DNA of 64,000 nucleotides from Candidatus Pyrohabitans jungbluthii (lineage in GTDB: Archaea > Hydrothermarchaeota > Hydrothermarchaeia > Hydrothermarchaeales > BMS3B), in the NCBI GenBank assembly GCA_002010065.2, contig MTMD02000014.1, positions 62,001 through 126,000 on the forward strand. Reading direction: 5' to 3'. Shown piece after piece: positions 1 through 64,000 of this stretch (positions are counted from its first letter, which is position 1; the number at the start of each line of letters is the position of its first letter). The position numbers were made by a program, and so were the translations under genes. The notes under the pieces were generated by a model that saw nothing but the letters and a program-made list of their open reading frames with translations, was not told the origin of the DNA and searched no databases.

Positions 1-1
1 C

Positions 2-1750
2 ACAGGGAAGAGCATGCTGGGCCAGGCTATGGCAGAGCTTCTCCCCACGGAGGAGCTTGAAGATATTCTGGTCTACCCCAACCCTGAGGACAAGAACAAC
101 CCTAAAATAGAGGCGGTAAAGGCAGGCGAGGGCGAGGCGATAATTCAGCGCTTCAAGGAGCAGAAGCGCCGTGTAGAGGCGCCCATAAACACCATGTTCA
201 AGGTGCTCTTCATAAGCGTAATGTTTCTGGTGCTGTACTACATGCTGGTGCTCCAGCAGCCTTATGTGCTGTTTCTCGGGATAATCGCCTTCGTCTTCCT
301 GCTGATGGGCAGGCAGTACATTAAGGTTAAAGACGATGTGCTCGTTCCGAAGCTGCTGGTTAACAACAAGGGCAGGACGAAGGCACCTTTTGTGGACGCC
401 ACAGGCTCGCACGCTGGAGCGTTGCTTGGCGATGTGCGCCACGACCCCTTCCAGAGCGGCGGTTTGGAGACGCCTCCCCACGAGCTGGTTGAGGCGGGGG
501 CAATCCACAAGGCGCACAAGGGCGTGCTCTTTATAGATGAGATTTCCACTCTCGGTATAGAGAGCCAGCAGGCTCTGCTCACCGCTATGCAGGAGAAGAG
601 GTTCCCGATTACCGGGCAGAGTGAGCGTAGCTCAGGTGCAATGGTGCGCACAGAGCCAGTGCCCTGTGATTTTATTCTCATTGCGGCGGGCAACCTCGAC
701 GTGGTCAACAAGATGCATCCCGCCCTGCGCTCCCGTATTAGAGGCTACGGCTATGAGATTTACATGAAGGATGTGATGGACGACACCCGAGAGAATCGCG
801 ACAAGCTGGTGCAGTTCGTAGCGCAGGAAGTTGTGAAGGACGGCAAGATACCCCACTTCACCCGCGAAGCTGTGATTGAGATAATTGAAGAAGCCAGGAG
901 GCGCGCTGGCAGAAGGGGTAAGCTTACGCTGAAGCTTCGCGGGCTCGGTGGCTTGGTGCGCGCTGCTGGAGATGTTGCAATAAGCGAGGGTGCGCCCTAC
1001 GTAGAGGCGAGGCACGTAAAGAAGGCAAAGAAGATCGCCCGTACCTTGGAGCAGCAGATTGCCGATAGGTACATCAGTCAGAAAAAGGATTATGAGGTTT
1101 ACAAGGTTGAGGGCGCAGAGGTGGGCAAGGTTAACGGTTTAGCTGTAATCGGCAGCGACAGCGGCGTAATTTTGCCCATTGTAGCCGAGGTGACGCCTGC
1201 ACAGAGCCGCGAGGAGGGCAAAATAATAGCCACGGGCAAGCTGCGCACAATAGCGAGGGAGGCGATTCAGAACGTTAGCGCGATTATCAAGAAGCACACG
1301 GGTAGAGACATCTCGAATTACGACGTTCATATTCAGTTTCTGCAAACATACGAGGGCGTCGAGGGGGACAGCGCCAGCATAAGCGTCGCCACGGCTGTGT
1401 TCTCCGCCCTCGAGAATATACCAGTTGATCAAAGCGTTGCCATGACGGGCTCGCTCAGCGTGCGCGGCGACGTCCTGCCGGTGGGCGGTGTAAACGCGAA
1501 GATAGAGGCTGCGCTCAACGCGGGCATAAAGAAGGTGATAATACCTCACGGAAACCTCAAAGATGTGATGCTTGACCCGGAGAAGCGCAGGAAGATAGAG
1601 ATTGTGCCTGTGAAGACGCTTTCGGAGGTGCTGGAAGAGGCGCTGTGCTGGAGCGAGGATCGCGAGGGCTTGCTCGACCGCGTGAAGAGCATGATTTCCC
1701 TGCCGAGGGTGGACAGGGCTCTGCCGAGTGTTGACAAGCAGGGAAGCTGA
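2..1750 (+). CDS. lonB: Archaeal Lon protease LonB, 5'-truncated by window edge
   Basis: Membrane-anchored ATP-dependent protease that degrades misfolded and regulatory proteins at the cytoplasmic face. The reading frame is open from base 2 and begins inside the Walker A loop (TGKS), so the true start lies upstream. Counting from the first ATG (base 14), two transmembrane segments lie at about residues 62-80 and 84-100, inserted in the AAA+ domain as in archaeal LonB. Walker B is GVLFIDE (170-176). The protease domain carries the Ser-Lys dyad: Ser453 in EGDSAS and Lys496 in NAKIEA, 43 residues apart as in the family. The C-terminus is complete. tldD follows within 10 nt, so co-transcription is likely. 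Confidence 0.95.
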
Positions 1751-1759
1751 GGCTTGCGC

Positions 1760-3106
1760 ATGTTGCGAGAGGTTCGAGAGCTGTTAGAGCTGCCTGCGCG
1801 TTTTGTAGACGTCACCTTGCATGACGTTGAGAGCACGAGTATTTTGATGAAAGACGGCTCCGCAAAGGAGATTGCCACAGGCAGGAGTTCTGGAATTTCT
1901 GTGCGTGTGCTTGACCGCGGCTGGGGCTTCGCTTACGCGAGCAGTGTCCATGAACTAAAAGATGCGGCGGAGCGCGCCCTGCGTGGTGCCAAGCTTGCGA
2001 AGGAGAGGGTGGAGCTTGCTGAGGTGGATGTAACCCAGGATAAAGCTGAGGCTATAGCAAAGCTGCACCCATCGCGTGCCACGCTGGAGGAGAAGCTGGA
2101 CTACCTTTCTCGTGCCCATGAGGTGACAAAGAGCTACGAAAGCGTGGTGAGCACCAGCTTCGCGTACAACGATGCAAGCGTTAAGATAACCTACCTAAGC
2201 TCTGAAGGGGCAGAGGTGGAGATGCGCTACCCGCGTGTTGCCTTCTATGCGCAGGTTTTCGCCAAGGACGGGGCGAAGATTCAGTTCGCCAGTGAGCGTG
2301 TAGGCGCCACCTCTGGCTTAGAGGCTCTTGCCAACGTGGAGAGCGTAGCAAAGGACGCATGCGAAAAGGCGCTGCGTCTGCTCCACGCAAGAGCACCGCC
2401 TTCCGGCGAGTTTACTGTGGTAATAGACCCGAAGCTCACGGGCGTATTTATCCACGAAGCTTTAGGGCATGCGGTGGAGGCGGACCATGTGGTGCAGGGC
2501 GAGTCTATACTCGCGGGAAAGCTTGGCCAGAGCATAGCCTCCGAGCTGGTCACCATCTATGACGACCCTACGCTGAAGCAGGGGTTCGGCTCCTACTTCT
2601 ACGACGCTGAGGGGGTTAGAGCGCAGAAGAAGGCACTTGTGGAGAATGGCGTGCTGCGCAGCTACCTTCATAGCCGTGAGACTGCGGCGAAGCTCGGGCA
2701 TGAACCTACGGGCAATGCTCGCGCTCAGGGGTACAATTTCCCGCCCATGCCCAGGATGAGCAATACTTACCTTGCTAAAGGCGATGCCAGCTTCGAAGAG
2801 CTTATTGAGGATGTGGAGTTCGGGGTTTACCTGCTGGGCTCTCGAGGTGGTGAGGTGGACACAGCGCGTGGGGTCTTTCAGTTCTCGGCTGAGGAGGGCT
2901 TCCTGATAGAGAATGGCGAGATCACCACGCCGGTGAGGGATGTGGCTCTGTCGGGGGAGACGCTTGAGATACTCCGCCGTGTAGATGCGGTGAGCAAGCA
3001 TTGGGGGGTGCACATCGGCTACTGCGGCAAGAATGGCCAGCTCGTCGCCGTGGGAGACGGCGGTCCGGCGATTCGAACAGTGGCAACGGTGGGGGGTACG
3101 CAATGA
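1760..3106 (+). CDS. tldD: TldD metalloprotease subunit
   Basis: Catalytic subunit of the TldD/TldE (PmbA) zinc metalloprotease, which in bacteria trims peptides such as microcin precursors; the archaeal substrate is unknown. The signature HExxxH is visible as HEALGH in the middle of the protein, followed by the conserved E/D-rich stretch. The C-terminal beta-rich domain with GSRGGEVDTARG is typical. ATG at 1760 is preferred over an in-frame TTG at 1754 because GAGG at 1749-1752 is well spaced for the ATG. Length of about 448 residues is normal. The stop overlaps the start of the partner gene (ATGA), which implies translational coupling. Confidence 0.93.
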   Translation: MLREVRELLELPARFVDVTLHDVESTSILMKDGSAKEIATGRSSGISVRVLDRGWGFAYASSVHELKDAAERALRGAKLAKERVELAEVDVTQDKAEAIAKLHPSRATLEEKLDYLSRAHEVTKSYESVVSTSFAYNDASVKITYLSSEGAEVEMRYPRVAFYAQVFAKDGAKIQFASERVGATSGLEALANVESVAKDACEKALRLLHARAPPSGEFTVVIDPKLTGVFIHEALGHAVEADHVVQGESILAGKLGQSIASELVTIYDDPTLKQGFGSYFYDAEGVRAQKKALVENGVLRSYLHSRETAAKLGHEPTGNARAQGYNFPPMPRMSNTYLAKGDASFEELIEDVEFGVYLLGSRGGEVDTARGVFQFSAEEGFLIENGEITTPVRDVALSGETLEILRRVDAVSKHWGVHIGYCGKNGQLVAVGDGGPAIRTVATVGGTQ

Positions 3107-4371
3107 CACCAGAGCAAGCGCTTCGCTGGCTGGAGAGGCAGGGCTGCGAGGGCGAAATATACGAGTTAAAGCAGCGCAGCTATGGGATTGAAATAAAAAG
3201 GGGCGAAGTTGAGCTGGTGGAAGCGGGGGAGCAGCATGGTTTTGCGATACGCGTGCTCCTCGCGCATCGCATGGGCTTCGCCTATGGGAATGAGCTTACT
3301 CAGGAGCTTTTGGACAAAGCACTGAGCGTGGCGAGAGTTTCTCCTCAGGATGAGCACTTAGCCTTCGCTGGAGAGCAGAGCTACCCCAGCGTTAAGGGAA
3401 TTTACGACTCTCGTTTAGCTTCGCTTAGCTTTGATGAGCTTGAGGATAAGCTGGAGGCGATGCTTGCGCCCGCGCAGAGCCTTGGGGTAGAGGTGACTCA
3501 GGCGAGCGTCGCTTGGGAGGTGAGCGAGGAGCGAATGCTCAACAGTCTTGGCGTGGAGGTGAGCGAAGAGGGCACGGAGATATATGCCCATCTCAGCGCG
3601 GTCGCAAAAAGGGGCGATGACGTAGCCACGGGCATGCACTTCGACGCCTCGCGAAGTTTTGATTTAAATTTCGAAGCGGTTGGCGAGACCGCATGCCGCC
3701 TAGCTAAGGAGTCGCTGGGCGCGCAGAAGCTGGAAACAGGCGACTATGCCGTTGTTCTCCGCCCTATCGCAATGGCGGAGCTGGTGGAGAATGTGCTAAT
3801 CCCGGCGTTCAGCGCGGATAATGTGCAGCGGGGGAGAAGCCGCTTGGCGGGCATGCTCGGCGAGCAGGTCTTTGGCGAAGAGCTAAGCGTAGTGGACGAC
3901 GCAACCCTTGAGGCTGGGCTTGAGACCTCGTGCTTCGACGGCGAAGGTACCGCTTGCAGGAGCAAGGTGCTGGTGGAAAAGGGTGTGCTCAGAGGCTACC
4001 TCTACGATATATATACAGCGCGCAAGGCTGGTGTAGAGAGCACGGGCAATGCGTTTCGCAGCGGTTTCGCGACGCTTCCGCGCATCGACGCCTCGAACTT
4101 CATAATCCAGGGCAACAGCAGCTTAGACGAAGACGAAGCGCTGGTGGTTCACGGTTTGATAGGTGCGCACACCGCCAACCCTGTTACAGGCGACTTTTCC
4201 GTCGAGACGAGAAATGCCTTTTATGGTGGCTCACCCGTGAGAAAGGCAATACTTGCAGGGAATGTTTACGACCTGCTGAGTAGCGTTTCGGGCTTTGGCA
4301 GAGACGTAACCCAGATTTCGGGTGTGGTCACAGCGAGTGTGGGCTTTTCAAATGTGAGAGTTGTAGGCTAA
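3103..4371 (+). CDS. pmbA: TldE/PmbA, partner of TldD
   Basis: Non-catalytic partner of TldD; the two form a heterodimer that encloses the peptide substrate. The 422-residue product has the same fold as TldD (for example the STGNAFR segment matching STGNARA-type sequence in TldD) but lacks HExxxH, as expected for TldE. The start is the ATG overlapping the tldD stop; an upstream GTG at 3001 would only extend the protein into tldD with low-complexity Arg/Gly sequence, so it is rejected. The pair completes a functional protease unit directly downstream of lonB. Confidence 0.9.
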   Translation: MTPEQALRWLERQGCEGEIYELKQRSYGIEIKRGEVELVEAGEQHGFAIRVLLAHRMGFAYGNELTQELLDKALSVARVSPQDEHLAFAGEQSYPSVKGIYDSRLASLSFDELEDKLEAMLAPAQSLGVEVTQASVAWEVSEERMLNSLGVEVSEEGTEIYAHLSAVAKRGDDVATGMHFDASRSFDLNFEAVGETACRLAKESLGAQKLETGDYAVVLRPIAMAELVENVLIPAFSADNVQRGRSRLAGMLGEQVFGEELSVVDDATLEAGLETSCFDGEGTACRSKVLVEKGVLRGYLYDIYTARKAGVESTGNAFRSGFATLPRIDASNFIIQGNSSLDEDEALVVHGLIGAHTANPVTGDFSVETRNAFYGGSPVRKAILAGNVYDLLSSVSGFGRDVTQISGVVTASVGFSNVRVVG

Positions 4372-4381
4372 GCTTTAGCTG

Positions 4382-4828
4382 GTGGTTACGGTGAAGCTGT
4401 TTATAAGGACCCAGCCCCTGCGGAAGAAAATGCACGGGAAGGAAGATGAGCGGATAAAGAAGAGCTATGAGGAGATTCTGAAGTATCTGGATATACCCAG
4501 CGATGGCATAGCTACGCACTGCTTTGGCGTTGAGGAAATCATAGAAGTCGAGAGATACCCCTTTCTCAGGGGGTACCAGCTGTGCATTAAGCACGGCAAG
4601 TCTCTTCGCAAATTTATCACCCTCTACCTGAAGCAGCGGTACAAAATTCACGATAGGCTCACGCTGTTCTTCGACGAAAACGGAAAGCACGTGGATACAG
4701 AGTACATCCACACTCTGGGCACTGTGCACCGGGTGGAGAAGAAGGAGAAGATTAAAGAGTACGAGTGTGGAATAGAGGTACTGTTCTCCCAGGTGCTGGG
4801 CGAGAAGGTGGAGCTTATAATAGAGTAG
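4382..4828 (+). CDS. Hypothetical protein (148 aa)
   Basis: I do not recognise a family. The protein is soluble, charged and rich in basic residues in its first half, with no membrane segment, signal peptide or metal motif. It starts at GTG 4382 (GTG 4391 is an alternative) ten bases after pmbA and stops just before the next gene, so it sits in the same plus-strand run as the TldD/E pair and bpsA. Regular alternation of hydrophobic residues (YIHTLGTVHRVEK, then CGIEVLFSQVL) suggests a small alpha/beta fold. Base composition matches its neighbours, which argues for a resident gene. Confidence 0.7.
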   Translation: MVTVKLFIRTQPLRKKMHGKEDERIKKSYEEILKYLDIPSDGIATHCFGVEEIIEVERYPFLRGYQLCIKHGKSLRKFITLYLKQRYKIHDRLTLFFDENGKHVDTEYIHTLGTVHRVEKKEKIKEYECGIEVLFSQVLGEKVELIIE

Positions 4829-4830
4829 CC

Positions 4831-5190
4831 ATGAAGAGCTGCTGTCTTGCTTCAGGGGCGATACTTGGCAGGAGGGTAGCGCAGGAATTGGGGAAGCCTG
4901 CCACGCTGGAGGAGTTTCTGCAGGAGTTTGCAGAGAAGGGTAAAGCTTACCTGAGCTATACCTATGAGATGCTCAACGATGGTGAAGCGCTGCTCCGCAT
5001 TGAGAGGAGCGCCTTCTGGGAGGTTATAAAAGGCACCTCAATAGACAAGATTAAGAAGGCAGGTTGCAACTCTGAGTTCAGGTTCATCGAGGCGGCGCTC
5101 GGCAGCTTTTTTGACGCCGAGGTGGAGCGCCGGCGCTGCTACTGGAGAAGCTCTGAGCCGTGTGAGTTCGTGGTCAGGATAAGGAGGTGA
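4831..5190 (+). CDS. Small V4R-like (4-vinyl reductase fold) protein
   Basis: A 119-residue protein whose last third resembles the C-terminus of V4R/hydrocarbon-binding domains: an alpha-helical middle, then FIEAALGSFFDAEVERRRC and a terminal SSEPCEFVVRI strand like the family's CEFVI ending. Cysteines at both ends (CC near residue 5, then three near the end) could bind metal or a ligand. The start is ATG 4831, two bases after the previous stop; a longer frame from 4765 only overlaps the upstream gene. The stop overlaps the GTG/Shine-Dalgarno region of bpsA. The assignment rests on pattern, not alignment; the ligand is unknown. Confidence 0.6.
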   Translation: MKSCCLASGAILGRRVAQELGKPATLEEFLQEFAEKGKAYLSYTYEMLNDGEALLRIERSAFWEVIKGTSIDKIKKAGCNSEFRFIEAALGSFFDAEVERRRCYWRSSEPCEFVVRIRR

Positions 5191-5195
5191 GCACA

Positions 5196-6197
5196 TTGAA
5201 GGAGCACATTGCGAGAATGCTTGGTAAGCGGAGCAGGAGCTTCTGGGAGCTTCTGAGCAGGTGGGAGTATCGCCTCAAGGATTTTGTTGATGTGGTAAAT
5301 GAGATGCACTCCTCTGGTGAACTGGTAGTGAAGAACGGCAGGCTTGCGCTCTCAAAGCAGGCGCTCGCTACTGCACCCCGCGTGCTCGGAGACAGGACAT
5401 GCAAAGCATGCAAGGGCAGGGGCGTGGAGGTTAAGGGTACCTCGCTGCTGAGGAGGTTCAGAGCGCTGCTGAAAGAGCGCCCGCTAACGACGGCGAAGTA
5501 CTTCCAGGGGAATATGGACGCTGAGAGCGTTGTCGCAAGGGTATACCTCATGGATGCGCGCGATGGCTTGGCAGGGAAGCGCATAACGCTTGTCGGAGAT
5601 GATGACTACCTCAGCCTTGCTCTAGCTTTGACCGGCTTGCCGTCCCGCGTGGTGGTGCTTGAGATAGACGAGCGCATAGGCGGGTTCATAGAGCAGTGCT
5701 CGCGGAAGTATGGGCTTGAGATAGAGTATGTGCCTTACAACGTGGAGCAGCCTCTGCCCAAAGAGCTTGTGAAGAGCAGCGATATGTTCTCCACCGAGCC
5801 CCTGGAGACGCTCTCTGGTTTCCTGACCTTCTTTGCGCGCGGTGCTGCGACTCTGCGAAAAGGTGGCGTGGGCTACGTGGGGCTGACCAACCTAGAGTGT
5901 TCCCTGGAGAAGTGGAAGCGCATTCAGGAGGAGATACTGCGCATGGGTTTTGTTATCACCGACATAAAGCGGCGCTTCTCCTGGTACCCCATGGAGTACC
6001 CGGAGGATAAGGAGTACGTGGACCAGGTGCTCAGGGCGACGCGCTTCAAGCTGGAGCCCGCGAAGCGCAGGATATGGTACTTCTCTCACCTCTTCCGCGT
6101 TGAGGCTGTGGAGGAGGTTAAGCCCATGGTTGCGCCGGGAGAGGCGACAAAAATCGAGGTCTTCGACGAGGGTGATGACTTCACATATCCCAATTAA
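5196..6197 (+). CDS. bpsA: Branched-chain polyamine synthase BpsA
   Basis: N4-bis(aminopropyl)spermidine synthase (former DUF43), a cytoplasmic aminopropyltransferase that adds two aminopropyl groups from decarboxylated SAM to spermidine. Branched polyamines stabilise nucleic acids in thermophiles, so the gene hints at high-temperature growth. The N-terminus is winged-helix-like with a CKACKG zinc-type motif; the catalytic domain carries the signature GDDD (LVGDDDYLS) and the downstream TNLE and DVDEG-like C-terminal acidic tail. Start choice: AGGAGGTG at 5182-5189 is an ideal ribosome site for TTG 5196; GTG 5187 lies inside that site. Length near 333 residues is normal. Confidence 0.9.
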   Translation: MKEHIARMLGKRSRSFWELLSRWEYRLKDFVDVVNEMHSSGELVVKNGRLALSKQALATAPRVLGDRTCKACKGRGVEVKGTSLLRRFRALLKERPLTTAKYFQGNMDAESVVARVYLMDARDGLAGKRITLVGDDDYLSLALALTGLPSRVVVLEIDERIGGFIEQCSRKYGLEIEYVPYNVEQPLPKELVKSSDMFSTEPLETLSGFLTFFARGAATLRKGGVGYVGLTNLECSLEKWKRIQEEILRMGFVITDIKRRFSWYPMEYPEDKEYVDQVLRATRFKLEPAKRRIWYFSHLFRVEAVEEVKPMVAPGEATKIEVFDEGDDFTYPN

Positions 6198-6229
6198 GCC
6201 ATAGCCTCGTTAGGCTGGAGCAATATGGT

Positions 6230-7324
6230 ATGTACTGGCTTCTTCGCCCGGACGCAGCGCGTGCCTTTGAAGACCGAGGAGTGAAGCACGCCTTAGGGAG
6301 ATACATCAGCGTCGCCACCAATGAAAAGCAGGCGAACTTCAGAATAGCGCAGCTTGTGGCGTCTGACTACTCAGCCCAAGATAGCACCGAGGAGCTGTGG
6401 AAGCTTCACTCAGAGAAGCTTAAAGATTACGAGAGGCTGAAGGCAGAGCTCGACGCTGGGAAGAGGGATTACGCCTCTATCGCTAAGCCTGAGAAGACTC
6501 TGCTTGACCTTAAGCGAGAGCTGGCGTGGCGCATGCTCGAATCCTGTGAGTTCTGTGAGCGCAGGTGTAAAAGAAACCGCAGGAAGGGCGAAATTGGCTT
6601 CTGCGGCGTTGCTGGCGAGGCAAGGCTGAGCAGCGAGTTCCTGCACATGGGTGAGGAGGCTTGTCTAGTGCCCAGCCACACCTTTTTCTTCATAGGGTGC
6701 AACTTTTATTGCGTTTACTGCCAGAACTGGCCGATCTCGCGGCATGTGGAAAAGGGCTTGCCTGTAACCGGGGAATACCTGGCGGAGCTTGCTAGGAAGC
6801 GCAGACTGGGCGAAGGCAGTCGCAACGTTAACTTGGTGGGAGGCTCACCCACACCAAGCTTGCATGTTATTTTAGACATGCTTGCAAAGCTGGACGTGAA
6901 TGTGCCCATAGTGTGGAACAGCAACATGTACATGAGCCAAGAAGCCATGGCTCTGCTCCATGGCGCTGTGGACGTCTATCTAGGAGACTTCAAGTACGGC
7001 AACGACGAGTGTGCCATGCGTTTATCCAGGGTGCCCCGCTACTTTGAGGTGGTGACGCGCAACCTCCTGCTCGCAAGGGAGCAGCAGGCGGAGCTTCTCA
7101 TCCGCCACCTCGTACTTCCCAATCACGTGGAGTGCTGCACCCGCAAAATTCTGGAGTGGATAACCAAGAACCTTGGAAACAAGGCGAGGGTGAATATAAT
7201 GGGGCAGTACCGCCCAGAGTTTGAGGCGTACAAGCATGCGGAGATATCACGGAAAGTTACCAGCGAGGAGATGGGCAGAGCCTTCGCTATTGCAAAGGAG
7301 CTCGGGCTTTGGAACCTGGACTGA
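6230..7324 (+). CDS. Radical SAM protein, PFL-activase-like (COG1313 type)
   Basis: Radical SAM enzyme resembling pyruvate formate-lyase activating enzymes. The cluster-binding motif is CNFYCVYC (CX3CX2C). Just upstream is a second cysteine set (CEFCERRC...GFCG) typical of this subfamily, which may hold an extra Fe-S cluster. The SAM-binding glycines GGSPTPS follow. The first 110 residues are a charged helical extension. The substrate cannot be deduced; no formate-lyase-like partner is encoded nearby. ATG 6230 sits 32 nt after bpsA. Size (364 residues) and fold order agree with COG1313 proteins. Confidence 0.85.
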   Translation: MYWLLRPDAARAFEDRGVKHALGRYISVATNEKQANFRIAQLVASDYSAQDSTEELWKLHSEKLKDYERLKAELDAGKRDYASIAKPEKTLLDLKRELAWRMLESCEFCERRCKRNRRKGEIGFCGVAGEARLSSEFLHMGEEACLVPSHTFFFIGCNFYCVYCQNWPISRHVEKGLPVTGEYLAELARKRRLGEGSRNVNLVGGSPTPSLHVILDMLAKLDVNVPIVWNSNMYMSQEAMALLHGAVDVYLGDFKYGNDECAMRLSRVPRYFEVVTRNLLLAREQQAELLIRHLVLPNHVECCTRKILEWITKNLGNKARVNIMGQYRPEFEAYKHAEISRKVTSEEMGRAFAIAKELGLWNLD

Positions 7325-7333
7325 GGTGGGGAA

Positions 7334-7963
7334 ATGGAGATAGTACCTATAATTTCTAAAGGCTACGATTCGAATGTGTATGTTATCAAGGATGAGAAGG
7401 TGGCGGTTATAGACACGGGGCTGAGCGAATCCTGGCTGGAGCGCAAGCTTAGCGAGGTAGTTGCCCCTGAGCGCGTGGACTACGTGATAAACACCCACGC
7501 TCACGTAGACCACTGCGGGGGCAATGCGCTTTTCAAAAACGCGAAGACGCTCATCCATGAGCTTGATGCCCAAGCTTTGAGCGACGGCAGGTTCTACGGC
7601 ACTGCCTCGCTTTTCGCTCAGGGTAAGAGCCTGAGGTATGACCGCGTGCTTAGGGAGGGCGATGTTATAGATCTGGGCGAGGCTAAGCTTGAGGTGCTCC
7701 ACACCCCCGGGCACACCCCGGGAAGCGCGTGCTTCTATATCTCCAGCATAAAGGCGCTCTTCTCAGGCGACACCCTTTTTGCGGGAGGAAGCTTCGGACG
7801 CGTAGACTTGGGAGGCAACATGGAGCAGCTCAAGGCTTCTTTGCGACGCCTAGCTAAGCTGGATATCGATGTGCTCTACCCTGGGCACATGGAGGTTGTG
7901 GAGGGCGAGGAAGCCAGGGAAAGTGCACGCCTGGCATGGGAGATTGCGGAGGAGTATTACTGA
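7334..7963 (+). CDS. MBL-fold metallohydrolase, glyoxalase II-like
   Basis: A 209-residue metallo-beta-lactamase-fold hydrolase. Metal ligands are clear: THAHVDH (HxHxDH), the GHTPGS histidine, the bridging Asp in FSGDTLF and a final His in YPGHME. This arrangement matches hydroxyacylglutathione hydrolase-like thioesterases; archaea lack glutathione, so the natural thioester or lactone is unknown. A GAGGTGGGG ribosome site sits just ahead of ATG 7334, ten bases after the radical SAM gene, so the two are probably co-transcribed. It is the last gene before the accessory island. Confidence 0.88.
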   Translation: MEIVPIISKGYDSNVYVIKDEKVAVIDTGLSESWLERKLSEVVAPERVDYVINTHAHVDHCGGNALFKNAKTLIHELDAQALSDGRFYGTASLFAQGKSLRYDRVLREGDVIDLGEAKLEVLHTPGHTPGSACFYISSIKALFSGDTLFAGGSFGRVDLGGNMEQLKASLRRLAKLDIDVLYPGHMEVVEGEEARESARLAWEIAEEYY

Positions 7964-7998
7964 AGACTTTCTAGGCTTCGCGTTGCTAAGCCTGGCAA

Positions 7999-8106
7999 AT
8001 GAGGTCCCGCAACGTCCTTGCCAAGGTGCTCGGGAATAGGACAAAGGTGAAGCTGCTCAGGGCGTTTTTCACCTATCCTGGCAAGGAATTTTTTCTAAAA
8101 TCCTAA
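7999..8106 (+). pseudogene. Truncated winged-helix (ArsR/nucleotidyltransferase-type) remnant
   Basis: A 35-codon frame from ATG 7999 to TAA 8104-8106 encodes VLGNRTKVKLLRAFFTYPGK, a close match to the first helix and turn of archaeal winged-helix regulators found fused to nucleotidyltransferase domains (pattern: L-G-x-x-x-K-x-K-L-L-R). The helix-turn-helix that should follow is replaced by a stop. I read it as the 5' stub of a regulator lost when the neighbouring island was rearranged; a genuine micro-protein is less likely. Confidence 0.5.
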
Positions 8107-8351
8107 GGAGTTCAGCTTCGAACCTCTCACCGACCTTTTGAATGTAGGTTGGGGTCACTAATTTTCCTATAGTGCTGTAGGTTCCTATAACCTGTGACGC
8201 TTCCTATGGGAGCATATCTTTTGTAGCGAATCTTCCAGATTTGCAAACCCGCCAAAATATTTAAGTAAAAGCTTTCTACAAACAAAAATCGATGGTGTGG
8301 TTGCCTTGGGGGAATTCAGGAAAATACTGGGCACGAACGGGGGAGTAATGC
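8107..8351. promoter_or_regulatory. Gene-free spacer with promoter of the HNH gene
   Basis: No convincing gene. The clearest element is a plus-strand TATA box, AATATTTAA at 8256-8264, which predicts a transcript start near 8285 and a leader of about 65 nt before the HNH gene. A TAGGTT...AACCTG(T) pair near 8140-8190 might fold but is weak. Overall composition is AT-richer than the genes before it. Confidence 0.45.
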
Positions 8352-8936
8352 ATGCCGCCACGGGCGATAAAAACAGTTAGAGACTTAATATACTGGCAAT
8401 ATGCAAAAATAATCGCCGACTCTGCAGGTTTTGGTAAAAGACACTGGCGCTTTGTGATGAGCAGATTCAAAAAGTTTCAGCAAGGAGAAATATTCTGGAA
8501 CGAAATCAGAGAATACGTAAAGGAGAGAGAAAAAAGAGACGAGTGTATATTTTGCGGCAATAAAGCTTCCCTTACTTTAGAGCACATGTTTCCAAGAGCT
8601 TTAGGTGGTCCAAATGATGAGAAGAATATTGTATGGGTGTGTCCCTCCTGCAACTCTTCGAAGAGGGACAGAAGGTTATACGAATATTATGCTCTGAAGG
8701 GAGGGTTGAAGACCGCAAAGTATGACGTTCCCAGAATCGCCGAGGGAAAATACCTGAAGTTCCTCTATGAAATGTTTAGAGATAAGGGTTTGCTTGATGC
8801 TGATATAGAGTACTTAAAAGAAAAAGTCTGTCCGCATTGTGATTTAAGAGAGACATGTGTCAAAGAGAAGAGTGAGGGGAAACTTTCTCCACTCTGTCTG
8901 GATGGGCTGGCTACGTTGTGTTTAATGGGGGAATAA
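8352..8936 (+). CDS. HNH endonuclease
   Basis: Probable DNA-cleaving nuclease of 194 residues. The HNH/treble-clef motif spans CIFCG...LEHMFPRALGG...N...CPSCNSSK: two CxxC zinc pairs, the catalytic His in LEH and the Asn/His positions typical of McrA-like HNH domains. A second cysteine set (CPHCDLRETC, then PLCLDG) near the C-terminus may bind another zinc. The N-terminal 65 residues are basic and helical, suited to DNA contact. It faces the end of the restriction operon, and its codon use is AT-richer than the housekeeping genes. It could be an independent restriction or homing nuclease. Confidence 0.85.
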   Translation: MPPRAIKTVRDLIYWQYAKIIADSAGFGKRHWRFVMSRFKKFQQGEIFWNEIREYVKEREKRDECIFCGNKASLTLEHMFPRALGGPNDEKNIVWVCPSCNSSKRDRRLYEYYALKGGLKTAKYDVPRIAEGKYLKFLYEMFRDKGLLDADIEYLKEKVCPHCDLRETCVKEKSEGKLSPLCLDGLATLCLMGE

Positions 8937-8993
8937 CGCGCCGTTGGTGTAAGAAATAGGTGGTATATCATAGGAGGTGGTAGATCATTCCTC

Positions 8994-9188
8994 TCAACAA
9001 ACTCCTTCTTTGAATTCTATATCAAAAAGGTCTTTATTAAACCGCCTCTTAAAAATATCTTCTGCAAGCTTTTTAAACTCCGGAAACTCCCTCGCAAACT
9101 GGACAAACAGCTCTCTTGCATAATAAACACACCCACCATCAGCAGAAACCATTATTTTAAGAATCTTTTTTGCTTCTTCTTTATTCAT
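8994..9188 (-). CDS. Hypothetical 64-aa protein ending the hsd operon
   Basis: Small helical protein with an E/K-rich N-terminus and an aromatic-rich middle (VQFAREFPEFKKLAEDIFKRRF). I do not recognise a family. ATG at 9188 is preceded by GGAGG with good spacing, which fixes the start; the longer in-frame extension to 9353 merely overlaps the metallopeptidase gene. Its start overlaps the 3' end of that gene by 8 nt, so it is translated as the last member of the eight-gene minus-strand run. A small partner or inhibitor of the upstream metallopeptidase is conceivable but not shown. Confidence 0.65.
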   Translation of the reverse strand: MNKEEAKKILKIMVSADGGCVYYARELFVQFAREFPEFKKLAEDIFKRRFNKDLFDIEFKEGVC

Positions 9189-9945
9189 GTATACCTCCTC
9201 TCCATTCCCTCCATGATACCTCTGAAAATCTATGAGCTTGGAAACATGCCTTATTACCATTAAAAATCGGCAGCTTATAGCCAGTGTGGATATAAAACCA
9301 ATACTCAGTAAGCTTCTTTTCATTGGCTTTAAAGTCTTCAAACTCCTTTTCAACGATGCTCCAGAATCTCTTGCTGTGCCTCTTCTCTTTTAGATGTACT
9401 ACTTCATGGAAAACCACATACCTCATCAACTCCTCTGGAAGCACAGCCAGCTTCAAATTAAAGCTAAGATTGCCGTTTGAGGAGCAGCTTGCCCACTTGC
9501 TCCTCTGATTTTTAATGAAAATTTTCCCAGGCTTCAGACATAACTTCTCAGAATATTCCTCCACAGCTTCCTCAATTTTCTCTCTGAGGATTTTCCTGAT
9601 CTGCTTTTTAATCTTCCTGTGGTGTGCTTCACTTTCAGGATTTATTAATACCTTACCCCTCTCAAAATCGATGCTTGGTTCTTCAGATGGGACTATCTTT
9701 AACTTCCTGCCGAAAAGGATAGCCTCATCTTCATCGAGGCTTTCATTTATCTTATTTACAACCTCCTGAATTTCCCTGTACTTCCGAATTATCCAGCTTT
9801 TCTTCCTCTCTAAAATATCCTCCTCGCTCTTCATATTCTCGGGAAGCACCACAAGAAGCGAGCCCGTTTTGAACTCCAGCCTGGGGTACTTCACTCGCCT
9901 CTTCTCTACTCTGTATTCAACTTCAACCCCGTTGGCTTTAAACAC
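9181..9945 (-). CDS. YgjP-like (DUF45) M48-type metallopeptidase
   Basis: Predicted zinc metallopeptidase of the YgjP/WLM superfamily that often sits beside hsdR in type I restriction loci. Counting from the start used here, the active site is HEVVH (about residues 180-184) within VVFHEVVHLKEKRHSKRFW, with a third His six residues on. The conserved SKWASCSSNGNLSFN segment upstream confirms the family. GTG 9945 begins one base after the hsdR stop; in-frame ATGs at 10005 or 9984 would extend into hsdR without family similarity. Its substrate is unknown; processing or turnover of the restriction complex is a common suggestion for such neighbours, not proven. Confidence 0.88.
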   Translation of the reverse strand: MFKANGVEVEYRVEKRRVKYPRLEFKTGSLLVVLPENMKSEEDILERKKSWIIRKYREIQEVVNKINESLDEDEAILFGRKLKIVPSEEPSIDFERGKVLINPESEAHHRKIKKQIRKILREKIEEAVEEYSEKLCLKPGKIFIKNQRSKWASCSSNGNLSFNLKLAVLPEELMRYVVFHEVVHLKEKRHSKRFWSIVEKEFEDFKANEKKLTEYWFYIHTGYKLPIFNGNKACFQAHRFSEVSWREWRGGIHE

Positions 9946-9946
9946 A

Positions 9947-12900
9947 TCAGTCCAGCTCTTCAAAGCCCTGCATGATCTTCTCATGTATCTCCTTCCTATC
10001 CTCAAAGCTCAGCTTATCCTTGAACCTCCTCAAAAACCTCATCAGCTCCCTGCCCACCTCCTTCTTAGTGGTGCTCTTCCTGCTCCACCCCTGGAATAGC
10101 TTCCCCTTTTCCACGAGCTGCTGAACAAAACCTTTTACATCTTGAATTAGCTCCTCAGCTTTGCTCAGCCTCTCCTCCAGCACCACAAGCATTAGATACT
10201 CGTGCTCGCTGAGCTTGAGCCTCTTCTTCCTCTCCTCAAGCTCAATGAGATTTTTAACCTCCTTCTCAAGCTGTGAGTAAGCCTCCTCTATCGCTAACTT
10301 CCTCTGCTTCCACTTTTTTATTATCCTCTCCACCCTCTCGGCGATGGGCTCATACACCGGGTTGCTCGCCTTGTCAACGAGCACGTACCTGTTTAGGGTG
10401 AAAATCATGTCGTATATCTTCGCCTCAGCATCGCCATAGGCTTTGCTCAGCTTCTCCAAGTAATCCTCATCCAGCCTGAGAATTGGGAACTCCTCTTTTA
10501 TCCTGTCAACCTCAATGCTTCTGTGTATCGCCTCAAGCGTCTTGGGGTAGTACTCCTCTACTTTTTCTCTCACCACCAGAGCTTTAGGCTCCTGCTCGGG
10601 GTACTCTGCCTCCTCACTGGGGTCTCTCCTCTTTGCGTATCTGCTGTAGGCGATGTAAACCTGAGTTAGCCACCCGAAGCGCGAGGCATGCTGTGCCTTA
10701 ACCGGATGAGAGCCCAGAAACTCAAAGAGGTTTCTGAGCTTTCTGTAGTTTTTGAGAAAGAGCTTTGCCTTTTTTTCATCCTTAGCTAATAATTTTACAG
10801 CAGACATCAGCGTAGCCCTGTCGTCTTTGCCCTTATCAATCCCCTGGAATATCTCCTCTGTGTCCCCAAGAAGTGTGACGAACTCTTGAGCCTTTTCATC
10901 GATGCTTATGAGCACCCCTTCAACGTCTTGCTTCTCGTAGTCTTCTAAGGCTTTCTCGAATTCTGCGAGAATGCCCACGTAGTCAATAATCAGCCCCGCT
11001 TCTTTAACGCTCCTGTACGGGCGGTTGGTTCTCGCCACCGATTGGAGAAGCCTGTGCCCTTTCAGTGGCTTGTCCAGATACATAACCTGTAGCACAGGTG
11101 CATCGAAACCCGTGAGTAGCATGTCGGTAACCACGAGTATCTTGGGCAGCTTGCCATTTTTGAACTTCTCTACAATCTCCTCCTTTATCTCCCCCACATC
11201 CTTGCCCGGGAACCTCTCTCTAAGCTCCTTAAGGTAGTCAGAGATAATCTTTTCCTTCTCAACCCTGTTGTAGGTCATCACCACCTCAACATAGCCTTTC
11301 GGTAAAAGCGTGTCCAACTCCCTCTTGTAGTGCACGCATGAAGCTCTATTCACCGCCACAACCATGGCTTTAAACTTCCCGTCCACCTCCCGCAAAAAGT
11401 GCTCTGCAATATCGCTGGCGACCCTCTTTATCCTTCTCGGATTGGAGAGCACCACCTTAATTTTGTCCAGCTTTCTGCTTATCTTCTTCTCCACCTCTTC
11501 CTTCAGCTCTTCAGGAATTTCCTCCTCTTCATACTCAAGAAAAGCCCTGAGGAGGTTTTTTCTCAGCACTATGTCGCTCTCCATCCTCGTTTGAAAGACT
11601 ATGGGCAGGGTGAAGCCGTCCTTCAGCGAGTCGAGAACAAAGTACTTGTGCAGGTAGAGCTCTCCTTTATCTGGATAGGCAAACTCCAAAAAGGTGTCTC
11701 TCCCCTTCTTTGATATGGGCGTACCCGTGAAAGCAAAGAAGAAGGCGTTTCTAAGTATGTTCTTCATCTGCGAGGCAAGGAGACCGTACTGAGTGCGGTG
11801 TCCTTCGTCTATGAACGCTATAACGTTCTTCCTTGTTGCTATCGTCTCTCCTAAGCCCTGCGCTTCCAGCTCTCTGGCAAGCTCCTCAAGCTCCTTAGGC
11901 TGGAACTTGTGGATAAGGGTGATGAATATCCCCCTCTTTCCTCGCCCGGAGTCGTGGCTCAGCACCTCTCTCAGCTTGGCTATGGAGTCTATCACCTCCG
12001 GCTTTATCTCCACATCGAGTGCTGAAAACTCCTGCCTGAGCTGCTCCTGAAGCTCCACTCTATCGACAACGAAAAAGATGGTGGGGTTCTCTAAGCTTCT
12101 GTGCCTGTACAGCTTGAGCGCCGCGAATATCATTGTCAGCGTCTTTCCGCTGCCCTGCCAGTGCCACACTAGCCCGTGGTTTCTTTGGTCTTCTCCCCTC
12201 AGGTTGCGGAGCACCCTCTCGTAAATCATGTTCGCAGCTTCGTACTGCATGTATCTGGGCAGCACCTTCGTTATCCTGCCCCTCTCTTCCCTCACAAAGG
12301 TGAAGTTCGCCAGTATGTCCAGCAGAGTGCGCCTCCGCAGCATCTCCAGCGTCGCCTCAAGCTCGTCCAGCTCACCAGCGCGCCAGCGGTATATGCTTAC
12401 CTCGTCTGCCTCCCTCACATTGGGGAAGTACCTCGCCTCCTGCTCCGCGGCGATGCTGAACTGCACATATTTAAAAAGCTCGGGCACCGTGCTCTCATAC
12501 TCCTTGACCTGCCTGTAGGCATCCCGCCATGAGACGCTTGCATCCGCAGGATTCTTGCACTCTATCAGCACCAGAGGCATGCCGTTAACGTATAGCACAA
12601 GGTCGGCTCTTATTCTCTCAGCAGCACCCTCAAAGCTCACCTGCCTGCTCACCACAAACTCATTCTTTGCAATATCCTCTAAGTCAACCAAACGAGCAAG
12701 CATCAACTCCCTGCTCTTCTCCAGCTTTATCCCCACACCCCGCCTGAAAAACCTCAGAAACTGCCTCGTGCCATGTATAGACGCGGGCAGGCTCTTTAGC
12801 TCCACAAGTATCCTGTTTATGTCCCCCTCTGTAAGCTTCTCCCCGTTTATCCTCCTCAGAGCACTGGCTAAGCTCCTCTCCAGCAGGGGCTCAGCCAAGC

Positions 12901-13003
12901 TCTCCCTCTCTAACGCCTGCGCTGGCACAAAGCGCCAGCCCTCTTCCACGAGTTTTTCAATGATGTAGTCCTCGACGGCGCTCTTCTCGGTGAAGGTGGG
13001 CAT
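9947..13003 (-). CDS. hsdR: Type I restriction enzyme R subunit
   Basis: Motor and nuclease subunit of the type I restriction-modification complex; it translocates DNA and cuts away from unmethylated sites. The N-terminal nuclease domain has D134...ECK148-150 (PD-(D/E)XK). The SF2 helicase core shows Walker A WQGSGKT (about 283-289), DEGH box 399-402, a TGTP motif III and QSVARTNRPYR motif VI. The C-terminal helical domain is intact. At 1018 residues it is full length with no interruption. The start overlaps the HEPN gene by 47 nt. It is GC-richer than the HEPN/hsdS/rhomboid block upstream. Confidence 0.97.
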   Translation of the reverse strand: MPTFTEKSAVEDYIIEKLVEEGWRFVPAQALERESLAEPLLERSLASALRRINGEKLTEGDINRILVELKSLPASIHGTRQFLRFFRRGVGIKLEKSRELMLARLVDLEDIAKNEFVVSRQVSFEGAAERIRADLVLYVNGMPLVLIECKNPADASVSWRDAYRQVKEYESTVPELFKYVQFSIAAEQEARYFPNVREADEVSIYRWRAGELDELEATLEMLRRRTLLDILANFTFVREERGRITKVLPRYMQYEAANMIYERVLRNLRGEDQRNHGLVWHWQGSGKTLTMIFAALKLYRHRSLENPTIFFVVDRVELQEQLRQEFSALDVEIKPEVIDSIAKLREVLSHDSGRGKRGIFITLIHKFQPKELEELARELEAQGLGETIATRKNVIAFIDEGHRTQYGLLASQMKNILRNAFFFAFTGTPISKKGRDTFLEFAYPDKGELYLHKYFVLDSLKDGFTLPIVFQTRMESDIVLRKNLLRAFLEYEEEEIPEELKEEVEKKISRKLDKIKVVLSNPRRIKRVASDIAEHFLREVDGKFKAMVVAVNRASCVHYKRELDTLLPKGYVEVVMTYNRVEKEKIISDYLKELRERFPGKDVGEIKEEIVEKFKNGKLPKILVVTDMLLTGFDAPVLQVMYLDKPLKGHRLLQSVARTNRPYRSVKEAGLIIDYVGILAEFEKALEDYEKQDVEGVLISIDEKAQEFVTLLGDTEEIFQGIDKGKDDRATLMSAVKLLAKDEKKAKLFLKNYRKLRNLFEFLGSHPVKAQHASRFGWLTQVYIAYSRYAKRRDPSEEAEYPEQEPKALVVREKVEEYYPKTLEAIHRSIEVDRIKEEFPILRLDEDYLEKLSKAYGDAEAKIYDMIFTLNRYVLVDKASNPVYEPIAERVERIIKKWKQRKLAIEEAYSQLEKEVKNLIELEERKKRLKLSEHEYLMLVVLEERLSKAEELIQDVKGFVQQLVEKGKLFQGWSRKSTTKKEVGRELMRFLRRFKDKLSFEDRKEIHEKIMQGFEELD

Positions 13004-13976
13004 TTTTAGTCACTCTTTTTAGATGTTTTTCTAATTCTACATCAAAATTTTTGATTATATTACCTAAAATTATAAATATTTTGTCTAAAGAATCTACTAT
13101 GCCAAGTCCTGGCTTATAATCTGTTGGCTTAAGTTTTCCATCTGGATACCTCGTATATGAAAAATGTGGATAAGTAATTACAGATAATATAAAAATACAA
13201 CCAGAAATTCCAAAGAGTTTAATTATTTTATCTATATTTTCATGAGTATAAGTTAAATTTCTGTCTATAGAATTCAATTCATGTTCGGGTAAATTTACCT
13301 TTTTTAGATTTTTAAGTAAATCTATTTTGAATTTTTTTATAGTTTTGCGGAGCTGTCTTATATCCACATTTTTATCAATTTTAATGAATTTTTTACATAA
13401 CTCTAAATAAACATAAATTTCATTTTTATCCATTTTTGCTAATCGTTCTGGTTTACGTTCTATGTATTTTTTTAGTTTATCTATATCAGATTTATTAATT
13501 TTCTTTTTCAAATAATTGCATTTATTCAAACAATCAATTACCTTTTCCATATTATTAAGAAATATAAAAAATGTTCTCGGCGTAATATGGCTGATAGTTT
13601 TATTTTCATCATTCTTCCTAAATAATTTGGTTAATAAACCACCTTTTATTTCTTTTTTCCTGCCGTATAAGTCATTCTTTTTGATGATGCCTAAATATAG
13701 GCCATATCCTTTGGAAATTTTCTCTACAGCTTGCTGTAAATGATATACTGACAATGACCAAATTTTTTCTTTACTTAATAATTTTGCTGCTTTATAATCC
13801 TCTTTTGCACAATATAAAAGAGAAGAAATATATTCTGCATTTCTAATATGTGTTTGGTTATGAATATATTTTTCAAGGTATTGATATAGCTCTAACACGT
13901 CTTTTAAACTAATATTTAGGCCGGCAGTTTTATTTGCAGTATTAATCGCAACTTGAATAGCCTTAATATTTGTCAA
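12957..13976 (-). CDS. HEPN-domain protein inserted in the hsd operon
   Basis: A 339-residue protein. Residues 55-95 (AKEDYKAAKLLSKEK...YHLQQAVEKISKGY) are a textbook first half of a HEPN domain. Residues about 265-320 (YPHFSYTRYPDG, then a two-helix end) match the HEPN second half. About 150 Lys-rich helical residues separate them. RNLTYTH (239-245) is an R-X5-H that could serve as an RNase-type HEPN motif. HEPN proteins are RNases or toxin partners in many defence systems; the role here is inferred. Translation is coupled: its start overlaps the hsdS stop (ATGA), and its end overlaps hsdR. It is strikingly AT-rich. Confidence 0.8.
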   Translation of the reverse strand: MTNIKAIQVAINTANKTAGLNISLKDVLELYQYLEKYIHNQTHIRNAEYISSLLYCAKEDYKAAKLLSKEKIWSLSVYHLQQAVEKISKGYGLYLGIIKKNDLYGRKKEIKGGLLTKLFRKNDENKTISHITPRTFFIFLNNMEKVIDCLNKCNYLKKKINKSDIDKLKKYIERKPERLAKMDKNEIYVYLELCKKFIKIDKNVDIRQLRKTIKKFKIDLLKNLKKVNLPEHELNSIDRNLTYTHENIDKIIKLFGISGCIFILSVITYPHFSYTRYPDGKLKPTDYKPGLGIVDSLDKIFIILGNIIKNFDVELEKHLKRVTKNAHLHREERRRGLHH

Positions 13977-15736
13977 ATTTTCACCCTCCTTCTCCCTGTG
14001 AGCAAATCATTCATCAACCCCTTCTTAATCCTCTCTAGCTTCTCCTTTCGCTTCTTCTCCAGCTCCAGTTTTTTGTCCATTGTGCTCAGGATTTCGGCGA
14101 TTTTTTGTTGTTCGGGAAGGGGTGGAAGTGGGATTTTAAAATTCTTTATAATTCTAACATTTAATTGTGGCTGAGCAGTACCATACGCAATCCTCTTAAT
14201 TTGAGTTTTAAGAAAAGGTGTTCTAAAAAGTAAACATAGGAATTTGTTATCAATATTTTTATTTTTGTTTCTAAGGATGACCATTCCTGAGTTTATTCGT
14301 ATGTGTTCATAGGGCACATTATCATCATAATATCCAACATTTCCAATTGTTCCACGAGTGGTTAAAACAATATCGTATCTTTTCAATTTTCCCTTGCCCA
14401 TTTTAGAATCTTTTTCTTTAGAAATGAATTGAGTTTCTGTAAATTTAAATCCACTTTCGGTAACATTTTTTGCATTTAAAAAGAGACAAAATCCTTTATT
14501 CGAAAAATCTGATTGTTTAGGATAATTCACTCCCCTATCTCCATCTATTACTTCTATATTGGCATGTACTAGCCTAACCACCTCCCATTCCTCTGGAATC
14601 CTACCAATCTCGGAATCCTTAAATTTTCTATATTCTCCCTTCAAAAATTGCTCAAATGTTATGGCATGTCCACCAAATTCAGTGGTTACTAATCTCAGAT
14701 TTTTGTCATTGCTTACAAGAATTAGATTATTTTTAATGGAAGTTTCGGCTATTAGTGCATCTCTTATTTGATTTTCTTTTGTTTTTTTTCCAGTTTTTTC
14801 ATCTAATTCTTGAAGCTTCAATAATATTCTATCATATAAATCTCCTTCACCAAATTTTGAATTATCCCATCTAGAAATGTCGAAAACTGTTGTTTCTGTC
14901 AGAATTACGTTTTGTTCTAATTTTTTAAAAATTTCTAAAAGATTGCTTCTTCTTTCTAATTTCTCAGTTTTTTTAATGTTTTCAATTTCATCTTTTTGAA
15001 TGTGTGTAATGTAATAGTTATATTTGGTAGGGAGTTGATCCACACTTATTTTACCGTCTAATATGGCATCAAATATATTAGTATCAAACATAAAACCATT
15101 AATAATTCCTTTTGTCAAAAGCTCCTGCATCAAGCCCCTCTTCAGCCTCTCAGTCTTGGCTATGACGGCGCTGACTTTCTGGATGGCATTGTCCACCGTG
15201 CTTAAGATTTCGGCGATTTTGTGTTGTTCTGGGAGTGGTGGAAGGGGGATTAGGAGATTTTCTAGGTTTTTTCTACTAATTCTTGACCTTGTTGCCCCTG
15301 CTGATAATCTCATTGCTTCTGCTAATATCTTGGGACTATTTAAAATATATACTAGGAATCTTTTATCTACTCTTTTTTTATTTACTTTAAGTATTGTAAT
15401 ATCTACAGCAACAATATAAGGATAGGGAAGTTCTGGAGCAATGCATGCTCTCCCTATTGGTTCAGGCATTCTTGAAATTAAAATATCCTCTTTTGGTCGC
15501 ACAAAAGTACAACTTAGTTTTTTTGCTGAATCATATGAAATAAATCTATTTGATTTATCTAAAAATCTACCTATTCCAATATCCCCAACTTGTAAGAGTC
15601 TAACACCCTCAGAAGTATAATATTTTTTAAGTATCCAATCACCATCTTTTAACTTTCCAATTTCCTTATCCCCAAGCCTCATAACCTCCCAATCCTCTGG
15701 GATTTCTCCGATTGGGGTTTGCTTAAATTTTGTCAT
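13973..15736 (-). CDS. hsdS: Type I specificity subunit HsdS with internal PIN nuclease domain
   Basis: DNA-recognition subunit of the type I system, 587 residues instead of the usual 400-450. The normal parts are two target-recognition halves: residues 1-212, opening with IGEIPEDWEVMRL and ending in the LPPLPEQHKIAEILSTVD dimer helix, and residues 369-587, opening with IGRIPEEWEVVRL and ending with LPPLPEQQKIAEILSTMD. Between them lies a complete PIN domain (separate entry). TRD sequence is AT-rich, conserved helices are GC-richer. Start ATG 15736 overlaps the rhomboid stop; the stop overlaps the HEPN start. There is no frameshift: the fusion is open throughout. Confidence 0.95.
   Translation of the reverse strand: MTKFKQTPIGEIPEDWEVMRLGDKEIGKLKDGDWILKKYYTSEGVRLLQVGDIGIGRFLDKSNRFISYDSAKKLSCTFVRPKEDILISRMPEPIGRACIAPELPYPYIVAVDITILKVNKKRVDKRFLVYILNSPKILAEAMRLSAGATRSRISRKNLENLLIPLPPLPEQHKIAEILSTVDNAIQKVSAVIAKTERLKRGLMQELLTKGIINGFMFDTNIFDAILDGKISVDQLPTKYNYYITHIQKDEIENIKKTEKLERRSNLLEIFKKLEQNVILTETTVFDISRWDNSKFGEGDLYDRILLKLQELDEKTGKKTKENQIRDALIAETSIKNNLILVSNDKNLRLVTTEFGGHAITFEQFLKGEYRKFKDSEIGRIPEEWEVVRLVHANIEVIDGDRGVNYPKQSDFSNKGFCLFLNAKNVTESGFKFTETQFISKEKDSKMGKGKLKRYDIVLTTRGTIGNVGYYDDNVPYEHIRINSGMVILRNKNKNIDNKFLCLLFRTPFLKTQIKRIAYGTAQPQLNVRIIKNFKIPLPPLPEQQKIAEILSTMDKKLELEKKRKEKLERIKKGLMNDLLTGRRRVKI
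14082..14137. repeat. Direct repeat A, copy 1 (in hsdS)
   Basis: Imperfect direct repeat of about 56 nt sharing ATTTCGGCGATTTT and nearby GTTGTTC and GGTGGAAG with 15198-15252. Both encode the LPPLPEQ(H/Q)KIAEIL helix. Such internal homology is where TRDs of hsdS are commonly exchanged. Confidence 0.8.
14573..14626. repeat. Direct repeat B, copy 1 (in hsdS)
   Basis: Imperfect direct repeat sharing ACCTCCCA, TCCTCTGG and CTTAAATTT with 15677-15730. Both encode the IG(R/E)IPE(E/D)WEV segment that opens each target-recognition half. Confidence 0.75.
14633..15100 (-). other. PIN-type RNase domain embedded in HsdS
   Basis: Residues about 213-368 of HsdS form a full PIN fold. The acidic quartet is present: D218 in MFDTNIFD, E250 after the second strand (ITHIQKDEIE), D326 in IRDALIAET and D344 in LILVSNDKNL. 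PIN domains are Mg-dependent RNases, typically VapC-like toxins. The insertion falls exactly in the linker where HsdS proteins normally run from LLTKGI straight into the second TRD. Met216 (ATG 15089-15091) begins MFDTN like a stand-alone PIN protein, so independent translation from inside hsdS is possible, though no well-placed ribosome site is seen. Confidence 0.88.
15198..15252. repeat. Direct repeat A, copy 2 (in hsdS)
   Basis: Second copy of the repeat at 14082-14137, same orientation, encoding the central conserved helix of HsdS. Confidence 0.8.
15677..15730. repeat. Direct repeat B, copy 2 (in hsdS)
   Basis: Partner of 14573-14626 at the 5' end of hsdS, same orientation. Together with repeat A it brackets the first TRD plus the PIN insert. 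Confidence 0.75.
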
Positions 15737-16686
15737 CTTAAAAGCCTCCGGCTCAATTTTTCACATATCTGATAAAGTTGTGGTATCTTCTCCATGACTG
15801 AGGGTACAATCACACCAAAACAAAAGCCAACATAATGTGCCAATATGTTAATCAAGTTGGTACCTCTTCGTATTTCAGAAGGTATTAGATTTGGTAGGGA
15901 AAATAGATAAACTATAGCTATTACAAAAACTCCCACTCTATAAGATAAAATAGGCGGGTGATTAACAAGCTCTTTTAGTTTTTTGAGATAGTGAATAGAT
16001 ATTTTTTGCATGGTTTTAAGATTGATTAAAAGAAACACAATTGAAATAACAGCCAATAGTACTTTTATATGTATTGGTGTGCCTAAATTAATAATTCCCA
16101 CTATTGAGAGATTTACAAGGATAAGAAAGCTAAAAAATTCTGCTTTTACTGAGAGAGTTGATACCTTCTTTAAATAATTATAGACTGCAAAAATAAAATA
16201 ACCTATCAAACCAGAAACAATTGCAGAAAAACCACTTATTTTGGGGATGTTTGGCGTAAAAATAATGTTACTTAAAGAAGATACAAAAGGTAAAATAATA
16301 AAAATTAAAAATGATGATACATAAAAGATTTTCTTATTTGTCTCAACATTGAATATCAAAAAGATTATAAGAAAATATGTGATTATGTTGCTTAAAAAAT
16401 GTTTATACTCTAAATGGGTGTAATGGGAGAGGAACATAGTTAATATCGTTGGGTTTGAGACTATTAAGGTAAAAGATTCCTTCATATCTGGAGGTAATGA
16501 ATATATTAATACGAGGATTCCAGGCAAGATCAAGAAGAAAAGCAAAAAGTCATACAGATTCCAGATAACCAGGACTGGATTAAGTTTTATCACTTTTTCA
16601 ATACATTTCCTTTTGACCAAATAATCTCCAAAAACGCCAAGTAATTGCCAAATAATTGCCAAGTTATTTGAGGACATAGTGGACAC
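15733..16686 (-). CDS. Rhomboid-family intramembrane serine protease
   Basis: Multi-spanning membrane protein of 317 residues with all rhomboid landmarks: HFLSN (H96xxxN100) corresponding to the GlpG oxyanion His/Asn pair, catalytic Ser154 in GFSA, and catalytic His284 in AHYVGFCFG. Six or more hydrophobic helices are visible, plus an extra pair between Ser and His. It should cleave transmembrane or membrane-attached proteins. It lies between the AlbA-type ATPase and hsdS, overlapping both (23 nt and 4 nt), so it is part of the restriction operon. It is AT-rich. GTG 16686 is used; ATG three codons later is an alternative. Confidence 0.88.
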   Translation of the reverse strand: MSTMSSNNLAIIWQLLGVFGDYLVKRKCIEKVIKLNPVLVIWNLYDFLLFFLILPGILVLIYSLPPDMKESFTLIVSNPTILTMFLSHYTHLEYKHFLSNIITYFLIIFLIFNVETNKKIFYVSSFLIFIILPFVSSLSNIIFTPNIPKISGFSAIVSGLIGYFIFAVYNYLKKVSTLSVKAEFFSFLILVNLSIVGIINLGTPIHIKVLLAVISIVFLLINLKTMQKISIHYLKKLKELVNHPPILSYRVGVFVIAIVYLFSLPNLIPSEIRRGTNLINILAHYVGFCFGVIVPSVMEKIPQLYQICEKLSRRLLR

Positions 16687-18016
16687 CTCGTCCCTTCCCT
16701 CTTACCTGAAGAATGCCCTTTGCGACCAGCTCATTCAAATCAAGCCTGGCGCCTTCATCTGAGAGTCCAGAGAGTTCTCTATATTCCCTATTCGTAATCC
16801 TCCCCTTCTCCTTTACGTACATCACCGCCTTGATCTGCCTTTCATTCAATCCCAGGCTGCGGAGGTATTCTTCTGTGTAGATGTCCTTTCTGAAGATCAC
16901 CCAGAAGCCCCGGCGCTCCTCAAACTCGGGCTCAGGAAGCGATGCGCTGAGGCAGGCTTTTCTCATCTTGTCTATGCCGGAGCCCCACTGTTCGATTAGC
17001 CCCATGTCGTAGAAGACTCCTGCGATGCCCTTGTTTCTGAGTACTGAGGAGTGGGGTTTGTAGAGGTCTTCGATGGTGATGCCGTAGGGTAAGCCTCCAG
17101 GGCTCCACACTACAAGCCTGTCGTCGTATATCCTGATTTCAACGCTGGCAGGGATGGTGTAGTCCCTGTGGCAGACGGCGTTGATAACCGCCTCCCTCAA
17201 AGCTTCCAGAGGATATTCCCAGACCTCCTCCCTCTGGGGTTCGCCTGTCATCACAAAGCTTACGCTGATGTGCTTGCGAATAAAGTCCATTGCTTCGTCC
17301 ACCTGCTCAATTACTGTGCCGCCTATCATGCGGTCGTCGATTATCGTGGTTTCTCCTCTGAACCTGCCGCAGTGCACCGTCGCTTGAGAGAGAATACGCT
17401 GAGGTTCTCTGCCGAAGAGAAGCAAAGCCGCCCAGGTGGGCTGATTGTCTTTTATCAGGTCTAACTTTTCAAGAACCTGAAGGTGGTCTTCGTCCTCGGA
17501 GATATTCCTCCTTCCTGCGCTGTTGGCTCTCTTTATATATCTTTTTACCTTCTCGGGGTCTATATCCTCCAAGGTTGCGTCCCTCGCTGGGAGCTTGTCC
17601 CAGCTCATCCCAGCGGAGGCGAAATGCACCTGGGCAATCTCCTGGGGCTGCATAGCTCTGTTGCTGTTTCCCACCCTTCTGTAACATCTTCCTCGCACAG
17701 ATACCGGCTTGATTGGAAACTCTTTAATCGTTATAACAACAACCTTTTTCCCATCTGCCTCCTCAAGCTCAACCTCAGGGATAACTCTCGGCTCTGTGCT
17801 CTGAGAAATCTGATTTGCCCACTCTCGCAGAGTTTCTTTTCCGATATCCACGCCCTTAATCTCGCCGCTGTCGGAGACGCCTATGATTATTGCCCCACCC
17901 CTTGTGTTGGCAAAGGCTCCGGCGGTGACGATTACCTCCCTGTTGAAGTATTCCTTAAATTCGACGGTATCTGACTCTCCTTTACTTATTAGTTCATTTA
18001 AATCCACCATCACCAT
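16664..18016 (-). CDS. AlbA_2/Schlafen-type ATP-binding winged-helix protein (COG2865)
   Basis: Predicted DNA-binding ATPase of a kind repeatedly found in type I restriction loci. The N-terminal AlbA_2/Schlafen domain (about residues 5-120) includes SDTVEFKE and FANTRGGAIIIGVSD. A GHKL-like HATPase domain follows with EALREAVINAVCHRDY and VVWSPGGLP...GSGIDKM. The C-terminal winged helix (RITNREYRELSGLSDEGARLDL) completes the architecture. ATG 18016 (or 18010) opens 23 nt inside the hsdM end, so translation is coupled. Composition is GC-rich like hsdM, unlike the rhomboid gene that follows. It may sense or signal the state of the complex; this is inference. Confidence 0.9.
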   Translation of the reverse strand: MVMVDLNELISKGESDTVEFKEYFNREVIVTAGAFANTRGGAIIIGVSDSGEIKGVDIGKETLREWANQISQSTEPRVIPEVELEEADGKKVVVITIKEFPIKPVSVRGRCYRRVGNSNRAMQPQEIAQVHFASAGMSWDKLPARDATLEDIDPEKVKRYIKRANSAGRRNISEDEDHLQVLEKLDLIKDNQPTWAALLLFGREPQRILSQATVHCGRFRGETTIIDDRMIGGTVIEQVDEAMDFIRKHISVSFVMTGEPQREEVWEYPLEALREAVINAVCHRDYTIPASVEIRIYDDRLVVWSPGGLPYGITIEDLYKPHSSVLRNKGIAGVFYDMGLIEQWGSGIDKMRKACLSASLPEPEFEERRGFWVIFRKDIYTEEYLRSLGLNERQIKAVMYVKEKGRITNREYRELSGLSDEGARLDLNELVAKGILQVRGKGRGVHYVLK

Positions 18017-19784
18017 TAAACCCCAGCTCCGCCAGATAATCCTCAATCTTCTCCTCTACGCTGGCGATCTCCCTCTCTATAGCCCTGAGCTCTTCCCACT
18101 CCTTGGCTACGTCTATCTCCTCAAGCTCCTCCTGCGGGAAGACGTAGAGGGTGACGTTGAGGTTGAAATCGTTCACTTTAATCTCATCAAGGCTCACAAC
18201 CCTTGAAAATCCGTCCCCGTCCTTGAATTCTCTATATGCCTGGGCTATCTTTGAGATGTGCTCCTCGCTGAGGCGGTTGAGCTTCCTCACCTCGGGGTGC
18301 TGCTCGTACTCCTGAGAGGCGTTGATGAATAGCACCTTACCCCTTCGCTCTTCAGGCTTGTTCTTGTTGAAGATAAGCACAGCGCCTGGTGCACCAGTGT
18401 TGTAAAACAGCTTCTCAGGGAGCAGAATCACACACTCTACTAAGTCTTCCTCCAGCGCCCTCTGCCTTATGGCTCGCTCTTTGCCTCCGCGGAATAGGCA
18501 ACCGTTGTCAATAACCACGCCTACCCTACCCTTTTCGTCATCTGCGCTCGCCAGCATGTGCTGAATCCATGCCCAGTCTGCTGACTGCTTCGGGGTAAAG
18601 CCGTACTTGTACCTCTCCCTCCAGAAGTCCGCCTTTTTTAAAACGCTCTCGTCGTAACCGTCCTGATTCCATGGGGGATTTGCTATAACCACGTGGAATT
18701 TCTTAAACATGCTGTCCTGGAGAAACTTTGGATAGATCAGGGTATCACCCTGCCTAAGCTCTGCATCCCTAATATCGTGAATGTAGAGGTTCATCTTGCA
18801 CAGCGCCAAGGTAGTGGCGTTGGCTTCCTGACCGTAGAGGAAGAGCCTCTTTGCCTCCTCTGGACCGTGCTTCTCCTTAACGTGGTTGTAGGCGAGGATG
18901 AGCATGCCTCCAGAGCCACAGGCTGGATCATAAACTTCCTCTCCCGGCTTGGGATCGAGAATCTCAACCAGTAGCTTTATAACCTCCCGTGGGGTATATA
19001 CCTCGCCCTCCTTTGCCTTCTGCGGTGCAAAATAGCGCAGAACCCATTCGTAGGCGTCGCCTAAAATATCCGGCGAAACATGGTGGAGTTTTCTGGCGCT
19101 GAATAGCTCAACAAGCTGCCTGAGAATCTCAAAGTTCTCAGTGCTGCTGGTGAACTGAAGAAAGTCTGCCCTGTCAACGACGTCTTTAAGCTCCGGGTTG
19201 CGCTCAGCGATAACCTTAAGCGCCTGGGAAAGCTTCACAGGTAGCTGGTTCACATCCCTTCTGATATTCTCCCACAGGTACTCCTGGGGTATATCAAAAT
19301 CGTGGTAATACTTGCTCTTCGCCTCCTCCCTCGCCTCTTCTTCGGTTAAACCATCGGCAAGAGCTTCCCTGTAAGCCCGCTCGTACTCCAGCTCCCACTT
19401 GTCGCTTATCCTCTTGAGGAAGAGGAGAATGAGGATAAACTTGTAGTCCACCCTGGTTCTTATTAAATCTGCCGCCTTCTTTAGAAGACTCTCCAGCTCC
19501 TCACGGGTTAGCTTCTCTCCGGGGGAAAGTCCCTCTCTGATTATGTCCCTCTTGCTCTTCAAGATATACACCCGCCTTCTGGCGTCGGCTTCGTCTATTC
19601 TCGCTTCAAGCCAGCCCGCTTTCCTAAGCTCTGAGAGGATTACGTTAATGTTATTCTTAGGGTCTTTAAACCTCTCCCTCAATACCCGGTAGGCATCTTC
19701 TCTTGTAAAAGCTTTTTCTTGGAACACTTCAAAAAGGGCTTCGTGCCTTACTTCGAGCCACCTGGGGAGTGTAATTTCACCCAT
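17994..19784 (-). CDS. hsdM: Type I DNA methyltransferase HsdM with N-terminal winged helix
   Basis: N6-adenine methyltransferase subunit that protects host sites. Residues about 12-75 form an additional winged-helix-like segment (AFTREDAYRVLRER...ILSELRKAGWLE), ahead of the standard HsdM N-terminal helical domain (91-215). SAM-binding motif I is DPACGSGG (286-293) and catalytic motif IV is NPPW (369-372). The C-terminal coiled region is complete. First gene of the eight-gene minus-strand operon: a TATA-like element lies about 25 nt ahead of ATG 19784, implying a leaderless message. Confidence 0.96.
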   Translation of the reverse strand: MGEITLPRWLEVRHEALFEVFQEKAFTREDAYRVLRERFKDPKNNINVILSELRKAGWLEARIDEADARRRVYILKSKRDIIREGLSPGEKLTREELESLLKKAADLIRTRVDYKFILILLFLKRISDKWELEYERAYREALADGLTEEEAREEAKSKYYHDFDIPQEYLWENIRRDVNQLPVKLSQALKVIAERNPELKDVVDRADFLQFTSSTENFEILRQLVELFSARKLHHVSPDILGDAYEWVLRYFAPQKAKEGEVYTPREVIKLLVEILDPKPGEEVYDPACGSGGMLILAYNHVKEKHGPEEAKRLFLYGQEANATTLALCKMNLYIHDIRDAELRQGDTLIYPKFLQDSMFKKFHVVIANPPWNQDGYDESVLKKADFWRERYKYGFTPKQSADWAWIQHMLASADDEKGRVGVVIDNGCLFRGGKERAIRQRALEEDLVECVILLPEKLFYNTGAPGAVLIFNKNKPEERRGKVLFINASQEYEQHPEVRKLNRLSEEHISKIAQAYREFKDGDGFSRVVSLDEIKVNDFNLNVTLYVFPQEELEEIDVAKEWEELRAIEREIASVEEKIEDYLAELGFNGDGGFK

Positions 19785-19803
19785 ATTCTTATCGTGAAAG
19801 AAG

Positions 19804-19816
19804 AAGTATAAAAAAG
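19804..19816 (-). promoter_or_regulatory. Promoter of the hsd operon
   Basis: On the minus strand the sequence reads CTTTTTTATACTT, a TATA element centred about 25 nt before the hsdM ATG. The next downstream start-signal-free junctions are all overlapping genes, so this is probably the main promoter for the whole operon. A second AT-rich box lies near 19836-19846. Confidence 0.55.
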
Positions 19817-19863
19817 TTACTATTTTATGAGCTAATTATATAAGCTTAATTGTATTGAACTTA

Positions 19864-21396
19864 TTAAAATTTAATTCTCCCATTTTCCACCGGCAACACC
19901 ACCTCAACCCCATCCAACCTCTCCACAAAGAACTCCGGCCTCTCGGTATGCACCGGCACCACCACCTCGGGTTCAATCTCCTCCACCATCCTGATAATCT
20001 CATCGCCTGAGGCGTGTCCGCTAGCGTGGTAGCCGCGCTGGAACTCTGGCACTGGCTTGCCGTTTTTCTCAACAATCTCGAAGCCCCTGACCTCGAGGTT
20101 GAAAAACTTCAGCCAGTTGTATAAGCGCAGGAAGTCGATGACCTGCTCCTCTGTGTATGCCTCGCTGCTTGAGTAAATGTATGTTCCGCCTTCTGGTTTA
20201 ATGTCCAGCAGGTGCTTCATGTCCCAGAAGCTGAAGCACAGGATGTAGCTCTCTGGCGAGGTGGCTATCTCGCTGGGATCAACCAGCTTGTCCTCATACC
20301 TCTCGTGCACCTCTCTTTCAAAGGCGTCCCTCTTTGCCTTTAACTCCTTATAAACCAAAAGCTCATTCATTCTATCAACGCACTGGGCACATCTCAGAGC
20401 GTCAAGGAGATAGGCGTCCTTAGCTAGGACTACGAGCTCTCGCCCAGCCTCTTTTGCAATCCTTGCGAAGGTGTCCAGGCGCTCAAAGTTTCTCGGCGAG
20501 AAGTCGGCAATCACCAGCTGCTCTTCATCAAGTGTAGCCTCAAGGCAGGTCTCATACACCTGCTGCTCCGAAACCTCAGCCTCTTCAACCCCCGCTCTTG
20601 TGCCCTCGATTATGAGAACCTGCGGGGCGAGCGCCTTCGCCTCTTTAATAAACCTCTCAGTCTTCTCTTTAAACGTGCCATGGGCGCGGATATCGCCTGT
20701 GTAGACCACCCAGCCGGCTGAGGTTTCGACGGCGCAGGCAGCTGCACCATAGATGGAGTGGTCTACATCAAACACCTTAACCTCAAGGCCAAGCTCGTCT
20801 AAGGTTTTAAGCTTCCCCGCATCCAAGCCTCTGGAGCTGGGGCAGCGCTGCCAGAAGTCCTCAAGTTCGCTGTTTGCATCGCCTGCTATAACATAGTCCC
20901 TGCCAATGTATGGTGCCTTTCTCCAGTGGCTGGTGTTGAGCACTCTCGCATCGCCGGGAAAAGCCTCCCTGGGTGCGGAGTAGGCAACCTCTGCGTTGAA
21001 GCTCAAGCCACAGTCGTTCATCGCTTTGAGTATCGCCGCCGTTGTGGGGGTTGCTATCGTGGGGATATCCAGGTCAAGCAGGCCCAGGTTGCCCGCATGG
21101 TCGAGGTGCGCATGGGAGATGAACACAGCTTCTATGTTAAGCCTCGGCATGCGTGAGAGGTCAACATCGCTGGGGATTAGGTCGGAGCGGTAGTTGTTTA
21201 TCCAGGGTATCAGGCCCATGTGCAGCAGGTCGTGGATACCTCTCGCTGGCCTGGGGCTGAGAAACTCCTCGTAGAAGTCGTACATCTTCTTATAGTTGAT
21301 TCCGAAATCGAGGAGAATGCCTCTGCCATCGCTTTCCAGGAAAATCTTGTTACCCCCGATGCTCCTCGCCCCGTCGAAGATGGTTATGCTGGGCAT
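19864..21396 (-). CDS. Beta-CASP metallo-beta-lactamase ribonuclease (RNase J-like)
   Basis: A 510-residue MBL/beta-CASP protein, a family of archaeal RNases that degrade or process RNA. Metal and active-site motifs in order: HAHLDHAGN, VYTGDIRAHG, then beta-CASP motifs including the ASGHASGDE histidine and the final VVPVHTE. An internal helical insertion between the domains is seen. There is no KH domain, so it resembles RNase J more than CPSF. The start is ATG 21396 (MPSITIFDG), because upstream in-frame sequence to 21495 is hydrophobic and overlaps the divergent gene's promoter. It could alternatively be a related DNA/RNA hydrolase. Confidence 0.85.
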   Translation of the reverse strand: MPSITIFDGARSIGGNKIFLESDGRGILLDFGINYKKMYDFYEEFLSPRPARGIHDLLHMGLIPWINNYRSDLIPSDVDLSRMPRLNIEAVFISHAHLDHAGNLGLLDLDIPTIATPTTAAILKAMNDCGLSFNAEVAYSAPREAFPGDARVLNTSHWRKAPYIGRDYVIAGDANSELEDFWQRCPSSRGLDAGKLKTLDELGLEVKVFDVDHSIYGAAACAVETSAGWVVYTGDIRAHGTFKEKTERFIKEAKALAPQVLIIEGTRAGVEEAEVSEQQVYETCLEATLDEEQLVIADFSPRNFERLDTFARIAKEAGRELVVLAKDAYLLDALRCAQCVDRMNELLVYKELKAKRDAFEREVHERYEDKLVDPSEIATSPESYILCFSFWDMKHLLDIKPEGGTYIYSSSEAYTEEQVIDFLRLYNWLKFFNLEVRGFEIVEKNGKPVPEFQRGYHASGHASGDEIIRMVEEIEPEVVVPVHTERPEFFVERLDGVEVVLPVENGRIKF

Positions 21397-21506
21397 CAAG
21401 TCCACCTTGCAAAATAAGGTATCTACGATGTGAGATAAATAATATGTGGCGTAAAGGAGAGGGAAAATTGCTTTAGGTGAAGATGCAACTATCACAATGG
21501 TGGCTC

Positions 21507-22121
21507 ATGAATGGAATAAAAGAGGAAAAACAAAAGCTGAGGGAATACGTCTGGAGGAGGCTTGAAGAAGCGGGAGTGGCGAGATTTCCTCCACCTTACG
21601 GAAGGATACCCAACTTTGAGGGGGCAGAAATAGCGGCGGAGAGGTTAAGCAAGTTGGAGGAGTGGAGAAGGGCAAAGGTGGTGCTCGCAAATCCCGACTC
21701 GCCTCAGAGGAAGGTGAGGGAGCTCGCCCTTAAACAGGGAAAGATGCTCATCATGGCATCCCCCAAGCTCAAGAGGGGATATCTTAAGATAGACCCTGCG
21801 GATGTGAAGGGAAGGGAGAGGGAGGCTTCCAGTATTAAGGGAGCCTTCAAATATGGCAGGACTATCAGCCTGGACGAGGTGGGGGGCATAGACTTGGTAA
21901 TCACTGGCTGTGTCGCTGCCACAGAGGGAGGCGTAAGGCTCGGCAAGGGTGGCGGCTACGGCGACAGGGAGATAGCAGCAGTGCGCGAAAGATTTGGGGA
22001 CGTAGCTGTGGCAACCACTCTGCACGAGCTTCAGATACTTGAGAGAATCCCTGAAGAAAAGCACGACCAGAGGGTTAGCATAATAGCAACGCCGCGCAGG
22101 GTGGTTAGAGTCCAGGAGTAG
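21507..22121 (+). CDS. 5-formyltetrahydrofolate cyclo-ligase-like protein
   Basis: Member of the 5-FTHF cyclo-ligase (methenyltetrahydrofolate synthetase) superfamily: RLGKGGGYGDRE is the nucleotide/folate-binding signature, and PDSPQRKVRELAL resembles the N-terminal basic region. In archaea using tetrahydromethanopterin the natural substrate is uncertain. The start is ambiguous: ATG 21507 gives a family-like N-terminus, while GTG 21477 and ATG 21483 are in frame upstream. It ends convergently, overlapping the ferredoxin gene on the other strand by 17 nt. Confidence 0.75.
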   Translation: MNGIKEEKQKLREYVWRRLEEAGVARFPPPYGRIPNFEGAEIAAERLSKLEEWRRAKVVLANPDSPQRKVRELALKQGKMLIMASPKLKRGYLKIDPADVKGREREASSIKGAFKYGRTISLDEVGGIDLVITGCVAATEGGVRLGKGGGYGDREIAAVRERFGDVAVATTLHELQILERIPEEKHDQRVSIIATPRRVVRVQE

Positions 22122-22773
22122 CGCCTCTGCCACGCCCTCCGGGGCACACATCGGTGCAAAGGGTGCACTTTCTGAAGCTTCCCCCACGCTCGAAGCGAAG
22201 GTTGTACTCGTAGCACCGCCTCGCATCGAAGGTTTCACCTATAGCGCTGGCTGGACATGCCTCTATGCAAGCGTTGCACTCCAGGCAGAGGTCGGGCACG
22301 CTCTGCTCAGAGCCTGAGAGTATGGCGCTCGTGGCTACGCCAGCGAACCTGGCGCGGGGGCCAAATTCTGGAGTTATCACAAGACCATTTCTGCCAATTG
22401 TGCCCACGCCGGCGATAGCTGCTAATCTGCGTATGTCAGCGCTCGGCTGCGAGGAGCTTATAACCTCACTCTCGTATCCCATTTTAAGCAGGAGGTTTGA
22501 AACCTTATAAGCTACGAGGTCGAGAATCTGGTCAACAAACTGCTTCGCTCTATTCCAGCCTTCCTGCCTGACGCCAACCAGAAGCTCCTTCTCCTTTATA
22601 CCCAGACCAAAAACAATTACGCTTCTCGCCCAGGGAAAACCTGTGAGGGGTGCTGCGTACGCTCCGCAGTAGCACCCGAAGATGTCCATTCCCTCTTCAA
22701 CGACGATAGCCTTAACCTCATCCTTCAGCGCCCAGAGGCGCGACTGAAGCAAAGCTCTAGACTCTGCTGCCAC
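22105..22773 (-). CDS. QueG-like double [4Fe-4S] ferredoxin-type reductase
   Basis: Short relative of epoxyqueuosine reductase. The C-terminus has two Fe-S motifs, CLECNACIEACP and CTLCTDVCP; the N-terminal domain includes GTIGRNGLVITPEFGPR, the conserved QueG segment. It lacks the HEAT repeats of full QueG, as do many archaeal paralogues of unknown role. GTG 22773 is chosen: it follows AAAGGAGAGG with correct spacing and begins right after the stop of the AhpD-like gene; the upstream ATG extension only overlaps that gene. Probably a redox protein co-transcribed with the AhpD-like gene. Confidence 0.8.
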   Translation of the reverse strand: MAAESRALLQSRLWALKDEVKAIVVEEGMDIFGCYCGAYAAPLTGFPWARSVIVFGLGIKEKELLVGVRQEGWNRAKQFVDQILDLVAYKVSNLLLKMGYESEVISSSQPSADIRRLAAIAGVGTIGRNGLVITPEFGPRARFAGVATSAILSGSEQSVPDLCLECNACIEACPASAIGETFDARRCYEYNLRFERGGSFRKCTLCTDVCPGGRGRGATPGL

Positions 22774-22774
22774 T

Positions 22775-23242
22775 CTACTTCCTCTCCTTTGCGCTTCCTT
22801 CAATCTCACACATTCCATAGTCGCAGGCGCACTCCTCTCCAGCGGCGCTCTCAACTTCCAGGAACTTTCTCAGCCCTACTGCGAGGGATGAAGTTTCTGC
22901 CACGTGGCTGGCGATGAGCACAGCATCGAGAACCTCCTCCTTGCTAGCGCCATTGGCGAGGGCACGCTTCATGTGGCTGAGAGCGCAGGCATCGCAGCGC
23001 AGGGCTACAGCAGAGGCTAAAGCGACTAGCTCCGCAACCTTTGGCTCAAGGGTGCTGCCTAATATGAGGTTCGAGCTTTTAATAAAATTCGGGATAAAAA
23101 TCTCAGGCTTGGTGCTCAAAACTCTGGAAACAAGGGGCACCTCGCCGTACCTCTCCTCTATCATGCTGAGTATCTCCTTCACCGTCGCTTCCTTGTCCTC
23201 AAAAAGTAAGCGCACCTTGGAATTGAGGTTGACATGAGCCAT
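22775..23242 (-). CDS. Carboxymuconolactone decarboxylase/AhpD-like protein
   Basis: AhpD-fold protein with the redox motif CDACALSH (CxxC and His three residues later), suggesting peroxidase-reductase or disulfide chemistry. A Cys-rich tail (EECACDYGMC) is unusual and may bind metal. ATG 23242 is preferred: a TATA box (minus-strand AAATATACC) is centred 25 nt upstream, predicting a leaderless transcript that begins at this codon; an upstream extension to 23293 would precede the transcript start. It forms a two-gene unit with the QueG-like reductase. Confidence 0.82.
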   Translation of the reverse strand: MAHVNLNSKVRLLFEDKEATVKEILSMIEERYGEVPLVSRVLSTKPEIFIPNFIKSSNLILGSTLEPKVAELVALASAVALRCDACALSHMKRALANGASKEEVLDAVLIASHVAETSSLAVGLRKFLEVESAAGEECACDYGMCEIEGSAKERK

Positions 23243-23259
23243 TGGGATAAAATACAATC

Positions 23260-23287
23260 TTGGTATATTTAACATTTTTGGTATATT
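23260..23287 (-). promoter_or_regulatory. Promoter with tandem 10-nt direct repeat
   Basis: TTGGTATATT occurs twice, at 23260-23269 and 23278-23287, 18 nt apart on the plus strand. The proximal copy coincides with the TATA box of the AhpD-like gene. Two equal boxes on nearly two helical turns look like a tandem operator for a repressor. Confidence 0.5.
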
Positions 23288-23316
23288 GTCCAATAAAAAA
23301 TAGAAGAAGTTGGATA

Positions 23317-23748
23317 TTATTCTTTCTTCAACTCTATGTCATACAGCTTCACAAAGTCCGTCGCAGAGAGTATGCCTACCGGAATGGGGAGGCTGCCCAC
23401 GGGCTTCTTCTGGGTTATCACCAGGCGGTGGATGTTCTTCTCCAGCATCACTTTCGCCGCTTCTTCCAGGTTCGACTCCGGTGCGATGTCTATGGTGTGT
23501 GGCGTCATTATGTCCTCTGCGGTAAGGCTGAGAATCTCCTCCTTAGTCTTGCCGGTGAAGTTCTTCAGGATGTCGACGCTGGAGATAACCCCCATGGTCT
23601 CACTCTGGTTGTTCACAACCACGACGGCGGTTACATCGTTCTCCACCATAGCATCGAGAACCTCTTTCACACCAGCTGTGAAGTTCACTGTGACTACGCC
23701 CCGTGTCATTACATCTCTCACAGCAAACTTACTGAGAAGGTCTCCCAC
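23317..23748 (-). CDS. Two-CBS-domain protein
   Basis: 143 residues made of a CBS pair: RDVMTRGVVTV...MGVISSVDIL and EDIMTPHTIDI...VGILSATDFVKL. CBS pairs bind adenosine nucleotides or SAM and act as regulatory modules. It has no effector domain, so it must act on a partner. It starts 15 nt after the stop of the UroD-type methyltransferase and is presumably in the same transcript; regulation of that enzyme by an adenine ligand such as SAM is an attractive guess. Confidence 0.9.
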   Translation of the reverse strand: MGDLLSKFAVRDVMTRGVVTVNFTAGVKEVLDAMVENDVTAVVVVNNQSETMGVISSVDILKNFTGKTKEEILSLTAEDIMTPHTIDIAPESNLEEAAKVMLEKNIHRLVITQKKPVGSLPIPVGILSATDFVKLYDIELKKE

Positions 23749-23762
23749 TATTCAGCCCCCTA

Positions 23763-24779
23763 CTACCTGACTGCACCGATAAAGGCCTTTATGTTATCTA
23801 GGGGCACCGTGGGCGGGATATCGCAACCGGGGCAGAGCACGTATCCACCGCCCTCAGCGGCGGCGGAGATGCATTCCTGCGCTGCCTTCTTCACATCCTC
23901 GGGTGTGCCCTCGGTGAGCACAGCTACGGGGTTAACGTTGCCAGCGATGCATATTTTGCCGGATAACTCTCTCTTGGCTGTGGCAAGGTCAACCTTGTGG
24001 TCTAAGCTGAAGCAGCCTGCTTTGCTCTCTGCTATTTCATGGAGCTTGTCGCTGGTGTTGCCGCAGATGTGCAGGAATGTGCGCGCGCCCATCTTCTCAA
24101 TCTCTTGCACAAGCTCCTTGAGCGCTGGCAGAGCGTATTCCACAAACTGCTTCTTTGATATTAAATCACCGCTCGCCGTGGGGTCAGCGATGCTCACAGC
24201 CTCCATGCCCACGTCCCTTATAAGCGGCTCATAGAAGGCAAGGATAAGCTCCTTTGCGAAGTCAACCACCTGCTTGACAAACTCCTTGTTTTTGTAGGTG
24301 TCGCGCATCAGCCTCTCCACACCACGAAGGTTAGCTGCCTTTGTGAAGGGTCCCCACGCGGTAGTGCCCACGAGGTACTTATCGCCTATGCGCTCGTACA
24401 CAATCTCAGAGGCACGCCAGACTGTGCGTATCGCCTCGCTCTCGGAAATCTTCTCTACATCCAGCGCTTCTAGGTCTTCGGGCGAGTCTATTATTGGTGC
24501 TTCTAGGTCGGGTGCACCTACGCGGCGAACCTTTATCTTTCCTCCAATCGCCGCCGCCAGGAAGTTGTTGTAGCCGGAGCCAGGGAAGACCATATCCGAC
24601 TGGATTAACTCGGCGGTCTTTATTATGGTCTCCGCGTACTCCTCTGGCTTGCCTATAAAATCCATGAAGGTCTTTCCCGCATTCTTTATAGTCCACATCC
24701 CCCCGCCGTAAATTACGGCGGGCACCCTCTCGGGCGTGCCCAACTCAAAAGCTTCGAGAAGTATATCCTTCGGCTGCAT
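23763..24779 (-). CDS. MtaA/UroD-type cobamide methyltransferase
   Basis: Uroporphyrinogen decarboxylase-superfamily methyltransferase, 338 residues. Zinc ligands typical of MtaA/MtbA/CmuA are visible: HICG (H237, C239) and CPGC (C316/C319). The protein is more distant from the other two family members in this window. It could move a methyl group between a corrinoid protein and CoM or a methoxylated substrate; which one is not decidable. GAGGTGG precedes ATG 24779. A palindrome and TATA box lie in the divergent spacer. Downstream partner is the CBS protein. Confidence 0.85.
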   Translation of the reverse strand: MQPKDILLEAFELGTPERVPAVIYGGGMWTIKNAGKTFMDFIGKPEEYAETIIKTAELIQSDMVFPGSGYNNFLAAAIGGKIKVRRVGAPDLEAPIIDSPEDLEALDVEKISESEAIRTVWRASEIVYERIGDKYLVGTTAWGPFTKAANLRGVERLMRDTYKNKEFVKQVVDFAKELILAFYEPLIRDVGMEAVSIADPTASGDLISKKQFVEYALPALKELVQEIEKMGARTFLHICGNTSDKLHEIAESKAGCFSLDHKVDLATAKRELSGKICIAGNVNPVAVLTEGTPEDVKKAAQECISAAAEGGGYVLCPGCDIPPTVPLDNIKAFIGAVR

Positions 24780-24819
24780 GTCCTACCACCTCAGTTTAAG
24801 TATAATTGTTGTACCAGAC

Positions 24820-24847
24820 GTATATAAATTTATCCTAGTGTTAGGAT
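24820..24847 (-). promoter_or_regulatory. Methyltransferase promoter with upstream palindrome
   Basis: Minus-strand TATA box at 24820-24830 (AATTTATATAC) with ATCCTA-GTGT-TAGGAT at 24832-24847 directly upstream, over the BRE position. The 6-nt arms are perfect. A likely operator for control of the UroD-type gene. Confidence 0.5.
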
Positions 24848-24859
24848 TTTTTTCAAATC

Positions 24860-24931
24860 TATGGATATAAATATGGACTGTTTTTAGATTAATTAGTAAA
24901 ATTTAAATATGGGGATAAGCAAATATCCATA
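24860..24931 (+). promoter_or_regulatory. Promoter of second AhpD-like gene, flanked by inverted 9-mers
   Basis: TATA box ATTTAAATA at 24901-24909. It is flanked by TATGGATAT (24860-24868) and its exact reverse complement ATATCCATA (24923-24931). Two strong ribosome sites (GGAGGT) follow before ATG 24961. Confidence 0.45.
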
Positions 24932-24960
24932 CCGGAGGTGACTCCAGGAGGTAGCATTGG

Positions 24961-25377
24961 ATGGCAAATGAGTGTGAGGAATATGTAAAGGAGAAGATGA
25001 AGATAGTACCCAGGTTTTTGAAGCCAATCTGCCAGGTGCACCCCGAGGCTGCGAAGCGCTTCGCAGACTTCTATGAAACGATTTTCGGCGATGGCGCGCT
25101 GGACAGGAAGACAAAAGAGCTTATTTTTACTGCGATAGGCGTTGCCACGGCTTCACCTCGCTGCATAGTCCACGTTATCCCTGCGATTGAGGCTGGGGCA
25201 ACAGACGAGGAGATTCTCGAGGCTGTGGCGGTGGGCTTCGTAGGTGCAGGATTCTATCCAAATAACCCCGGTATCCCCTACTGTTTCGAGTATGCCGCCA
25301 AGGTGCTCGAAATAGCGCAGAAGTACAGAAAGGGCGAGGACTGGGAGTACCTCAAGCCTCCAGAGTTCAGGGGCTAA
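24961..25377 (+). CDS. AhpD-like protein with altered active site
   Basis: Carboxymuconolactone decarboxylase-family protein, 138 residues, all-helical. Where the family has CxxCxxxH, this one reads SPRCIVHV, so the first cysteine is replaced by serine and the His is two residues closer than in its neighbour at 22775-23242. It therefore probably lacks disulfide reductase activity and may be a lyase/hydrolase-like or binding member. It is divergently transcribed from the UroD-type methyltransferase across a spacer with operator-like repeats, suggesting shared control. Confidence 0.8.
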   Translation: MANECEEYVKEKMKIVPRFLKPICQVHPEAAKRFADFYETIFGDGALDRKTKELIFTAIGVATASPRCIVHVIPAIEAGATDEEILEAVAVGFVGAGFYPNNPGIPYCFEYAAKVLEIAQKYRKGEDWEYLKPPEFRG

Positions 25378-25382
25378 GCCCC

Positions 25383-25631
25383 TTATCTTTTCTTTTCCGG
25401 CAGCGTGTATTTTCCCTTTTTGAGATACTTTCTTACCACGTAGGGCATGTACCTGCACTCCCCACAGTGCTCGCCGAAGTCGTTTTCTCCAGGGCAGAGC
25501 TCACCTCCCATGTAGTTCAGCGTTACCTCTCCTTCGTGCACCTCCACCTTCTCCATGGGGTCGAGGAAGAAAGATTTGATAACCTCAAGGTCTTCTTCGC
25601 TCACCTCTAATAGTTTAACTCTGCACAGCAT
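25383..25631 (-). CDS. Small Cys-containing hypothetical protein
   Basis: 82 residues; a beta/alpha N-terminal half and a cysteine cluster near the C-terminus (LCPGENDFGEHCGECRY) that could bind zinc or an Fe-S cluster. Family not recognised. ATG 25631 has GGAGG seven or eight bases upstream; the longer frame to 25682 is rejected. It follows the HdrD-like gene by 11 nt in the same direction and may be an accessory to it. Confidence 0.65.
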   Translation of the reverse strand: MLCRVKLLEVSEEDLEVIKSFFLDPMEKVEVHEGEVTLNYMGGELCPGENDFGEHCGECRYMPYVVRKYLKKGKYTLPEKKR

Positions 25632-25642
25632 ACTCACGCCTC

Positions 25643-26896
25643 CTAAAGAAAGCTTACCGCGTACTGGAGCACGTCGTTGCACTTAACGCCGCTCTTAAAC
25701 GCGCGCCATTCTTTGCCGTAGGGCTCTGGAAGGCGCCTCGCCACGTACATCGCATAGCACGCGGGACAGTTCATGAGCAGCGTCTCAGCACCAGTGCGCT
25801 CTGCATCGCGTAAAAAGAGCTTGCCTATCTCCAGGGCAACCTCCGGCCTTGCTCCGCGTATTCCCCCGCCAGCGCCGCAGCACTTTGTCAGCCTTCCGTG
25901 GCGCTCAAGCTCGACCAGCTCCACCCCGGGCAGGTGTTGTATTACTGTGCGAGGCTCCTCGTATATGCGGGGTCCGCGAAAGCCTCGTGTAAGCTGACAG
26001 GGGTCGTGGTAGGTAACCTTTTCTTTTCTTTCTTTTGTAAACTTGAGCCTGCCATCCTCAACAGCTTCGGCTATTATCTGGGTAATGTGGAGCACCTCAA
26101 AGGGAAGCTTCCCTGCATAGCCTCGCCACACTTCGCGAATCTGCTGAAGGCAGCATGGGCAGCTCACTGCAAGCGTGGCTATGCCCTTCTCCTCGAGCTT
26201 GGCGATATTGTTCTCCACCAGCTCTTCCTGAAGCTCCCACATGCCAGCGACGGCGAGGGGCCAGCCGCAGCACCAGGCTTGAGAAGCTTCCAGAAGTGTG
26301 AATTCTATGCCTGCCGCATTGAGCAGGCGAACCGCTGCCTCTGCCATCGCAGGCGCATCCCAGGCGACGCCACACCCCTCGAAGTAGCAGAGCTCTGCGC
26401 TCTCGGCCACCTTCACCTCTGGCGGTAGCCAGATTTTGTAGCGCAGCTCGAGAGGTGAGGGAAATATGCTGTGGTGCTTCCTTGCGTTTTCCAGCAGCTT
26501 GGGCAGCGTGCCTGGCGCGGAGTAGCCCATGCCCACAAGCTCTTTTCGCATAGCCCACCAGAGCTTCTGCGTGTCGATGCCCACCTCGCAGGTTTCGCCG
26601 CAGGCGCCGCAGGTGGTGCAGGCGTAGAGTGCGTCGAGGAAGCGGATAACCTCCTCCTCCGCAGGCTTTTTTGCTCCCAGAAGCTTCGCCCTTAAGCCGT
26701 GCACCGCCTCAATGAAGCCCTTATACTCGGCTATCTTCGCGGGCGGCGAGATGTCGCGATTCTGCGTTGTCTCCTGAACAACGCACGCGTCGAAGCAAGC
26801 GCCGCAGCGCACACACGCTTCAAGCTCCAGCATCTGCTTCCGGGTAAGCTGGGTGAGAAAATCTTTCTTAGGCAAAGCCCGTGCTTTCTCCAGCAT
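25643..26896 (-). CDS. HdrD-like Fe-S oxidoreductase (two 4Fe-4S, two CCG domains)
   Basis: Resembles the catalytic subunit of membrane heterodisulfide reductase and the related GlpC/LldE/DsrK/HmeD proteins. Two ferredoxin motifs, CVRCGACFDAC and CTTCGACGETC, are followed by two cysteine-rich CCG domains: CYFEGCG...WCCGW...CPCC, and HDPCQ...CCGAGGG...NCPAC. 417 residues is full length. Substrate not deducible: a heterodisulfide, a DsrC-like protein or a lactate-type donor are all possible. There is no cytochrome subunit adjacent, although an HdrE/NarI-like protein is encoded at 37778. A TATA box exactly 25 nt before the ATG implies a leaderless message. Confidence 0.87.
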   Translation of the reverse strand: MLEKARALPKKDFLTQLTRKQMLELEACVRCGACFDACVVQETTQNRDISPPAKIAEYKGFIEAVHGLRAKLLGAKKPAEEEVIRFLDALYACTTCGACGETCEVGIDTQKLWWAMRKELVGMGYSAPGTLPKLLENARKHHSIFPSPLELRYKIWLPPEVKVAESAELCYFEGCGVAWDAPAMAEAAVRLLNAAGIEFTLLEASQAWCCGWPLAVAGMWELQEELVENNIAKLEEKGIATLAVSCPCCLQQIREVWRGYAGKLPFEVLHITQIIAEAVEDGRLKFTKERKEKVTYHDPCQLTRGFRGPRIYEEPRTVIQHLPGVELVELERHGRLTKCCGAGGGIRGARPEVALEIGKLFLRDAERTGAETLLMNCPACYAMYVARRLPEPYGKEWRAFKSGVKCNDVLQYAVSFL

Positions 26897-26908
26897 GGTA
26901 TAATTTAT

Positions 26909-26936
26909 ACGGTTGTGATATAAAAAGATAAACCGT
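26909..26936 (-). promoter_or_regulatory. Promoter/operator of HdrD-like gene
   Basis: Minus-strand TATA box (TTTTTATATC, 26917-26926) lies between perfect inverted hexamers ACGGTT (26909-26914) and AACCGT (26931-26936). A repressor bound here would cover the TATA box. Confidence 0.55.
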
Positions 26937-26960
26937 GGTATTTATAAAGGGAAAACTAAA

Positions 26961-27050
26961 CTGGGCTCCCTGGAAATCGAAGTTGTGGAATTTTCAGAAA
27001 CAGAGAAGGTGGAATACTGGGAATGTGAAAAATGCTTCGCTGGAGATTAA
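26961..27050 (+). other. Possible micro-ORF or gene remnant
   Basis: The frame reads LGSLEIEVVEFSETEKVEY then WECEKCFAGD and a stop at 27048-27050. The alternation and CxxC look protein-like, and a plus-strand TATAAA sits at 26942-26947. There is no ATG; GTG 26985 or the CTG codons would be needed. I cannot tell a small zinc-knuckle peptide from the tail of a lost gene. Confidence 0.3.
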
Positions 27051-27055
27051 AAGCT

Positions 27056-27295
27056 TTAATTGAGCTTTTTAATCAGGTAGATAATCCTCTCTCCTTCGTC
27101 TCTCACCTCCAGCAGCTCATTTCCTGTTCTCTTCACGCACGCTGGGATGTCTGTTTTCGAGGCTTTATCTGTGGCTATTACCATCAGCACCTCTCCTGGG
27201 CGCATTTTCTTCAGCGCATTTCTTGCTTTAAGTACAGGCTGCGGGCACACAGCGCCGCTAACATCCAGCACCACATCCGCCTTTACTTCAGCCAT
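27056..27295 (-). CDS. TusA/SirA-family sulfur carrier
   Basis: Small sulfurtransferase carrier of 79 residues. The family signature CPQPVLKARNALKKM contains the persulfide-carrying Cys in the first helix. Such proteins relay sulfur for thiolation, cofactor synthesis or sulfur-energy metabolism. The start is ATG 27295 (MAEVKADVV); upstream residues overlap the DsrE-like gene. It is third in a compact OsmC-DsrE-TusA run. Confidence 0.9.
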   Translation of the reverse strand: MAEVKADVVLDVSGAVCPQPVLKARNALKKMRPGEVLMVIATDKASKTDIPACVKRTGNELLEVRDEGERIIYLIKKLN

Positions 27296-27299
27296 AACA

Positions 27300-27668
27300 T
27301 CACCCCAGTGAGATAACATTATTTGCCTCAAGTGCCAGGTCTATGAGCGTCGCCGCCCCAGAAACCTTCGCTTCGTCGATAAGGTCTTCCTCCTTGATTC
27401 CCTTCACCTTCATTGTCTGCTCGCACACCAGTATCTCTACGCCGGCTTCGATGGCTTCCTCTAGGCGCTGCTTTATCGTTGGTACGCCCGGCTTTGCCTC
27501 CTCTTTATCCAGGGCGCCCTTGACCATTATCTCAGCGCCCTCCTGAACGCAGAAGAGTATGGTCTCAACGTCCATTGCAGCGCTTATAGAAGCGAACATG
27601 AGCGTTGCGCGGGTAACGCCGGGTGAGTTGAAGCCCGTGGTTAAGACGAAGACCAGCTTGTCTCCCAT
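27300..27668 (-). CDS. DsrE/DsrF-like protein
   Basis: 122-residue DsrE-fold protein (Rossmann-like; VFVLTTGFNSPGVTRATLMF at the N-terminus). The conserved Cys sits in EILVCEQTMKVKGI, the position that carries sulfur in DsrE/TusD. ATG 27668 has AGGTGG upstream. Its pairing with TusA suggests a sulfur relay. Another conserved feature is the second Cys in ILFCVQEGAE. Confidence 0.85.
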   Translation of the reverse strand: MGDKLVFVLTTGFNSPGVTRATLMFASISAAMDVETILFCVQEGAEIMVKGALDKEEAKPGVPTIKQRLEEAIEAGVEILVCEQTMKVKGIKEEDLIDEAKVSGAATLIDLALEANNVISLG

Positions 27669-27700
27669 TGAAACCACCTGCAAAAAAGTAAAAAGGGGGT

Positions 27701-28234
27701 TTATACTGTGCGCCTGCTTTCCAGCGTTACCTCCACGTTGACAGGGTTGCGCAAGGTACTACCCACAGGCGAGGTTTTCACAACGTCTTCGTGAAGCTTC
27801 TGAAGCTCTTCCTTGCTCACAGGCGTCTTGGTCTTGAGGAACACCCTGGCGCGGACGTTGGTAAACCCTGGCCACACCTTCTCAGGCGGCTCAAGGGCAA
27901 GGAAGCCTGGAAGATCTATATCACCCTCAACTTCAACCTCAACCTTCGCAAGCTCTATTCCGCGAACAGCGGCGTTCATAACGTAGCCCACAATTAGGCA
28001 GGCGCCGAAGGCACCGAGAACGAACTCCACCATGTTGGGCGCAGTGTTTGTGCCTCCTAGGTCAAGGGGCTCGTCCATTCTTATGGTGAAGTCCCTTATT
28101 CTCACCTCTTCCTTGAAGCCTCCCTTCCACTTGGCGCTGGCGCGCCACAGAGTCTTTCCGAGCTCAGGGTTTGCCTTTACTGTCTCCACCACCTTCTGGA
28201 GGTACTCCACATCCAGGCCGTTCACAACTTTCAT
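27701..28234 (-). CDS. OsmC-family protein
   Basis: OsmC/Ohr-fold protein of 177 residues. The region GTNTAPNMVEFVLGAFGACLIVGY matches the central helix with one conserved cysteine; the second family Cys is not obvious, so classic peroxidase activity is uncertain. OsmC proteins next to TusA/DsrE proteins are common in anaerobes and may handle persulfides. ATG 28234 is preceded by GAGGTG; the upstream in-frame extension is hydrophobic intergenic sequence. Confidence 0.85.
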   Translation of the reverse strand: MKVVNGLDVEYLQKVVETVKANPELGKTLWRASAKWKGGFKEEVRIRDFTIRMDEPLDLGGTNTAPNMVEFVLGAFGACLIVGYVMNAAVRGIELAKVEVEVEGDIDLPGFLALEPPEKVWPGFTNVRARVFLKTKTPVSKEELQKLHEDVVKTSPVGSTLRNPVNVEVTLESRRTV

Positions 28235-28307
28235 TCTCAACACCTCAGGTAAAAATGCGCTAACCAGATATGATAAAAAAAGTGGCAGAAAAAGGGTCAA
28301 AACATGG

Positions 28308-29864
28308 TTAGAATATAAGCCGCTTTCCCTTCTCACTCACGCTGAGGAACTTGTTCCTCCCCGCTCTTTCCTCCACAAGCAAACCTTTGCCAAGCAGGAT
28401 TTTCACTCTCTTCCGTGCTGTGGTGCGGGTAACGCCCAGCTTCCTGGTTACGTCCTTGTACGAGGGCTTTACTCCTTTAAGGTTTTGCTCATGAACAAAG
28501 CTAAGAAGGGCGTAAAGTTCTTCGGTGAGCTCCGCCTCCCCTTTAACTCCAACAGCCCTGGTCTCCTTCTCCAATAGGTTTGCCTCCCTCTCATCCAGCG
28601 TCGCAGGATCCACGGAAATCAGGATCACCGCCCTGCTCAGGTATGCTAAGTCACGAAGCTTCTGAAGCAGAGCAAGCGCCGAGCGGAAGCCCCATAGGGT
28701 TATCAGGTAATCAAACCTATCTACCAAGACGACGCTTGTCCTTGTCACAAACTCCCGAATTCTGGTTTCTACAACCTCAGGCTCGGGCTTAATTGTGTCC
28801 TCTCCTTCGCCATACTCGCTGAGCCAGTAGCAGGCAACGCCTTCGCCAAAAATTCGCCTTGCCTCTGCCACTGGTAGCCTGGAAAGCACCATCCCCTTAA
28901 AGCCGCAGTTAATCATATCCCTGAGGATGCTCCTGCTCCTCTCATAGTTTTTCTCCTTCACAAGGTAGAGATTGCCCCTCTTTATGTCGTAGGAGAGCAT
29001 CCTCTCCATCAGCTTCTCCTGCTCCCTCTTCATATCGGTTATATCCACGAGCACATAGAGGGTGCCTCCCGCACCGCGAAGCGGAGAGGCGCTGACAAGC
29101 AGGTGCACCTCTTTCCCCGACTTTTTCTTGAAGTTTATCTCATACCTGTCCTGGGAGTGTCTCTCCAGCCCCGGAAGCACGAAATCGGCGCGCTTTCCAA
29201 CAACCTCATCCCTTTTGTAACCAGTAAGCCTTTCAAACACAGGATTAACAAAGGTTATAAAGCCCTCTGCATCCACTATCACAACGCCTTCTTCCATAGA
29301 TTGAATTATGTTCTCGTTGAACCTCTTGAGTTCCTCCATTTTTTTGAAGAGTCTTGAGTTTCTAATAGCTATAGCAGCATGACTGGCGAAAATCGTGAGC
29401 AGCTTTAAATCTTTGTCTGTAAAACCACCTCCACCAGCCTTGCCGAAGGCAGCAAGCCCGCCGATTATCTTTCCCTTAAAAACAAGCGGCACAACTATGG
29501 CTTCGTTTACATTCAGCTTTTTCACCAGCTCCCTGTTAATCCTGTTGTCGCTCCACAGCGAATTGGTTAGTATCGGCTTGCGATGCTTCACAACCCAGGC
29601 GCAAAGCCCGCCTTCGCTCATCGGCAGACTCATACCCTTCAGCAGATCTCTGTTCTTCCCCGCCGCCTCCTCGTAGGTTATGGTTGAGCGGTCCTCGCTG
29701 ATAACTGGAATTGCCACGGTCTCGGCATTGATGAGCATCCTCGCCTTCTCTGTTATAAGCCGGAAAACCTCCCGCGTATCCAACTCACTCAAAATAGCCA
29801 TGCACACTTCCTGAAGGGCGACAAGCTCGAGGTCACCCTCCACTCTATCAATCATCTGAATCAT
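28308..29864 (-). CDS. GAF-PAS-DUF835-winged-helix regulator
   Basis: One-component or kinase-less sensor regulator, 518 residues. Order: GAF domain (about 10-175, with MSEGGLCAWVVKHRKPI), PAS domain (about 185-300, FNENIIQSMEEGVVIVDAEGFI), DUF835 (about 310-440, YLVKEKNYERSRSILRDM) and a C-terminal winged helix (SYKDVTRKLGVTRTTARKR). There is no histidine-kinase domain. DUF835 proteins with GAF/PAS occur in methanogens and Archaeoglobi. Its ATG overlaps the stop of the UroD-type methyltransferase gene (ATGA), so it is made together with that enzyme and probably regulates methyltransferase genes in response to a small ligand or redox state. Confidence 0.88.
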   Translation of the reverse strand: MIQMIDRVEGDLELVALQEVCMAILSELDTREVFRLITEKARMLINAETVAIPVISEDRSTITYEEAAGKNRDLLKGMSLPMSEGGLCAWVVKHRKPILTNSLWSDNRINRELVKKLNVNEAIVVPLVFKGKIIGGLAAFGKAGGGGFTDKDLKLLTIFASHAAIAIRNSRLFKKMEELKRFNENIIQSMEEGVVIVDAEGFITFVNPVFERLTGYKRDEVVGKRADFVLPGLERHSQDRYEINFKKKSGKEVHLLVSASPLRGAGGTLYVLVDITDMKREQEKLMERMLSYDIKRGNLYLVKEKNYERSRSILRDMINCGFKGMVLSRLPVAEARRIFGEGVACYWLSEYGEGEDTIKPEPEVVETRIREFVTRTSVVLVDRFDYLITLWGFRSALALLQKLRDLAYLSRAVILISVDPATLDEREANLLEKETRAVGVKGEAELTEELYALLSFVHEQNLKGVKPSYKDVTRKLGVTRTTARKRVKILLGKGLLVEERAGRNKFLSVSEKGKRLIF

Positions 29865-30868
29865 GAGCCCAAACTCTTCACAGTCTCAACCATGGCGCGA
29901 AGGTTCCTATTTGGCGTTAGCGGCGAGATGGCGCACCCCGGGGCGATTATGTCTATACCCGCCTCTATAGCTCGCTTCGTCTCGGCAATCACCTCCTCGG
30001 GGGTGCCAAAGGCTAGGGCGTAGACAGTGTCGATGTTGCCCATAATAGACGCCTTACCTCTGGATACCTCCACAGCATGCCTGGCGTCGGTCTTGGAATC
30101 TATGCTCAGGCAGGTGGCGCCGGTTTCTATCATCTTATCTATAATCTTCGTGCCATCGCCGCAGATGTGGAGAATCGTCGGGCCTTTAATCTTTCGTATA
30201 AGCTCACGGTCGAAGGGCTGGGCAAAGTTAACATAACCCTTGACACCCATAATATCCACAGAGGCAAACATGTTCTCTATTACAATTGCATCCGCGCCGT
30301 GCTCCAGCATGGCGTTGGCATACTCTGCTATCGCCTCAAGGCCAAGGTTTGTGAACTCCTTGACAATCACCGGGTTCTTTATGGACATCTTCAGAATCTT
30401 CTCCATGTTCGCAAGGTGGGCTGCGAGGGAGAAGGGGCCTATTACGTGTCCCATTATTGGCACCTCATCTCCGTACTCCTCCTTGAGAATCTCTATCGCT
30501 TCCAGCACCACCGGAATCCTTCCCCGCTCCAGAAAGTTCTCCGGCACCTCAACACCCTCTGGTGTTGAATAGCCTTTGAAGGGCGCCTCTGGGATGTCTG
30601 TCTTTCTCTTGCCCCACTTCACCTCAAGCCCGAAAATCTCAGCTTCTACCGTCTGGCAAAATGGGACGCCTATGCCTTCCAGACCAACCTGCTCCCAGGC
30701 AGCGGCAGCTAGTTTTGCCATCTTGCGTGCGTCGCGGTAGGCGTCTGGGAAGTATATTCCCAGCTTGTCCATCTGTTCTATGGTTGCTGTCTGGTTTGGA
30801 GAAGTCACAGGCGGGCGGTCAACCTTTTTAAGATGCAGGGCCTTGAGGAATCTTTCCCTCGGTGTCAT
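29861..30868 (-). CDS. MtaA/MtoB-type cobamide methyltransferase
   Basis: UroD-superfamily methyltransferase, 335 residues, with zinc ligands HICG (H234, C236) and APGC (C312). It is closer to the plus-strand paralogue at 33121 (shared PENFLERGRIP-type segment) than to the one at 23763. It opens a two-gene unit with the GAF-PAS regulator. It may act on a different methyl donor but use the single corrinoid protein encoded at 34153. Start ATG 30868; a 12-nt gap separates it from the Lrp-type gene upstream. Confidence 0.87.
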   Translation of the reverse strand: MTPRERFLKALHLKKVDRPPVTSPNQTATIEQMDKLGIYFPDAYRDARKMAKLAAAAWEQVGLEGIGVPFCQTVEAEIFGLEVKWGKRKTDIPEAPFKGYSTPEGVEVPENFLERGRIPVVLEAIEILKEEYGDEVPIMGHVIGPFSLAAHLANMEKILKMSIKNPVIVKEFTNLGLEAIAEYANAMLEHGADAIVIENMFASVDIMGVKGYVNFAQPFDRELIRKIKGPTILHICGDGTKIIDKMIETGATCLSIDSKTDARHAVEVSRGKASIMGNIDTVYALAFGTPEEVIAETKRAIEAGIDIIAPGCAISPLTPNRNLRAMVETVKSLGS

Positions 30869-30880
30869 GTCAATCCTCCA

Positions 30881-31378
30881 CTACTCGCAGAACAGTTTCT
30901 TAAGAACATCATCACTGTAGTTCACAAGCAGCCTTTTCTCCTCCTTAATAGTGGAAGCCACGAAGTGGGTGCCTGTCTTAACCACCCCGTCTATGGCGTG
31001 CATCTCGCGGAGGATTCTCTTCAAATCTTCCCTGTCTTTAGCTTTGGCAATGACGATGAAGTCAAAGTCGCCAAGCACATAATAAACAGTAAAAACGCCT
31101 GAGATGGAAGCGAGTTTCTCCCCTATCTCCTCTGCAGTGGTGTTCTCATAACTGACGTTCACAAAGGTGACGGCGGTCATGTCCAGACCCAAAACCTGGG
31201 GGTCAAGCTCAACAAAGGTGCCCTTAATAAGTCCCATCTTCTCAAACTTCTTCAGCCTGTAGTGCACCGTCGAGCGGCTTATGCTTGTGCGCTTTGATAT
31301 CTCATCGAGGTTGCAGCTTCCATCCTCGTCGATGCATCTGAGTATTTTAATATCCTTCTCTTCAAGCTTTACGGACAT
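30881..31378 (-). CDS. Lrp/AsnC-family transcriptional regulator
   Basis: 165 residues: N-terminal helix-turn-helix (DLDEISKRTSISRSTVHYRLKK-type) and a C-terminal RAM/AsnC domain (AVTFVNVSYENTTAEEIG...). Such archaeal feast/famine regulators bind amino acids or other small effectors and often autoregulate. It is expressed ahead of the UroD-type methyltransferase and the GAF-PAS gene in one direction, so it is a good candidate regulator of the methyl-transfer genes on both strands. Confidence 0.93.
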   Translation of the reverse strand: MSVKLEEKDIKILRCIDEDGSCNLDEISKRTSISRSTVHYRLKKFEKMGLIKGTFVELDPQVLGLDMTAVTFVNVSYENTTAEEIGEKLASISGVFTVYYVLGDFDFIVIAKAKDREDLKRILREMHAIDGVVKTGTHFVASTIKEEKRLLVNYSDDVLKKLFCE

Positions 31379-31402
31379 GATGTTTTATTGTTTTTTGTAT
31401 TA

Positions 31403-31415
31403 CTATATATAAAAT
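31403..31415 (-). promoter_or_regulatory. Promoter of the Lrp-type gene
   Basis: Minus-strand TATA element TTTTATATATAG centred about 30 nt before ATG 31378, giving a leader of at most a few bases. Confidence 0.5.
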
Positions 31416-31443
31416 TAATGCAGAAGTTGGATATTTTTCAAAG

Positions 31444-31623
31444 TCACTCCTGGCGCTCGTCTCCTACCTTCATTCTGAGCACTCCCCAGTCCACCAGGAG
31501 CTTGGCTGCAGCATAGGTGTCCTCTGGCGAAAGGTTGAGCTCAGAGGCAAGCTCACACAGGTTTATGCTCTTCCGTTGGTGCATCGCCCTGAGTATCATC
31601 TTTACGGCGATGTCCTTTTGCAT
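31444..31623 (-). CDS. Small winged-helix-like protein (59 aa)
   Basis: Short protein MQKDIAVKMILRAMHQRKSI followed by CELASELNLSPEDTYAAAKLLVDWGVLRM: a single helix-turn-helix with no effector domain. It is transcribed divergently from the FrhB/ferredoxin gene 85 nt away, an arrangement typical of a local regulator. ATG 31623 is chosen; the frame upstream to 31698 is hydrophobic spacer. Confidence 0.65.
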   Translation of the reverse strand: MQKDIAVKMILRAMHQRKSINLCELASELNLSPEDTYAAAKLLVDWGVLRMKVGDERQE

Positions 31624-31678
31624 GATATACAATACTGATTTCAGATATATATACTTTATCCAAATAAGTAGCGAAATA

Positions 31679-31688
31679 TTTAAATATA
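31679..31688 (+). promoter_or_regulatory. TATA box of FrhB/ferredoxin gene
   Basis: TTTAAATATA at 31679-31688, about 27 nt before ATG 31711, so the message should be leaderless or nearly so. Confidence 0.55.
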
Positions 31689-31710
31689 ATCCAAACAATA
31701 TGGGTACGTG

Positions 31711-33021
31711 ATGAAAAGACGCCTGCTCACACTGATAGGCGGTATAGGTGTAGACGAAGACAGATGCATAGGGTGCGGAAACTGCGAGGCTGTGTGCCCA
31801 GGCAACTATGAACTCCTCTGCAGGGGTATAGAGGGGAGAGGCACTCTTGTGGTGAGGAATGGTGTCGCGAGTTTTGTCTCAGCCGAGTGCTGCCGCAGGG
31901 ACATACCCGAGAGCGCCTGCAGGCAGTGCTACGACGCCTGCCCAATGCGTGCGGTAATTTATCCTGATAGTGAGGGATTCCAGAGACTGGAAGCTGAGAT
32001 TATAAACGCTGGAAAATGCACCGGCTGCGGTGCATGCGCTGCTGTCTGCCCGGATAAAATTATAGAGATAAATGAATATCCTATACTCAGAGGCGAGTGC
32101 ATAAACTGCGGCTTTTGCCTAGTTCACTGCCCATCAATGCGGAGAGCGTCCACCAAGGGAGAGATCTCGCTCATAGACGAACCTCTTGGGGAGTACAGGA
32201 AGCTGGTGGCTGCAAGGGCTAGTGCAGCAAGAATCGCCAGCGTAGCTCAGGATGGCGGAATTGTTACTGCGCTTCTCACCTATGCGCTGAGGAAGGGCAT
32301 AATAGATGCTGCAGTAGTTGCGGTGAATAGTTCGCAGCCCTGGAAGCCTGTGCCACTGATAGCCTCAACTGAGGAGGAGATAATCGCTGGGGCAGGAACC
32401 AAATATACAAACTCTCCAACACTTGCGGCACTGAAAAAGGCCCGTGAAAGTGGTTTTAAAAAGCTCGGGATTGTGACGCTTCCCTGCCAGAGCAGAGCAC
32501 TTCAACGACTTGAAACTTCAGAACTTGGTAGGGAGCTTATGGACATTGTTGCCCTTAACATAAGCCTCTTCTGCAAGGCTAACCTCCACTACGCCGGGAT
32601 ACTTGAACTCTCACAAAAGTATGGATTCTCCCTCAATGAAGTGAAGAAGTTTGCAATCAAGGGCAAAAGTCTCTACGTGACAACGCCAGCTGGGGTTGTG
32701 GATATCCCACTTAAAGAAGCTCTGAGGTACTGCAGACCCGCATGCAAGTGCTGCGCTGACTTTACGTCGGTGCATGCGGATATCTCAGTTGGCGCGGTGG
32801 GCTCACCCAAAGAGTTCTCCACGGTAATTATCAGAACCAGGAAAGCTGAGGAAATATTTGAAAACATGGTAAAAGAGGGTATAATTGAGGTTAAAGAGGT
32901 TAATGATAAGGGTTTCAGCCTTTTGATGAAGCTTGCGGCTCAGAAAAGCAAAAATACTCAAAATCTCAGTGAGCCTGGAAAGGTGGTTGCAATGATGCGA
33001 GCAGGTGGTGGTGGCCATTAG
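31711..33021 (+). CDS. Polyferredoxin-FrhB-type oxidoreductase
   Basis: N-terminal half carries four cysteine sets: CIGCGNCEAVC, CRQCYDAC, CTGCGACAAVC and CINCGFCLVHC. The C-terminal half matches the FrhB/FdhB domain (ASVAQDGGIVTALLTYAL; VTLPCQSRAL; LFCKANL), which binds FAD and reacts with F420. Some relatives reduce other partners. It is transcribed toward the methyl-transfer operon, 100 nt upstream, and could deliver low-potential electrons to the corrinoid activator; that link is inference. ATG 31711 is used; GTG 31708 is one codon earlier. Confidence 0.85.
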   Translation: MKRRLLTLIGGIGVDEDRCIGCGNCEAVCPGNYELLCRGIEGRGTLVVRNGVASFVSAECCRRDIPESACRQCYDACPMRAVIYPDSEGFQRLEAEIINAGKCTGCGACAAVCPDKIIEINEYPILRGECINCGFCLVHCPSMRRASTKGEISLIDEPLGEYRKLVAARASAARIASVAQDGGIVTALLTYALRKGIIDAAVVAVNSSQPWKPVPLIASTEEEIIAGAGTKYTNSPTLAALKKARESGFKKLGIVTLPCQSRALQRLETSELGRELMDIVALNISLFCKANLHYAGILELSQKYGFSLNEVKKFAIKGKSLYVTTPAGVVDIPLKEALRYCRPACKCCADFTSVHADISVGAVGSPKEFSTVIIRTRKAEEIFENMVKEGIIEVKEVNDKGFSLLMKLAAQKSKNTQNLSEPGKVVAMMRAGGGGH

Positions 33022-33079
33022 GAAAAAATCTAAGTATTTCTGTGAATTATTGAAAATTGTATTGCTTACCAAAGAAAAA

Positions 33080-33089
33080 TTTAAATATT
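33080..33089 (+). promoter_or_regulatory. TATA box of the methyl-transfer operon
   Basis: TTTAAATATT at 33080-33089; start of transcription expected near 33110. ATCAGGTATATGAT at 33092-33105 just downstream has symmetrical ends and could be an operator. Confidence 0.5.
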
Positions 33090-33120
33090 GTATCAGGTAT
33101 ATGATAAGTGGGGTAGCAAC

Positions 33121-34140
33121 ATGACGCCGAAAGAGAGAGTGATGAACACACTGGAAAAGAAGGAAGTTGACCGCGTGCCAGTGTTCAGCGGAATGGGCAA
33201 CGTCACCGTGGCTGGGATGCAGAAGTACGGCATCGACTTTGCCTCGTCGCATGCGAATGCTGAGCAGATGGCAACGCTCGCGTGCTCTACCTACGAGCTT
33301 TTTGGATTTGAGTGTGCTGTCGTACCCTTCGACCTGTGCGTGGAAGCAGAGGCGCTGGGCTGCGAAGTGAACTTCTACGCTGGCAAGCAGAACATACTCT
33401 ATCCTACAATAAAGTCGAAGATTCTCAAGGTAGGTGAGGAGCTTCAGGTGCCTGAGAACCTGCTTGAGCGGGGCAGGATACCTCTGGTAAAGGAGGCAAT
33501 CTCGCTTTGCAAGGAGAAGCTCAACGGCGAGGTGGCGGTTGGAAGCTATATTCTCGGGCCATTTACACTTGCGGGGCAGATCCTCGACCTGAACGACCTC
33601 CTCAAGAGTTCATTTAAAAAGCCGAATGATGTCAAAGCTCTGCTGAGCCAGCTGGTTGAGCCGCTGGTTGATATAGCCAATGCATTCCACGAGGCTGGCG
33701 CTGACTATATAACAGTGCGCGAGATGGGAGCACCCAGCGACGTTATCTCGCCGCGCATGTTCAAGATGCTGGTGCAGCCATATCTCAAGGAAACCATCGC
33801 CGGCATAAAGGCGCCGACTATTCTGCACATGTGCGGCGACACCAACATGCTGGTGGAGATGCTCTATGAGTGCGGTGCAAATGCGATAAGCGTGGAGCAG
33901 AAGAACGACGTCGCTGCTACACGCCAGAAGCTTGGCGAGGAGGCGGTGATTCTGGGCAATCTGGATGCATATGGTGTCATAGTTAAGGGCACACCTGAGG
34001 AGGTGGAGCAGTCGGTTAAGCAGGCGATCGAAGCGGGCGTCGACGGTGTAATGCCAGGATGCGACATCTGGCCCGAGGTGCCCGAGGATAACATGCATGC
34101 GCTCATAAAAGCTGTGGAAAAATACGGCGCAAAAAGCTGA
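33121..34140 (+). CDS. UroD-type methyltransferase, MtoB-like (methyltransferase I candidate)
   Basis: First gene of a four-gene methyl-transfer set. 339 residues; zinc ligands H236/C238 (HMCGD) and C314 (PGCD). In the archaeal Mto system a UroD-family enzyme (MtoB) takes the methyl group from a methoxylated aromatic and passes it to the corrinoid protein; the same fold in MtaA/MtbA moves methyl to CoM. The neighbours (corrinoid protein, activator, MtrH homologue) favour the first role. ATG 33121 (MTPKERV) is used; the upstream frame from 33088 starts within the promoter. Confidence 0.85.
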   Translation: MTPKERVMNTLEKKEVDRVPVFSGMGNVTVAGMQKYGIDFASSHANAEQMATLACSTYELFGFECAVVPFDLCVEAEALGCEVNFYAGKQNILYPTIKSKILKVGEELQVPENLLERGRIPLVKEAISLCKEKLNGEVAVGSYILGPFTLAGQILDLNDLLKSSFKKPNDVKALLSQLVEPLVDIANAFHEAGADYITVREMGAPSDVISPRMFKMLVQPYLKETIAGIKAPTILHMCGDTNMLVEMLYECGANAISVEQKNDVAATRQKLGEEAVILGNLDAYGVIVKGTPEEVEQSVKQAIEAGVDGVMPGCDIWPEVPEDNMHALIKAVEKYGAKS

Positions 34141-34152
34141 GAGGTGAGGAAG

Positions 34153-34830
34153 ATGACCGAGGACAAGAAGCAGCTTCTGGAAGAGATAAGGAAGGCAGTT
34201 ATAGAATTCGACGAAGACCGCGTGAAGGAGCTTGCCAACAAGTGGATTGAGCTGGGCTATGATGCCAACGAGGCAATTTTTGAGGGCTTGGCCGCGGGCA
34301 TGGAGGTTGTGGGCGATCTATTCGCAAAGAACGAGTACTTCGTGCCCGAGGTGCTCATGTGCGCCGATGCGCTCTACGCAGGCCTCGACATTCTGCGCCC
34401 CCACATAAAGGCGGAGGATAAGACGGAAACTAAAGGCGTGGTGGTAATAGGCACCGTGGAGGGCGACGTGCACGACATAGGTAAGAACCTGGTGAAGCTC
34501 ATGTTCGAGGTTGCAGGCTTTGAGGTGCACGACCTCGGCAAAGACGTACCCCTGGAGAAGTTCGTTGAGGAGCAGCTAAAGACAGACGCAGACCTCGTGT
34601 GCCTCTCAGCGATGATGACTACCACAATGCCAGGGATGAAGAAAGTTATTGAGATGCTTCGCGAGCGCAACCCGAATGTTAAGATCATGATTGGCGGTGC
34701 CCCAGTGTCGGAGAAGACAGTGGAGATGTACGGTGCCGACGCCACGGGCAAGGACGCTGCAAGCGCCCTTGAAGAGGCTATAAAGATGGTTGCCTCGCTT
34801 AGAGAGATGAAGAGGAAGAAGGAGATCTGA
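34153..34830 (+). CDS. Corrinoid methyl-carrier protein (MtoC/MtaC-like)
   Basis: B12-binding methyl carrier, 225 residues. Helical cap domain (about 1-90), then a Rossmann domain with the base-off cobalamin motif GDVHDIG (H107 as lower ligand), SAMMTTTM and GGAPV. It shuttles the methyl group on Co(I)/Co(III) between the UroD-type enzyme and the MtrH-like enzyme. GAGGTGAGG precedes ATG 34153. It is the only corrinoid carrier in the window, so the other two UroD-type enzymes may share it. Confidence 0.93.
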   Translation: MTEDKKQLLEEIRKAVIEFDEDRVKELANKWIELGYDANEAIFEGLAAGMEVVGDLFAKNEYFVPEVLMCADALYAGLDILRPHIKAEDKTETKGVVVIGTVEGDVHDIGKNLVKLMFEVAGFEVHDLGKDVPLEKFVEEQLKTDADLVCLSAMMTTTMPGMKKVIEMLRERNPNVKIMIGGAPVSEKTVEMYGADATGKDAASALEEAIKMVASLREMKRKKEI

Positions 34831-34839
34831 GGTGCTGTG

Positions 34840-36777
34840 ATGAAGTACAAGGTGATCTTCCAGCCCTCGGGGCGCAGAGGGGAAATAGAGGAGGGCAAGA
34901 CCCTCCGTGAGGCTGCGATTGAGCTGGGTGTGGGCATAGAGCAGGTGTGCGGCGGCAACAAGGTTTGCGGAAAGTGCAAGGTTCAGATTCAGGAAGGCTA
35001 CTTTGCAAAGTTCGATGTCCACTCCAGCATGAACAACCTCTCGCCCATAGGCAAGGAAGAGCTCAGGCTTCTTAATGAAGAGGAGGTTAAGAACAACTAT
35101 CGCCTAGCCTGTGCTGCCCGCGTGCAGGGCGATGTGCTTGTGTTTGTGCCTGAGGAGAGCCGTGTTGGCGGGCAGATTGTGAGGAAGGCAGCGGGCGAGA
35201 TAAACATTGAGCTCGACCCTGCAGTGCGGAAGTACTACGTCGAGCTACCTCCTCCCACCCTGGAGGACCCTGAGGGAGACTATGAGCGCCTGATGCGCGC
35301 CCTCAAGGAGCAGCACGGTCTCGAGGGCTTGAGCATGGACTACCATGCTCTTAGGGCTCTGCCGTTGGCGCTGAGAGAGGGCAAGTGGAAGGTCACCGTA
35401 ACAGTGTGGAACGATCGAGAGATAATAGGCGTGGAGCCGGGCTATAACGACCGCACCCTGGGCATAGCCTTCGACGTGGGAACGACGACGGTGGTGGGCT
35501 ACCTCACCGACATTAACACCGGCAAGGTTATCGCCATAGACTCCATGATGAATCCGCAGGTAAGCTTCGGCGAAGACGTGATGGCGCGCATCACCTATGC
35601 TATGGAGCACGAAGATGGGCTGCAGAAGATGCATGAGGCAATCATCGGAGGGATAAACAAGATCATCTCAAACCTGTGCAATAAGGCTCAAGTTGGAGTG
35701 GAGGAAATTTCAGAGATAGTGCTCGTGGGCAACACTGCAATGCACCACATATACCTGAACATCTACCCGGAGTACCTCGGCGTATCACCCTTTACGCCCG
35801 CGGTGCACCGCAGCCTAGACATAAAGGCGAGGGACCTCAACATCAAGGCGGCGCCCGGCGCTAATGTGCACGTCCTGCCAATAGAGGCAGGCTTCGTAGG
35901 CGCCGACAACATGGGTGTGGTTGTAGCCCTTGAGCCCGAGAAGAAGGACGACATCTGGCTCATCATAGACATAGGCACCAACGGCGAGATAGTGCTGGGC
36001 AACAAGGACAAACTGCTCTCGACTAGCTGCGCTACAGGTCCAGCGTTTGAGGGTGCGCAGATTACGCACGGCATGAGAGCAGCGCCCGGAGCGATAGAGC
36101 GCGTGCGCATTGACCCGGAGACAAAGGAGCCCCGCTACAAGGTCATAGGCAAGGAAGAGTGGAGCGACGAAGTTAAGAGCGAGGCTCGCGGAATATGCGG
36201 CTCGGGTATAATAGAAGTAGTGGCAGAGATGTTCAAGGCTGGCATTATAAAGAACAGCGGCGTCTTCAATACCAAGCTCGACACCCCGCGTATACGCAAA
36301 GGCGAAAACGGCCAGCCAGAGTATGTGCTCGCCTGGGCGGATGAGACTGCGATAGGCAAGGACATAACCGTTACCCAGAGCGACGTGCGCGCGGTTCAGT
36401 TAGCGAAGGGCGCACTGTACACCGGCTGCAAGATTCTCATGAAGCGCTATGGCATAGATGCTGTGGACAAGGTGATTCTCGCTGGAGCCTTCGGAAGCTA
36501 CATAGATAAAGAAGCCAGCATGGTCATAGGCATGTTCCCGGACTGCGATCTGGACAAGGTTGTAGCCGTGGGCAACGCCGCCGGCGATGGCGCGCGTATA
36601 GCGCTGCTCAACCGTAGGAAGCGCGAGGAGGCTAACGCCGTAGCGAGGCGCATAAAGTACATTGAGCTTACAGTGGACCCCGACTTCCAGACGGAGTTCA
36701 TGCAGGCGATGTACTTCCCACACATGAAGGACAAGTTCCCCCACATCCAGCACATCCTTGATAAGATACCCAAGTAG
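34840..36777 (+). CDS. ASKHA-type corrinoid activation protein (RACo/MtoD-like)
   Basis: ATP-dependent reductive activator that returns oxidised Co(II) corrinoid to Co(I). The N-terminal [2Fe-2S] ferredoxin domain has C37, C43, C46 and C91 (CGGNKVCGKC...C). The ASKHA ATPase core follows, with GIAFDVGTTTV, DIGTNGEIV, GNTAMHH and LAGAFGSYID. This is the bacterial-acetogen RACo/MtoD layout; methanogen RamA instead carries C-terminal 4Fe-4S clusters. 645 residues, intact. ATG 34840 follows GAGGTG; it sits 9 nt after the corrinoid gene and one base-step before the MtrH-like gene. Confidence 0.93.
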   Translation: MKYKVIFQPSGRRGEIEEGKTLREAAIELGVGIEQVCGGNKVCGKCKVQIQEGYFAKFDVHSSMNNLSPIGKEELRLLNEEEVKNNYRLACAARVQGDVLVFVPEESRVGGQIVRKAAGEINIELDPAVRKYYVELPPPTLEDPEGDYERLMRALKEQHGLEGLSMDYHALRALPLALREGKWKVTVTVWNDREIIGVEPGYNDRTLGIAFDVGTTTVVGYLTDINTGKVIAIDSMMNPQVSFGEDVMARITYAMEHEDGLQKMHEAIIGGINKIISNLCNKAQVGVEEISEIVLVGNTAMHHIYLNIYPEYLGVSPFTPAVHRSLDIKARDLNIKAAPGANVHVLPIEAGFVGADNMGVVVALEPEKKDDIWLIIDIGTNGEIVLGNKDKLLSTSCATGPAFEGAQITHGMRAAPGAIERVRIDPETKEPRYKVIGKEEWSDEVKSEARGICGSGIIEVVAEMFKAGIIKNSGVFNTKLDTPRIRKGENGQPEYVLAWADETAIGKDITVTQSDVRAVQLAKGALYTGCKILMKRYGIDAVDKVILAGAFGSYIDKEASMVIGMFPDCDLDKVVAVGNAAGDGARIALLNRRKREEANAVARRIKYIELTVDPDFQTEFMQAMYFPHMKDKFPHIQHILDKIPK

Positions 36778-36786
36778 GTGAGTAAA

Positions 36787-37770
36787 GTGTTCAGCCTGAA
36801 TAATAAGAATCAGAAGGTCGTGAAGATAGGGAATGTGAAGTTCGGCGGGCGCCCTGGGGAGAATCCCACAGTGCTCATCGGCACAATGTTCTACAACGGT
36901 CACAAAATCCTCGGCTCCCGCAAAAAGGGCGAGTTCGACAAGAAGCGAGCTGAAGAGCTAATAAACCGCCAGGAGGAGCTGAGCGACGCCACAGGCGTGC
37001 CCTGCATGCTTGACATAGTTGCCACATTTGGCGAAGAGGCAAAGCGCTACATCGACTTCGTGGCAGAGGTTACAGACATGCCCTTCTCCACAGATATATG
37101 GACAGAGCAGCCCAAGGTGGAGGCGGCGCAGTACATCGCTGAGGTAGGGCTTCAGGATCGCCACCTGTACAACAGCCTTGCACCATGGGCGAAAGACCCA
37201 GAGTATGAGGTAAACGAGCTGAGCAAGCTTGGTTTGAAGAATGTTCTGCTCGTTGCCTTCAACATGCAGAACCCCACGCCCCAGGGCAGGGTGGAGCTTG
37301 TCAAGGATGTTCTGCTCCCGCGGGCAGAGAAAGCTGGATTCAAGAATATCCTGGTAGACACATCGCTTATGAGTATCCCCTCCTCTCCCTTCTCCTTTTT
37401 GGGAAGCAGGCTGGTCAAGGAGGAGCTGGGCTTTCCAGTGGGCTGCGCTCCCTCGAACGGCACAGACTTGGTTAAGAAGGACGCAGAGGCTAAGTGGGGC
37501 AAGCTCGGCTTCGTGGGCATAGACAGCGCTGCCCATGCGCTGGGCGCAGTCTTCTGGAGCGACTTCCTGCTCTATGGCCCAATAGAGAGCGCCCCATGGA
37601 TATTCCCAGCCATAGCCAACGCCAATGCGATGCTGGCAACCTTCGTCTACGACGAAATCGGCGAGCTTCCAGCGAGCGAGAACCATCCGATATACAAGTT
37701 CTACCAAGACTTCGTGAATGAGCTCAAAGCTGGCAAGGCTTCGCTCAAGGAAATGGAGGCGGAAGGATAG
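36787..37770 (+). CDS. MtrH-family methyltransferase (MtoA-like, methyltransferase II)
   Basis: Homologue of the H subunit of tetrahydromethanopterin S-methyltransferase, a TIM-barrel enzyme that moves methyl between corrinoid and tetrahydromethanopterin. Features: VKFGGRPGENPTVLIGTMFY at the N-terminus, VPCMLDIVATFGE and GCAPSNGTDL. No other Mtr subunits are present, so this is the stand-alone form found in methoxydotrophic and related systems. Start: AGGTGA at 36776-36781 suits GTG 36787; GTG 36778 right after the stop is the alternative. Last soluble enzyme of the operon. Confidence 0.9.
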   Translation: MFSLNNKNQKVVKIGNVKFGGRPGENPTVLIGTMFYNGHKILGSRKKGEFDKKRAEELINRQEELSDATGVPCMLDIVATFGEEAKRYIDFVAEVTDMPFSTDIWTEQPKVEAAQYIAEVGLQDRHLYNSLAPWAKDPEYEVNELSKLGLKNVLLVAFNMQNPTPQGRVELVKDVLLPRAEKAGFKNILVDTSLMSIPSSPFSFLGSRLVKEELGFPVGCAPSNGTDLVKKDAEAKWGKLGFVGIDSAAHALGAVFWSDFLLYGPIESAPWIFPAIANANAMLATFVYDEIGELPASENHPIYKFYQDFVNELKAGKASLKEMEAEG

Positions 37771-37777
37771 CTTAGCC

Positions 37778-38527
37778 ATGGAGTACATGGTGATTCCCCC
37801 TGCCCTGAAAACACATTTTTATTTTATTGCCCTTATTTTGTCTTTTGTTTTTTTGACGGGGGTTGGCTTCAAGATAATGCTTATATCCAGCACTCGAGAC
37901 ACAACTGGCAGGCTCTCTATCTTTAGGATCGCTTGGATGAGCCTCACTTCCCTTTTCTCCCCAGAATGCCTTCTCGCCAGGCGGGTTTTTCCAAGGAGCT
38001 GGCTTCGCGGCGCAATGCTCGTGCTCATAATATGGAGCTTTCTGCTAATCATAGCCGGCGGTGTGCTGAGCTATTCTTCTCGCTTGGTCGGGGTCCCGCT
38101 CCGCTCCACCTATCACCTCCTCAGCCTTTCCGTTGACACCGCCGGCTTTCTTCTTCTATTAGGCGTGCTCTACGCCATCGCAAGGCGATATTTGCTCGCA
38201 AGGGAAGAAGTGTTCACCATGCCAGAGGACGGCGTCTTCCTCGGCTTATTTCTTCTTATCCTGCTCTCCGGCTTTGCTGTTGAAGGTGCGAGGCTGGCGA
38301 TAACATCTGCCAGCGACGCGTACTCGCCTTTTGGAAGCCTCGTGGCGGAGCTGCTCTCCCCAGCAACCTTAGAAATGCAGGGGAAGGTATTCGTCTACGC
38401 CAAGCTTTTGCACTTCACCGCAGCCTTTGCCCTTCTCGCATATATCCCCTTCTCAAAGGCGATGCACATGTTTGCAGCGCAAATCACCACACGCTTTGCA
38501 AAAGAAAAAGAGAGGCTGTATTATTAA
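37778..38527 (+). CDS. HdrE/NarI-like membrane cytochrome subunit
   Basis: 249-residue membrane protein with about five transmembrane helices, resembling the b-type cytochrome subunit of membrane Hdr, Dsr/Hme or nitrate reductase complexes (SGFAVEGARLAI and LHFTAAFALLAYIPFSKAMHM are typical). Two His near the last helix are present; the usual His in the second helix region appears replaced (RGAMLVLIIW), so heme content is uncertain. It follows the MtrH-like gene by 7 nt and would pair with an HdrD-like protein. A link from methyl oxidation to menaquinone is plausible but inferred. Confidence 0.75.
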   Translation: MEYMVIPPALKTHFYFIALILSFVFLTGVGFKIMLISSTRDTTGRLSIFRIAWMSLTSLFSPECLLARRVFPRSWLRGAMLVLIIWSFLLIIAGGVLSYSSRLVGVPLRSTYHLLSLSVDTAGFLLLLGVLYAIARRYLLAREEVFTMPEDGVFLGLFLLILLSGFAVEGARLAITSASDAYSPFGSLVAELLSPATLEMQGKVFVYAKLLHFTAAFALLAYIPFSKAMHMFAAQITTRFAKEKERLYY

Positions 38528-38842
38528 TCACCTCTCAAACTCCATCCTCACCGCCTTGGGCGTCGCTGCACCAGTTTCAATCTCCACGGCGCGAATAACT
38601 GCCGCCGGTACAGGGCAGCCGGGATGTAGCCTCGCACGAGTAGCCGCCTGGTAAATTGCCGAGTCGCACATGCCGACGAGAACTTCCTTCGTCCAGTCGA
38701 GGCTCTTAACATCCTCTGCAAACGTTTTAACCTTCTCGCACCCCGAGGTTATGCGTATCTCCACTCTCTTTCCGTGCCTCTCAACGCTTATGCGGGTTAC
38801 AAACTTACAGGAACCGGCGTCTACCTCTGCTCGCGTCGTCAT
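38528..38842 (-). CDS. Small conserved Cys-containing protein (104 aa)
   Basis: Soluble beta/alpha protein with scattered cysteines (GSCKF, SGCEKV, GMCDSA, HPGCPVP). The arrangement resembles small uncharacterised methanogen proteins (possibly DUF6951), but I am not certain. It abuts the convergent cytochrome gene with no gap and starts 1 nt after the CobW-type GTPase, so it is co-transcribed with that gene. A metal-related function would fit the neighbour; unproven. Confidence 0.65.
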   Translation of the reverse strand: MTTRAEVDAGSCKFVTRISVERHGKRVEIRITSGCEKVKTFAEDVKSLDWTKEVLVGMCDSAIYQAATRARLHPGCPVPAAVIRAVEIETGAATPKAVRMEFER

Positions 38843-38843
38843 C

Positions 38844-39719
38844 CTATACCTCCAGAATCCTCTTTAACGCCTCCTTGTCAATCTTGCTGCCTATAGCCAC
38901 GAAGCTTGGCTCCGCCTCAGAGGGAAGCTCCTCTCTGCTAACCCTCCCCGAGGAAAGGTCATAGTACCAGCTTTTTCCGCCTGCTCTGAAGATCCCCTTC
39001 GCCCTTATCACCCTTCCAAACTCTCCACGCTTAAGCCTCTCAAAAAGCTCGTCGGCTTCATCAGTACTCATCTCTCTGGGCTTAGCCGAGAAGGAGTCGA
39101 AGAGCAGGTGGACGCCCTCGCTTACCCTGACTTCAACGCCGGGAAGCTTCTCAGGGAGCGTCACCTCACCGAAGGAGGAGCGAAGCACCAGAGCTGAGGG
39201 GTTTATCTCCCTCACTGTGCGCTCTACATTGAGAATCCCCTTCTCGCTGACTAGGTCCACCTTGTTTATTACCACCGCCGAAGCGTTGGCTATGGCATCT
39301 CGATAAAGGTGCTGAAAGGTCTCAAGGGGGTACAGCTCTGAGAAGGCGCTGGCGTCGATCACGCTTATCACGCCCTCAAGTTCGGCGATGCCTTTAAGGT
39401 GGGGCTCCTGTAGAGCTTCTACGATGCTGGAGGTCATAGAAACGCCAGAGGGTTCCAGGAACACCCTCTCGGGTGAAAATCTCTCCCTCAGCTCGGTGAG
39501 GGTCTCGCTGAGGTCTGCGCGCAGTGTGCAGCACACGCACCCGCTGGCAAGCTCTGCAACCTCTAGCTTGCCTGAACTCGAAACCAGCTCGCGATCTATA
39601 CCAACATCGCCGAACTCATTGACTATTACGGCAGTCTTCGAGTCTGCGTTTGAGATAATTCTACGTATTAGCGTTGTCTTTCCAGCTCCGAGAAAGCCAG
39701 AAATTACAGTAAGCTTCAT
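38844..39719 (-). CDS. CobW/COG0523 GTPase metallochaperone
   Basis: G3E-family GTPase that delivers metal (zinc, cobalt or other) to target proteins. GTP motifs: Walker A SGFLGAGKTT, NKVD-type specificity motif (VINKVDLV) and the family CxCC metal-binding motif, CVCC, at about residue 61. The C-terminal CobW_C domain is short (291 residues total). Metal cannot be read from sequence; cobalt or zinc would fit the cobamide-dependent, zinc-containing methyltransferases nearby. ATG 39719. Confidence 0.88.
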   Translation of the reverse strand: MKLTVISGFLGAGKTTLIRRIISNADSKTAVIVNEFGDVGIDRELVSSSGKLEVAELASGCVCCTLRADLSETLTELRERFSPERVFLEPSGVSMTSSIVEALQEPHLKGIAELEGVISVIDASAFSELYPLETFQHLYRDAIANASAVVINKVDLVSEKGILNVERTVREINPSALVLRSSFGEVTLPEKLPGVEVRVSEGVHLLFDSFSAKPREMSTDEADELFERLKRGEFGRVIRAKGIFRAGGKSWYYDLSSGRVSREELPSEAEPSFVAIGSKIDKEALKRILEV

Positions 39720-39887
39720 CCTCTTAGATTAGAAGAGCAACGAGGTTAAGGTTGAAATTCAAATATCATTTATAACTGCTTGGAATAGCCTCGCCGTATT
39801 TCAAGAAGGCTCATGCCGCCTTTAAAAGTTCTAAAATAGTTGATGCTGATTTCTGAGCAAAAATAGAAAAGAGATAGAAGATGAAGC

Positions 39888-41165
39888 TCACGCAAACATG
39901 AGCTCATTTGAGCCGAGCTTGCTCGCTGTCTGCTCTATCTTGCCCATCACCTTGCTTATAGCGTGCTGGAAGTCTAGGAAGGTTACCTCATTGCGGTCCT
40001 CGCGTATGGCAAACATCCCGGCTTCGGTGCAGATCGCTTTGATGTCTGCGCCCGTAGCACCCTCGGTTAGTGCCGCAAGCTCTTCCATGCTCACATCGCT
40101 GCTCAGGTTCATTCTCCTCGTATGAATAGCGAATATCTGCGCTCTACCCTTCTCGTCCGGCAGGGGAATCTCTATCAGGCGATCGAACCTGCCCGGGCGG
40201 AGTATGGCCGGGTCGAGTATGTCAGGGCGATTTGTAGCCGCGATAATGCGCACATCGCCACGGGCATCGAAGCCATCCATCTCTGCCAGGAGCTGCATAA
40301 GGGTGCGCTGCACCTCGCGGTCGCCGCTGGTGAGCGAGTCTGTGCGCCTGGCTGCGATGGCATCTATCTCGTCGATAAACACTATGCTGGGCGCCTTCTC
40401 CTTTGCGAGCTGGAAAAGCTCTCTTACTAGGCGAGCGCCCTCGCCTATATACTTGCGCACAAGTTCAGAGCCGATAAGCTTTATGAATACTGAGTTTGTC
40501 TCCCTCGCCACAGCCTTGGCGATGAGCGTCTTACCAGTGCCCGGCGGGCCGTAGAGTAGCACGCCCTTCGGCGGGTCTATCCCCACCTTCTCGAAGGCCT
40601 CAGGCTTGAGCAGGGGCAGTTCCACAGTCTCGCGTATCTCCTGAATCTGCTTCTCAAGCCCGCCTATATCGGAATAGCTCTCCTCAGGCTTCTCCACAAT
40701 CTCCATCGCGAGCACCGCGGGGTCCTTCTCCATAGGTAGGACGTCCACAACTGCTAAGCTCTGCTGGTTCATCGCCACCCTGGCGCCGGGCACAAGCTTA
40801 CTCCTGTCTATAAACTGGGAGGTGTTCACCAGGAACGTTGGGCCAGAGGTGCTCCTCACAACCAGCTTGCCGCTATCGAGGACATCTACTATGGTTCCTA
40901 TAATCAGCGGCATGGAGCGCAGCCTCTCAAGCTCTGAGCGAAGCCTGCGAATTTCTCGCTCCATCTGGATGCGCTCGCTCTCCAGCATGCGCTTTCTGTC
41001 CTCTAACCAGCGCAGTCGCTGTGCATAGCCGCTCTTTATGCGGTTGTTCTCATTTTTAAGCTGAACGCACTCCCGTTCAAGCTCGCGCACCTTGCTGAGA
41101 AGGTACTGGGTTATGTCCTCCCCATTCTCCGGGTTTATCTTATCGTCTTTAACTTCCTCGCTCAT
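39888..41165 (-). CDS. pan: Proteasome-activating nucleotidase PAN
   Basis: Hexameric AAA+ unfoldase that feeds the archaeal 20S proteasome. N-terminal coiled coil (about 10-70), OB domain, then Walker A GPPGTGKT, Walker [13 protein letters not shown] and the second-region-of-homology arginines ([11 protein letters not shown]). The C-terminus ends in LMFA, so the HbYX docking tail is Hb-Phe-X instead of Hb-Tyr-X. ATG 41165 is favoured over 41171 because AGGA is properly spaced. 425 residues is normal. Confidence 0.95.
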
Positions 41166-41258
41166 TTTCATCTTCCTATAATATATTTTTCGGTGGAGTT
41201 AAATATCTATCGCCTGTATATTCAGCGGCTTTTAACCATCGCATATCCAATTGCAAAA

Positions 41259-42440
41259 TCAGGCGAGCAAAAGGCGGTTGAAGCTTGTGGCCTCTATTAA
41301 ACCCAGGCTACCAGCGCTGCACGCGCGCTCTGAGAAGCTCTCCACACTGTCGCCACGCAGCCTTGGCGAGAGTACAGCGAAAGGCACTGGCTCAGAGGTG
41401 TGGGTTTTCACCCTTATCGGCGTAGGATGGTCTGGCAGCACGGCGATGGCAGTGTCGTCGTTTAAATTATCAAGAAGCCTGCCTATGAGCTTTTCATCCA
41501 GGTCTTCTATTGCTTTAATCTTCATCTCCACGCTGCCCTCATGCCCAGCCTCGTCAGGCGCTTCAACGTGGATGTAGCAGTAGTCTACACTTTCAAGAGC
41601 CTTGAGGGCGTACTCCGCCTTGGCTGCATAGTCAGTATCGTAGTAGCCCGTGGCACCAGGCACATGCACAACCCGCATTCCAGCTAAGCAAGCGATGCCC
41701 CGAATCAGGTCCACAGCCGAGATAACCGCTCCCTCTACTCCGTACTTCTCGGAAAAGGGCTCAAGCTCTGGCTTTCTCCCCTGTCCCCAGAGCCACACCA
41801 TGTTCGCAGGCCTCTTACCCTGCTCCACCCTCTTCAGATTAACCTCATGCTCAGTGAGCACCTCCCTTGAGCGGAGCATCATCTCGTTGAGCTTCGCCGC
41901 GCTCTCGTTCTGTCGTGGCTTGAGCAGATAATCATCTATGCTCTCCCCAACTATATCGTGGGGAGGCGTCGCCCTGAGCTCCTCGCCGAAGGAGCACACA
42001 AAGAGGTTGCGGTAGCTCACCCCTGGATAAAACTTTCCAAAGGGTGCAATCTCAGCCTCGTTCAACGCAGAGAGCAGCGCTTTGGCTTCCTCGCTGCTCA
42101 CATGCCCTGCGGTGAAGTCGGCAATTTTACCATTCTCCACTGTTATCAGGTTGCACCTGAAGGCGACGTCGCCCGGGCCAAGCTCAACGCCTATACTCGC
42201 TGCCTCAAGGGGACCCCGCCCCGTGTACACCCTTCGCGGGTCGTAGCCTAGGATAGCCAGGTTAGCGATGTCGGAGCCCGCGTCCATGCCTTTGGGGATA
42301 GTGCGAATCATACCTGTGGCGCCTTTCCTGGCTATATAATCCATATTGGGCGTATTCGCCTCCTCCAGGGGTGTTTTCCCGCCAAGCTCTTCCAGCGGGT
42401 AATCCGCCATTCCGTCGCCCACTACCACGAGGTACTTCAT
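41259..42440 (-). CDS. apgM: Archaeal cofactor-independent phosphoglycerate mutase
   Basis: Interconverts 3- and 2-phosphoglycerate in glycolysis/gluconeogenesis. Alkaline-phosphatase-superfamily metal site residues are visible: VVGDGMAD at the N-terminus, GMDAGSDIANLAILGYDP (catalytic Ser), HVEAPDEAGHEG and LPDHPTP at the end. 393 residues, typical ApgM. It is the last gene of a run after threonine synthase (4-nt gap). Confidence 0.93.
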   Translation of the reverse strand: MKYLVVVGDGMADYPLEELGGKTPLEEANTPNMDYIARKGATGMIRTIPKGMDAGSDIANLAILGYDPRRVYTGRGPLEAASIGVELGPGDVAFRCNLITVENGKIADFTAGHVSSEEAKALLSALNEAEIAPFGKFYPGVSYRNLFVCSFGEELRATPPHDIVGESIDDYLLKPRQNESAAKLNEMMLRSREVLTEHEVNLKRVEQGKRPANMVWLWGQGRKPELEPFSEKYGVEGAVISAVDLIRGIACLAGMRVVHVPGATGYYDTDYAAKAEYALKALESVDYCYIHVEAPDEAGHEGSVEMKIKAIEDLDEKLIGRLLDNLNDDTAIAVLPDHPTPIRVKTHTSEPVPFAVLSPRLRGDSVESFSERACSAGSLGLIEATSFNRLLLA

Positions 42441-42444
42441 TGCC

Positions 42445-43659
42445 TCACCCGTTGATGACCTTCTCCAGCGCCTCTATACTTGGCTCTATCTCAATGGGCT
42501 TCTCGTAACGATGGAAGATTATCTCCGGGTCTTTGAGCGCATGCCCTGTGGTCACGCAAACAATGCGCTCGCTTCTGTCTATTTCGCCTGCTTCCACAAG
42601 TTTCTTTAGCCCGGCGACGCTGGCAGCACTCGCGGGTTCAACGCCAACGCCAAGCTTGCGCGCCAGTAACTTCTGTGCTTCGATTATCTCCTCGTCAGTA
42701 ACGCTCTCCGCAATTCCACGACTCTCCTTCAGGGCGAGAAGCGCCTTAGGCGCATTCACGGGTGCGCCTATTCTTATCGCCGTGGCGATTGTCTCAGGCT
42801 TGGGCTCAGGGGTGACGCTGCTTTCACCAGCTTTGAAAGCTCTGACGAGAGGTGAAGCTCCTTCAGCTTGAATACCAGTCATCACGGGCAGTTCATCTAT
42901 AAGCCCAAGCTCATGGAACTCCTTGAAACCCTTCCATATCGCCGAGATGTTTCCGCAGTTGCCCACGGGTACGACTACTCGATCGGGAGCCTCGAAACCG
43001 AGCTGGTCGGCGATCTCAAAAGCTTCGCTCTTCTGCCCCTCTAAGCGCCACGGATTTATAGAGTTGAGCAGGTAGATATTGTGCTTTGCGCATATCTCAC
43101 GTACCAGCTTGAGTGCGACGTCGAAATTGGCTTTAATTCCCACAACGATGGCGCCATGCAGCAGCGCCTGGGCGAGCTTTCCTATGGCGATTTTTCCCGC
43201 TGGAAGAAGTACAAGGCATTTAATGCCTGCCTTTGCTGCATAGGCTGCTAGCGATGCTGAGGTGTTGCCCGTGGAAGCGCAGCCAACCGCCGTTGCCCCA
43301 AGCTCCAGTGCCTTGGTAACGCCAACTGTCATCCCGCGGTCCTTAAATGAGCCCGTGGGATTGGCACCCTCGTTCTTTATATAAAGCTCCTTGACTCCAA
43401 TCTCCTCAGCGATGGTATCGGCTCTGTACAGGGGGGTTCCACCCTCATTGAGACTAACCACCCTCGTGTAATCCTCCACAGGCATCAGCTCGCGGTACCG
43501 CCACAGGTTGAAAGCACGGCTTTCAATCTCAGCTTTTGTTACTGAAATCTCGCTCAGGTCGAAAACGACCTCGAGCAGCCCCGAGCAGCGAGGGCACTGG
43601 TATATGACCTCTCTGCGGTCGTAAACCTCTCCGCATGCGATGCATCTAAGATGGAACAT
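42445..43659 (-). CDS. thrC: Threonine synthase
   Basis: PLP enzyme converting O-phosphohomoserine to threonine. N-terminal zinc-ribbon-like segment CIACGEVYDRREVIYQCPRC, PLP lysine in PTGSFKDRGM, and the phosphate loop GNCGN. 404 residues. It overlaps the stop of the upstream membrane gene and precedes apgM; the three form an operon. Some archaeal homologues act on homoserine-derived or cysteate substrates (cysteate synthase); this sequence looks like plain ThrC but the paralogue problem remains. Confidence 0.9.
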   Translation of the reverse strand: MFHLRCIACGEVYDRREVIYQCPRCSGLLEVVFDLSEISVTKAEIESRAFNLWRYRELMPVEDYTRVVSLNEGGTPLYRADTIAEEIGVKELYIKNEGANPTGSFKDRGMTVGVTKALELGATAVGCASTGNTSASLAAYAAKAGIKCLVLLPAGKIAIGKLAQALLHGAIVVGIKANFDVALKLVREICAKHNIYLLNSINPWRLEGQKSEAFEIADQLGFEAPDRVVVPVGNCGNISAIWKGFKEFHELGLIDELPVMTGIQAEGASPLVRAFKAGESSVTPEPKPETIATAIRIGAPVNAPKALLALKESRGIAESVTDEEIIEAQKLLARKLGVGVEPASAASVAGLKKLVEAGEIDRSERIVCVTTGHALKDPEIIFHRYEKPIEIEPSIEALEKVING

Positions 43660-44492
43660 CAGGACTTACCTCCTTGCGATACTGCATCAACATAAAAGAC
43701 TGCCCTGTAGGTGTACATGAAACACGTTGCGATAGTATTGGTAATTATGAGGATGAGGATTAAAACCACCCCGAGCCCAAAGCTGGGCGCCGGGAGAGTG
43801 CCTGCCTCAAGTTCTGCGACGCTAAGCTCAGGGATAGTGCTGAGGGCATGGTAGAAGAACACCAGTGCCATGGGTATATAGAGCAGGAGCATGGTAAAGG
43901 CAGATAGCAGAAGAAAGCCCAGCACAGAGATGGCATGAGATTTAACAAAGTTAAAGCTGTTTTTGAAGGTCTTTATGGGGTCGAGTCCATCTATGGCAAC
44001 GCCCACATCATAGAAGTTCAGCATTATGAGCACCGCGCCCAGCAGCAGAAAGCCAAGTAGTATAAAAATCAATGCAGAAGCAAGGGCGAAGTCCGGAGAG
44101 AACAGTGCCTTCGCAGCCAAGGCAAAGATTACTCCTATAATTATCAGCACAACAACACCCACAACGATGAGTATTAAGTAAATTATGCTTGCCAGCAGTA
44201 AGTAGATGTATCTCTTCTTCGCATTGCTCAGGAAACTGCTCACACTCACCTCGCTGCGAAGCGCCTCAGCAGCGGTTGCGAGTAATCCACCTGTAAAGAA
44301 TGGAGTGAGGAGCCACAGTAGTAGGGAGTAGGCTACACTCACCGCGACCACGCCGGCGCTTGTGCCGGAGTAGAAAAGCTGGAGGAGCATCTGGGGCAGA
44401 GAGAGGATGGTGTAGATAAGCGCGGGAAGAAGCAGCGCATGCCTGGTAAGCGCCAGCTTCCACGCGGCAGGAAAAGAGCTCAATGCACCCAT
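43659..44492 (-). CDS. Multi-spanning membrane protein
   Basis: 277 residues with six to seven hydrophobic helices, including a very Val/Ile/Leu-rich pair at about 100-165. The segment FNFVKSHAISVLGFLLL after DPIKTFKNS resembles the archaeal membrane domain related to glycerophosphoryl-diester-phosphodiesterase membrane regions (DUF7847-like). Function unknown. It overlaps the thrC start by 1 nt, which is probably only operon packing. Confidence 0.7.
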   Translation of the reverse strand: MGALSSFPAAWKLALTRHALLLPALIYTILSLPQMLLQLFYSGTSAGVVAVSVAYSLLLWLLTPFFTGGLLATAAEALRSEVSVSSFLSNAKKRYIYLLLASIIYLILIVVGVVVLIIIGVIFALAAKALFSPDFALASALIFILLGFLLLGAVLIMLNFYDVGVAIDGLDPIKTFKNSFNFVKSHAISVLGFLLLSAFTMLLLYIPMALVFFYHALSTIPELSVAELEAGTLPAPSFGLGVVLILILIITNTIATCFMYTYRAVFYVDAVSQGGKS

Positions 44493-44529
44493 GAGTGATG
44501 GAATGGCAAAGGGAGTATATAATCTTTCC

Positions 44530-44784
44530 CTACTGCTCCTCTATAAGCTCAGACAGAGTGCCACTTGCAACCTCTGCTTTTCTTTCAGCGCTCTCAGGTT
44601 TTTGAGCACCCCTTTTGAGGTGTTCTCCACCCTTCACCCAGATTTTCTTAAGGGCGAAGATCAGCAGGGCAATCAGCAGAACTATGTTTGCAGAGAGAAT
44701 AAAAATGAATACTTCCAGTGGGATTCCAACATTAGTAGAGGTCTGAGCAAGCCAGAGATTGAAATCTTCCAGGAGTGAAGCCAT
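44530..44784 (-). CDS. Small single-span membrane protein
   Basis: 84 residues: a short N-terminal segment, one transmembrane helix (VFIFILSANIVLLIALLIF, about 26-44) and a charged C-terminal tail of about 35 residues. Not recognised. Located 37 nt upstream of the larger membrane gene in the same direction and possibly its partner. Confidence 0.6.
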   Translation of the reverse strand: MASLLEDFNLWLAQTSTNVGIPLEVFIFILSANIVLLIALLIFALKKIWVKGGEHLKRGAQKPESAERKAEVASGTLSELIEEQ

Positions 44785-44867
44785 GAAAGAGTTTTAGCCT
44801 GATTGTGATATATACCTTATCCTTGATTATTCAGGCGTTAATCTTCATGCTATGCATCGGTGATAGA

Positions 44868-45692
44868 ATGAGGATTAAAGTGCTGATGGAAAATAGTGTG
44901 TTGAACCCTATTAGAGCGTGCGGTGAGCATGGGCTGGCGCTCCTCATAGAAACGCAGGGGAAGCGCTTCCTTTTTGACACAGGGCAGAGCGAGAGGATTG
45001 TTGAGAATGCTCTTACGATGAGGGAGGAACTCAGAGACCTGGATGGGATAATAATCAGTCATGGGCACTATGACCATACCGGCGGGCTTAAAGCTGTTAT
45101 TGAGGCTGCTGGAGGGGTGGACGTATACGCTCACCCCGACATCTTCACACCTAGATACGGAAAAGAGCCCTTCAACAGGTACATTGGCGTGCCCTTCAGG
45201 AGGGAAGACCTGGAAAGCATAGGCGCGAGATTCATACCCGTGGTTGAGCCGGTGGAAGTTGTTCCCGGGCTGTGGATAAGCGGAGAGGTTCCAAGGAGAA
45301 CAGACTTTGAGGGTAGGGATAAAAATCTGTATGTGCTTGAGGGCGATGAGGAGAGAGTCGACCCCTTCAGGGATGACCTGAGCCTCTACGCGACTCTGGC
45401 TGAGGGGGTGCTGGTGATACTTGGATGTGCCCACGCAGGTGTGGTTAACATCATAGAGCACGCCAAGGAGGTAACAGGGAAGAAGGATGTTTATGGAATA
45501 CTGGGTGGGACCCACCTCGGGTTAGCGGGTGAGGAGCAGAGGAGTAAAACCATAGAGTACTTCAAAAACCTCAATCTGAAATTTCTTGCACCAAACCACT
45601 GCACCGGCTTGGCAATTATTTCAGAACTCAGGGCGATGTACGGCGATAAAATGCACTTCGCATCGGTTGGGGCTGAGTTCGAGTTTGAGTGA
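44868..45692 (+). CDS. MBL-fold protein, dihydropterin-RFA-P synthase-like
   Basis: Metallo-beta-lactamase-fold enzyme resembling MJ0301-type 7,8-dihydropterin-6-methyl-4-(beta-D-ribofuranosyl)-aminobenzene-5'-phosphate synthase, an early step of methanopterin biosynthesis. Metal motifs: SHGHYDHTGGL, GCAHAGVVNI, GGTHLG and PNHCTG, the last two being characteristic of the subfamily. ATG 44868 (MRIKVLMEN) is chosen; upstream frame is a hydrophobic spacer with a TATA box. A pterin role would suit the H4MPT-linked methyltransferase at 36787. Confidence 0.8.
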   Translation: MRIKVLMENSVLNPIRACGEHGLALLIETQGKRFLFDTGQSERIVENALTMREELRDLDGIIISHGHYDHTGGLKAVIEAAGGVDVYAHPDIFTPRYGKEPFNRYIGVPFRREDLESIGARFIPVVEPVEVVPGLWISGEVPRRTDFEGRDKNLYVLEGDEERVDPFRDDLSLYATLAEGVLVILGCAHAGVVNIIEHAKEVTGKKDVYGILGGTHLGLAGEEQRSKTIEYFKNLNLKFLAPNHCTGLAIISELRAMYGDKMHFASVGAEFEFE

Positions 45693-45726
45693 GATATCTC
45701 CCTACGGCGTGAGATGAGGAATAGGC

Positions 45727-47097
45727 ATGGAAGACTCTTCAAACAAAAGAATCGCCTTACTTATTGCCACAATGGGCTCTTTCCTCACACCTTTCATGGT
45801 TTCCTCTGTGAACATTGCCCTCCCATTAATTGCGGAAGAATTTGCAATGGACGCTGTGCTGCTTGGCTGGGTTGCCACCTCATTTCTCTTGGCCGCGGCT
45901 ATGTTTCTTGTCCCTTTTGGGAGGATAGCAGACATACATGGAAGGAAGAGGATTTTTACCTGTGGAATCTTAATTTATACTTTTTCATCTTTTCTTTGTG
46001 CGATTTCGACCTCTTCAGCTCTGCTCATCTCTTTCCGAATTTTGCAGGGAATAGGGAGTGCGATGATATTTGGTACTGGGGTAGCGATTCTAACCTCAGT
46101 GTTTCCTGCCCAAGAAAGGGGTAAAGCCCTAGGAATAAATGTTGCTTCTGTCTACTTGGGACTTTCTCTTGGACCATTCTTTGGCGGATTTTTAGCGCAG
46201 CACTTTGGGTGGAGAAGCATTTTTCTTGTAAATGTGCCTTTAGGCTTGCTAATAGCTGCTCTTATTTTCTGGAAATTGAAGGGTGAGTGGGCTGAAGCGA
46301 AGGGAGAGAGCTTTGACTTTACGGGTTCTATAATCTACAGCTTAACGCTTATAGCGGTAATGTATGGTTTTTCTCTGTTGCCAGCAAGGGCAGGTGCATG
46401 GCTGATTTTAATAGGTGCCTTGGGGATTTTTGCTTTTGTTAAGTGGGAAACTAAGCAGGAGAGTCCTGTTCTGGATATAAATTTCTTCAGAAAAAATAAA
46501 GTATTCGCTTTCTCTAACTTAGCGGCGTTGATTAATTACAGCGCCACATTTGCTGTGAGCTTTCTTCTAAGCCTTTACCTGCAGTATATTAGATCACTCA
46601 GCCCGCAAAATGCAGGCTTGGTGCTGGTTTCTCAGCCCGTTGTTCAGGCAATTTTTTCACCCTTTGCTGGAAGGCTATCAGACAGGATTGAGCCACGAAT
46701 AGTTGCTTCAATAGGAATGGCGTTTACATTTTTGGGACTTTTTCTTTTCACTTTTTTAAACGAAAGAACGCCTTTGGAGTTCATTTTGGCCAGCTTAATC
46801 CTTCTCGGTTTTGGCTTTGCCCTTTTCTCATCTCCGAATACAAATGCTGTTATGTCTTCAGTTGAAAATAGATTTTACGGGGTAGCCTCGGGAATACTCG
46901 GGACTATGAGACTTATTGGGCAGATGCTAAGCATGGGAATTGTTATGCTGATATTCGCATTATATATTGGAAGAGTGGAAATTACACCTGAATATTATCC
47001 TGCTTTTCTTAGGAGTGTGAAAATAGCATTCTTCATTTTCGCATTCCTTTGTTTTGGGGGTATATTTGCATCCCTTGCAAGAGGTAAGGTAAGGTGA
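45727..47097 (+). CDS. MFS transporter, DHA2-like (14 TM)
   Basis: Major facilitator with about 14 hydrophobic helices, 456 residues. Motif A-like GRIADIHGRKRIF after TM2 and the second-half LSDRIEPR are visible; motif C-like GPFFGGFLAQ follows TM5. The family exports drugs or small organic ions by proton antiport. MFS genes also accompany methoxylated-aromatic use in some archaea, but this one lies 8 kb from the operon, so the link is weak. It is AT-richer than both neighbours, suggesting acquisition by transfer. Confidence 0.9.
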   Translation: MEDSSNKRIALLIATMGSFLTPFMVSSVNIALPLIAEEFAMDAVLLGWVATSFLLAAAMFLVPFGRIADIHGRKRIFTCGILIYTFSSFLCAISTSSALLISFRILQGIGSAMIFGTGVAILTSVFPAQERGKALGINVASVYLGLSLGPFFGGFLAQHFGWRSIFLVNVPLGLLIAALIFWKLKGEWAEAKGESFDFTGSIIYSLTLIAVMYGFSLLPARAGAWLILIGALGIFAFVKWETKQESPVLDINFFRKNKVFAFSNLAALINYSATFAVSFLLSLYLQYIRSLSPQNAGLVLVSQPVVQAIFSPFAGRLSDRIEPRIVASIGMAFTFLGLFLFTFLNERTPLEFILASLILLGFGFALFSSPNTNAVMSSVENRFYGVASGILGTMRLIGQMLSMGIVMLIFALYIGRVEITPEYYPAFLRSVKIAFFIFAFLCFGGIFASLARGKVR

Positions 47098-47115
47098 TTA
47101 AGCTGCTCGAAACCC

Positions 47116-47157
47116 TTATATATCCCCCGTTTTTATAATATCCTAAAGGAGGAATAG
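47116..47157 (+). promoter_or_regulatory. Promoter and ribosome site of the sepF operon
   Basis: TATA box CTTATATAT at 47116-47124 and AAAGGAGGAA at 47145-47154, five bases before ATG 47159. Confidence 0.6.
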
Positions 47158-47158
47158 T

Positions 47159-47587
47159 ATGGGACTGAAAGACCTTTTTACAAAGTTTCAGGGGAGCACT
47201 TCCAGAACTTATACTAACCTTGAAGATTATGTGGAGATTGAGATTCAGGAGGGTATGCCCGAGGAGAGAGGCAGCGCCGGGAAGTATGTTAAGGTGTGCA
47301 AGCTCGGTGGCTTTGCAGACGTAGACATCTCCGCAAGGGAGCTTAGCAATGGCAATGTGGTTATACTTGACATTAAACCCCTCGCCGAGAGGAGCATGAA
47401 TGAACTAAAGCATGCGGTGGATGAGATAAAGGAAATAGTATCGAGCATGGGAGGGGATATCGCTGGGCTCAGTGAGTATCTGCTCATACTAACCCCGCCC
47501 TACATGAAGATAGAGAGGAGTACCGAAGCTCGAGCTACTGACTTCGAAGAAGCCATGGAACGGGTGAGGAAGAGGGTTGCAAAGTAA
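47159..47587 (+). CDS. sepF: Archaeal cell-division protein SepF
   Basis: Membrane anchor for FtsZ in archaea. The amphipathic N-terminus (MGLKDLFTKFQG) binds membrane, and the core (YVKVCKLGGFADVDISARELSNG then VVILDIKPL) is the SepF fold with the FtsZ-binding beta-sheet. 142 residues, as in the family. It heads a plus-strand run of four overlapping or closely spaced genes. Confidence 0.88.
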   Translation: MGLKDLFTKFQGSTSRTYTNLEDYVEIEIQEGMPEERGSAGKYVKVCKLGGFADVDISARELSNGNVVILDIKPLAERSMNELKHAVDEIKEIVSSMGGDIAGLSEYLLILTPPYMKIERSTEARATDFEEAMERVRKRVAK

Positions 47588-48119
47588 TGTAAAGCTGTCT
47601 ACGCCCTGCCCTGCGTGCGGTAACGAAAAAGCTACCCTTGAGTTCTTTCAGTTTAACATACCTTACTTTGGGGAGGTAATGGAAAGCGTTCTTCTGTGCA
47701 GGCGCTGCGGCTATCGCCACACCGATGTGATGGTGCTTGAGCAGAAGGAGCCAGCCAAGTACACCCTGGTTATTGACAGCGCCGAGGACATGTACATTCG
47801 AGTTATACGTTCGAGCAGCGCAACTATAGAAGTGCCGGAGCTTGGAATAGAGGTTACCCCTGGGAGCGAGGCTCAGGGCTTCGTTTCAAACGTGGAGGGC
47901 GTGCTTCTGCGTATGGAAGAAGCGGTGCGCACTGCCCAGAGGTGGGCGGAGAGCGAAGCCGCCAAAAAGCGTGCAAAGGAGCTTTTGAGGGAGATAGCTG
48001 AGATTAAGGCAGGGAAGAGGCGGGCTACGCTGATAATCTCTGATCCCACAGGCAACAGCGCCATAATATCAGAAAAAGCCAGGAAGGAGGCATTAGGTGA
48101 AGATAGCCCGGGCGAGTAA
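47577..48119 (+). CDS. ZPR1-type zinc-finger protein
   Basis: Archaeal ZPR1-like protein, 180 residues. Zinc finger CPACGNEKATLEFFQF...LLCRRCGYRHTDV near the N-terminus, then the conserved beta domain with VTPGSEAQGFVSNVEG. In eukaryotes ZPR1 assists eEF1A folding; the archaeal role may be similar. TTG 47577 overlaps the sepF stop region and has GGTGAGGAAGAGG upstream. Confidence 0.85.
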   Translation: MQSNVKLSTPCPACGNEKATLEFFQFNIPYFGEVMESVLLCRRCGYRHTDVMVLEQKEPAKYTLVIDSAEDMYIRVIRSSSATIEVPELGIEVTPGSEAQGFVSNVEGVLLRMEEAVRTAQRWAESEAAKKRAKELLREIAEIKAGKRRATLIISDPTGNSAIISEKARKEALGEDSPGE

Positions 48120-48591
48120 AGGCGAGAGGGAGGTCATAAGGCGGGGGGTGGAGAAGTACGGCGCAAGCTTGAAGGAGGTGCTTCATGGCAGGGAGCTTCT
48201 CGTTGCAAAAAATGGCAGACGCGTGGTGAGTGTCGCCTCCCGCAAAGTGCTTGAAACACTGAAAAGGATGAGGCGCGAGCCCTACAGCGCAGGGCTTGCG
48301 ATAGGAGAAATAAAGAGGGGAGAGTTCAAGCTCGGCTTGGAAGGCGCTTACCTAATAGCAGGACGGGCAAAGAAGTATGTGAAGGTGAATGAAAAGGGGG
48401 AACAGTTAGTTTTATATGGGAGAGATGTCTTTATAAACTCGGTAGTTGAGCAGGGCGAGATAGAGAAAGGAGACCCCTGCTTTATACTCAATCTGCGCGG
48501 CGAGCCTCTCGCTCTAGGCAGAGTGCGCATGGGAAATATTTTTGTGGAAAACCTGCAGGACAGAGGCATGTATTTGAGGAAAGGAGAGTAG
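48097..48591 (+). CDS. PUA-domain protein (Nip7-like)
   Basis: 164 residues with a C-terminal PUA RNA-binding domain (LVLYGRDVFINSVVEQGEIEKG...PLALGRVRMG). The N-terminal part resembles the archaeal Nip7-like pre-PUA region. Expected to bind rRNA or tRNA. GTG 48097 overlaps the ZPR1 gene by 23 nt. Confidence 0.8.
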   Translation: MKIARASKGEREVIRRGVEKYGASLKEVLHGRELLVAKNGRRVVSVASRKVLETLKRMRREPYSAGLAIGEIKRGEFKLGLEGAYLIAGRAKKYVKVNEKGEQLVLYGRDVFINSVVEQGEIEKGDPCFILNLRGEPLALGRVRMGNIFVENLQDRGMYLRKGE

Positions 48592-48595
48592 GGCT

Positions 48596-49366
48596 ATGGT
48601 TCTGGAAAAGGGTGATTTTGTAAAGATAAATTATACGGGCAGGATAAAGGACGGCGAGGTATTTGACACCACCATTGAGGAGGTTGCCAAGGAGCACGGA
48701 ATTTACGACCCCAGGGTTAGGTTCAAGGCTCAGGCTATTGTTATAGGTGCCGGGCACGTAATCCCCGGCCTGGACGAAGCCCTCGTTGGTATGGAAGTTG
48801 GAGAGAAGCGCGTGATCGAGGTTCCGCCTGAGAAGGGCTTCGGGTTGCGGGATCCCAGCAAGGTTAAGGTTGTGCCTCTGCGCGAGTTTAAGAAGCAGGG
48901 GTTGAAGCCATACCCCGGGATGCGCATAGAGGCAGAGGGCAAGGTAGGCAGGGTGCAGAGCGTCTCAGGCGGCCGCGTGCTGGTGGACTTCAACTCTGAG
49001 CTAGCCGGCAAGACGCTCGTTTATGAGGTGAATGTGGAGGAGAAGATAAACAAGCTGGAGGAGAAGATTCGCCTGCTGCTGGAGAGGCACTTCCCGTACG
49101 CTGACCCCAATGAGCACGAGATTCGCTGTGAGGACGGCAGGGCGATTATTACTCTGAGCGACGCTGTTAAGCTGCGAAGCGATGCCTTTATCGCCAAACA
49201 TCTCGTTGCAAAGGAGATATTCGAATACCTGGACGGAATAAACGAAGTGGAGTTCCAGGAGATATTCAAGAAGCCGGAGGAGAAAAAAGAGGAGAAGGTT
49301 GAAGAGAAGAAGCAGGAGAAAAAGAAGGCAAAGCCGAAGAGGAGGAGAAGGAAGAAGTCGAGTTAG
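48596..49366 (+). CDS. FKBP-type peptidyl-prolyl isomerase, long archaeal form
   Basis: 256 residues: an FKBP domain (KGDFVKINYTGRIKDGEVFDTT; VIPGLDEALVGMEVGEKR) with the SlyD-type inserted flap, then an alpha/beta C-terminal domain typical of long archaeal FKBPs, and a Lys/Arg-rich tail (KKEEKVEEKK..., RRRRKK). Chaperone and prolyl isomerase for nascent chains. The basic tail is longer than usual and may bind ribosome or nucleic acid. End of the sepF run. Confidence 0.92.
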   Translation: MVLEKGDFVKINYTGRIKDGEVFDTTIEEVAKEHGIYDPRVRFKAQAIVIGAGHVIPGLDEALVGMEVGEKRVIEVPPEKGFGLRDPSKVKVVPLREFKKQGLKPYPGMRIEAEGKVGRVQSVSGGRVLVDFNSELAGKTLVYEVNVEEKINKLEEKIRLLLERHFPYADPNEHEIRCEDGRAIITLSDAVKLRSDAFIAKHLVAKEIFEYLDGINEVEFQEIFKKPEEKKEEKVEEKKQEKKKAKPKRRRRKKSS

Positions 49367-49574
49367 GGTTTATGCATTTTGCTTTAAACCTACCTTCTTC
49401 TTTTAAAATCCTATAGGATTATATAAGCCATCTGGAACTTTCTTTCGAGTTGCAACAAAACAACCACATTATTTTCTAAAACTACTCCAAGCACCAATAT
49501 TTCAGAAATAAAATTGGCAATCTAGCCCTCAATACCATGCGCAATATTTAAATCTCAACGCAAACTAGGACAAC

Positions 49575-50684
49575 CTACTGAAACCTCCTCAAAATATTGT
49601 AAAGCGTATCCCTCTGCGCCGCCGGACGCGAGATCTGCTTGATCAGCGCGACTATTCTCTCGGGAGGGAGGTAACGCGTTTCATAGCCCGTAGCCTTTAC
49701 CACATTCTCCTCTATCATCGTACCCCCAAAGTCGTTGGCGCCGCTGCAGAGCGCAAGCTGCGCCATGCGTTCGCCCTGGGTAAGCCACGAAGCTTGGATG
49801 TTTCTGAAGCTTTCGCCCAGCACCAGCCTCGCTACAGCCACGACGGTGAGGTAGTCTATCCCCCCTGCCTCATACATGCGCTGCTTCGCTGCAAGTGCGG
49901 TGTTGCCCGGTTTAAAACTCCAGGGTATGAAGGCGGTGAAGCCATGCGTAGCCTCCTGCATCTCTCTCAGGCGCAGAAGATGCCTGGCGCGGTCTTCGTT
50001 GCTCTCTCCAAGACCGAAAACCATCGTTGCAGTCGTGGGAATGCCGAGCTCATGCGCAACCAGCATCACCTCGCGCCACTCCCGCCAGGAGATTTTATTG
50101 GGGCTCACTTCACGACGAATGCGGTCGCTGAGAATCTCCGCCCCGCCGCCGGGCATGCTCTGCAGTCCAGCTTCTTTTAACCGAGACAGTACCTCGCGTA
50201 TGCTGAGCCCTTCAACCCTGGCAATGTGCACTATCTCGCTGGGCGAGAAGAAATGGCGCTGCACCTGCGGGAAGCGCTCCCTTACGCGTTGAAGCACCTC
50301 CTCGTAGTACTCGATGCTCAACTCCGGGTTGAGTCCGCCCTGGAGCAGCACCTGCGTGGCGCCCAGCTTTACAGCGCGGGCTATCTTCTCAAGAATCTCC
50401 TCTACGCTAAGAGTATAAGCCTCGCTGCTCCCAGGCGCGCGATAGAAGGCGCAGAACTTGCACGCGCTCACGCAAGCGTTGGTGTAGTTTATGTTTGTGT
50501 CGATGACGAATGTTACGAGGTCACCCACTTGGCGGCTACGAAGCTCGTCCGCAGCTAGGGTTATAAGCTTCAGCTCCCTAGACTCGAGAAGCAGGGTAAC
50601 CTCCTTCAGGCTGAGCTTTTCTCCAGCCAGCGCCTTTTCCAGCGTCGCTATAACTTCGCTGTCAGCGCTTTCTAAAAGCTTCAT
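49575..50684 (-). CDS. mqnC: Dehypoxanthine futalosine cyclase MqnC
   Basis: Radical SAM enzyme of the futalosine menaquinone pathway; cyclises dehypoxanthine futalosine. Cluster motif CVSACKFCAFYR (CX3CX2C), and the C-terminal GGTMIEENVV segment distinguishes MqnC from MqnE. 369 residues. ATG 50684 overlaps the mqnA stop (ATGA). About 45% of the sequence parallels mqnE at 51512, reflecting common ancestry (estimate by eye). Confidence 0.92.
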   Translation of the reverse strand: MKLLESADSEVIATLEKALAGEKLSLKEVTLLLESRELKLITLAADELRSRQVGDLVTFVIDTNINYTNACVSACKFCAFYRAPGSSEAYTLSVEEILEKIARAVKLGATQVLLQGGLNPELSIEYYEEVLQRVRERFPQVQRHFFSPSEIVHIARVEGLSIREVLSRLKEAGLQSMPGGGAEILSDRIRREVSPNKISWREWREVMLVAHELGIPTTATMVFGLGESNEDRARHLLRLREMQEATHGFTAFIPWSFKPGNTALAAKQRMYEAGGIDYLTVVAVARLVLGESFRNIQASWLTQGERMAQLALCSGANDFGGTMIEENVVKATGYETRYLPPERIVALIKQISRPAAQRDTLYNILRRFQ

Positions 50685-51511
50685 CTCTCTCCTCCCACAA
50701 GTCTTATCTCCGGCGGCGAAGGTATTATCCCGTGCTTTGAAGCAAGCTCAAAGAACCTGCGAAGCCCGCGAAGGTTAGCTTCGCTCAGGCTGTAATCCAA
50801 GCAGCGAAGGTGCTCCTCCATTGCTTTAGAAGGGATGCCCAGCTGGGCAGCGAGCTGGGCAGCAAGCTCTGAAAAGTGCTCATAAGCGTAGCTCCTCGCT
50901 TCATTCAGCGTAAGCTTTAGCTTCTCCACCTCTTCCCTGCGGTGTGCAAAGCTCTTCCTCACCAGCCACAGCGCATAAACCATTGGCAGGCGCGTTAAAG
51001 CATGCCACTCCTCGCCCAGGTCGGCGATTACAAGCTCGCGCCTATGGTACCCCTCTACTATGGCATGATCGCCTATGAGAAGCGCAGCCTCAGCATGGCG
51101 AAGCATCTCCTCCAAGCGAGGGCTCTGGTTCTTTATGAGCCGGGCATTAATCCCACGCTCCCTTAGCAGGATTTCAAGCAGCGCCACGGAGCTTGCGCTT
51201 GTGCTTGTGGTTGCGATGCTCTTACCATCTAGCTCCTCGAGGCATGAGGCTTCTCTTGAAAACACCAGAATGCTGCCCGTTCCAGCAGGCGCGCTTATGG
51301 AGAATCCGTCAAGTATGAAAAACTCTCCTGGATGGAGGGCATATACTATCGACGACGTAGGTGCAGCGTCAACCTCACCGCGATGCAAAAGCTCGCCAAG
51401 CTCAGGCGGGTGTGCCCTGACAAGCTCCACCCCTGCGGAGTTAACAACGCCGCTACGAATCGCGTGGTATATGAAGTCGGTGTTCTTGAAATGGGTCTCT
51501 CCAAGGCGCAA
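50681..51511 (-). CDS. mqnA: Chorismate dehydratase MqnA
   Basis: First step of the futalosine pathway: chorismate to 3-enolpyruvylbenzoate. Periplasmic-binding-protein-like fold with APTSSIVYALHPGEFFILDGFSIS and a KSIATTSTSASSVALLEILLRE second lobe. 276 residues. TTG 51511 is the start; GAGGTGGG lies in the end of mqnE, seven bases upstream. Middle gene of mqnE-mqnA-mqnC; mqnB and mqnD are not in the window. Confidence 0.92.
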   Translation of the reverse strand: MRLGETHFKNTDFIYHAIRSGVVNSAGVELVRAHPPELGELLHRGEVDAAPTSSIVYALHPGEFFILDGFSISAPAGTGSILVFSREASCLEELDGKSIATTSTSASSVALLEILLRERGINARLIKNQSPRLEEMLRHAEAALLIGDHAIVEGYHRRELVIADLGEEWHALTRLPMVYALWLVRKSFAHRREEVEKLKLTLNEARSYAYEHFSELAAQLAAQLGIPSKAMEEHLRCLDYSLSEANLRGLRRFFELASKHGIIPSPPEIRLVGGER

Positions 51512-52630
51512 TTAATCCCACCTCTGGATTATCTCGTAATCTGTGGAGCGCTGCGCGGGTATGCGCTTCGCCTCGCGTATCAGCTTGATAAGCTCCTCTT
51601 TGGTCGCAAGCTGCGCCGTTTTTGCCCCTGCAGCATGGGCTACACGCTCCTCCACGACGGTGCCGTCTAAATCGTTGGCGCCGTAGTGCAGCGCCACCTG
51701 GGCAAGCTTCTTGCCCAGCATCACCCAGTATGCGCGGATGTTGCGGATGCTATCGCCCAGAAGCACCCTTGCCACGGCGATGGTGCGCAACACGTCTATG
51801 GCAGAGGTGCGCATCAGCTCGGGGTGAGAGCGCTTCAGCGGGGTGTTCTCCGGGTGGTAAACCAAAGGAATAAAGGACATAAACCCTCGCGTAGTCTTCT
51901 GAAGCTCCCGCAGCTTGAGCATGTGGTCTACGCGCTGGCGCAGGCTTTCCACGTGACCAAAGAGCATGGTTGCGTTGCTCTTTATCCCAAGCTCATGCGC
52001 ACACCGCATCACCTCTAACCATTCCTTCGCAGAAGCCTTGTTGGGGCAGAGCTTTTTCCTCAGCTCCTCGTCAAGAATCTCAGCCCCACCGCCTGGCATA
52101 CTCCTCAAGCCTGCCTCCTTAAGGCGAGAAAGCACCTCTCGCACACTCATCCCGAAATTCTTGGAGAAGAAGGCTATCTCTGTGGCGGTAAATGCCTTGA
52201 GATGGAGCTGGGGAAAGCGTCGCCTAATCTCGCGCAGCATTTCCTCGTAGTACTCGAAGGGTAGTTCAGGGTTGTGCGAGCCCACGATGTGAAGCTCGGT
52301 AGCGCCTTCGCGAGCCGCTTGCGAAGCTTTCTCCAGTACCTCCTCGATGCTCAGCGTGTAAGCCTCGTCACTTTCAGGCGTGCGGTAGAAGGCGCAGAAG
52401 TCGCACGCGCTTACGCAGGCGTTGGTGTAGTTTATCTGACGGTTAACCACAAAGGTTACAATATCGCCCACCTGGCGTCGGCGAAGCTCGTCGGCGAGGG
52501 TGCCTAAGAGGAAGAGGTTGTCGCTCTCTATGAGCGCATACCCATCTTGCCTCGAAAGCTCCTCTCCCGCGAGAGCCTTCTCAGCGATTTCGTAAGCCTC
52601 GCTGTCTCTGAGTTCGCGGAGCAGCCTCAT
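51512..52630 (-). CDS. mqnE: Aminofutalosine synthase MqnE
   Basis: Radical SAM enzyme joining 3-enolpyruvylbenzoate with the SAM-derived adenosyl group. Motif CVSACDFCAFYR and the MqnE-specific HIVGSHNPELPFEYYEEML and GANDLDGTVVEER segments are clear. 372 residues. It starts 30 nt after a small membrane protein gene and overlaps the mqnA start region. Presence of the set implies a menaquinone or related quinone in the membrane. Confidence 0.93.
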   Translation of the reverse strand: MRLLRELRDSEAYEIAEKALAGEELSRQDGYALIESDNLFLLGTLADELRRRQVGDIVTFVVNRQINYTNACVSACDFCAFYRTPESDEAYTLSIEEVLEKASQAAREGATELHIVGSHNPELPFEYYEEMLREIRRRFPQLHLKAFTATEIAFFSKNFGMSVREVLSRLKEAGLRSMPGGGAEILDEELRKKLCPNKASAKEWLEVMRCAHELGIKSNATMLFGHVESLRQRVDHMLKLRELQKTTRGFMSFIPLVYHPENTPLKRSHPELMRTSAIDVLRTIAVARVLLGDSIRNIRAYWVMLGKKLAQVALHYGANDLDGTVVEERVAHAAGAKTAQLATKEELIKLIREAKRIPAQRSTDYEIIQRWD

Positions 52631-52660
52631 CCTGTGCTGGAGAAAAACTTAACGGGCGCA

Positions 52661-52843
52661 TTAAAACTTGCGGCTATCCTTCAGGTTGAGTGCAGCCACC
52701 TCAAAGAGAATCGCCCACAGCAGGTACTGAATCATGTAGAGCGCAGCTAGGGCATCGTCCACCTCTCTAACAGCGCGGTATATCCCGCCAATTACCGCCA
52801 GCACCGCTAACAGGTGCATAGCAAGGGTTACCCTCTCCTTCAT
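52661..52843 (-). CDS. Small two-span membrane protein
   Basis: 60 residues with two hydrophobic helices (LLAVLAVIGGIY and AALYMIQYLLWAILFEVAAL). No family recognised. It is the first gene of the mqn run and could be a small membrane anchor. A conserved role with MqnE is untested. Confidence 0.6.
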   Translation of the reverse strand: MKERVTLAMHLLAVLAVIGGIYRAVREVDDALAALYMIQYLLWAILFEVAALNLKDSRKF

Positions 52844-52885
52844 TCTCCCACCGGGTTTACTTTCCCGCGGGAGGTATATAAAACT

Positions 52886-53944
52886 TCACTCTATCTTCTC
52901 ACTCACCCCTGCCTCTGCGAATGTTGCCATTTCGTTGAGGATTCTAACCCCTGCTTCTACTAGGCAAATACCAAGCGCTGCACCTGTGCCTTCGCCAAGG
53001 CGAAGGTTGAGGTTGAGCAGCGGTTTAAGCCCGAGGTGTTCCAGCATCACCCTATGCCCAACTTCCTGGGATAGGTGGCTCGCAATCATGTACTGCTTAG
53101 CCAGAGGAGCAAGCTCACCAGCGATAAGCGCTCCTGCGGTGGCTATAAACCCGTCGATTACCACGGCTACGCGGTGCGCCGCTGCTGCTAAAGCCACGCC
53201 AGCTATACCAGCGATTTCATACCCACCAACCTTCGCAAGCACATCTATTGCATCGCTCGGGTCAGGGCGGTTAACTTCTAGGGCGCGCTTAATCACTTCC
53301 ACCTTGCGCTTCCAGGCTTCGTCGTCTATACCCGTGCCCCTTCCTGTAACCTCCTCCACGGCTCGGCGGGTGATAGCTGCGCATATTGCCGCGCTGGGCG
53401 TGGTGTTGCCAATGCCCATATCTCCCACGCCTGCGATGTCCACGCCTCGCTTGAACTCCTTCTCAAAAACCTCTATTCCAGCCTCTATAGCTTCGACAGC
53501 CTGCTCCCGCGTCATCGCAGGTTCGCGTGCCATGTTGCGCGTGCCGTAGGCGACCTTCTTCTTCACCAGTCCCTCCTCAGCCTCTATGTCAGCGGCCACG
53601 CCCATGTCGACGACGACAACACGAGCGCCAGCGTGGCGGGCAAGCACATTTATCGCCGCACCCCCGCGCAGGAAGTTGTACACCATCTGAGGCGTAACCT
53701 CCTGCGGATATGCGCTTACGCCTTCCTCAACTACGCCGTGGTCGCCAGCCATGGTAAATATAACCTTATTCTCAATCTTTGGTCTGGGGGCGCGCTGTAT
53801 ACCAGCCATCTTTATGCTCAGCTCCTCAAGAATGCCCAGACTGCCCTGGGGTTTGGTGAGGTTGTCCTGCCTCTCCTTCGCAAGCTTCATTGCTTCCTCG
53901 TCAATGGGCTCAATCTTCTCTATTATCTCATCAAGCCTGCTCAT
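52886..53944 (-). CDS. cobT: Bacterial-type CobT (nicotinate-nucleotide:DMB phosphoribosyltransferase)
   Basis: Activates the lower-ligand base of cobamides as alpha-ribotide. 352 residues with the canonical CobT motifs: [35 protein letters not shown] and GEGTGAA (catalytic Glu). The sequence resembles the bacterial enzyme along its whole length, unlike the distant archaeal CobT relatives. It may serve 5-hydroxybenzimidazole or dimethylbenzimidazole; the substrate cannot be read from sequence. ATG 53944 is preferred (GAGG upstream); GTG 53959 is in frame. Confidence 0.9.
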
Positions 53945-53990
53945 AAGCTTAAACCTCACATGTTTTTTGCTTAGATTTTAATAATAGTAC

Positions 53991-54000
53991 GATATTTAAG
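53991..54000 (-). promoter_or_regulatory. TATA box of cobT
   Basis: CTTAAATATC on the minus strand, about 50 nt before ATG 53944; transcript start expected near 53968. Confidence 0.5.
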
Positions 54001-54208
54001 CATTTCCTAAAATTTTCTTGATTTGCAACGCAAGCTTTTTTGATAAAACTTCGCCATTCGAAGAAGAGAGGATGATGAGGAAAAGACTCAGTGAGTCCTC
54101 ACAGCACTGTCCTTATATTAGAAAAGTTTATAGGAATAAGAATGTACCATAAGACGTAAGATATACCGTTTTGTATCAGACAGCAACCAATAGGGGTGCA
54201 GAAAGAAA

Positions 54209-54524
54209 ATGCAGGCAGAGTACAACTTAGAATTTACAAAATTATTCGTTAAGCAATTTGAAAAATTAGATCGCGCAAATCAAAAAAGAGTTTATAAAAA
54301 AAATCTTGGAATTGAAGAAAGATCCATTCAGACACAGGGCACTTACAGGACCTTTCAAAGGTTGTCATAGGATGCATGTAGGTAAATACAGAGTCATATA
54401 TTTGCCCAAAAAAGATATAAGAAAAGTATTCCTCATCGATGTGGACCTCAGATCGAGGGTTTACCAGAAGGATATTAGAAAAATTATAGAGCGAATTTCC
54501 GAACAAATTCTTTCTCAGAAATAG
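54209..54524 (+). pseudogene. RelE/ParE-type toxin, frameshifted in an A8 run
   Basis: Frame 1 from ATG 54209 reads MQAEYNLEFTKLFVKQFEKL... up to VYKK, then diverges. Frame 2 continues with ILELKKDPFRHRALTGPFKG, CHRMHVGKYRVIYL and a C-terminal helix. Joined, they form one RelE-superfamily mRNA-interferase-like toxin of about 104 residues. The switch lies at AAAAAAAA, 54296-54303: seven A would keep frame, eight are present. Causes may be a real mutation, programmed slippage or a homopolymer error in the assembly. The 3' end overlaps the convergent antitoxin-like gene by 41 nt. Confidence 0.75.
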
Positions 54525-54660
54525 TCTCTCCCGCCTCCGCCTGCTCAATAGATTTCAGTATCCTCACAGCTGTTTTTACGTCTGAAAGAATCTCCAGTGT
54601 TTCTTTCATCGCCTCATACTCTTTCTTCGGGATTTCTATCAATTCTTCTTTTGCAGCCAT
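54484..54660 (-). CDS. RelB/Phd-like antitoxin
   Basis: 58 residues, MAAKEELIEIPKKEYEAMKE followed by TLEILSDVKTAVRILKSIEQ and a short tail: the short helix-plus-acidic pattern of archaeal type II antitoxins. It runs convergent to the RelE-type toxin and overlaps its 3' end, so the pair is tail-to-tail rather than in the usual antitoxin-toxin order. ATG 54660; upstream in-frame codons to 54759 have no family pattern. Confidence 0.65.
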   Translation of the reverse strand: MAAKEELIEIPKKEYEAMKETLEILSDVKTAVRILKSIEQAEAGETISEKEFVRKFAL

Positions 54661-55042
54661 GGTAACACCAACTATTTCTGAATTTCTGAGAACATACATC
54701 ATATTTATTGTAGTACCTGAATTTTCCATGTACCTTAACGAAGAATACAGTTGTTGCATTTTCCATCACACCAGGTAGACCTAAAACTGCAAACCTTTAC
54801 TACCATCTTCTTCCAGCAGTATCACCGTAAATGCACCGCCTAATTTTGCCTACCGTCCGCAAAGAAGCGAAAGGTTTAAGGGAGATTGAAAGCAGAAAGA
54901 TAACGCTACTGTAATTTGGATAGGGTAGGAAAGGGAGAGATGGTAAATGCTTTAGTTAATATAACCTTCGTAGGCGATTATCTAAATAAACGACTAATAC
55001 GATCGAAAACCTCCTTATAAATGTATATTCGCCCGGATTTGT
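54661..55042. other. Gene-free stretch
   Basis: I see no convincing gene, RNA or repeat. Purine-rich blocks and several in-frame stops in all readings make it look like spacer or decayed DNA. A ribosome-site-like AGGAGGT is present on the minus strand near 55010 but no suitable frame follows. Confidence 0.4.
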
Positions 55043-56024
55043 TCAATAACAGTAGCCAGAGCAGCATTTTCCCGAAGACGTGCAGGGCTCACCTACTTGC
55101 TTTCCAGTACATTCGCATTCGCCTTGTGTACATGATTGACAGTTCCATACCTGTGAGGCACAGGTTCCCTGGGAGCAGTAGTATTCGTTCAGCCTTGTAT
55201 CACTCACAGTAATCGCTAACAGACTGAAATGCATCCGTACACGTCCCAGGTTGATATGGATTATTTCCATTGTCGGTATCTGTACATGTGCAGTTTCCGG
55301 ATGAAACGTCATAACATTGTCCATTATTCCAGCAACATGCGGAATTAGATTCGCATTCCTGCTGATCGGTTATCGCGGAACAAGACTGGCATTCCGAAGA
55401 GGATTTATCGTAGCATGCTCCATTAACCCAGCAGCAATTCGGGCTAGATTCGCAGGACGTTTTTGAGGTATAGCCCTGACATCCAAGAGGCTCACAATAA
55501 TATCCACCTTTTCCATCTGGTTTGAGATTGTATCCATTTGGGCAACATTCTCTCACGCCGATTATCGTTTTTACATTCCTAACATTAGGTGATACCTCTG
55601 TTTCTGGACAAGTAAAAGAATCTAAAGGAAGATTCTCATAAAATCTCCAATCCGTAGAATAAGTTACTGATTCACCATAATTAATTTTCTGAGAAAAATC
55701 AACAGTATATTCAAATGGTACCCAATCGCCTAAATTTAGAAAACCACAACTTCCAACTGATGCGCCACCTTCTATACACTCGTAAGTTAAAGGTGGGATT
55801 ATCATTTTTGCTGATTTTACATGAGTATTAAAAACATCGCATGCTTCTATATATCCCTTCACATAATCGATTTCGCAGTATCCGTTTTTTATATTACAAG
55901 TATATGTTACGCTTCCACCATTTTCGTAATAAGAATACCAATTCGTGCACTGTTGCGAGAAACCGAAGGGTAGTAAAATAAAGAATACGAAAAGGAATGA
56001 TAATATTATTTTTTCTAATTTCAT
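55043..56024 (-). pseudogene. Secreted Cys-rich protein, frameshifted near its C-terminus
   Basis: The main frame (56024 to 55200) encodes a 274-residue secreted protein: signal peptide KIILSFLFVFFILLPFGFSQ, a beta-rich body, then two repeats of the form ECESxxxCCWxNGxCYDxSS. It stops at TGA 55200 just after VSDYCE. The next frame continues immediately as SDTRLNEYYCSQGTC and runs to TGA 55043 with the CSGYCY end typical of archaeal Cys-rich surface proteins. Loss of two bases in TGTGTGAG would explain the break. Intact length would be about 326 residues. Not assigned to a named family. Confidence 0.75.
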
Positions 56025-56512
56025 AAAATCACATTCAATAATTTTTCCATCAGTTTTTTCTCCTTACCTTTCATTCCGTATAAAATATTATCTCTTTTCC
56101 ATAAAAATATATTCAGAGATTCGTTCCCCACAGCAACGGCGTAAAAACCTATTTTCGTTCCGTTTATATTGAAAGATTCCGTCTCGTCAGCGTAAGGAGA
56201 TATACTCGAGATAAAATTACTCAGATAATTTTCCGCTTGGGAAGATGAGGAATATCTGCCTATATGAAGAATTATCGCCCCGTCATCGGTTTTATATGTA
56301 ACCACAACCCCGCTTTCCGCGCCTGAAAACATGAGTTCGGTTGTGTTTGTGTAGCCGAGATAGGAGAGACCGGCAGGAAGAATGTTTGTCGGGAAAAGTT
56401 CTGTTAAATCTTCTTTCTGCTTTTGAAAGGAGAATATAAAAAAATAAGATAAAATTCCTATTAGCACAATTAGGAATAGAAGAATTTTCCAATTACTTTT
56501 GGATATATACAT
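56021..56512 (-). CDS. Membrane-anchored extracytoplasmic protein
   Basis: 163 residues: one N-terminal transmembrane helix (ILLFLIVLIGILSYFFIF) and an outer domain with IILHIGRYSSSSQAENYLSN, which resembles a small alpha/beta module seen in cell-surface proteins. Family not recognised. Its stop overlaps the start of the Cys-rich gene (ATGA), so the two are translationally coupled and probably work together at the cell surface. AT-rich, unlike the neighbouring core genes. Confidence 0.7.
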   Translation of the reverse strand: MYISKSNWKILLFLIVLIGILSYFFIFSFQKQKEDLTELFPTNILPAGLSYLGYTNTTELMFSGAESGVVVTYKTDDGAIILHIGRYSSSSQAENYLSNFISSISPYADETESFNINGTKIGFYAVAVGNESLNIFLWKRDNILYGMKGKEKKLMEKLLNVIL

Positions 56513-56546
56513 AATAAATTAAATAACTCTCATCTATTATAAATTT

Positions 56547-57698
56547 TTACAATTCATGCCAATTTTTTACTTTCCTTATCTTTTTTTCTTCCTTCATTTT
56601 TTTATAAAGCTTATCTCTACAATCCCAAAGTAACTTACCAATATATTCATGTTCTTCGCTAAGAGACTTAAAACGTTTTCTTTCACCAGTCTGTTCAATT
56701 TTGTTGTGAAGCATTTCATGAAGAATGCCATCAGCCAAATGATAAGGTCCGTAGTAAAAAACACTTTCTCTACCAATTAGTATTTCTCCGTCACCTCCAG
56801 CAAATATTTGTGTATTGTAAAGCTGTATCCTATTCACATATCTTGCAATATCCTCATATTCTTTCGGACAAGTTTCATTAATAATATCCAAAGCCTTCTT
56901 TATTTTTTCGAATGGATGCATTTGAGAAGTATTTTGTTTTTTCATCTCTCTTCTAAACTCAACGGACATGATTAACAATATATCACCATCTCCTATATCG
57001 AGACCGTGGTGGTATTCATCTACGTTTTCATCGATAAATTCCTTTATTTCTTCACGCGCCTCTGAGGCATTTGCGATATAGCTAATTCTATCTAAAAATA
57101 ATGGTGCAAAATGTTCTGAATACATTATTCCATCTTTGAAAGTGTATGTTATAAAATTCTTCTTTACCAATTCCGCATCATCCTTTCCTACTTTTTCTGC
57201 CAATGCATCGTAGAATTCTTTTCTCAGCATTTCTTTCAATTTTATTTGTCTTTCCACTTCCGGTGTTAAATACGGATCTGTTCCCCTCTGAATTTCTTCC
57301 CAGTCGGAAACACCGTCTCCGTCGCTATCCATTCTTTTGAGTTTATATGTTTCGCGATCGAAAACGAATTCGTATGCATCTTTAAGTTTTTTATTCGTAT
57401 AATCCTTAAAACCAGAGTCGAAATAATATGCTGCTCCGAAACCGGCCAATGCTGTTAGACCTGCAACTATACCGTAAAGTATTTTCTTCGTCTTACTCGA
57501 TTCTGTTTCTCTCTCGCTCTTCTTTTCAGGTTCGGTAGATGGATATTCTGCTAATCTTTCTTGATGAACAAAACCACCATGTAGAATTGTATATGGGTCC
57601 GGTATTGGAATGCTTCCTTCTTCCTCGTATATAAATCTACTTCCTTCTTCTCCTAATTCTTTTGCAAGTTCTATTGCTTTTTTTAGCGTGGTGCTCAC
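56547..57698 (-). CDS. Membrane-anchored metallopeptidase-like protein with Ca-binding motif
   Basis: 383 residues. A cytoplasmic-like N-terminal region of 70 residues, one transmembrane helix (about 73-92), a thrombospondin-3/EF-type calcium loop DSDGDGVSDWEE (124-135) and a C-terminal domain with HEMLH (327-331) followed by EEH (348-350). The HExxH suggests a zinc metallopeptidase, but the wider domain is not one I can name. It starts the three-gene AT-rich run ending with the Cys-rich protein; cleavage or anchoring of that protein is a possible job. Confidence 0.72.
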   Translation of the reverse strand: MSTTLKKAIELAKELGEEGSRFIYEEEGSIPIPDPYTILHGGFVHQERLAEYPSTEPEKKSERETESSKTKKILYGIVAGLTALAGFGAAYYFDSGFKDYTNKKLKDAYEFVFDRETYKLKRMDSDGDGVSDWEEIQRGTDPYLTPEVERQIKLKEMLRKEFYDALAEKVGKDDAELVKKNFITYTFKDGIMYSEHFAPLFLDRISYIANASEAREEIKEFIDENVDEYHHGLDIGDGDILLIMSVEFRREMKKQNTSQMHPFEKIKKALDIINETCPKEYEDIARYVNRIQLYNTQIFAGGDGEILIGRESVFYYGPYHLADGILHEMLHNKIEQTGERKRFKSLSEEHEYIGKLLWDCRDKLYKKMKEEKKIRKVKNWHEL

Positions 57699-57938
57699 AA
57701 TAACAATTTAACCACTTTAAATTTAAAAATGTAACGATTTGATATTAGGTGTGTCATCTGCAAGAGATTTCGCCTGTGCAGCATTTTTGCAAGACCATTT
57801 GCTGAAGCTACTGCAGGTGATAGGGGGAAGCTGCTCGGACTGCTGTGGCTGTGGTTTAAGCACCCCTTTGTTTCACCGTTCCGCCAGAAGACCGTCGAAC
57901 AGCCGCTAAAACCTCAGAAAGGGATAAAAAGGGAAGAG

Positions 57939-58259
57939 TTGAGCATCGCTTTAGGGTCGCAGGGATTCAGAGAAGAATTATTCCCGCTGGAAGTGCTCCT
58001 CCGGCACAACCACTTGAGACAGCCCATAAACCAGAACTGGAGAAAATTGTTGAGGATGATTCCAAATACCTCTCTACTTTCATTGCCAGAGGAGATGTAT
58101 AAAAAGATTGTAGAATTTAGAAAAACCATAAACTTGGATTTTGATGATGCCTATCAATATGGCGTGGCTAAGTATTTTGGACTCAAAATAGTCACTATGG
58201 ATAGAGATTTTGAGAAAGTGAAAGACGTGGAAGTTGAGTTCTTACAGGATGTCGCCTAA
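57939..58259 (+). pseudogene. Truncated PIN-domain remnant
   Basis: The C-terminal part, LSLPEEMYKKIVEFRKTINL then DFDDAYQYGVAKYFGLKIVTMDRDF, is the second half of a PIN nuclease with the third and fourth acidic positions. The first half, with the initial Asp and Glu, is absent: sequence before residue 45 has no PIN features and the frame begins with TTG. It looks like the 3' end of a decayed VapC-type gene. Upstream bases 57720-57938 hold nothing recognisable. Confidence 0.6.
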
Positions 58260-58366
58260 AGCTGAGCTAGCATGCCTCAGCGTTAGCCAGACCTCTTACA
58301 GCTGTTTTTAATTAATAAATTTCCATTAATAATTTAGATGTGAAAAAACTTTGCGAACAATAAAAT

Positions 58367-58633
58367 ATGGAGTCACCTGTAATGCCTCCTCACTATAGAA
58401 AAGGTTTCTGGATGGAGCCAGGGAGGGAGTACCAGTGTGCCTCCTGCGGCGTGAAGTTTGGCACCAGCTATCCGCGCTTTATCCGCGATTGTCCCTCCTG
58501 CCACCACGAGTTTATCGCCTACGTTGAAGAGGACGAAGAGGAGATAGCCTGCCTCCACAGAATGGAGATGGTCACAAAGATAACCTGCCACTTCTGCAGG
58601 CTCCGCAGGCATGGGCTCTGCGACGGTGGCTAA
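58367..58633 (+). CDS. Small zinc-ribbon protein
   Basis: 88 residues with four CxxC-like pairs: CASC, CPSC, CHFC and terminal C. The first two form a rubredoxin-like zinc ribbon (YQCASCGVKFG...RDCPSCHHEF). The rest is acidic. Function unknown; nucleic-acid or protein binding is typical of such ribbons. ATG 58367 lies far from the divergent spacer; an internal ATG at codon 6 is possible. Confidence 0.7.
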   Translation: MESPVMPPHYRKGFWMEPGREYQCASCGVKFGTSYPRFIRDCPSCHHEFIAYVEEDEEEIACLHRMEMVTKITCHFCRLRRHGLCDGG

Positions 58634-58668
58634 TTTCTTTGTCTTTGCTAAAGTTTTCTTGATTTGGC

Positions 58669-59454
58669 ATGCGCGCCCTCGCTACAAGCTTTCTTGTGCT
58701 CGCTGAAATAGCTGCGAGGCAGCCCAGCGTGAGGCAGGCTGAGATCGCCAAGGAGCTGGGCATCAGTGCGCAGGCGGTGTCGGAGTGCGTTAAGTCGCTG
58801 ATTAAAGCTAAGCTGGTGGAGAGCAGCGGGAAGGGGAGCTATACCCTCACACCCAAGGGCTATGAATATCTCTTCACCAACGCAAGGGAGCTTAGAGACC
58901 TGTCGAGTTTTATCCTGGAGGAGGTTGTCTCAGGGCTGCGCGTGTACACTGCAGTTGCTGCCGAGGATTTGGAGGCTGAGGAGGAGGTTTCCCTGTGGAT
59001 GGAGCGCGGGCTACTCTATGCCGGCAAGCGCAGCGGCAGAGCGCAGGGAAAAACGCTGAGCGCAGCGCAGCGCGGCGAAGACGTCGCCGTGGTCGAGGTT
59101 CGCGAGCTTGTGGCTCCACCTCCCGGCATGGTTACGGTTGTGAAGGTGCCCAGGGTTGAGAAAGGTGGGAGCAGAACCGCTAACTTGGGCATGCTCCAGC
59201 ATTTAGCAGAGGATGCAGAGTTTGTCGCAGCGCTGGGTGTAGAGGCAAAGGTTGCCCTTGAGAAGGCAGGCATAGGCTGCGATGCCTTTTTCGGCGCGCC
59301 TCATGCGTGCGTGGAGGCGGCGCTTCATGGCATGCCTGTGCTCGTGGCTGCGGTTGAGGATGAGCTTCACCTCCTGCTCAGAAAACTTGAAAGGGCAGGG
59401 CTGAGTTATCGCGTAATTGATGCAAGCGTAAGGAGGCAGGCGAATGAAGGTTGA
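58669..59454 (+). CDS. MarR-like winged-helix regulator with C-terminal domain
   Basis: 261 residues. N-terminal winged helix (SVRQAEIAKELGISAQAVSE then CVKSLIKAKLVESSGKGSYT). The remainder, rich in Ala/Val/Glu, forms an alpha/beta domain that I cannot name; it contains GCDAFFGAPHACVEAALHG. A ligand-sensing regulator is likely. It overlaps the next small gene by 11 nt. ATG 58669 has no strong ribosome site, in line with leaderless starts here. Confidence 0.75.
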   Translation: MRALATSFLVLAEIAARQPSVRQAEIAKELGISAQAVSECVKSLIKAKLVESSGKGSYTLTPKGYEYLFTNARELRDLSSFILEEVVSGLRVYTAVAAEDLEAEEEVSLWMERGLLYAGKRSGRAQGKTLSAAQRGEDVAVVEVRELVAPPPGMVTVVKVPRVEKGGSRTANLGMLQHLAEDAEFVAALGVEAKVALEKAGIGCDAFFGAPHACVEAALHGMPVLVAAVEDELHLLLRKLERAGLSYRVIDASVRRQANEG

Positions 59455-59635
59455 GCTGGAGCTTCTTGACGTGGCAAGGGAGAATGTGGAGAAGCTGACG
59501 CGAGAGGTACATCGCTACGATATCGCAGATGGTGTAATCTACCTCATGTATGAGGATAAGGTGGAGATTTTCCCCCTGGACAGGCTACACCGAATGATGG
59601 TAATGAAGGGCGAGGAGGGCGAAGGGACATTATAG
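59444..59635 (+). CDS. Hypothetical 63-aa protein
   Basis: Small acidic alpha/beta protein (MKVELELLDVARENVEKLTR...). Unrecognised. Overlaps the regulator's end by 11 nt with AGGAGGCAGGCG upstream of ATG 59444, so it is translated from the same message. It also overlaps the end of the convergent sulfite-oxidase-like gene by 6 nt. Confidence 0.65.
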   Translation: MKVELELLDVARENVEKLTREVHRYDIADGVIYLMYEDKVEIFPLDRLHRMMVMKGEEGEGTL

Positions 59636-60202
59636 CTCCTGCTTTCCGTACCTCTCTTCCCTCCATGCATTGCCCCGCATGTGGTACCCCCTCGCCTCCC
59701 AGAACCCTGGCTTATTCTCAGCCATGAACTCTATGCCTACCACCCACTTTGCACTCTTCCAGAAGTAGAGCCTCGGAATCACTAGCCTCACAGGTGAGCC
59801 ATGCTCAGGGGTTAGAGGTTTGCCGTTGAGCTTTACAGCGAGAAGCGCATCCTCAGCGAAGAACTCAGCAAGCGGGAGGTTGGTTGTGTACCCATCGGCA
59901 GAGTGAACCATAACATACTTCGCCTCAGGCAAAAGGTGCACAAGCTTCTTAATCTCGCGGGTGCTGACCCCTTCCCAGGTTAAGCCCAGCTTCGACCAGC
60001 CGGTAACGCAATGAGCGTCTAAATTAACCGTAACTCGCGGGAGGGACATGAGGTTAGCGTAACTCAGCTCCACCTCCTCCTTCACCAGCCCGAATATCCT
60101 GAGGCTCCACTTTGAGATGTCAATGTGGGGTATTCCGTCAAAATGAAGAATAGGCAGATGCTCAACCACTTTTTGCCCCGGTGGCAGCTTGGGTGAGGGC
60201 AT
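59630..60202 (-). CDS. Sulfite-oxidase-family molybdopterin protein
   Basis: 190-residue molybdopterin-binding domain of the sulfite oxidase/YedY (MsrP) family. The Mo-ligand Cys lies in DAHCVTGW, and SADGYTTNLPLAEF, YFWKSAKWV and the WxxRGYH-type end confirm the fold. There is no Tat signal, so it is cytoplasmic, like other short archaeal members. Substrate unknown. It starts 3 nt after dapB and is the last gene of the rps17e-dapA-dapB run. Confidence 0.87.
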   Translation of the reverse strand: MPSPKLPPGQKVVEHLPILHFDGIPHIDISKWSLRIFGLVKEEVELSYANLMSLPRVTVNLDAHCVTGWSKLGLTWEGVSTREIKKLVHLLPEAKYVMVHSADGYTTNLPLAEFFAEDALLAVKLNGKPLTPEHGSPVRLVIPRLYFWKSAKWVVGIEFMAENKPGFWEARGYHMRGNAWREERYGKQEL

Positions 60203-60204
60203 AC

Positions 60205-61026
60205 CTAAATCCCAAGCACGTCGAAGGTGGAGTAGACCCTGCCCCTCTCCGCTTTGGCCACGAAGCGCGCTGCCTTTATAGCGCCTTCCACGAAAGCCTG
60301 CCTTGAGTGGGCGCGGTGAATAAGCTCCACTCGCTCGCCCTCGCCGGCGAATATCACTATGTGCTCTCCCACCACGTCGCCCGCTCGAACCGCGTGGAAG
60401 CCTATCTCTTCATCGCTGCGCTCGCCTATTAAGCCTCGCCCTCTTGAATATCTGGCGCATTCCTCAAGCCTCTTTCCCTGGGCTTCTGCTATAAGCTCGC
60501 CAACGCGGAGCGCTGTGCCGGAGGGCGCATCCTTCTTGTGGCGATGGTGTATCTCTATAATCTCCACGTCGTAATCCTTAAGCACCCGCGCAATCTGTGC
60601 CGCGATTTTGAAAAACACATTGACGCCCGTAGCCATATTCGGCGAAATCACCGCGGCGATGCCATTTTCTTCCACAGCGCGGACAATTTCCTGCTTTTCC
60701 TCCTCTGCAAATCCGGTGGTGCCTATCACCAGGTTAACTCCCAGCGAGGCGGCAATCTTGGCTGTGCTCACGCACGCTTTGGCTGTGGTGAAGTCGATCA
60801 GCACCTCTGGCTTTGCTTCAATCAAAACCTCGCGCAGCTCATCGGCGGTGCTCAATGCTACGCCACACTTGCCCACGCCAATGAGCTCGCCCACGTCTTT
60901 ACCTCTCTCCTCCTTCCCTGGCGCCTCTATAGCTGCGACCAGCTTCATATCATCCTGAGCAAGAACGCTCTTAACTATCCCGCTCCCCATTCTTCCAAGA
61001 GCTCCGGTTACAGCTACGCGTATCAA
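60205..61026 (-). CDS. dapB: 4-hydroxy-tetrahydrodipicolinate reductase
   Basis: Second lysine-pathway enzyme. Rossmann motif VAVTGALGRMG at the N-terminus, and the substrate motif EIHHRHKKDAPSGTAL. 273 residues. TTG 61026 gives the family start MIRVAVTGA; TAGGTGAT just upstream supplies the ribosome site. GTG 61035 and ATG 61032 are in frame but lie within that site. Coupled to dapA, whose stop is 10 nt upstream. Confidence 0.92.
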   Translation of the reverse strand: MIRVAVTGALGRMGSGIVKSVLAQDDMKLVAAIEAPGKEERGKDVGELIGVGKCGVALSTADELREVLIEAKPEVLIDFTTAKACVSTAKIAASLGVNLVIGTTGFAEEEKQEIVRAVEENGIAAVISPNMATGVNVFFKIAAQIARVLKDYDVEIIEIHHRHKKDAPSGTALRVGELIAEAQGKRLEECARYSRGRGLIGERSDEEIGFHAVRAGDVVGEHIVIFAGEGERVELIHRAHSRQAFVEGAIKAARFVAKAERGRVYSTFDVLGI

Positions 61027-61035
61027 GGGCATCAC

Positions 61036-61920
61036 CTAAATAATGCCCAGTTTGGCAACTACTTCGCGTATGCGCTCCCGCTTCTCCTGCGAGGTCTCGC
61101 ACAGAGGTAAGCGGAAGCCTCCTGCTGGTAAGCCCGCGAGCGCCATCGCCTCCTTGATTGGTATCGGGTTTGTATCAATAAAGAGCACATCAAAGAGCTC
61201 ACTCAGCTCGCGGTGCTCCTTCTCCATGGCAGCAAAGTCTCCCTTCAAGCCCAGCTCAACAAAGCGCTGCATTCGCCCAGGGATTAAATTGGAGGCAACT
61301 GAAATAACTCCCTTCGCGGCGTAGTCCCGCATTAAGGCGAGGGTATCACCGTCGTTGCCCGAGAGTATGAGAAAGTCCTCGCCGCAAAGCTCGCGAATCC
61401 TGCGCCAGACTTCGGGATTTCCGCTCGCTTCCTTAACACCTATAATATTCGAGTGCTCCTCCTTCAGCCTCGCCATGGTCTCGGGCGCTATCTCGCGAGC
61501 ACTTCGCCCGGGGATGTTGTAAAGTATGTGCGGTATATCAACCCGCTCCGCTATCGCCGAGAAGTGGCGGAACAGCCCCTCCTGATTCGGCTTGTTGTAG
61601 TAGGGGCAAACTTGCAACGTAGCCGCGGCGCCCACATCGCTGGCATGCCTGCTGAGCTCAATCGCCTCCCAGGTGCAGTTTGAACCCGTGCCAGCAATAA
61701 CAGCGCAGCACGCATGCTCAACAGTAGCTTCTATAACCTTATTGTGCTCCTCATGGCTGAGCACCGGCGATTCGCCGGTTGTGCCTACTGCGACGATACC
61801 AGCAACGCCACCCTCATTCTGCATCTCCACTAGGCGAGCGTAGGCATCTAAGTCAAGCTCAGGCTTAACGCCGGTGTCTTTAAAAGGTGTAACAATCGCC
61901 GTAAAGCAGCCCTGGAACAT
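61036..61920 (-). CDS. dapA: 4-hydroxy-tetrahydrodipicolinate synthase
   Basis: First committed step of lysine synthesis from aspartate semialdehyde and pyruvate. Schiff-base lysine in IIGVKEASGN, YNIPGR tyrosine, and GTTGESP at the N-terminus. 294 residues. It starts one base after rps17e, the order rps17e-dapA-dapB that is seen in euryarchaea. Confidence 0.94.
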   Translation of the reverse strand: MFQGCFTAIVTPFKDTGVKPELDLDAYARLVEMQNEGGVAGIVAVGTTGESPVLSHEEHNKVIEATVEHACCAVIAGTGSNCTWEAIELSRHASDVGAAATLQVCPYYNKPNQEGLFRHFSAIAERVDIPHILYNIPGRSAREIAPETMARLKEEHSNIIGVKEASGNPEVWRRIRELCGEDFLILSGNDGDTLALMRDYAAKGVISVASNLIPGRMQRFVELGLKGDFAAMEKEHRELSELFDVLFIDTNPIPIKEAMALAGLPAGGFRLPLCETSQEKRERIREVVAKLGII

Positions 61921-61921
61921 C

Positions 61922-62122
61922 TCACTCCCTTACCCGCTGCCTCTGCTTCAGTATGCGCGTGACGTAGCCGGCTATTCTATTTGCCAGCATCTTGCCCTGT
62001 AGGTCAAGCACGCGCTCCACAAACTCGCGGTTCTTCTTGAAATCAAGGGTGAGCGCGTCACCATAGCGGTCCACCAACTCCAGGGCGGTGCGCTTTATGT
62101 ACTTCTGCCTGATTCTTCCCAA
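61922..62122 (-). CDS. rps17e: Ribosomal protein S17e
   Basis: Small-subunit protein; the 66-residue sequence (GRIRQKYIKRTALELVDRYG, then LANRIAGYVTRIL) is a clear archaeal S17e. TTG 62122 is chosen because GGAGGTG lies six bases ahead and the protein then begins with the family's GRIRQ; ATG 62143 lies on the other side of the ribosome site. Marker of archaeal identity. Confidence 0.93.
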   Translation of the reverse strand: MGRIRQKYIKRTALELVDRYGDALTLDFKKNREFVERVLDLQGKMLANRIAGYVTRILKQRQRVRE

Positions 62123-62244
62123 ATTTTCACCTCCAAAAGGCATGTCAACTTATTTCTTCGCGAGATGGGTAACTCCGTCACCCTATCACTTCGTGACACG
62201 GGTAACCTCAGAAAATCTTAAATTTCATATGAGGTTAACTAAGG

Positions 62245-62268
62245 GGTGATATTCACAGAGGTGATATT
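62245..62268. repeat. Tandem GGTGATATT boxes upstream of sppA
   Basis: GGTGATATT at 62245-62253 and 62260-62268, 15 nt apart, overlapping a TATA-like ATTTATAC at 62266-62273. GGTAAC-type short repeats also occur at 62167-62206. A candidate operator region between rps17e and sppA. Confidence 0.4.
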
Positions 62269-62292
62269 TATACTTTACTTTGGAGGAGGAAG

Positions 62293-63198
62293 ATGAACAG
62301 GAATCTTTTAATAGTAGTGGCTATAGCAGTTGCGGTGATTGGAATCTCTATTCTGGGCGCTTACCTGATTTCAAAACCAAGCGACGGGATAATCTCCGGT
62401 GACAAGGTTGCTGTTATAAGGATTGACGGAGTTATATCCATGGACTCGGGGGAGGGTGTGTTTTCCACCGAAGCGACAACGCCGGAGGAGTTCAAATCCC
62501 AGCTTGACCGCGCACTAAGCGACGGCTCTGTGAAGGCAATTCTCATAGAGATAAACTCTCCCGGGGGCAGCGTCGTTGCCAGCGAGGAGATTGCAGAGGC
62601 GATTAAAGAGGCAAAAGAGAAGAAGCCCGTCGTCGCCTGGCTAGGGGAGATCGCCACCTCGGGCGGGTACTACGTTGCCAGTGCGAGCAGCTATATAGTC
62701 GCAGATCCCGGCACCATCACCGGAAGCATAGGCGTAATTTCGGTGTTTCCGGAATATTCGAGGCTGCTGGAGAAGCTGGGGATAAACATGACTGTAATCA
62801 AGGCGGGGGAGTACAAGGACTTCTCCACCGGGTATCGCCCTCTCACCGAGGAAGAACGCAGGATGGTAGAGGAAATAATCTACGACTTCTATGAGCTTTT
62901 TATCGCTGAGGTGGCGCAGAACCGCAATCTCAGCGTTGAGCACGTGAAGCAGGTGGCGGAGGGCAGAATATACTCTGCAAGGCGAGCGAAGGAGTTAGGG
63001 TTGGTGGACGAGGTTGGCACCCGCAGGGTTGCGATTAAGAAGGCGGCTGAGCTGGCTGGCATAGAGGGCGAGCCCCATTTGGTGAGCTACGAGAGGAAGG
63101 CACTCTTCAGGGAGATTTTTGGCACCGGTATGGAGCGCCTTGGCTATGGGTTTGCAAAAGCACTGCTCGAGAGAGATGCCAATCCTGCGCTGAGGTAG
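62293..63198 (+). CDS. sppA: Signal peptide peptidase SppA
   Basis: Membrane-bound serine protease that clears signal peptides. One N-terminal transmembrane helix (LLIVVAIAVAVIGISILGAY) and a ClpP-like domain with catalytic Ser in ATSGGYYVA and general-base Lys in VIKAGEYKD, as in the short archaeal/Bacillus SppA. 301 residues. A GGAGGAGGAAG ribosome site lies just before ATG 62293. The C-terminal end is complete. Confidence 0.93.
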   Translation: MNRNLLIVVAIAVAVIGISILGAYLISKPSDGIISGDKVAVIRIDGVISMDSGEGVFSTEATTPEEFKSQLDRALSDGSVKAILIEINSPGGSVVASEEIAEAIKEAKEKKPVVAWLGEIATSGGYYVASASSYIVADPGTITGSIGVISVFPEYSRLLEKLGINMTVIKAGEYKDFSTGYRPLTEEERRMVEEIIYDFYELFIAEVAQNRNLSVEHVKQVAEGRIYSARRAKELGLVDEVGTRRVAIKKAAELAGIEGEPHLVSYERKALFREIFGTGMERLGYGFAKALLERDANPALR

Positions 63199-63202
63199 TC
63201 AG

Positions 63203-64000
63203 ATGCATGAGCTTTTTGTGCTCCTCAGCGATGATGTTATGGCGAGGGTACGGGATTACCTTAGGGATGATAGGGAGTTTTTGGAGGAGCTTTATTTAGT
63301 GTTGGCTCCTGAGCCTGTGCTGGAGATTGACGACGATGCCCTTGAGCTGCTCAGGGATAATCTCGCGCTTTGGAGGCGTGGATATGCGATTCCCCTCGCG
63401 GCGCTTGAAGAGGCGAAGCGTTTCGTCACGGGTAACGCCTCGCTTCGCAGCTTGCAACGCGGGTTTTTGGTGATGCTGAGCAGTGAGGAGCTTGAGGCAG
63501 AGCCGGACGCTAACTACGCCTTTGCCAAGGAGTTCTGCAGTTCTGTGAAAGGGGAGAAGGTTCTGGATGTGGCGAGCGGTTTTGGCTGGGTGCCGGTGCT
63601 CCTCAGCGAGAGGGCGCATGTCTATGCGCTGGACAGCGCCTACAAAAACCCCATAATCTACGAGGAGGATAGGATATACATCGATGGCACAACGATAGAG
63701 CTTTTCCCTGGCTTTCCGGAGGGTCAGGCGTTTATTCGCGCAAACCGCGAGAAATTCACCTGCTACGCCGACTTTGCAAGGCTCTTCTGGGAGAAGCACG
63801 GCGCTAAGCTTGAGAACATAACACTGCTCCAGGGAGACGCCTCTAACTTAAGCAGTGTGCGCAGCCTGGGCGGTGATTCACCATTGACGCTTACCGAAGC
63901 CTTCGACAGCGTAACAATCTTCTTCGGGCTAAACCACATAGGCAAAGCGTGGCGGCGCGTGCTCAGCGAGGCTTCGCGTGTTCTCCGCAGGCATGGCAAG
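63203..64000 (+). CDS. Class I SAM-dependent methyltransferase, 3'-truncated by window edge
   Basis: Open from ATG 63203 for 266 codons to the last base of the window. Motif I VLDVASGFGWVP and the following acidic ALD (motif II) mark a Rossmann methyltransferase; the first 110 residues are a helical extension. The later segment VTIFFGLNHI...RRVLSEASRVLRRHG matches the post-motif-IV region of small-molecule or protein methyltransferases. Substrate unknown. It starts 4 nt after the sppA stop, so it is co-transcribed with sppA. Confidence 0.82.
   Translation, partial: MHELFVLLSDDVMARVRDYLRDDREFLEELYLVLAPEPVLEIDDDALELLRDNLALWRRGYAIPLAALEEAKRFVTGNASLRSLQRGFLVMLSSEELEAEPDANYAFAKEFCSSVKGEKVLDVASGFGWVPVLLSERAHVYALDSAYKNPIIYEEDRIYIDGTTIELFPGFPEGQAFIRANREKFTCYADFARLFWEKHGAKLENITLLQGDASNLSSVRSLGGDSPLTLTEAFDSVTIFFGLNHIGKAWRRVLSEASRVLRRHGK

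Follow-up and report, generated by a model that had tools for sequence, protein, structure and literature searches.

The window, by which we mean the whole 64,000-nucleotide stretch of Candidatus Pyrohabitans jungbluthii DNA that was analysed, contains a type I restriction-modification (RM) operon in the order hsdM, AlbA_2 ATPase, membrane protein, hsdS::PIN, HEPN, hsdR and YgjP-like peptidase (the last named by eye), in which genes overlap. On the minus strand, hsdM (17994..19784, 596 aa; N6_Mtase and HsdM_N) encodes a protein 68% identical to the HsdM of three related loci, denoted L068, L067 and L033. It is followed on the same strand by a gene for an AlbA_2/Schlafen-type ATP-binding protein (16664..18046, 460 aa; SLFN_AlbA_2 and HATPase_c_4), whose counterpart in L033 is 28% identical, and by one for a multi-pass membrane protein (15733..16686) that is 54% identical in L068 and shows a weak rhomboid/rhombosortase similarity, under the curated cut-offs. 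The membrane protein gene overlaps hsdS::PIN (13973-15736, minus strand, 587 aa) by 4 nt. Between hsdS and hsdR, and overlapping both, lies a gene for a HEPN-domain protein (12957..13976, minus strand; Pfam HEPN 26.3 bits versus a cut-off of 22), in which a convincing catalytic RX4-6H motif is not obvious by eye. The hsdR gene (9947..13003, minus strand, 1018 aa; PADLOC REase_I, E 6e-117) is intact. The genes for the membrane protein, HsdS-PIN and the HEPN protein have a GC content of 25-37%, and hsdM, AlbA_2 and hsdR one of 51-52%; over window 13000-16500, where the three AT-rich genes lie, the range is 23-37%. Because this AT-rich block sits inside an operon of about 51% GC, the middle of the operon looks like an exchanged module. 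No VapB-type antitoxin gene adjoins hsdS::PIN, whose neighbours in the window encode the membrane and HEPN proteins, and no ABC-ATPase joined to HEPN, as in PrrC, is found between hsdM and hsdR of this operon.

The product of hsdS::PIN is a complete type I specificity subunit with two target recognition domains (TRDs), whose halves are separated by a 155-residue PIN domain lodged in the short linker. Its frame is open from an ATG start with no internal stops. The first half (15101..15736, minus strand; Methylase_S/Specificity_I) comprises TRD1 and the conserved helix D1, the PIN domain occupies residues 213-368 (14633-15100, minus strand), and the second half (13976..14632, minus strand; Methylase_S 381-569 and alignment to 1yf2) comprises TRD2 and the conserved helix D2. 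When the whole 587-aa protein was scanned with Pfam, Methylase_S was found in two stretches flanking the PIN domain (E 3e-53), and PADLOC called both halves a type I specificity subunit. It is on these two Methylase_S/TRD repeats, together with an operon that includes hsdM and hsdR, that the protein is assigned as an HsdS. A full-length AlphaFold model (pLDDT 52.5) was too poor for placing the domains or judging burial of the active site. Its reasonably confident parts are helix D1 (residues 169-208, mostly pLDDT 77-90) and the start of the PIN domain, whose first strand begins at residue 214, after the end of D1 at 208.

The site of the insertion can be read from HsdS proteins that are "empty" there. 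In a phmmer alignment, the halves of the Methanocaldococcus jannaschii HsdS (1yf2), 6-208 and 213-424, align to the two HsdS repeats, and since the first half ends at 208 and the second resumes at 213, the natural linker is about four residues long. In three archaeal relatives (G057, G034 and G005), the stretches that match window residues 1-211 and 369-587 are separated by only a few bases. The junction in L068 reads LLTNGIGHEKFKDSKVGRIPEEW, versus LLTKGIING-[PIN]-LKGEYRKFKDSEIGRIPEEW in the window. The halves of the window HsdS are about 40-45% identical to related archaeal HsdS proteins. The insertion is precise, and by sequence comparison the flanking HsdS has suffered no visible loss. The initial annotation, which placed a PIN block between two TRD halves without disturbance of the frame, is borne out by the open ORF and by the fit of the linker site to the 1yf2 alignment. 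Linker insertions appear to be rare in HsdS proteins, because none was seen among the 44 listed plasmid HsdS records with at least 80% coverage or among 10 viral-contig HsdS.

We find that the inserted block is almost certainly a PIN domain. Scanned alone, the block scored above the Pfam cut-offs for both PIN (PF01850, 25.5 versus 23.6 bits) and PIN_4 (PF13638, 23.5 versus 21.9 bits); in the scan of the whole HsdS protein, both scores fall slightly under the cut-off. An AlphaFold model of the block built from 11 relatives (pLDDT 72.6, pTM 0.73) matched VapC-type PIN proteins and a minimal protein-only RNase P (Foldseek E 1.5e-5). In direct comparisons it gave a VIA Z of 12.6 with PAE2754 (1v8o; rmsd 2.6 over 120 residues) and of 12.2 with the VapC of VapBC2, and a profile of the clade to which the block belongs matches 1y82, AF0591 (1o4w) and VapC4 by sequence. 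The same annotation had proposed a PIN fold with four acidic residues, and both the profile and the fold searches recover one. D218, E250, D326 and D344 are all present at the positions it gave and are invariant in the 11-sequence alignment. The three aspartates are kept in all 16 clade copies and E250 in 15 of them, while the fused copies (6 of 6) keep all four. The clade is further marked by a THIQxDE motif and a PTExxVxxxSR hairpin. Together, these matches and the model support a PIN nuclease domain with an intact predicted active site.

A search with the block against 84,980 species genomes returned 10 relatives, and five further copies came from profile searches of about 1,700 genomes, which with the window makes 16 PIN copies in total. 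Six of these are HsdS-PIN-HsdS proteins; the others are free genes, of which two lie in type I operons and eight elsewhere, outside recognisable type I operons. The carriers of the fused form besides the window are an Omnitrophota member (L003), Mesoaciditoga of the Thermotogota (L004), a member of the Actinomycetes (L006), a Moranbacteria member (L008) and an Asgard archaeon (L033). The initial annotation suggested searching for other HsdS proteins with a PIN domain; the search yields these five, and in all of them the insert is at the same place. Of the two free genes in type I operons, the one in Planctomycetota (L010) directly follows hsdM and overlaps its end, and the one in Moranbacteria (L037) lies downstream of hsdS-hsdR-YgjP-like-Mrr_cat. 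The clade is rare and its distribution patchy across phyla, and it was not found in 22 other genomes of the window's phylum. We also considered a phage or plasmid origin for the block; phage, plasmid and IMG/VR collections gave no match in searches that reach moderately close relatives only. At 7 of the 10 free copies no small ORF abuts the PIN gene, so these copies have no VapB-like partner; three small ORFs seen beside free copies elsewhere are not recognisable antitoxins.

Several other features of these loci may be recorded here. DUF3800 proteins are encoded beside RM genes in two HsdS-PIN loci (L004:10338-11051 and L008:3020-3724), and an ORF in a third (L006:9558-10244) resembles DUF3800 by eye. 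In the Asgard archaeon, the AlbA_2 gene and hsdS::PIN are separated by a gene of 418 aa (L033:1803-3059, minus strand) that matches the candidate defence family PDC-S54 (E 1e-161). A hairpin of about 20 residues, PTExxVxGVSKxxxCKxGxGVK, is triplicated in the Moranbacteria copies L008, L009, L011 and L037, and single in other members.

Comparison of the fused copies bears on how often the fusion arose. The fused PIN domains are 40-63% identical to one another and the TRDs mostly 15-37%, while the D1 helices are 43-67% identical among the five fusions with like HsdS. Such a pattern, with TRDs less alike than the PIN domain and D1, is what swapping of TRDs on a conserved core would be expected to produce. 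The Moranbacteria fusion (L008) stands apart. Its HsdS is of a different type from the other five, it has the triplicated PTExxVxxVS hairpin in common with free Moranbacteria copies, and its PIN domain groups with those copies in the tree (support 84/97). These three points make either a second fusion or a release in Moranbacteria likely, and the fusion probably occurred at least twice. A free archaeal copy (L005) groups with the window and L003 (support 80/92). Tree supports are weak overall, and the PIN tree does not demonstrate a single origin of all fusions. The proposal that the domain was once a free-standing gene stands in so far as free homologues exist, but the argument from Met216 as its former start codon fails, as the free ORFs begin upstream of FMFDTN. 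Met216 is a beta-strand residue within FMFDTN, at a position that is M, I or L in the free genes, and the AAAGGA upstream of it codes for part of the conserved linker TKG.

Related operons suggest that the linker may hold more than PIN domains. In L068, from the same family as the window, the operon is alike (membrane protein as above, HsdR 49% identical) and the HsdS linker is empty; a nucleotidyltransferase/HepT (MntA/HepT-like) toxin-antitoxin pair lies between hsdS and hsdR (L068:2744-3374, minus strand). In L067 (G021:C13), from the same class, hsdM is directly followed by a free PIN gene of another family (L067:4198-4797, plus strand) and then by a gene for a 528-aa protein without a Pfam match. 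The HsdS of this locus (L067:6373-8061, plus strand, 562 aa) holds in its linker a domain of about 145 residues that is not PIN. It contains RPDIIIHKRNTDINLFAIEVKKR (RPDIII...LFAIEVKK), a PD-(D/E)XK-like signature, and weakly matches the PD-Lambda-3 A, Mrr_cat and TnsA-like profiles; phmmer found no match for it in the PDB. By motif and weak profile matches, we regard it as a putative REase-like, PD-(D/E)XK-like domain. In the Asgard locus the linker holds PIN. One hsdM lineage therefore includes operons in which the slot is empty (L068), holds a PIN domain (L033 and the window) or holds an apparently REase-like domain (L067). RNase or toxin modules are common in these operons, namely HEPN in the window, the MntA/HepT-like pair in L068 and the other free PIN in L067. 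We tentatively suggest, rating it below an even chance, that effector nuclease domains in general can dock in the inter-half linker of HsdS (PIN in six lineages, PD-(D/E)XK-like in G021), and that the resulting "armed" type I complexes would not only restrict DNA but also carry a further nuclease activity of their own. On this slot view, more armed RM systems could be sought simply by looking for HsdS proteins of about 540-620 aa whose two halves are separated by a domain.

What might a PIN domain do inside a specificity subunit? Alongside its complete PIN domain, HsdS keeps two intact TRD halves, and HsdM and HsdR are intact as well. Split and circularly permuted S subunits, with breaks in the conserved centre, are active (PMC3874165), and because S subunits work when broken or permuted near the linker site, HsdS-PIN would be expected still to assemble with HsdM and HsdR. 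The PIN domain could then be a dormant VapC-like ribonuclease whose activity is suppressed through its packing in the M2S(R2) complex, which would stand in for the missing antitoxin. If a phage disabled or dissociated the complex, or if restriction were overwhelmed, the PIN domain would be exposed and would cut tRNA, rRNA or mRNA, and translation would stop. The outcome would be a second-line, abortive defence analogous to that of PrrC in EcoprrI. The EcoprrI operon encodes PrrC, an RNase that the RM complex keeps silent until the T4 anti-restriction peptide sets it free (PMC3874165, PMC12707154, PMC3710099). By this analogy, an anti-restriction sensor, an option raised in the initial annotation, is plausible, and to a latent RNase guard in the type I complex as such we would give not quite an even chance. 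Recurrence of the architecture, the kept catalytic residues and the free clade genes in two type I operons (L010 and L037) speak for the guard, as do the lack of a VapB-like partner at seven of ten free copies and the frequency of RNase or toxin modules in related operons. Against it speak the eight free members outside such operons, which imply that the clade is independent of RM complexes, and the fact that some PIN domains lack catalytic activity or process RNA without being toxic.

The main rival of the guard is that the domain acts as a direct antiviral RNase, switched on in a complex bound to unmodified DNA and cutting RNA close to the invading DNA, be it transcripts or R-loop RNA; a single recognition event would then hit both DNA and RNA. 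It would suit such a role that the PIN domain is attached to the subunit that recognises DNA and not to HsdR, as would the REase-like domain at the same place in L067, which fits a linker that positions a nuclease at its target. However, free members of the clade have no DNA reader attached to them, and we know of no PIN protein of such size that acts as a direct antiviral RNase; we consider this reading unlikely. Next comes an addiction module, in which HsdS-PIN without HsdM is an active toxin and loss of hsdM is toxic, so that the domain would stabilise a mobile operon rather than guard it against phage. A toxin-class domain with no separate antitoxin gene beside most copies, the patchy spread across phyla and the AT-rich block of membrane protein, hsdS::PIN and HEPN genes within a 51% GC operon are all in keeping with this. 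Yet addiction normally keeps a stable toxin apart from an unstable antitoxin, and here toxin and DNA reader form one chain and are lost together; the idea also overlaps with the guard model, and we think it somewhat less likely again. Lower still we place a passenger or spacer, a domain without nuclease function at a site that HsdS can tolerate. Most HsdS proteins lack any insert, and S subunits, which withstand being broken or permuted in their conserved centre (PMC3874165), could accommodate such a passenger, but it would leave unexplained why all four acidic residues are kept in six of six fusions across phyla, why at least two fusion events are likely and why a second, nuclease-like domain occupies the same slot. 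An assembly chimera or a recent fusion error in this genome, an alternative named at the outset for which we found nothing in favour except that the closest operon from the same family (L068) has no such domain, can be set aside, as five independent assemblies share the architecture with its catalytic residues kept, the frame is open and the block lies about 76 kb into its contig (C14).

Type I RM systems are regarded as acting against DNA only, and the classic RNase guard, PrrC, is a separate protein. That HsdS-PIN recurs in five microbes only distantly related suggests a second weapon that is part of the system itself. If the guard reading is true, having the RNase within the DNA-recognition subunit would amount to PrrC-type coupling in a single chain and would be a new way of silencing a PIN toxin without an antitoxin, and the idea of a guarded restriction enzyme would become testable by a single point mutant (D218A).

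Several known systems resemble parts of this arrangement. In the literature searched, of which coverage is incomplete, we found no description of PIN with HsdS or a specificity subunit. The nearest case is the HsdS-ASCH fusion of Methanohalophilus (PMC7641849), likewise an accessory domain fused to HsdS and likened here irrespective of the position of the fusion, except that ASCH is a proposed nucleic-acid reader and not a nuclease. RNase genes are also embedded in RM operons as HEPN toxins (PMC3710099), and the window operon has a HEPN gene as well; the portion of that survey consulted describes HEPN fused to REases, helicases and ATPases, not methylases, and does not describe PIN inside HsdS. 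As in canonical HsdS (1yf2), the window protein has two TRDs and two conserved helices, but the linker of about four residues is replaced by a nuclease domain of about 155. With VapC of VapBC it shares the PIN fold and the four acidic residues, and VapC is among the best structural matches; unlike VapBC, it belongs to a distinct clade (THIQxDE and the PTExxVxxxSR hairpin), is fused into HsdS and sits in an hsd operon without a VapB-like partner. There may also be a functional likeness to PrrC/EcoprrI, in which an RNase is coupled to a type I (there type IC) RM complex and forms a second line after restriction is defeated (PMC3874165, PMC12707154), as we suppose could be the case here. PrrC, however, is a separate ABC-ATPase-HEPN protein, whereas the putative RNase of the window is of the PIN type, is part of HsdS itself and comes with no ATPase. 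The parts are of known kinds, and their combination and its site are new within the literature searched.

Follow-up and report, generated by a model that had tools for sequence, protein, structure and literature searches.

An MtrH-containing corrinoid methyltransferase operon of a hot-seafloor archaeon that is distinct from the Mto system

Comparison with described methyltransferase systems

Several described systems share components with the locus studied here. In Mto, known from Methermicoccus shengliensis and Archaeoglobus fulgidus (AF_0006-0010), a UroD-superfamily first methyltransferase (MT1) is combined with a corrinoid protein, a RACo activator with a 2Fe-2S cluster and an MtrH-type second methyltransferase (MT2), and the methyl group passes to tetrahydromethanopterin (H4MPT). 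The mec cassette of Candidatus Formimonas warabiya DCMF also encodes an MtrH-like MTII, alongside its corrinoid protein and three UroD proteins. The soluble MtaA and MtbA proteins are coenzyme-M methyltransferases, which transfer the methyl group of a methylcorrinoid to a thiol. Type 1 mlp gene clusters (MGCs) occur in anaerobes of both domains and encode several MtaA-like UroD proteins with a His-Cys-Cys (H-C-C) zinc site, a corrinoid protein and a RACE activator; one of their Mlp proteins methylates selenide, and as described they include no pterin methyltransferase (PMC10418091).

The window that we analysed, i.e. the whole stretch of 64,000 nucleotides whose numbering is used below, has a set of four such genes on its plus strand (33121-37770). 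A first-pass annotation had proposed these four components and assigned them to Mto. All four were confirmed by domain profiles, and a fifth gene follows them:

33080..33087, plus strand: TTTAAATA, possible archaeal TATA box ahead of the operon (sequence match only)
33121..34140, plus strand: UroD1, MtaA/CmuA-family methyltransferase and predicted MT1, 339 aa (Pfam/NCBIfam, alignments, tree, AlphaFold)
34144..34830, plus strand: Corr, corrinoid (B12-binding) protein with a DVHDIG motif (Pfam/NCBIfam, motif)
34837..36777, plus strand: RACo/AcsV-type corrinoid reductive activase with an N-terminal 2Fe-2S cluster (Pfam/NCBIfam, motif)
36778..37770, plus strand: MtrH-family methylcorrinoid:H4MPT methyltransferase, predicted MT2 (Pfam/NCBIfam, genome search, tree)
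37778..38527, plus strand: HdrE/NarI-like cytochrome b membrane subunit, final gene of the operon (PF02665, spacing, orthologs)

UroD1 starts with the ATG at 33121 and has a URO-D domain (PF01208, 258.6 bits). Corr has B12-binding and B12-binding_2 domains, and its DVHDIG sequence is an intact D-x-H-x-x-G motif. The Fer2, linker, middle and C-terminal domains of RACo (353 bits) and its intact C-x5-C-x2-C motif bear out the N-terminal 2Fe-2S cluster that had been predicted for the activator. The MtrH-type MT2 (domain score 228 bits) stands alongside the corrinoid protein, as MtoA does in Mto. Given that the gaps within the four-gene set are 0-6 bp, a single transcription unit is likely. This operon extends past the four genes to the HdrE-like gene, whose ATG at 37778 lies 7 bp past the mtrH stop (the listed ORF begins upstream, at 37718). 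Its orthologs, seen in at least 12 loci, start 3 bp behind mtrH.

The set of components is that of Mto, but the lineage is a different one. Our Mto reference was the mto operon of a genome taken as A. fulgidus (locus L191), which matches the mto gene order reported for that organism (PMC8359953). UroD1, Corr, RACo and MtrH are respectively 26, 42, 41 and 38% identical to MtoB, MtoC, MtoD and MtoA, with the value for UroD1 spanning 231 residues. The corresponding values are 57, 68, 62 and 46% for the same operon in Nitrospirota, and 56, 67, 58 and 59% for the operon in a genome taken as Ferroglobus placidus. On the MtaA/CmuA family model TIGR01463 (cut-off 235.4 bits), UroD1 scores 278.9 bits and MtoB 34. 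The zinc-ligand columns hold His, Cys and Cys in UroD1, as against Leu, Glu and Val in MtoB, and a clade of UroD1 with MtoB is rejected by the AU test (p=1.3e-5). In the MtrH tree, the operon's MtrH belongs to a 28-row clade (SH-aLRT 100) apart from MtoA. These results, together with the identities, speak against the Mto label, and an assignment to Mto by synteny alone is rejected.

The MT1 of Mto comes from another UroD branch and has 417 aa, compared with the 339 aa of UroD1. The sizes of bacterial O-demethylases vary, so protein size is no argument against Mto. The accessory genes also differ: the A. fulgidus mto cluster includes MFS transporters (PMC8359953), and no counterpart of these was found among the genes conserved around the operon. 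When a set of UroD, corrinoid protein, RACo and MtrH genes is encountered, the UroD branch and the zinc ligands should be checked before methoxydotrophy is read from it; here, this check corrects a likely mis-annotation.

Searches of open-access papers, which extended to Thermodesulfovibrio MtrH and to methyl transfer in Nitrospirota and Hydrothermarchaeota, gave neither a name nor a description of such a system. The parts are of known kinds. Their combination, namely a separate UroD1 clade, MtrH, three UroD proteins and a conserved accessory set, is not described in the literature covered.

The conserved locus, its distribution and the methyl route

The operon lies inside a conserved locus of ~17.6 kb (22105-39719), which has two further UroD enzymes as well as DUF6951, CMD, OsmC, DsrE, HdrD/HdrE-like and CobW proteins:

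22105..22854, minus strand: QueG-like protein with eight invariant Cys and two 4Fe-4S clusters, in at least 46 related loci
23763..24779, minus strand: UroD3, the third protein of the MtaA/CmuA type, in a clade of its own and with an H-C-C zinc site (profile, tree, alignment)
24961..25377, plus strand: CMD (carboxymuconolactone decarboxylase)-family protein, in at least 50 related loci
25643..26896, minus strand: HdrD-like protein with 4Fe-4S and CCG domains (two of each), in which the CC and CxxC cysteines are conserved
27300..27683, minus strand: DsrE-family protein; six homologs share one invariant Cys (the Pfam match is that of the Ferroglobus homolog)
27701..28336, minus strand: OsmC-family protein, in at least 19 loci
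28308..29864, minus strand: GAF-PAS-DUF835 regulator, 4-bp overlap with UroD2
29861..30868, minus strand: UroD2, the second methyltransferase of the MtaA/CmuA family; divergent, with an H-C-C zinc site (profile, tree, alignment)
30881..31378, minus strand: Lrp/AsnC-family regulator, kept with UroD2, 82% in Ferroglobus
31708..33021, plus strand: FrhB-type F420 oxidoreductase, several fused 4Fe-4S clusters, upstream of the operon
38528..38842, minus strand: DUF6951 protein, invariant C12/C35/H73/C76
38844..39719, minus strand: CobW/G3E-type GTPase, recurrent near the operon

UroD3 and the CMD, QueG-like, DUF6951, HdrD-like, CobW, OsmC, HdrE-like and DsrE genes are neighbours common to the window and related loci. 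Because the HdrD and CobW families are large, unrelated copies may account for some of their matches. Bacterial operons, too, have DsrE and OsmC homologs beside them, an NMT1-type ABC importer joins the locus in Archaeoglobi and some bacteria, and FolD joins it in one Nitrospirota case. The OsmC and CMD members do not have the usual redox cysteine pairs, a point against the methyl-sulfur reading proposed below. The QueG-like protein is a candidate electron donor to RACo. The FrhB-type gene adjoins the operon in its own genus only; an FrhB homolog is also found ahead of MtrH in another locus (L134:8805-9869). The four invariant residues of the DUF6951 protein are conserved across archaea and bacteria, and they probably form a metal site. 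Elsewhere in the window, the minus strand carries a type I restriction-modification island (9181-19784) with HsdR, HsdS and HsdM, in which HEPN and Schlafen/AlbA_2 genes lie between the subunits.

All four genes of the set occur together in at least 60 other loci, according to a scan of named genomes and of relatives; MtrH served as the query, which biases the count, and the figures are lower bounds. Given this recurrence, the arrangement is not due to chance. The loci belong to Nitrospirota (at least 35), Bacillota (at least 8), Archaeoglobi-like organisms (at least 4) and the order or genus of the window itself (at least 5), and others occur in Thermodesulfobacteriota, Chloroflexota, Armatimonadota, Actinomycetota and further groups. 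An orthologous UroD1 was not found in several close relatives, one of them of the same genus and 82% complete, and this patchy presence suggests an accessory rather than a housekeeping function. In the MtrH tree, the bacterial proteins form one clade amid archaeal sequences. This placement suggests that bacteria acquired the protein from archaea and switched to a different pterin, although the rooting is uncertain.

The assembly has 1.99 Mb and is rated 99.95% complete; the named relatives closest to it are Candidatus Pyrohabitans sp. JdFR-17 (MtrH 96%) and further Hydrothermarchaeota. The search for mcr and mtr that the first-pass annotation had recommended gave no match to McrA or MtrA in this 99.95% complete genome, and the only MtrH is that of the operon. 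CODH/ACS is present, with CdhC occurring twice. These findings agree with the route from methyl group to corrinoid to H4MPT that had been expected for the operon, and the chain from MT1 via the corrinoid protein and MtrH to the pterin is well supported as the safest part of the mechanism. A genome-wide search with PF06253 yielded no MttB-type MT1. With McrA, MtrA and MttB missing from the genome, methanogenic (coenzyme-M-directed) and trimethylamine-type uses were rejected. In Hydrothermarchaeota, mtrH without mcr has been reported along with the Wood-Ljungdahl pathway (Carr et al., PMC6775978). No canonical Mer exceeds the cut-off in the genome (best 138 versus 349 bits), so the oxidative branch of the pathway is not fully confirmed. 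Two divergent Mer-like genes of the luciferase family are present in the genome (C11:23107-24844), and the methylene-H4MPT reductase may be unusual.

UroD1 and its candidate substrate

The first-pass annotation had allowed for the UroD-type gene being a coenzyme-M-directed MtaA. Kinship with MtaA is evident in a tree of 87 proteins, in which the UroD1 clade (100/100) is sister (98/97) to a group of MtaA, MtbA, UroD2 and some MGC-like proteins. However, UroD1 lies beside this group, so the firm placement within MtaA that the first-pass annotation had named as a refutation is, taken literally, not what the tree shows; UroD1 also falls short of both equivalog cut-offs (MtaA, NF040654: 286.3 versus 400 bits, with M. 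zhilinae MtaA at 543; MtbA, NF041608: 202 versus 600). MtoB is placed elsewhere in the tree, UroD3 forms its own clade, and UroD1 is outside the MGC-like UroD proteins of DCMF and Acetoanaerobium, which are stand-ins for the published Mlp1-3. An AlphaFold model of UroD1 (pLDDT 92.6) has M. mazei MtaA as its best PDB match (TM 0.94). UroD1 shares its fold and zinc ligands with MtaA and MtbA, members of its nearest characterised sister group, but its genome is without Mcr and its operon also has bacterial carriers.

The zinc ligands H236, C238 and C314 are invariant in 34 UroD1 sequences, and the alignment shows an H-C-C site in UroD1, UroD2 and UroD3 alike. Such a site has been linked to transfer of S- or Se-methyl groups, and carboxylates take the place of Cys in O-methyl enzymes (Kountz and Balskus, PMC10418091). 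CmuA (chloromethane) and MecE (dichloromethane) also have H-C-C at the same columns, so the zinc site does not prove a sulfur substrate. UroD1 has, in addition, an invariant signature (R200-E201-M202-G203 and C314-D315-x-W317) that is found in none of the other UroD proteins compared; the coenzyme-M methyltransferases have other residues in place of Arg200, Asp315 and Trp317. The substrate may therefore be distinctive, and the pocket may accept something unusual.

With moderate confidence, we propose that the operon demethylates a methylated sulfur compound, for which methanethiol, thioethers and related methyl-S compounds are the candidates, and that the methyl group ends up on H4MPT, or on tetrahydrofolate in the bacterial versions; both the substrate and the direction are inferred. 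The zinc enzyme UroD1 would methylate the corrinoid protein in its Co(I) state, MtrH would pass the methyl group on to the pterin, and RACo would restore corrinoid that has become oxidised to Co(II). The resulting methyl-H4MPT would enter the Wood-Ljungdahl pathway or CODH/ACS. UroD2 and UroD3 could be paralogs that serve different substrates or acceptors, and the HdrD/HdrE-like, DsrE and OsmC proteins may handle the leftover thiol. A sulfur substrate is suggested by the H-C-C site in all three UroD proteins, by the position of UroD1 as sister to a group that holds thiol methyltransferases and its structural match to MtaA, and by thiol-type neighbours (the HdrD-like protein with its conserved CCG cysteines, DsrE and OsmC). 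Selenophosphate synthetase (SelD) does not exceed its cut-off in the genome (best 88.8 versus 125 bits), which favours sulfur over selenium.

The same steps might run in reverse for biosynthesis or detoxification, with methyl-H4MPT delivering its methyl group through MtrH, the corrinoid protein and UroD1 to a thiol. Such a direction would match that of the coenzyme-M methyltransferases, the transfers are reversible in principle, and the operon is closed by an HdrE-like membrane gene. Nevertheless, we consider it unlikely, because the patchy spread among close relatives, the locus's own regulators and the NMT1-type importer of Archaeoglobi and bacteria better fit uptake and catabolism, and coenzyme M is not expected in the bacterial carriers.

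It is less probable still that UroD1 is, like MtoB, an O-demethylase of methoxylated aromatics, through convergence rather than shared descent. F. placidus, which has an ortholog cluster, is an aromatic degrader, and the four component types, including the MtrH-type MT2 and the 2Fe-2S activator, are those of Mto. On the other hand, MtoB is in a different part of the superfamily and is without H-C-C, all four proteins of the window are nearer to bacterial non-Mto operons than to Mto, and the MFS transporters are missing from the conserved neighbours.

We regard a Cmu- or Mec-like halomethane demethylase, acting on chloromethane or dichloromethane, as similarly improbable. The H-C-C columns are those of CmuA and MecE, the mec cassette of DCMF (L201) likewise combines three UroD proteins with a corrinoid protein and an MtrH-like MTII (MecF, 30% identical), and DCMF itself carries an ortholog of the operon. 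However, identities to the mec proteins are 27-36% (27.5% for MecE), and UroD1 groups with none of MecE, MecC and CmuA in the tree. The DCMF ortholog (L081:6216-13419) has genes for a UroD2-like protein, RACo, MtrH, UroD1 and a corrinoid protein. It is not the mec cassette, given that it lies at 2.70 Mb and mec at 1.27 Mb. Finally, methyl-selenium scavenging is very improbable, because despite the resemblance of three Mlp-like UroD proteins, a corrinoid protein and RACo to type 1 MGCs, these clusters are described without a pterin methyltransferase (PMC10418091), whereas the operon has MtrH and its genome is without a SelD above the cut-off.

A hot-seafloor archaeon thus shares with many anaerobic bacteria a B12-dependent set that probably takes methyl groups from a sulfur-type compound and, in the archaeon, feeds them into the main carbon pathway. 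A broader idea, which we put forward tentatively, is that non-methanogenic archaea and anaerobic bacteria possess a common, hitherto unnamed pathway in which the methyl group of a methylated sulfur compound passes straight to the pterin (Wood-Ljungdahl) pool; the ~17.6-kb locus would be dedicated to it and would combine three UroD enzymes with a thiol-oxidising HdrDE-like branch to the membrane. To our knowledge, genes for the use of methanethiol or dimethylsulfide in sulfate- or metal-reducing anaerobes outside the methanogens are not established. The compact operon is conserved not only in hydrothermal archaea but also in Ferroglobus placidus and Desulfofundulus, and it is a direct candidate for methyl-S use in cultured organisms.

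We also observed further pairs of UroD and corrinoid genes in Hydrothermarchaeota (L045:2004-3831 and L054:8784-10479), one of which is in the window's own genome. These additional pairs point to several methyl substrates.
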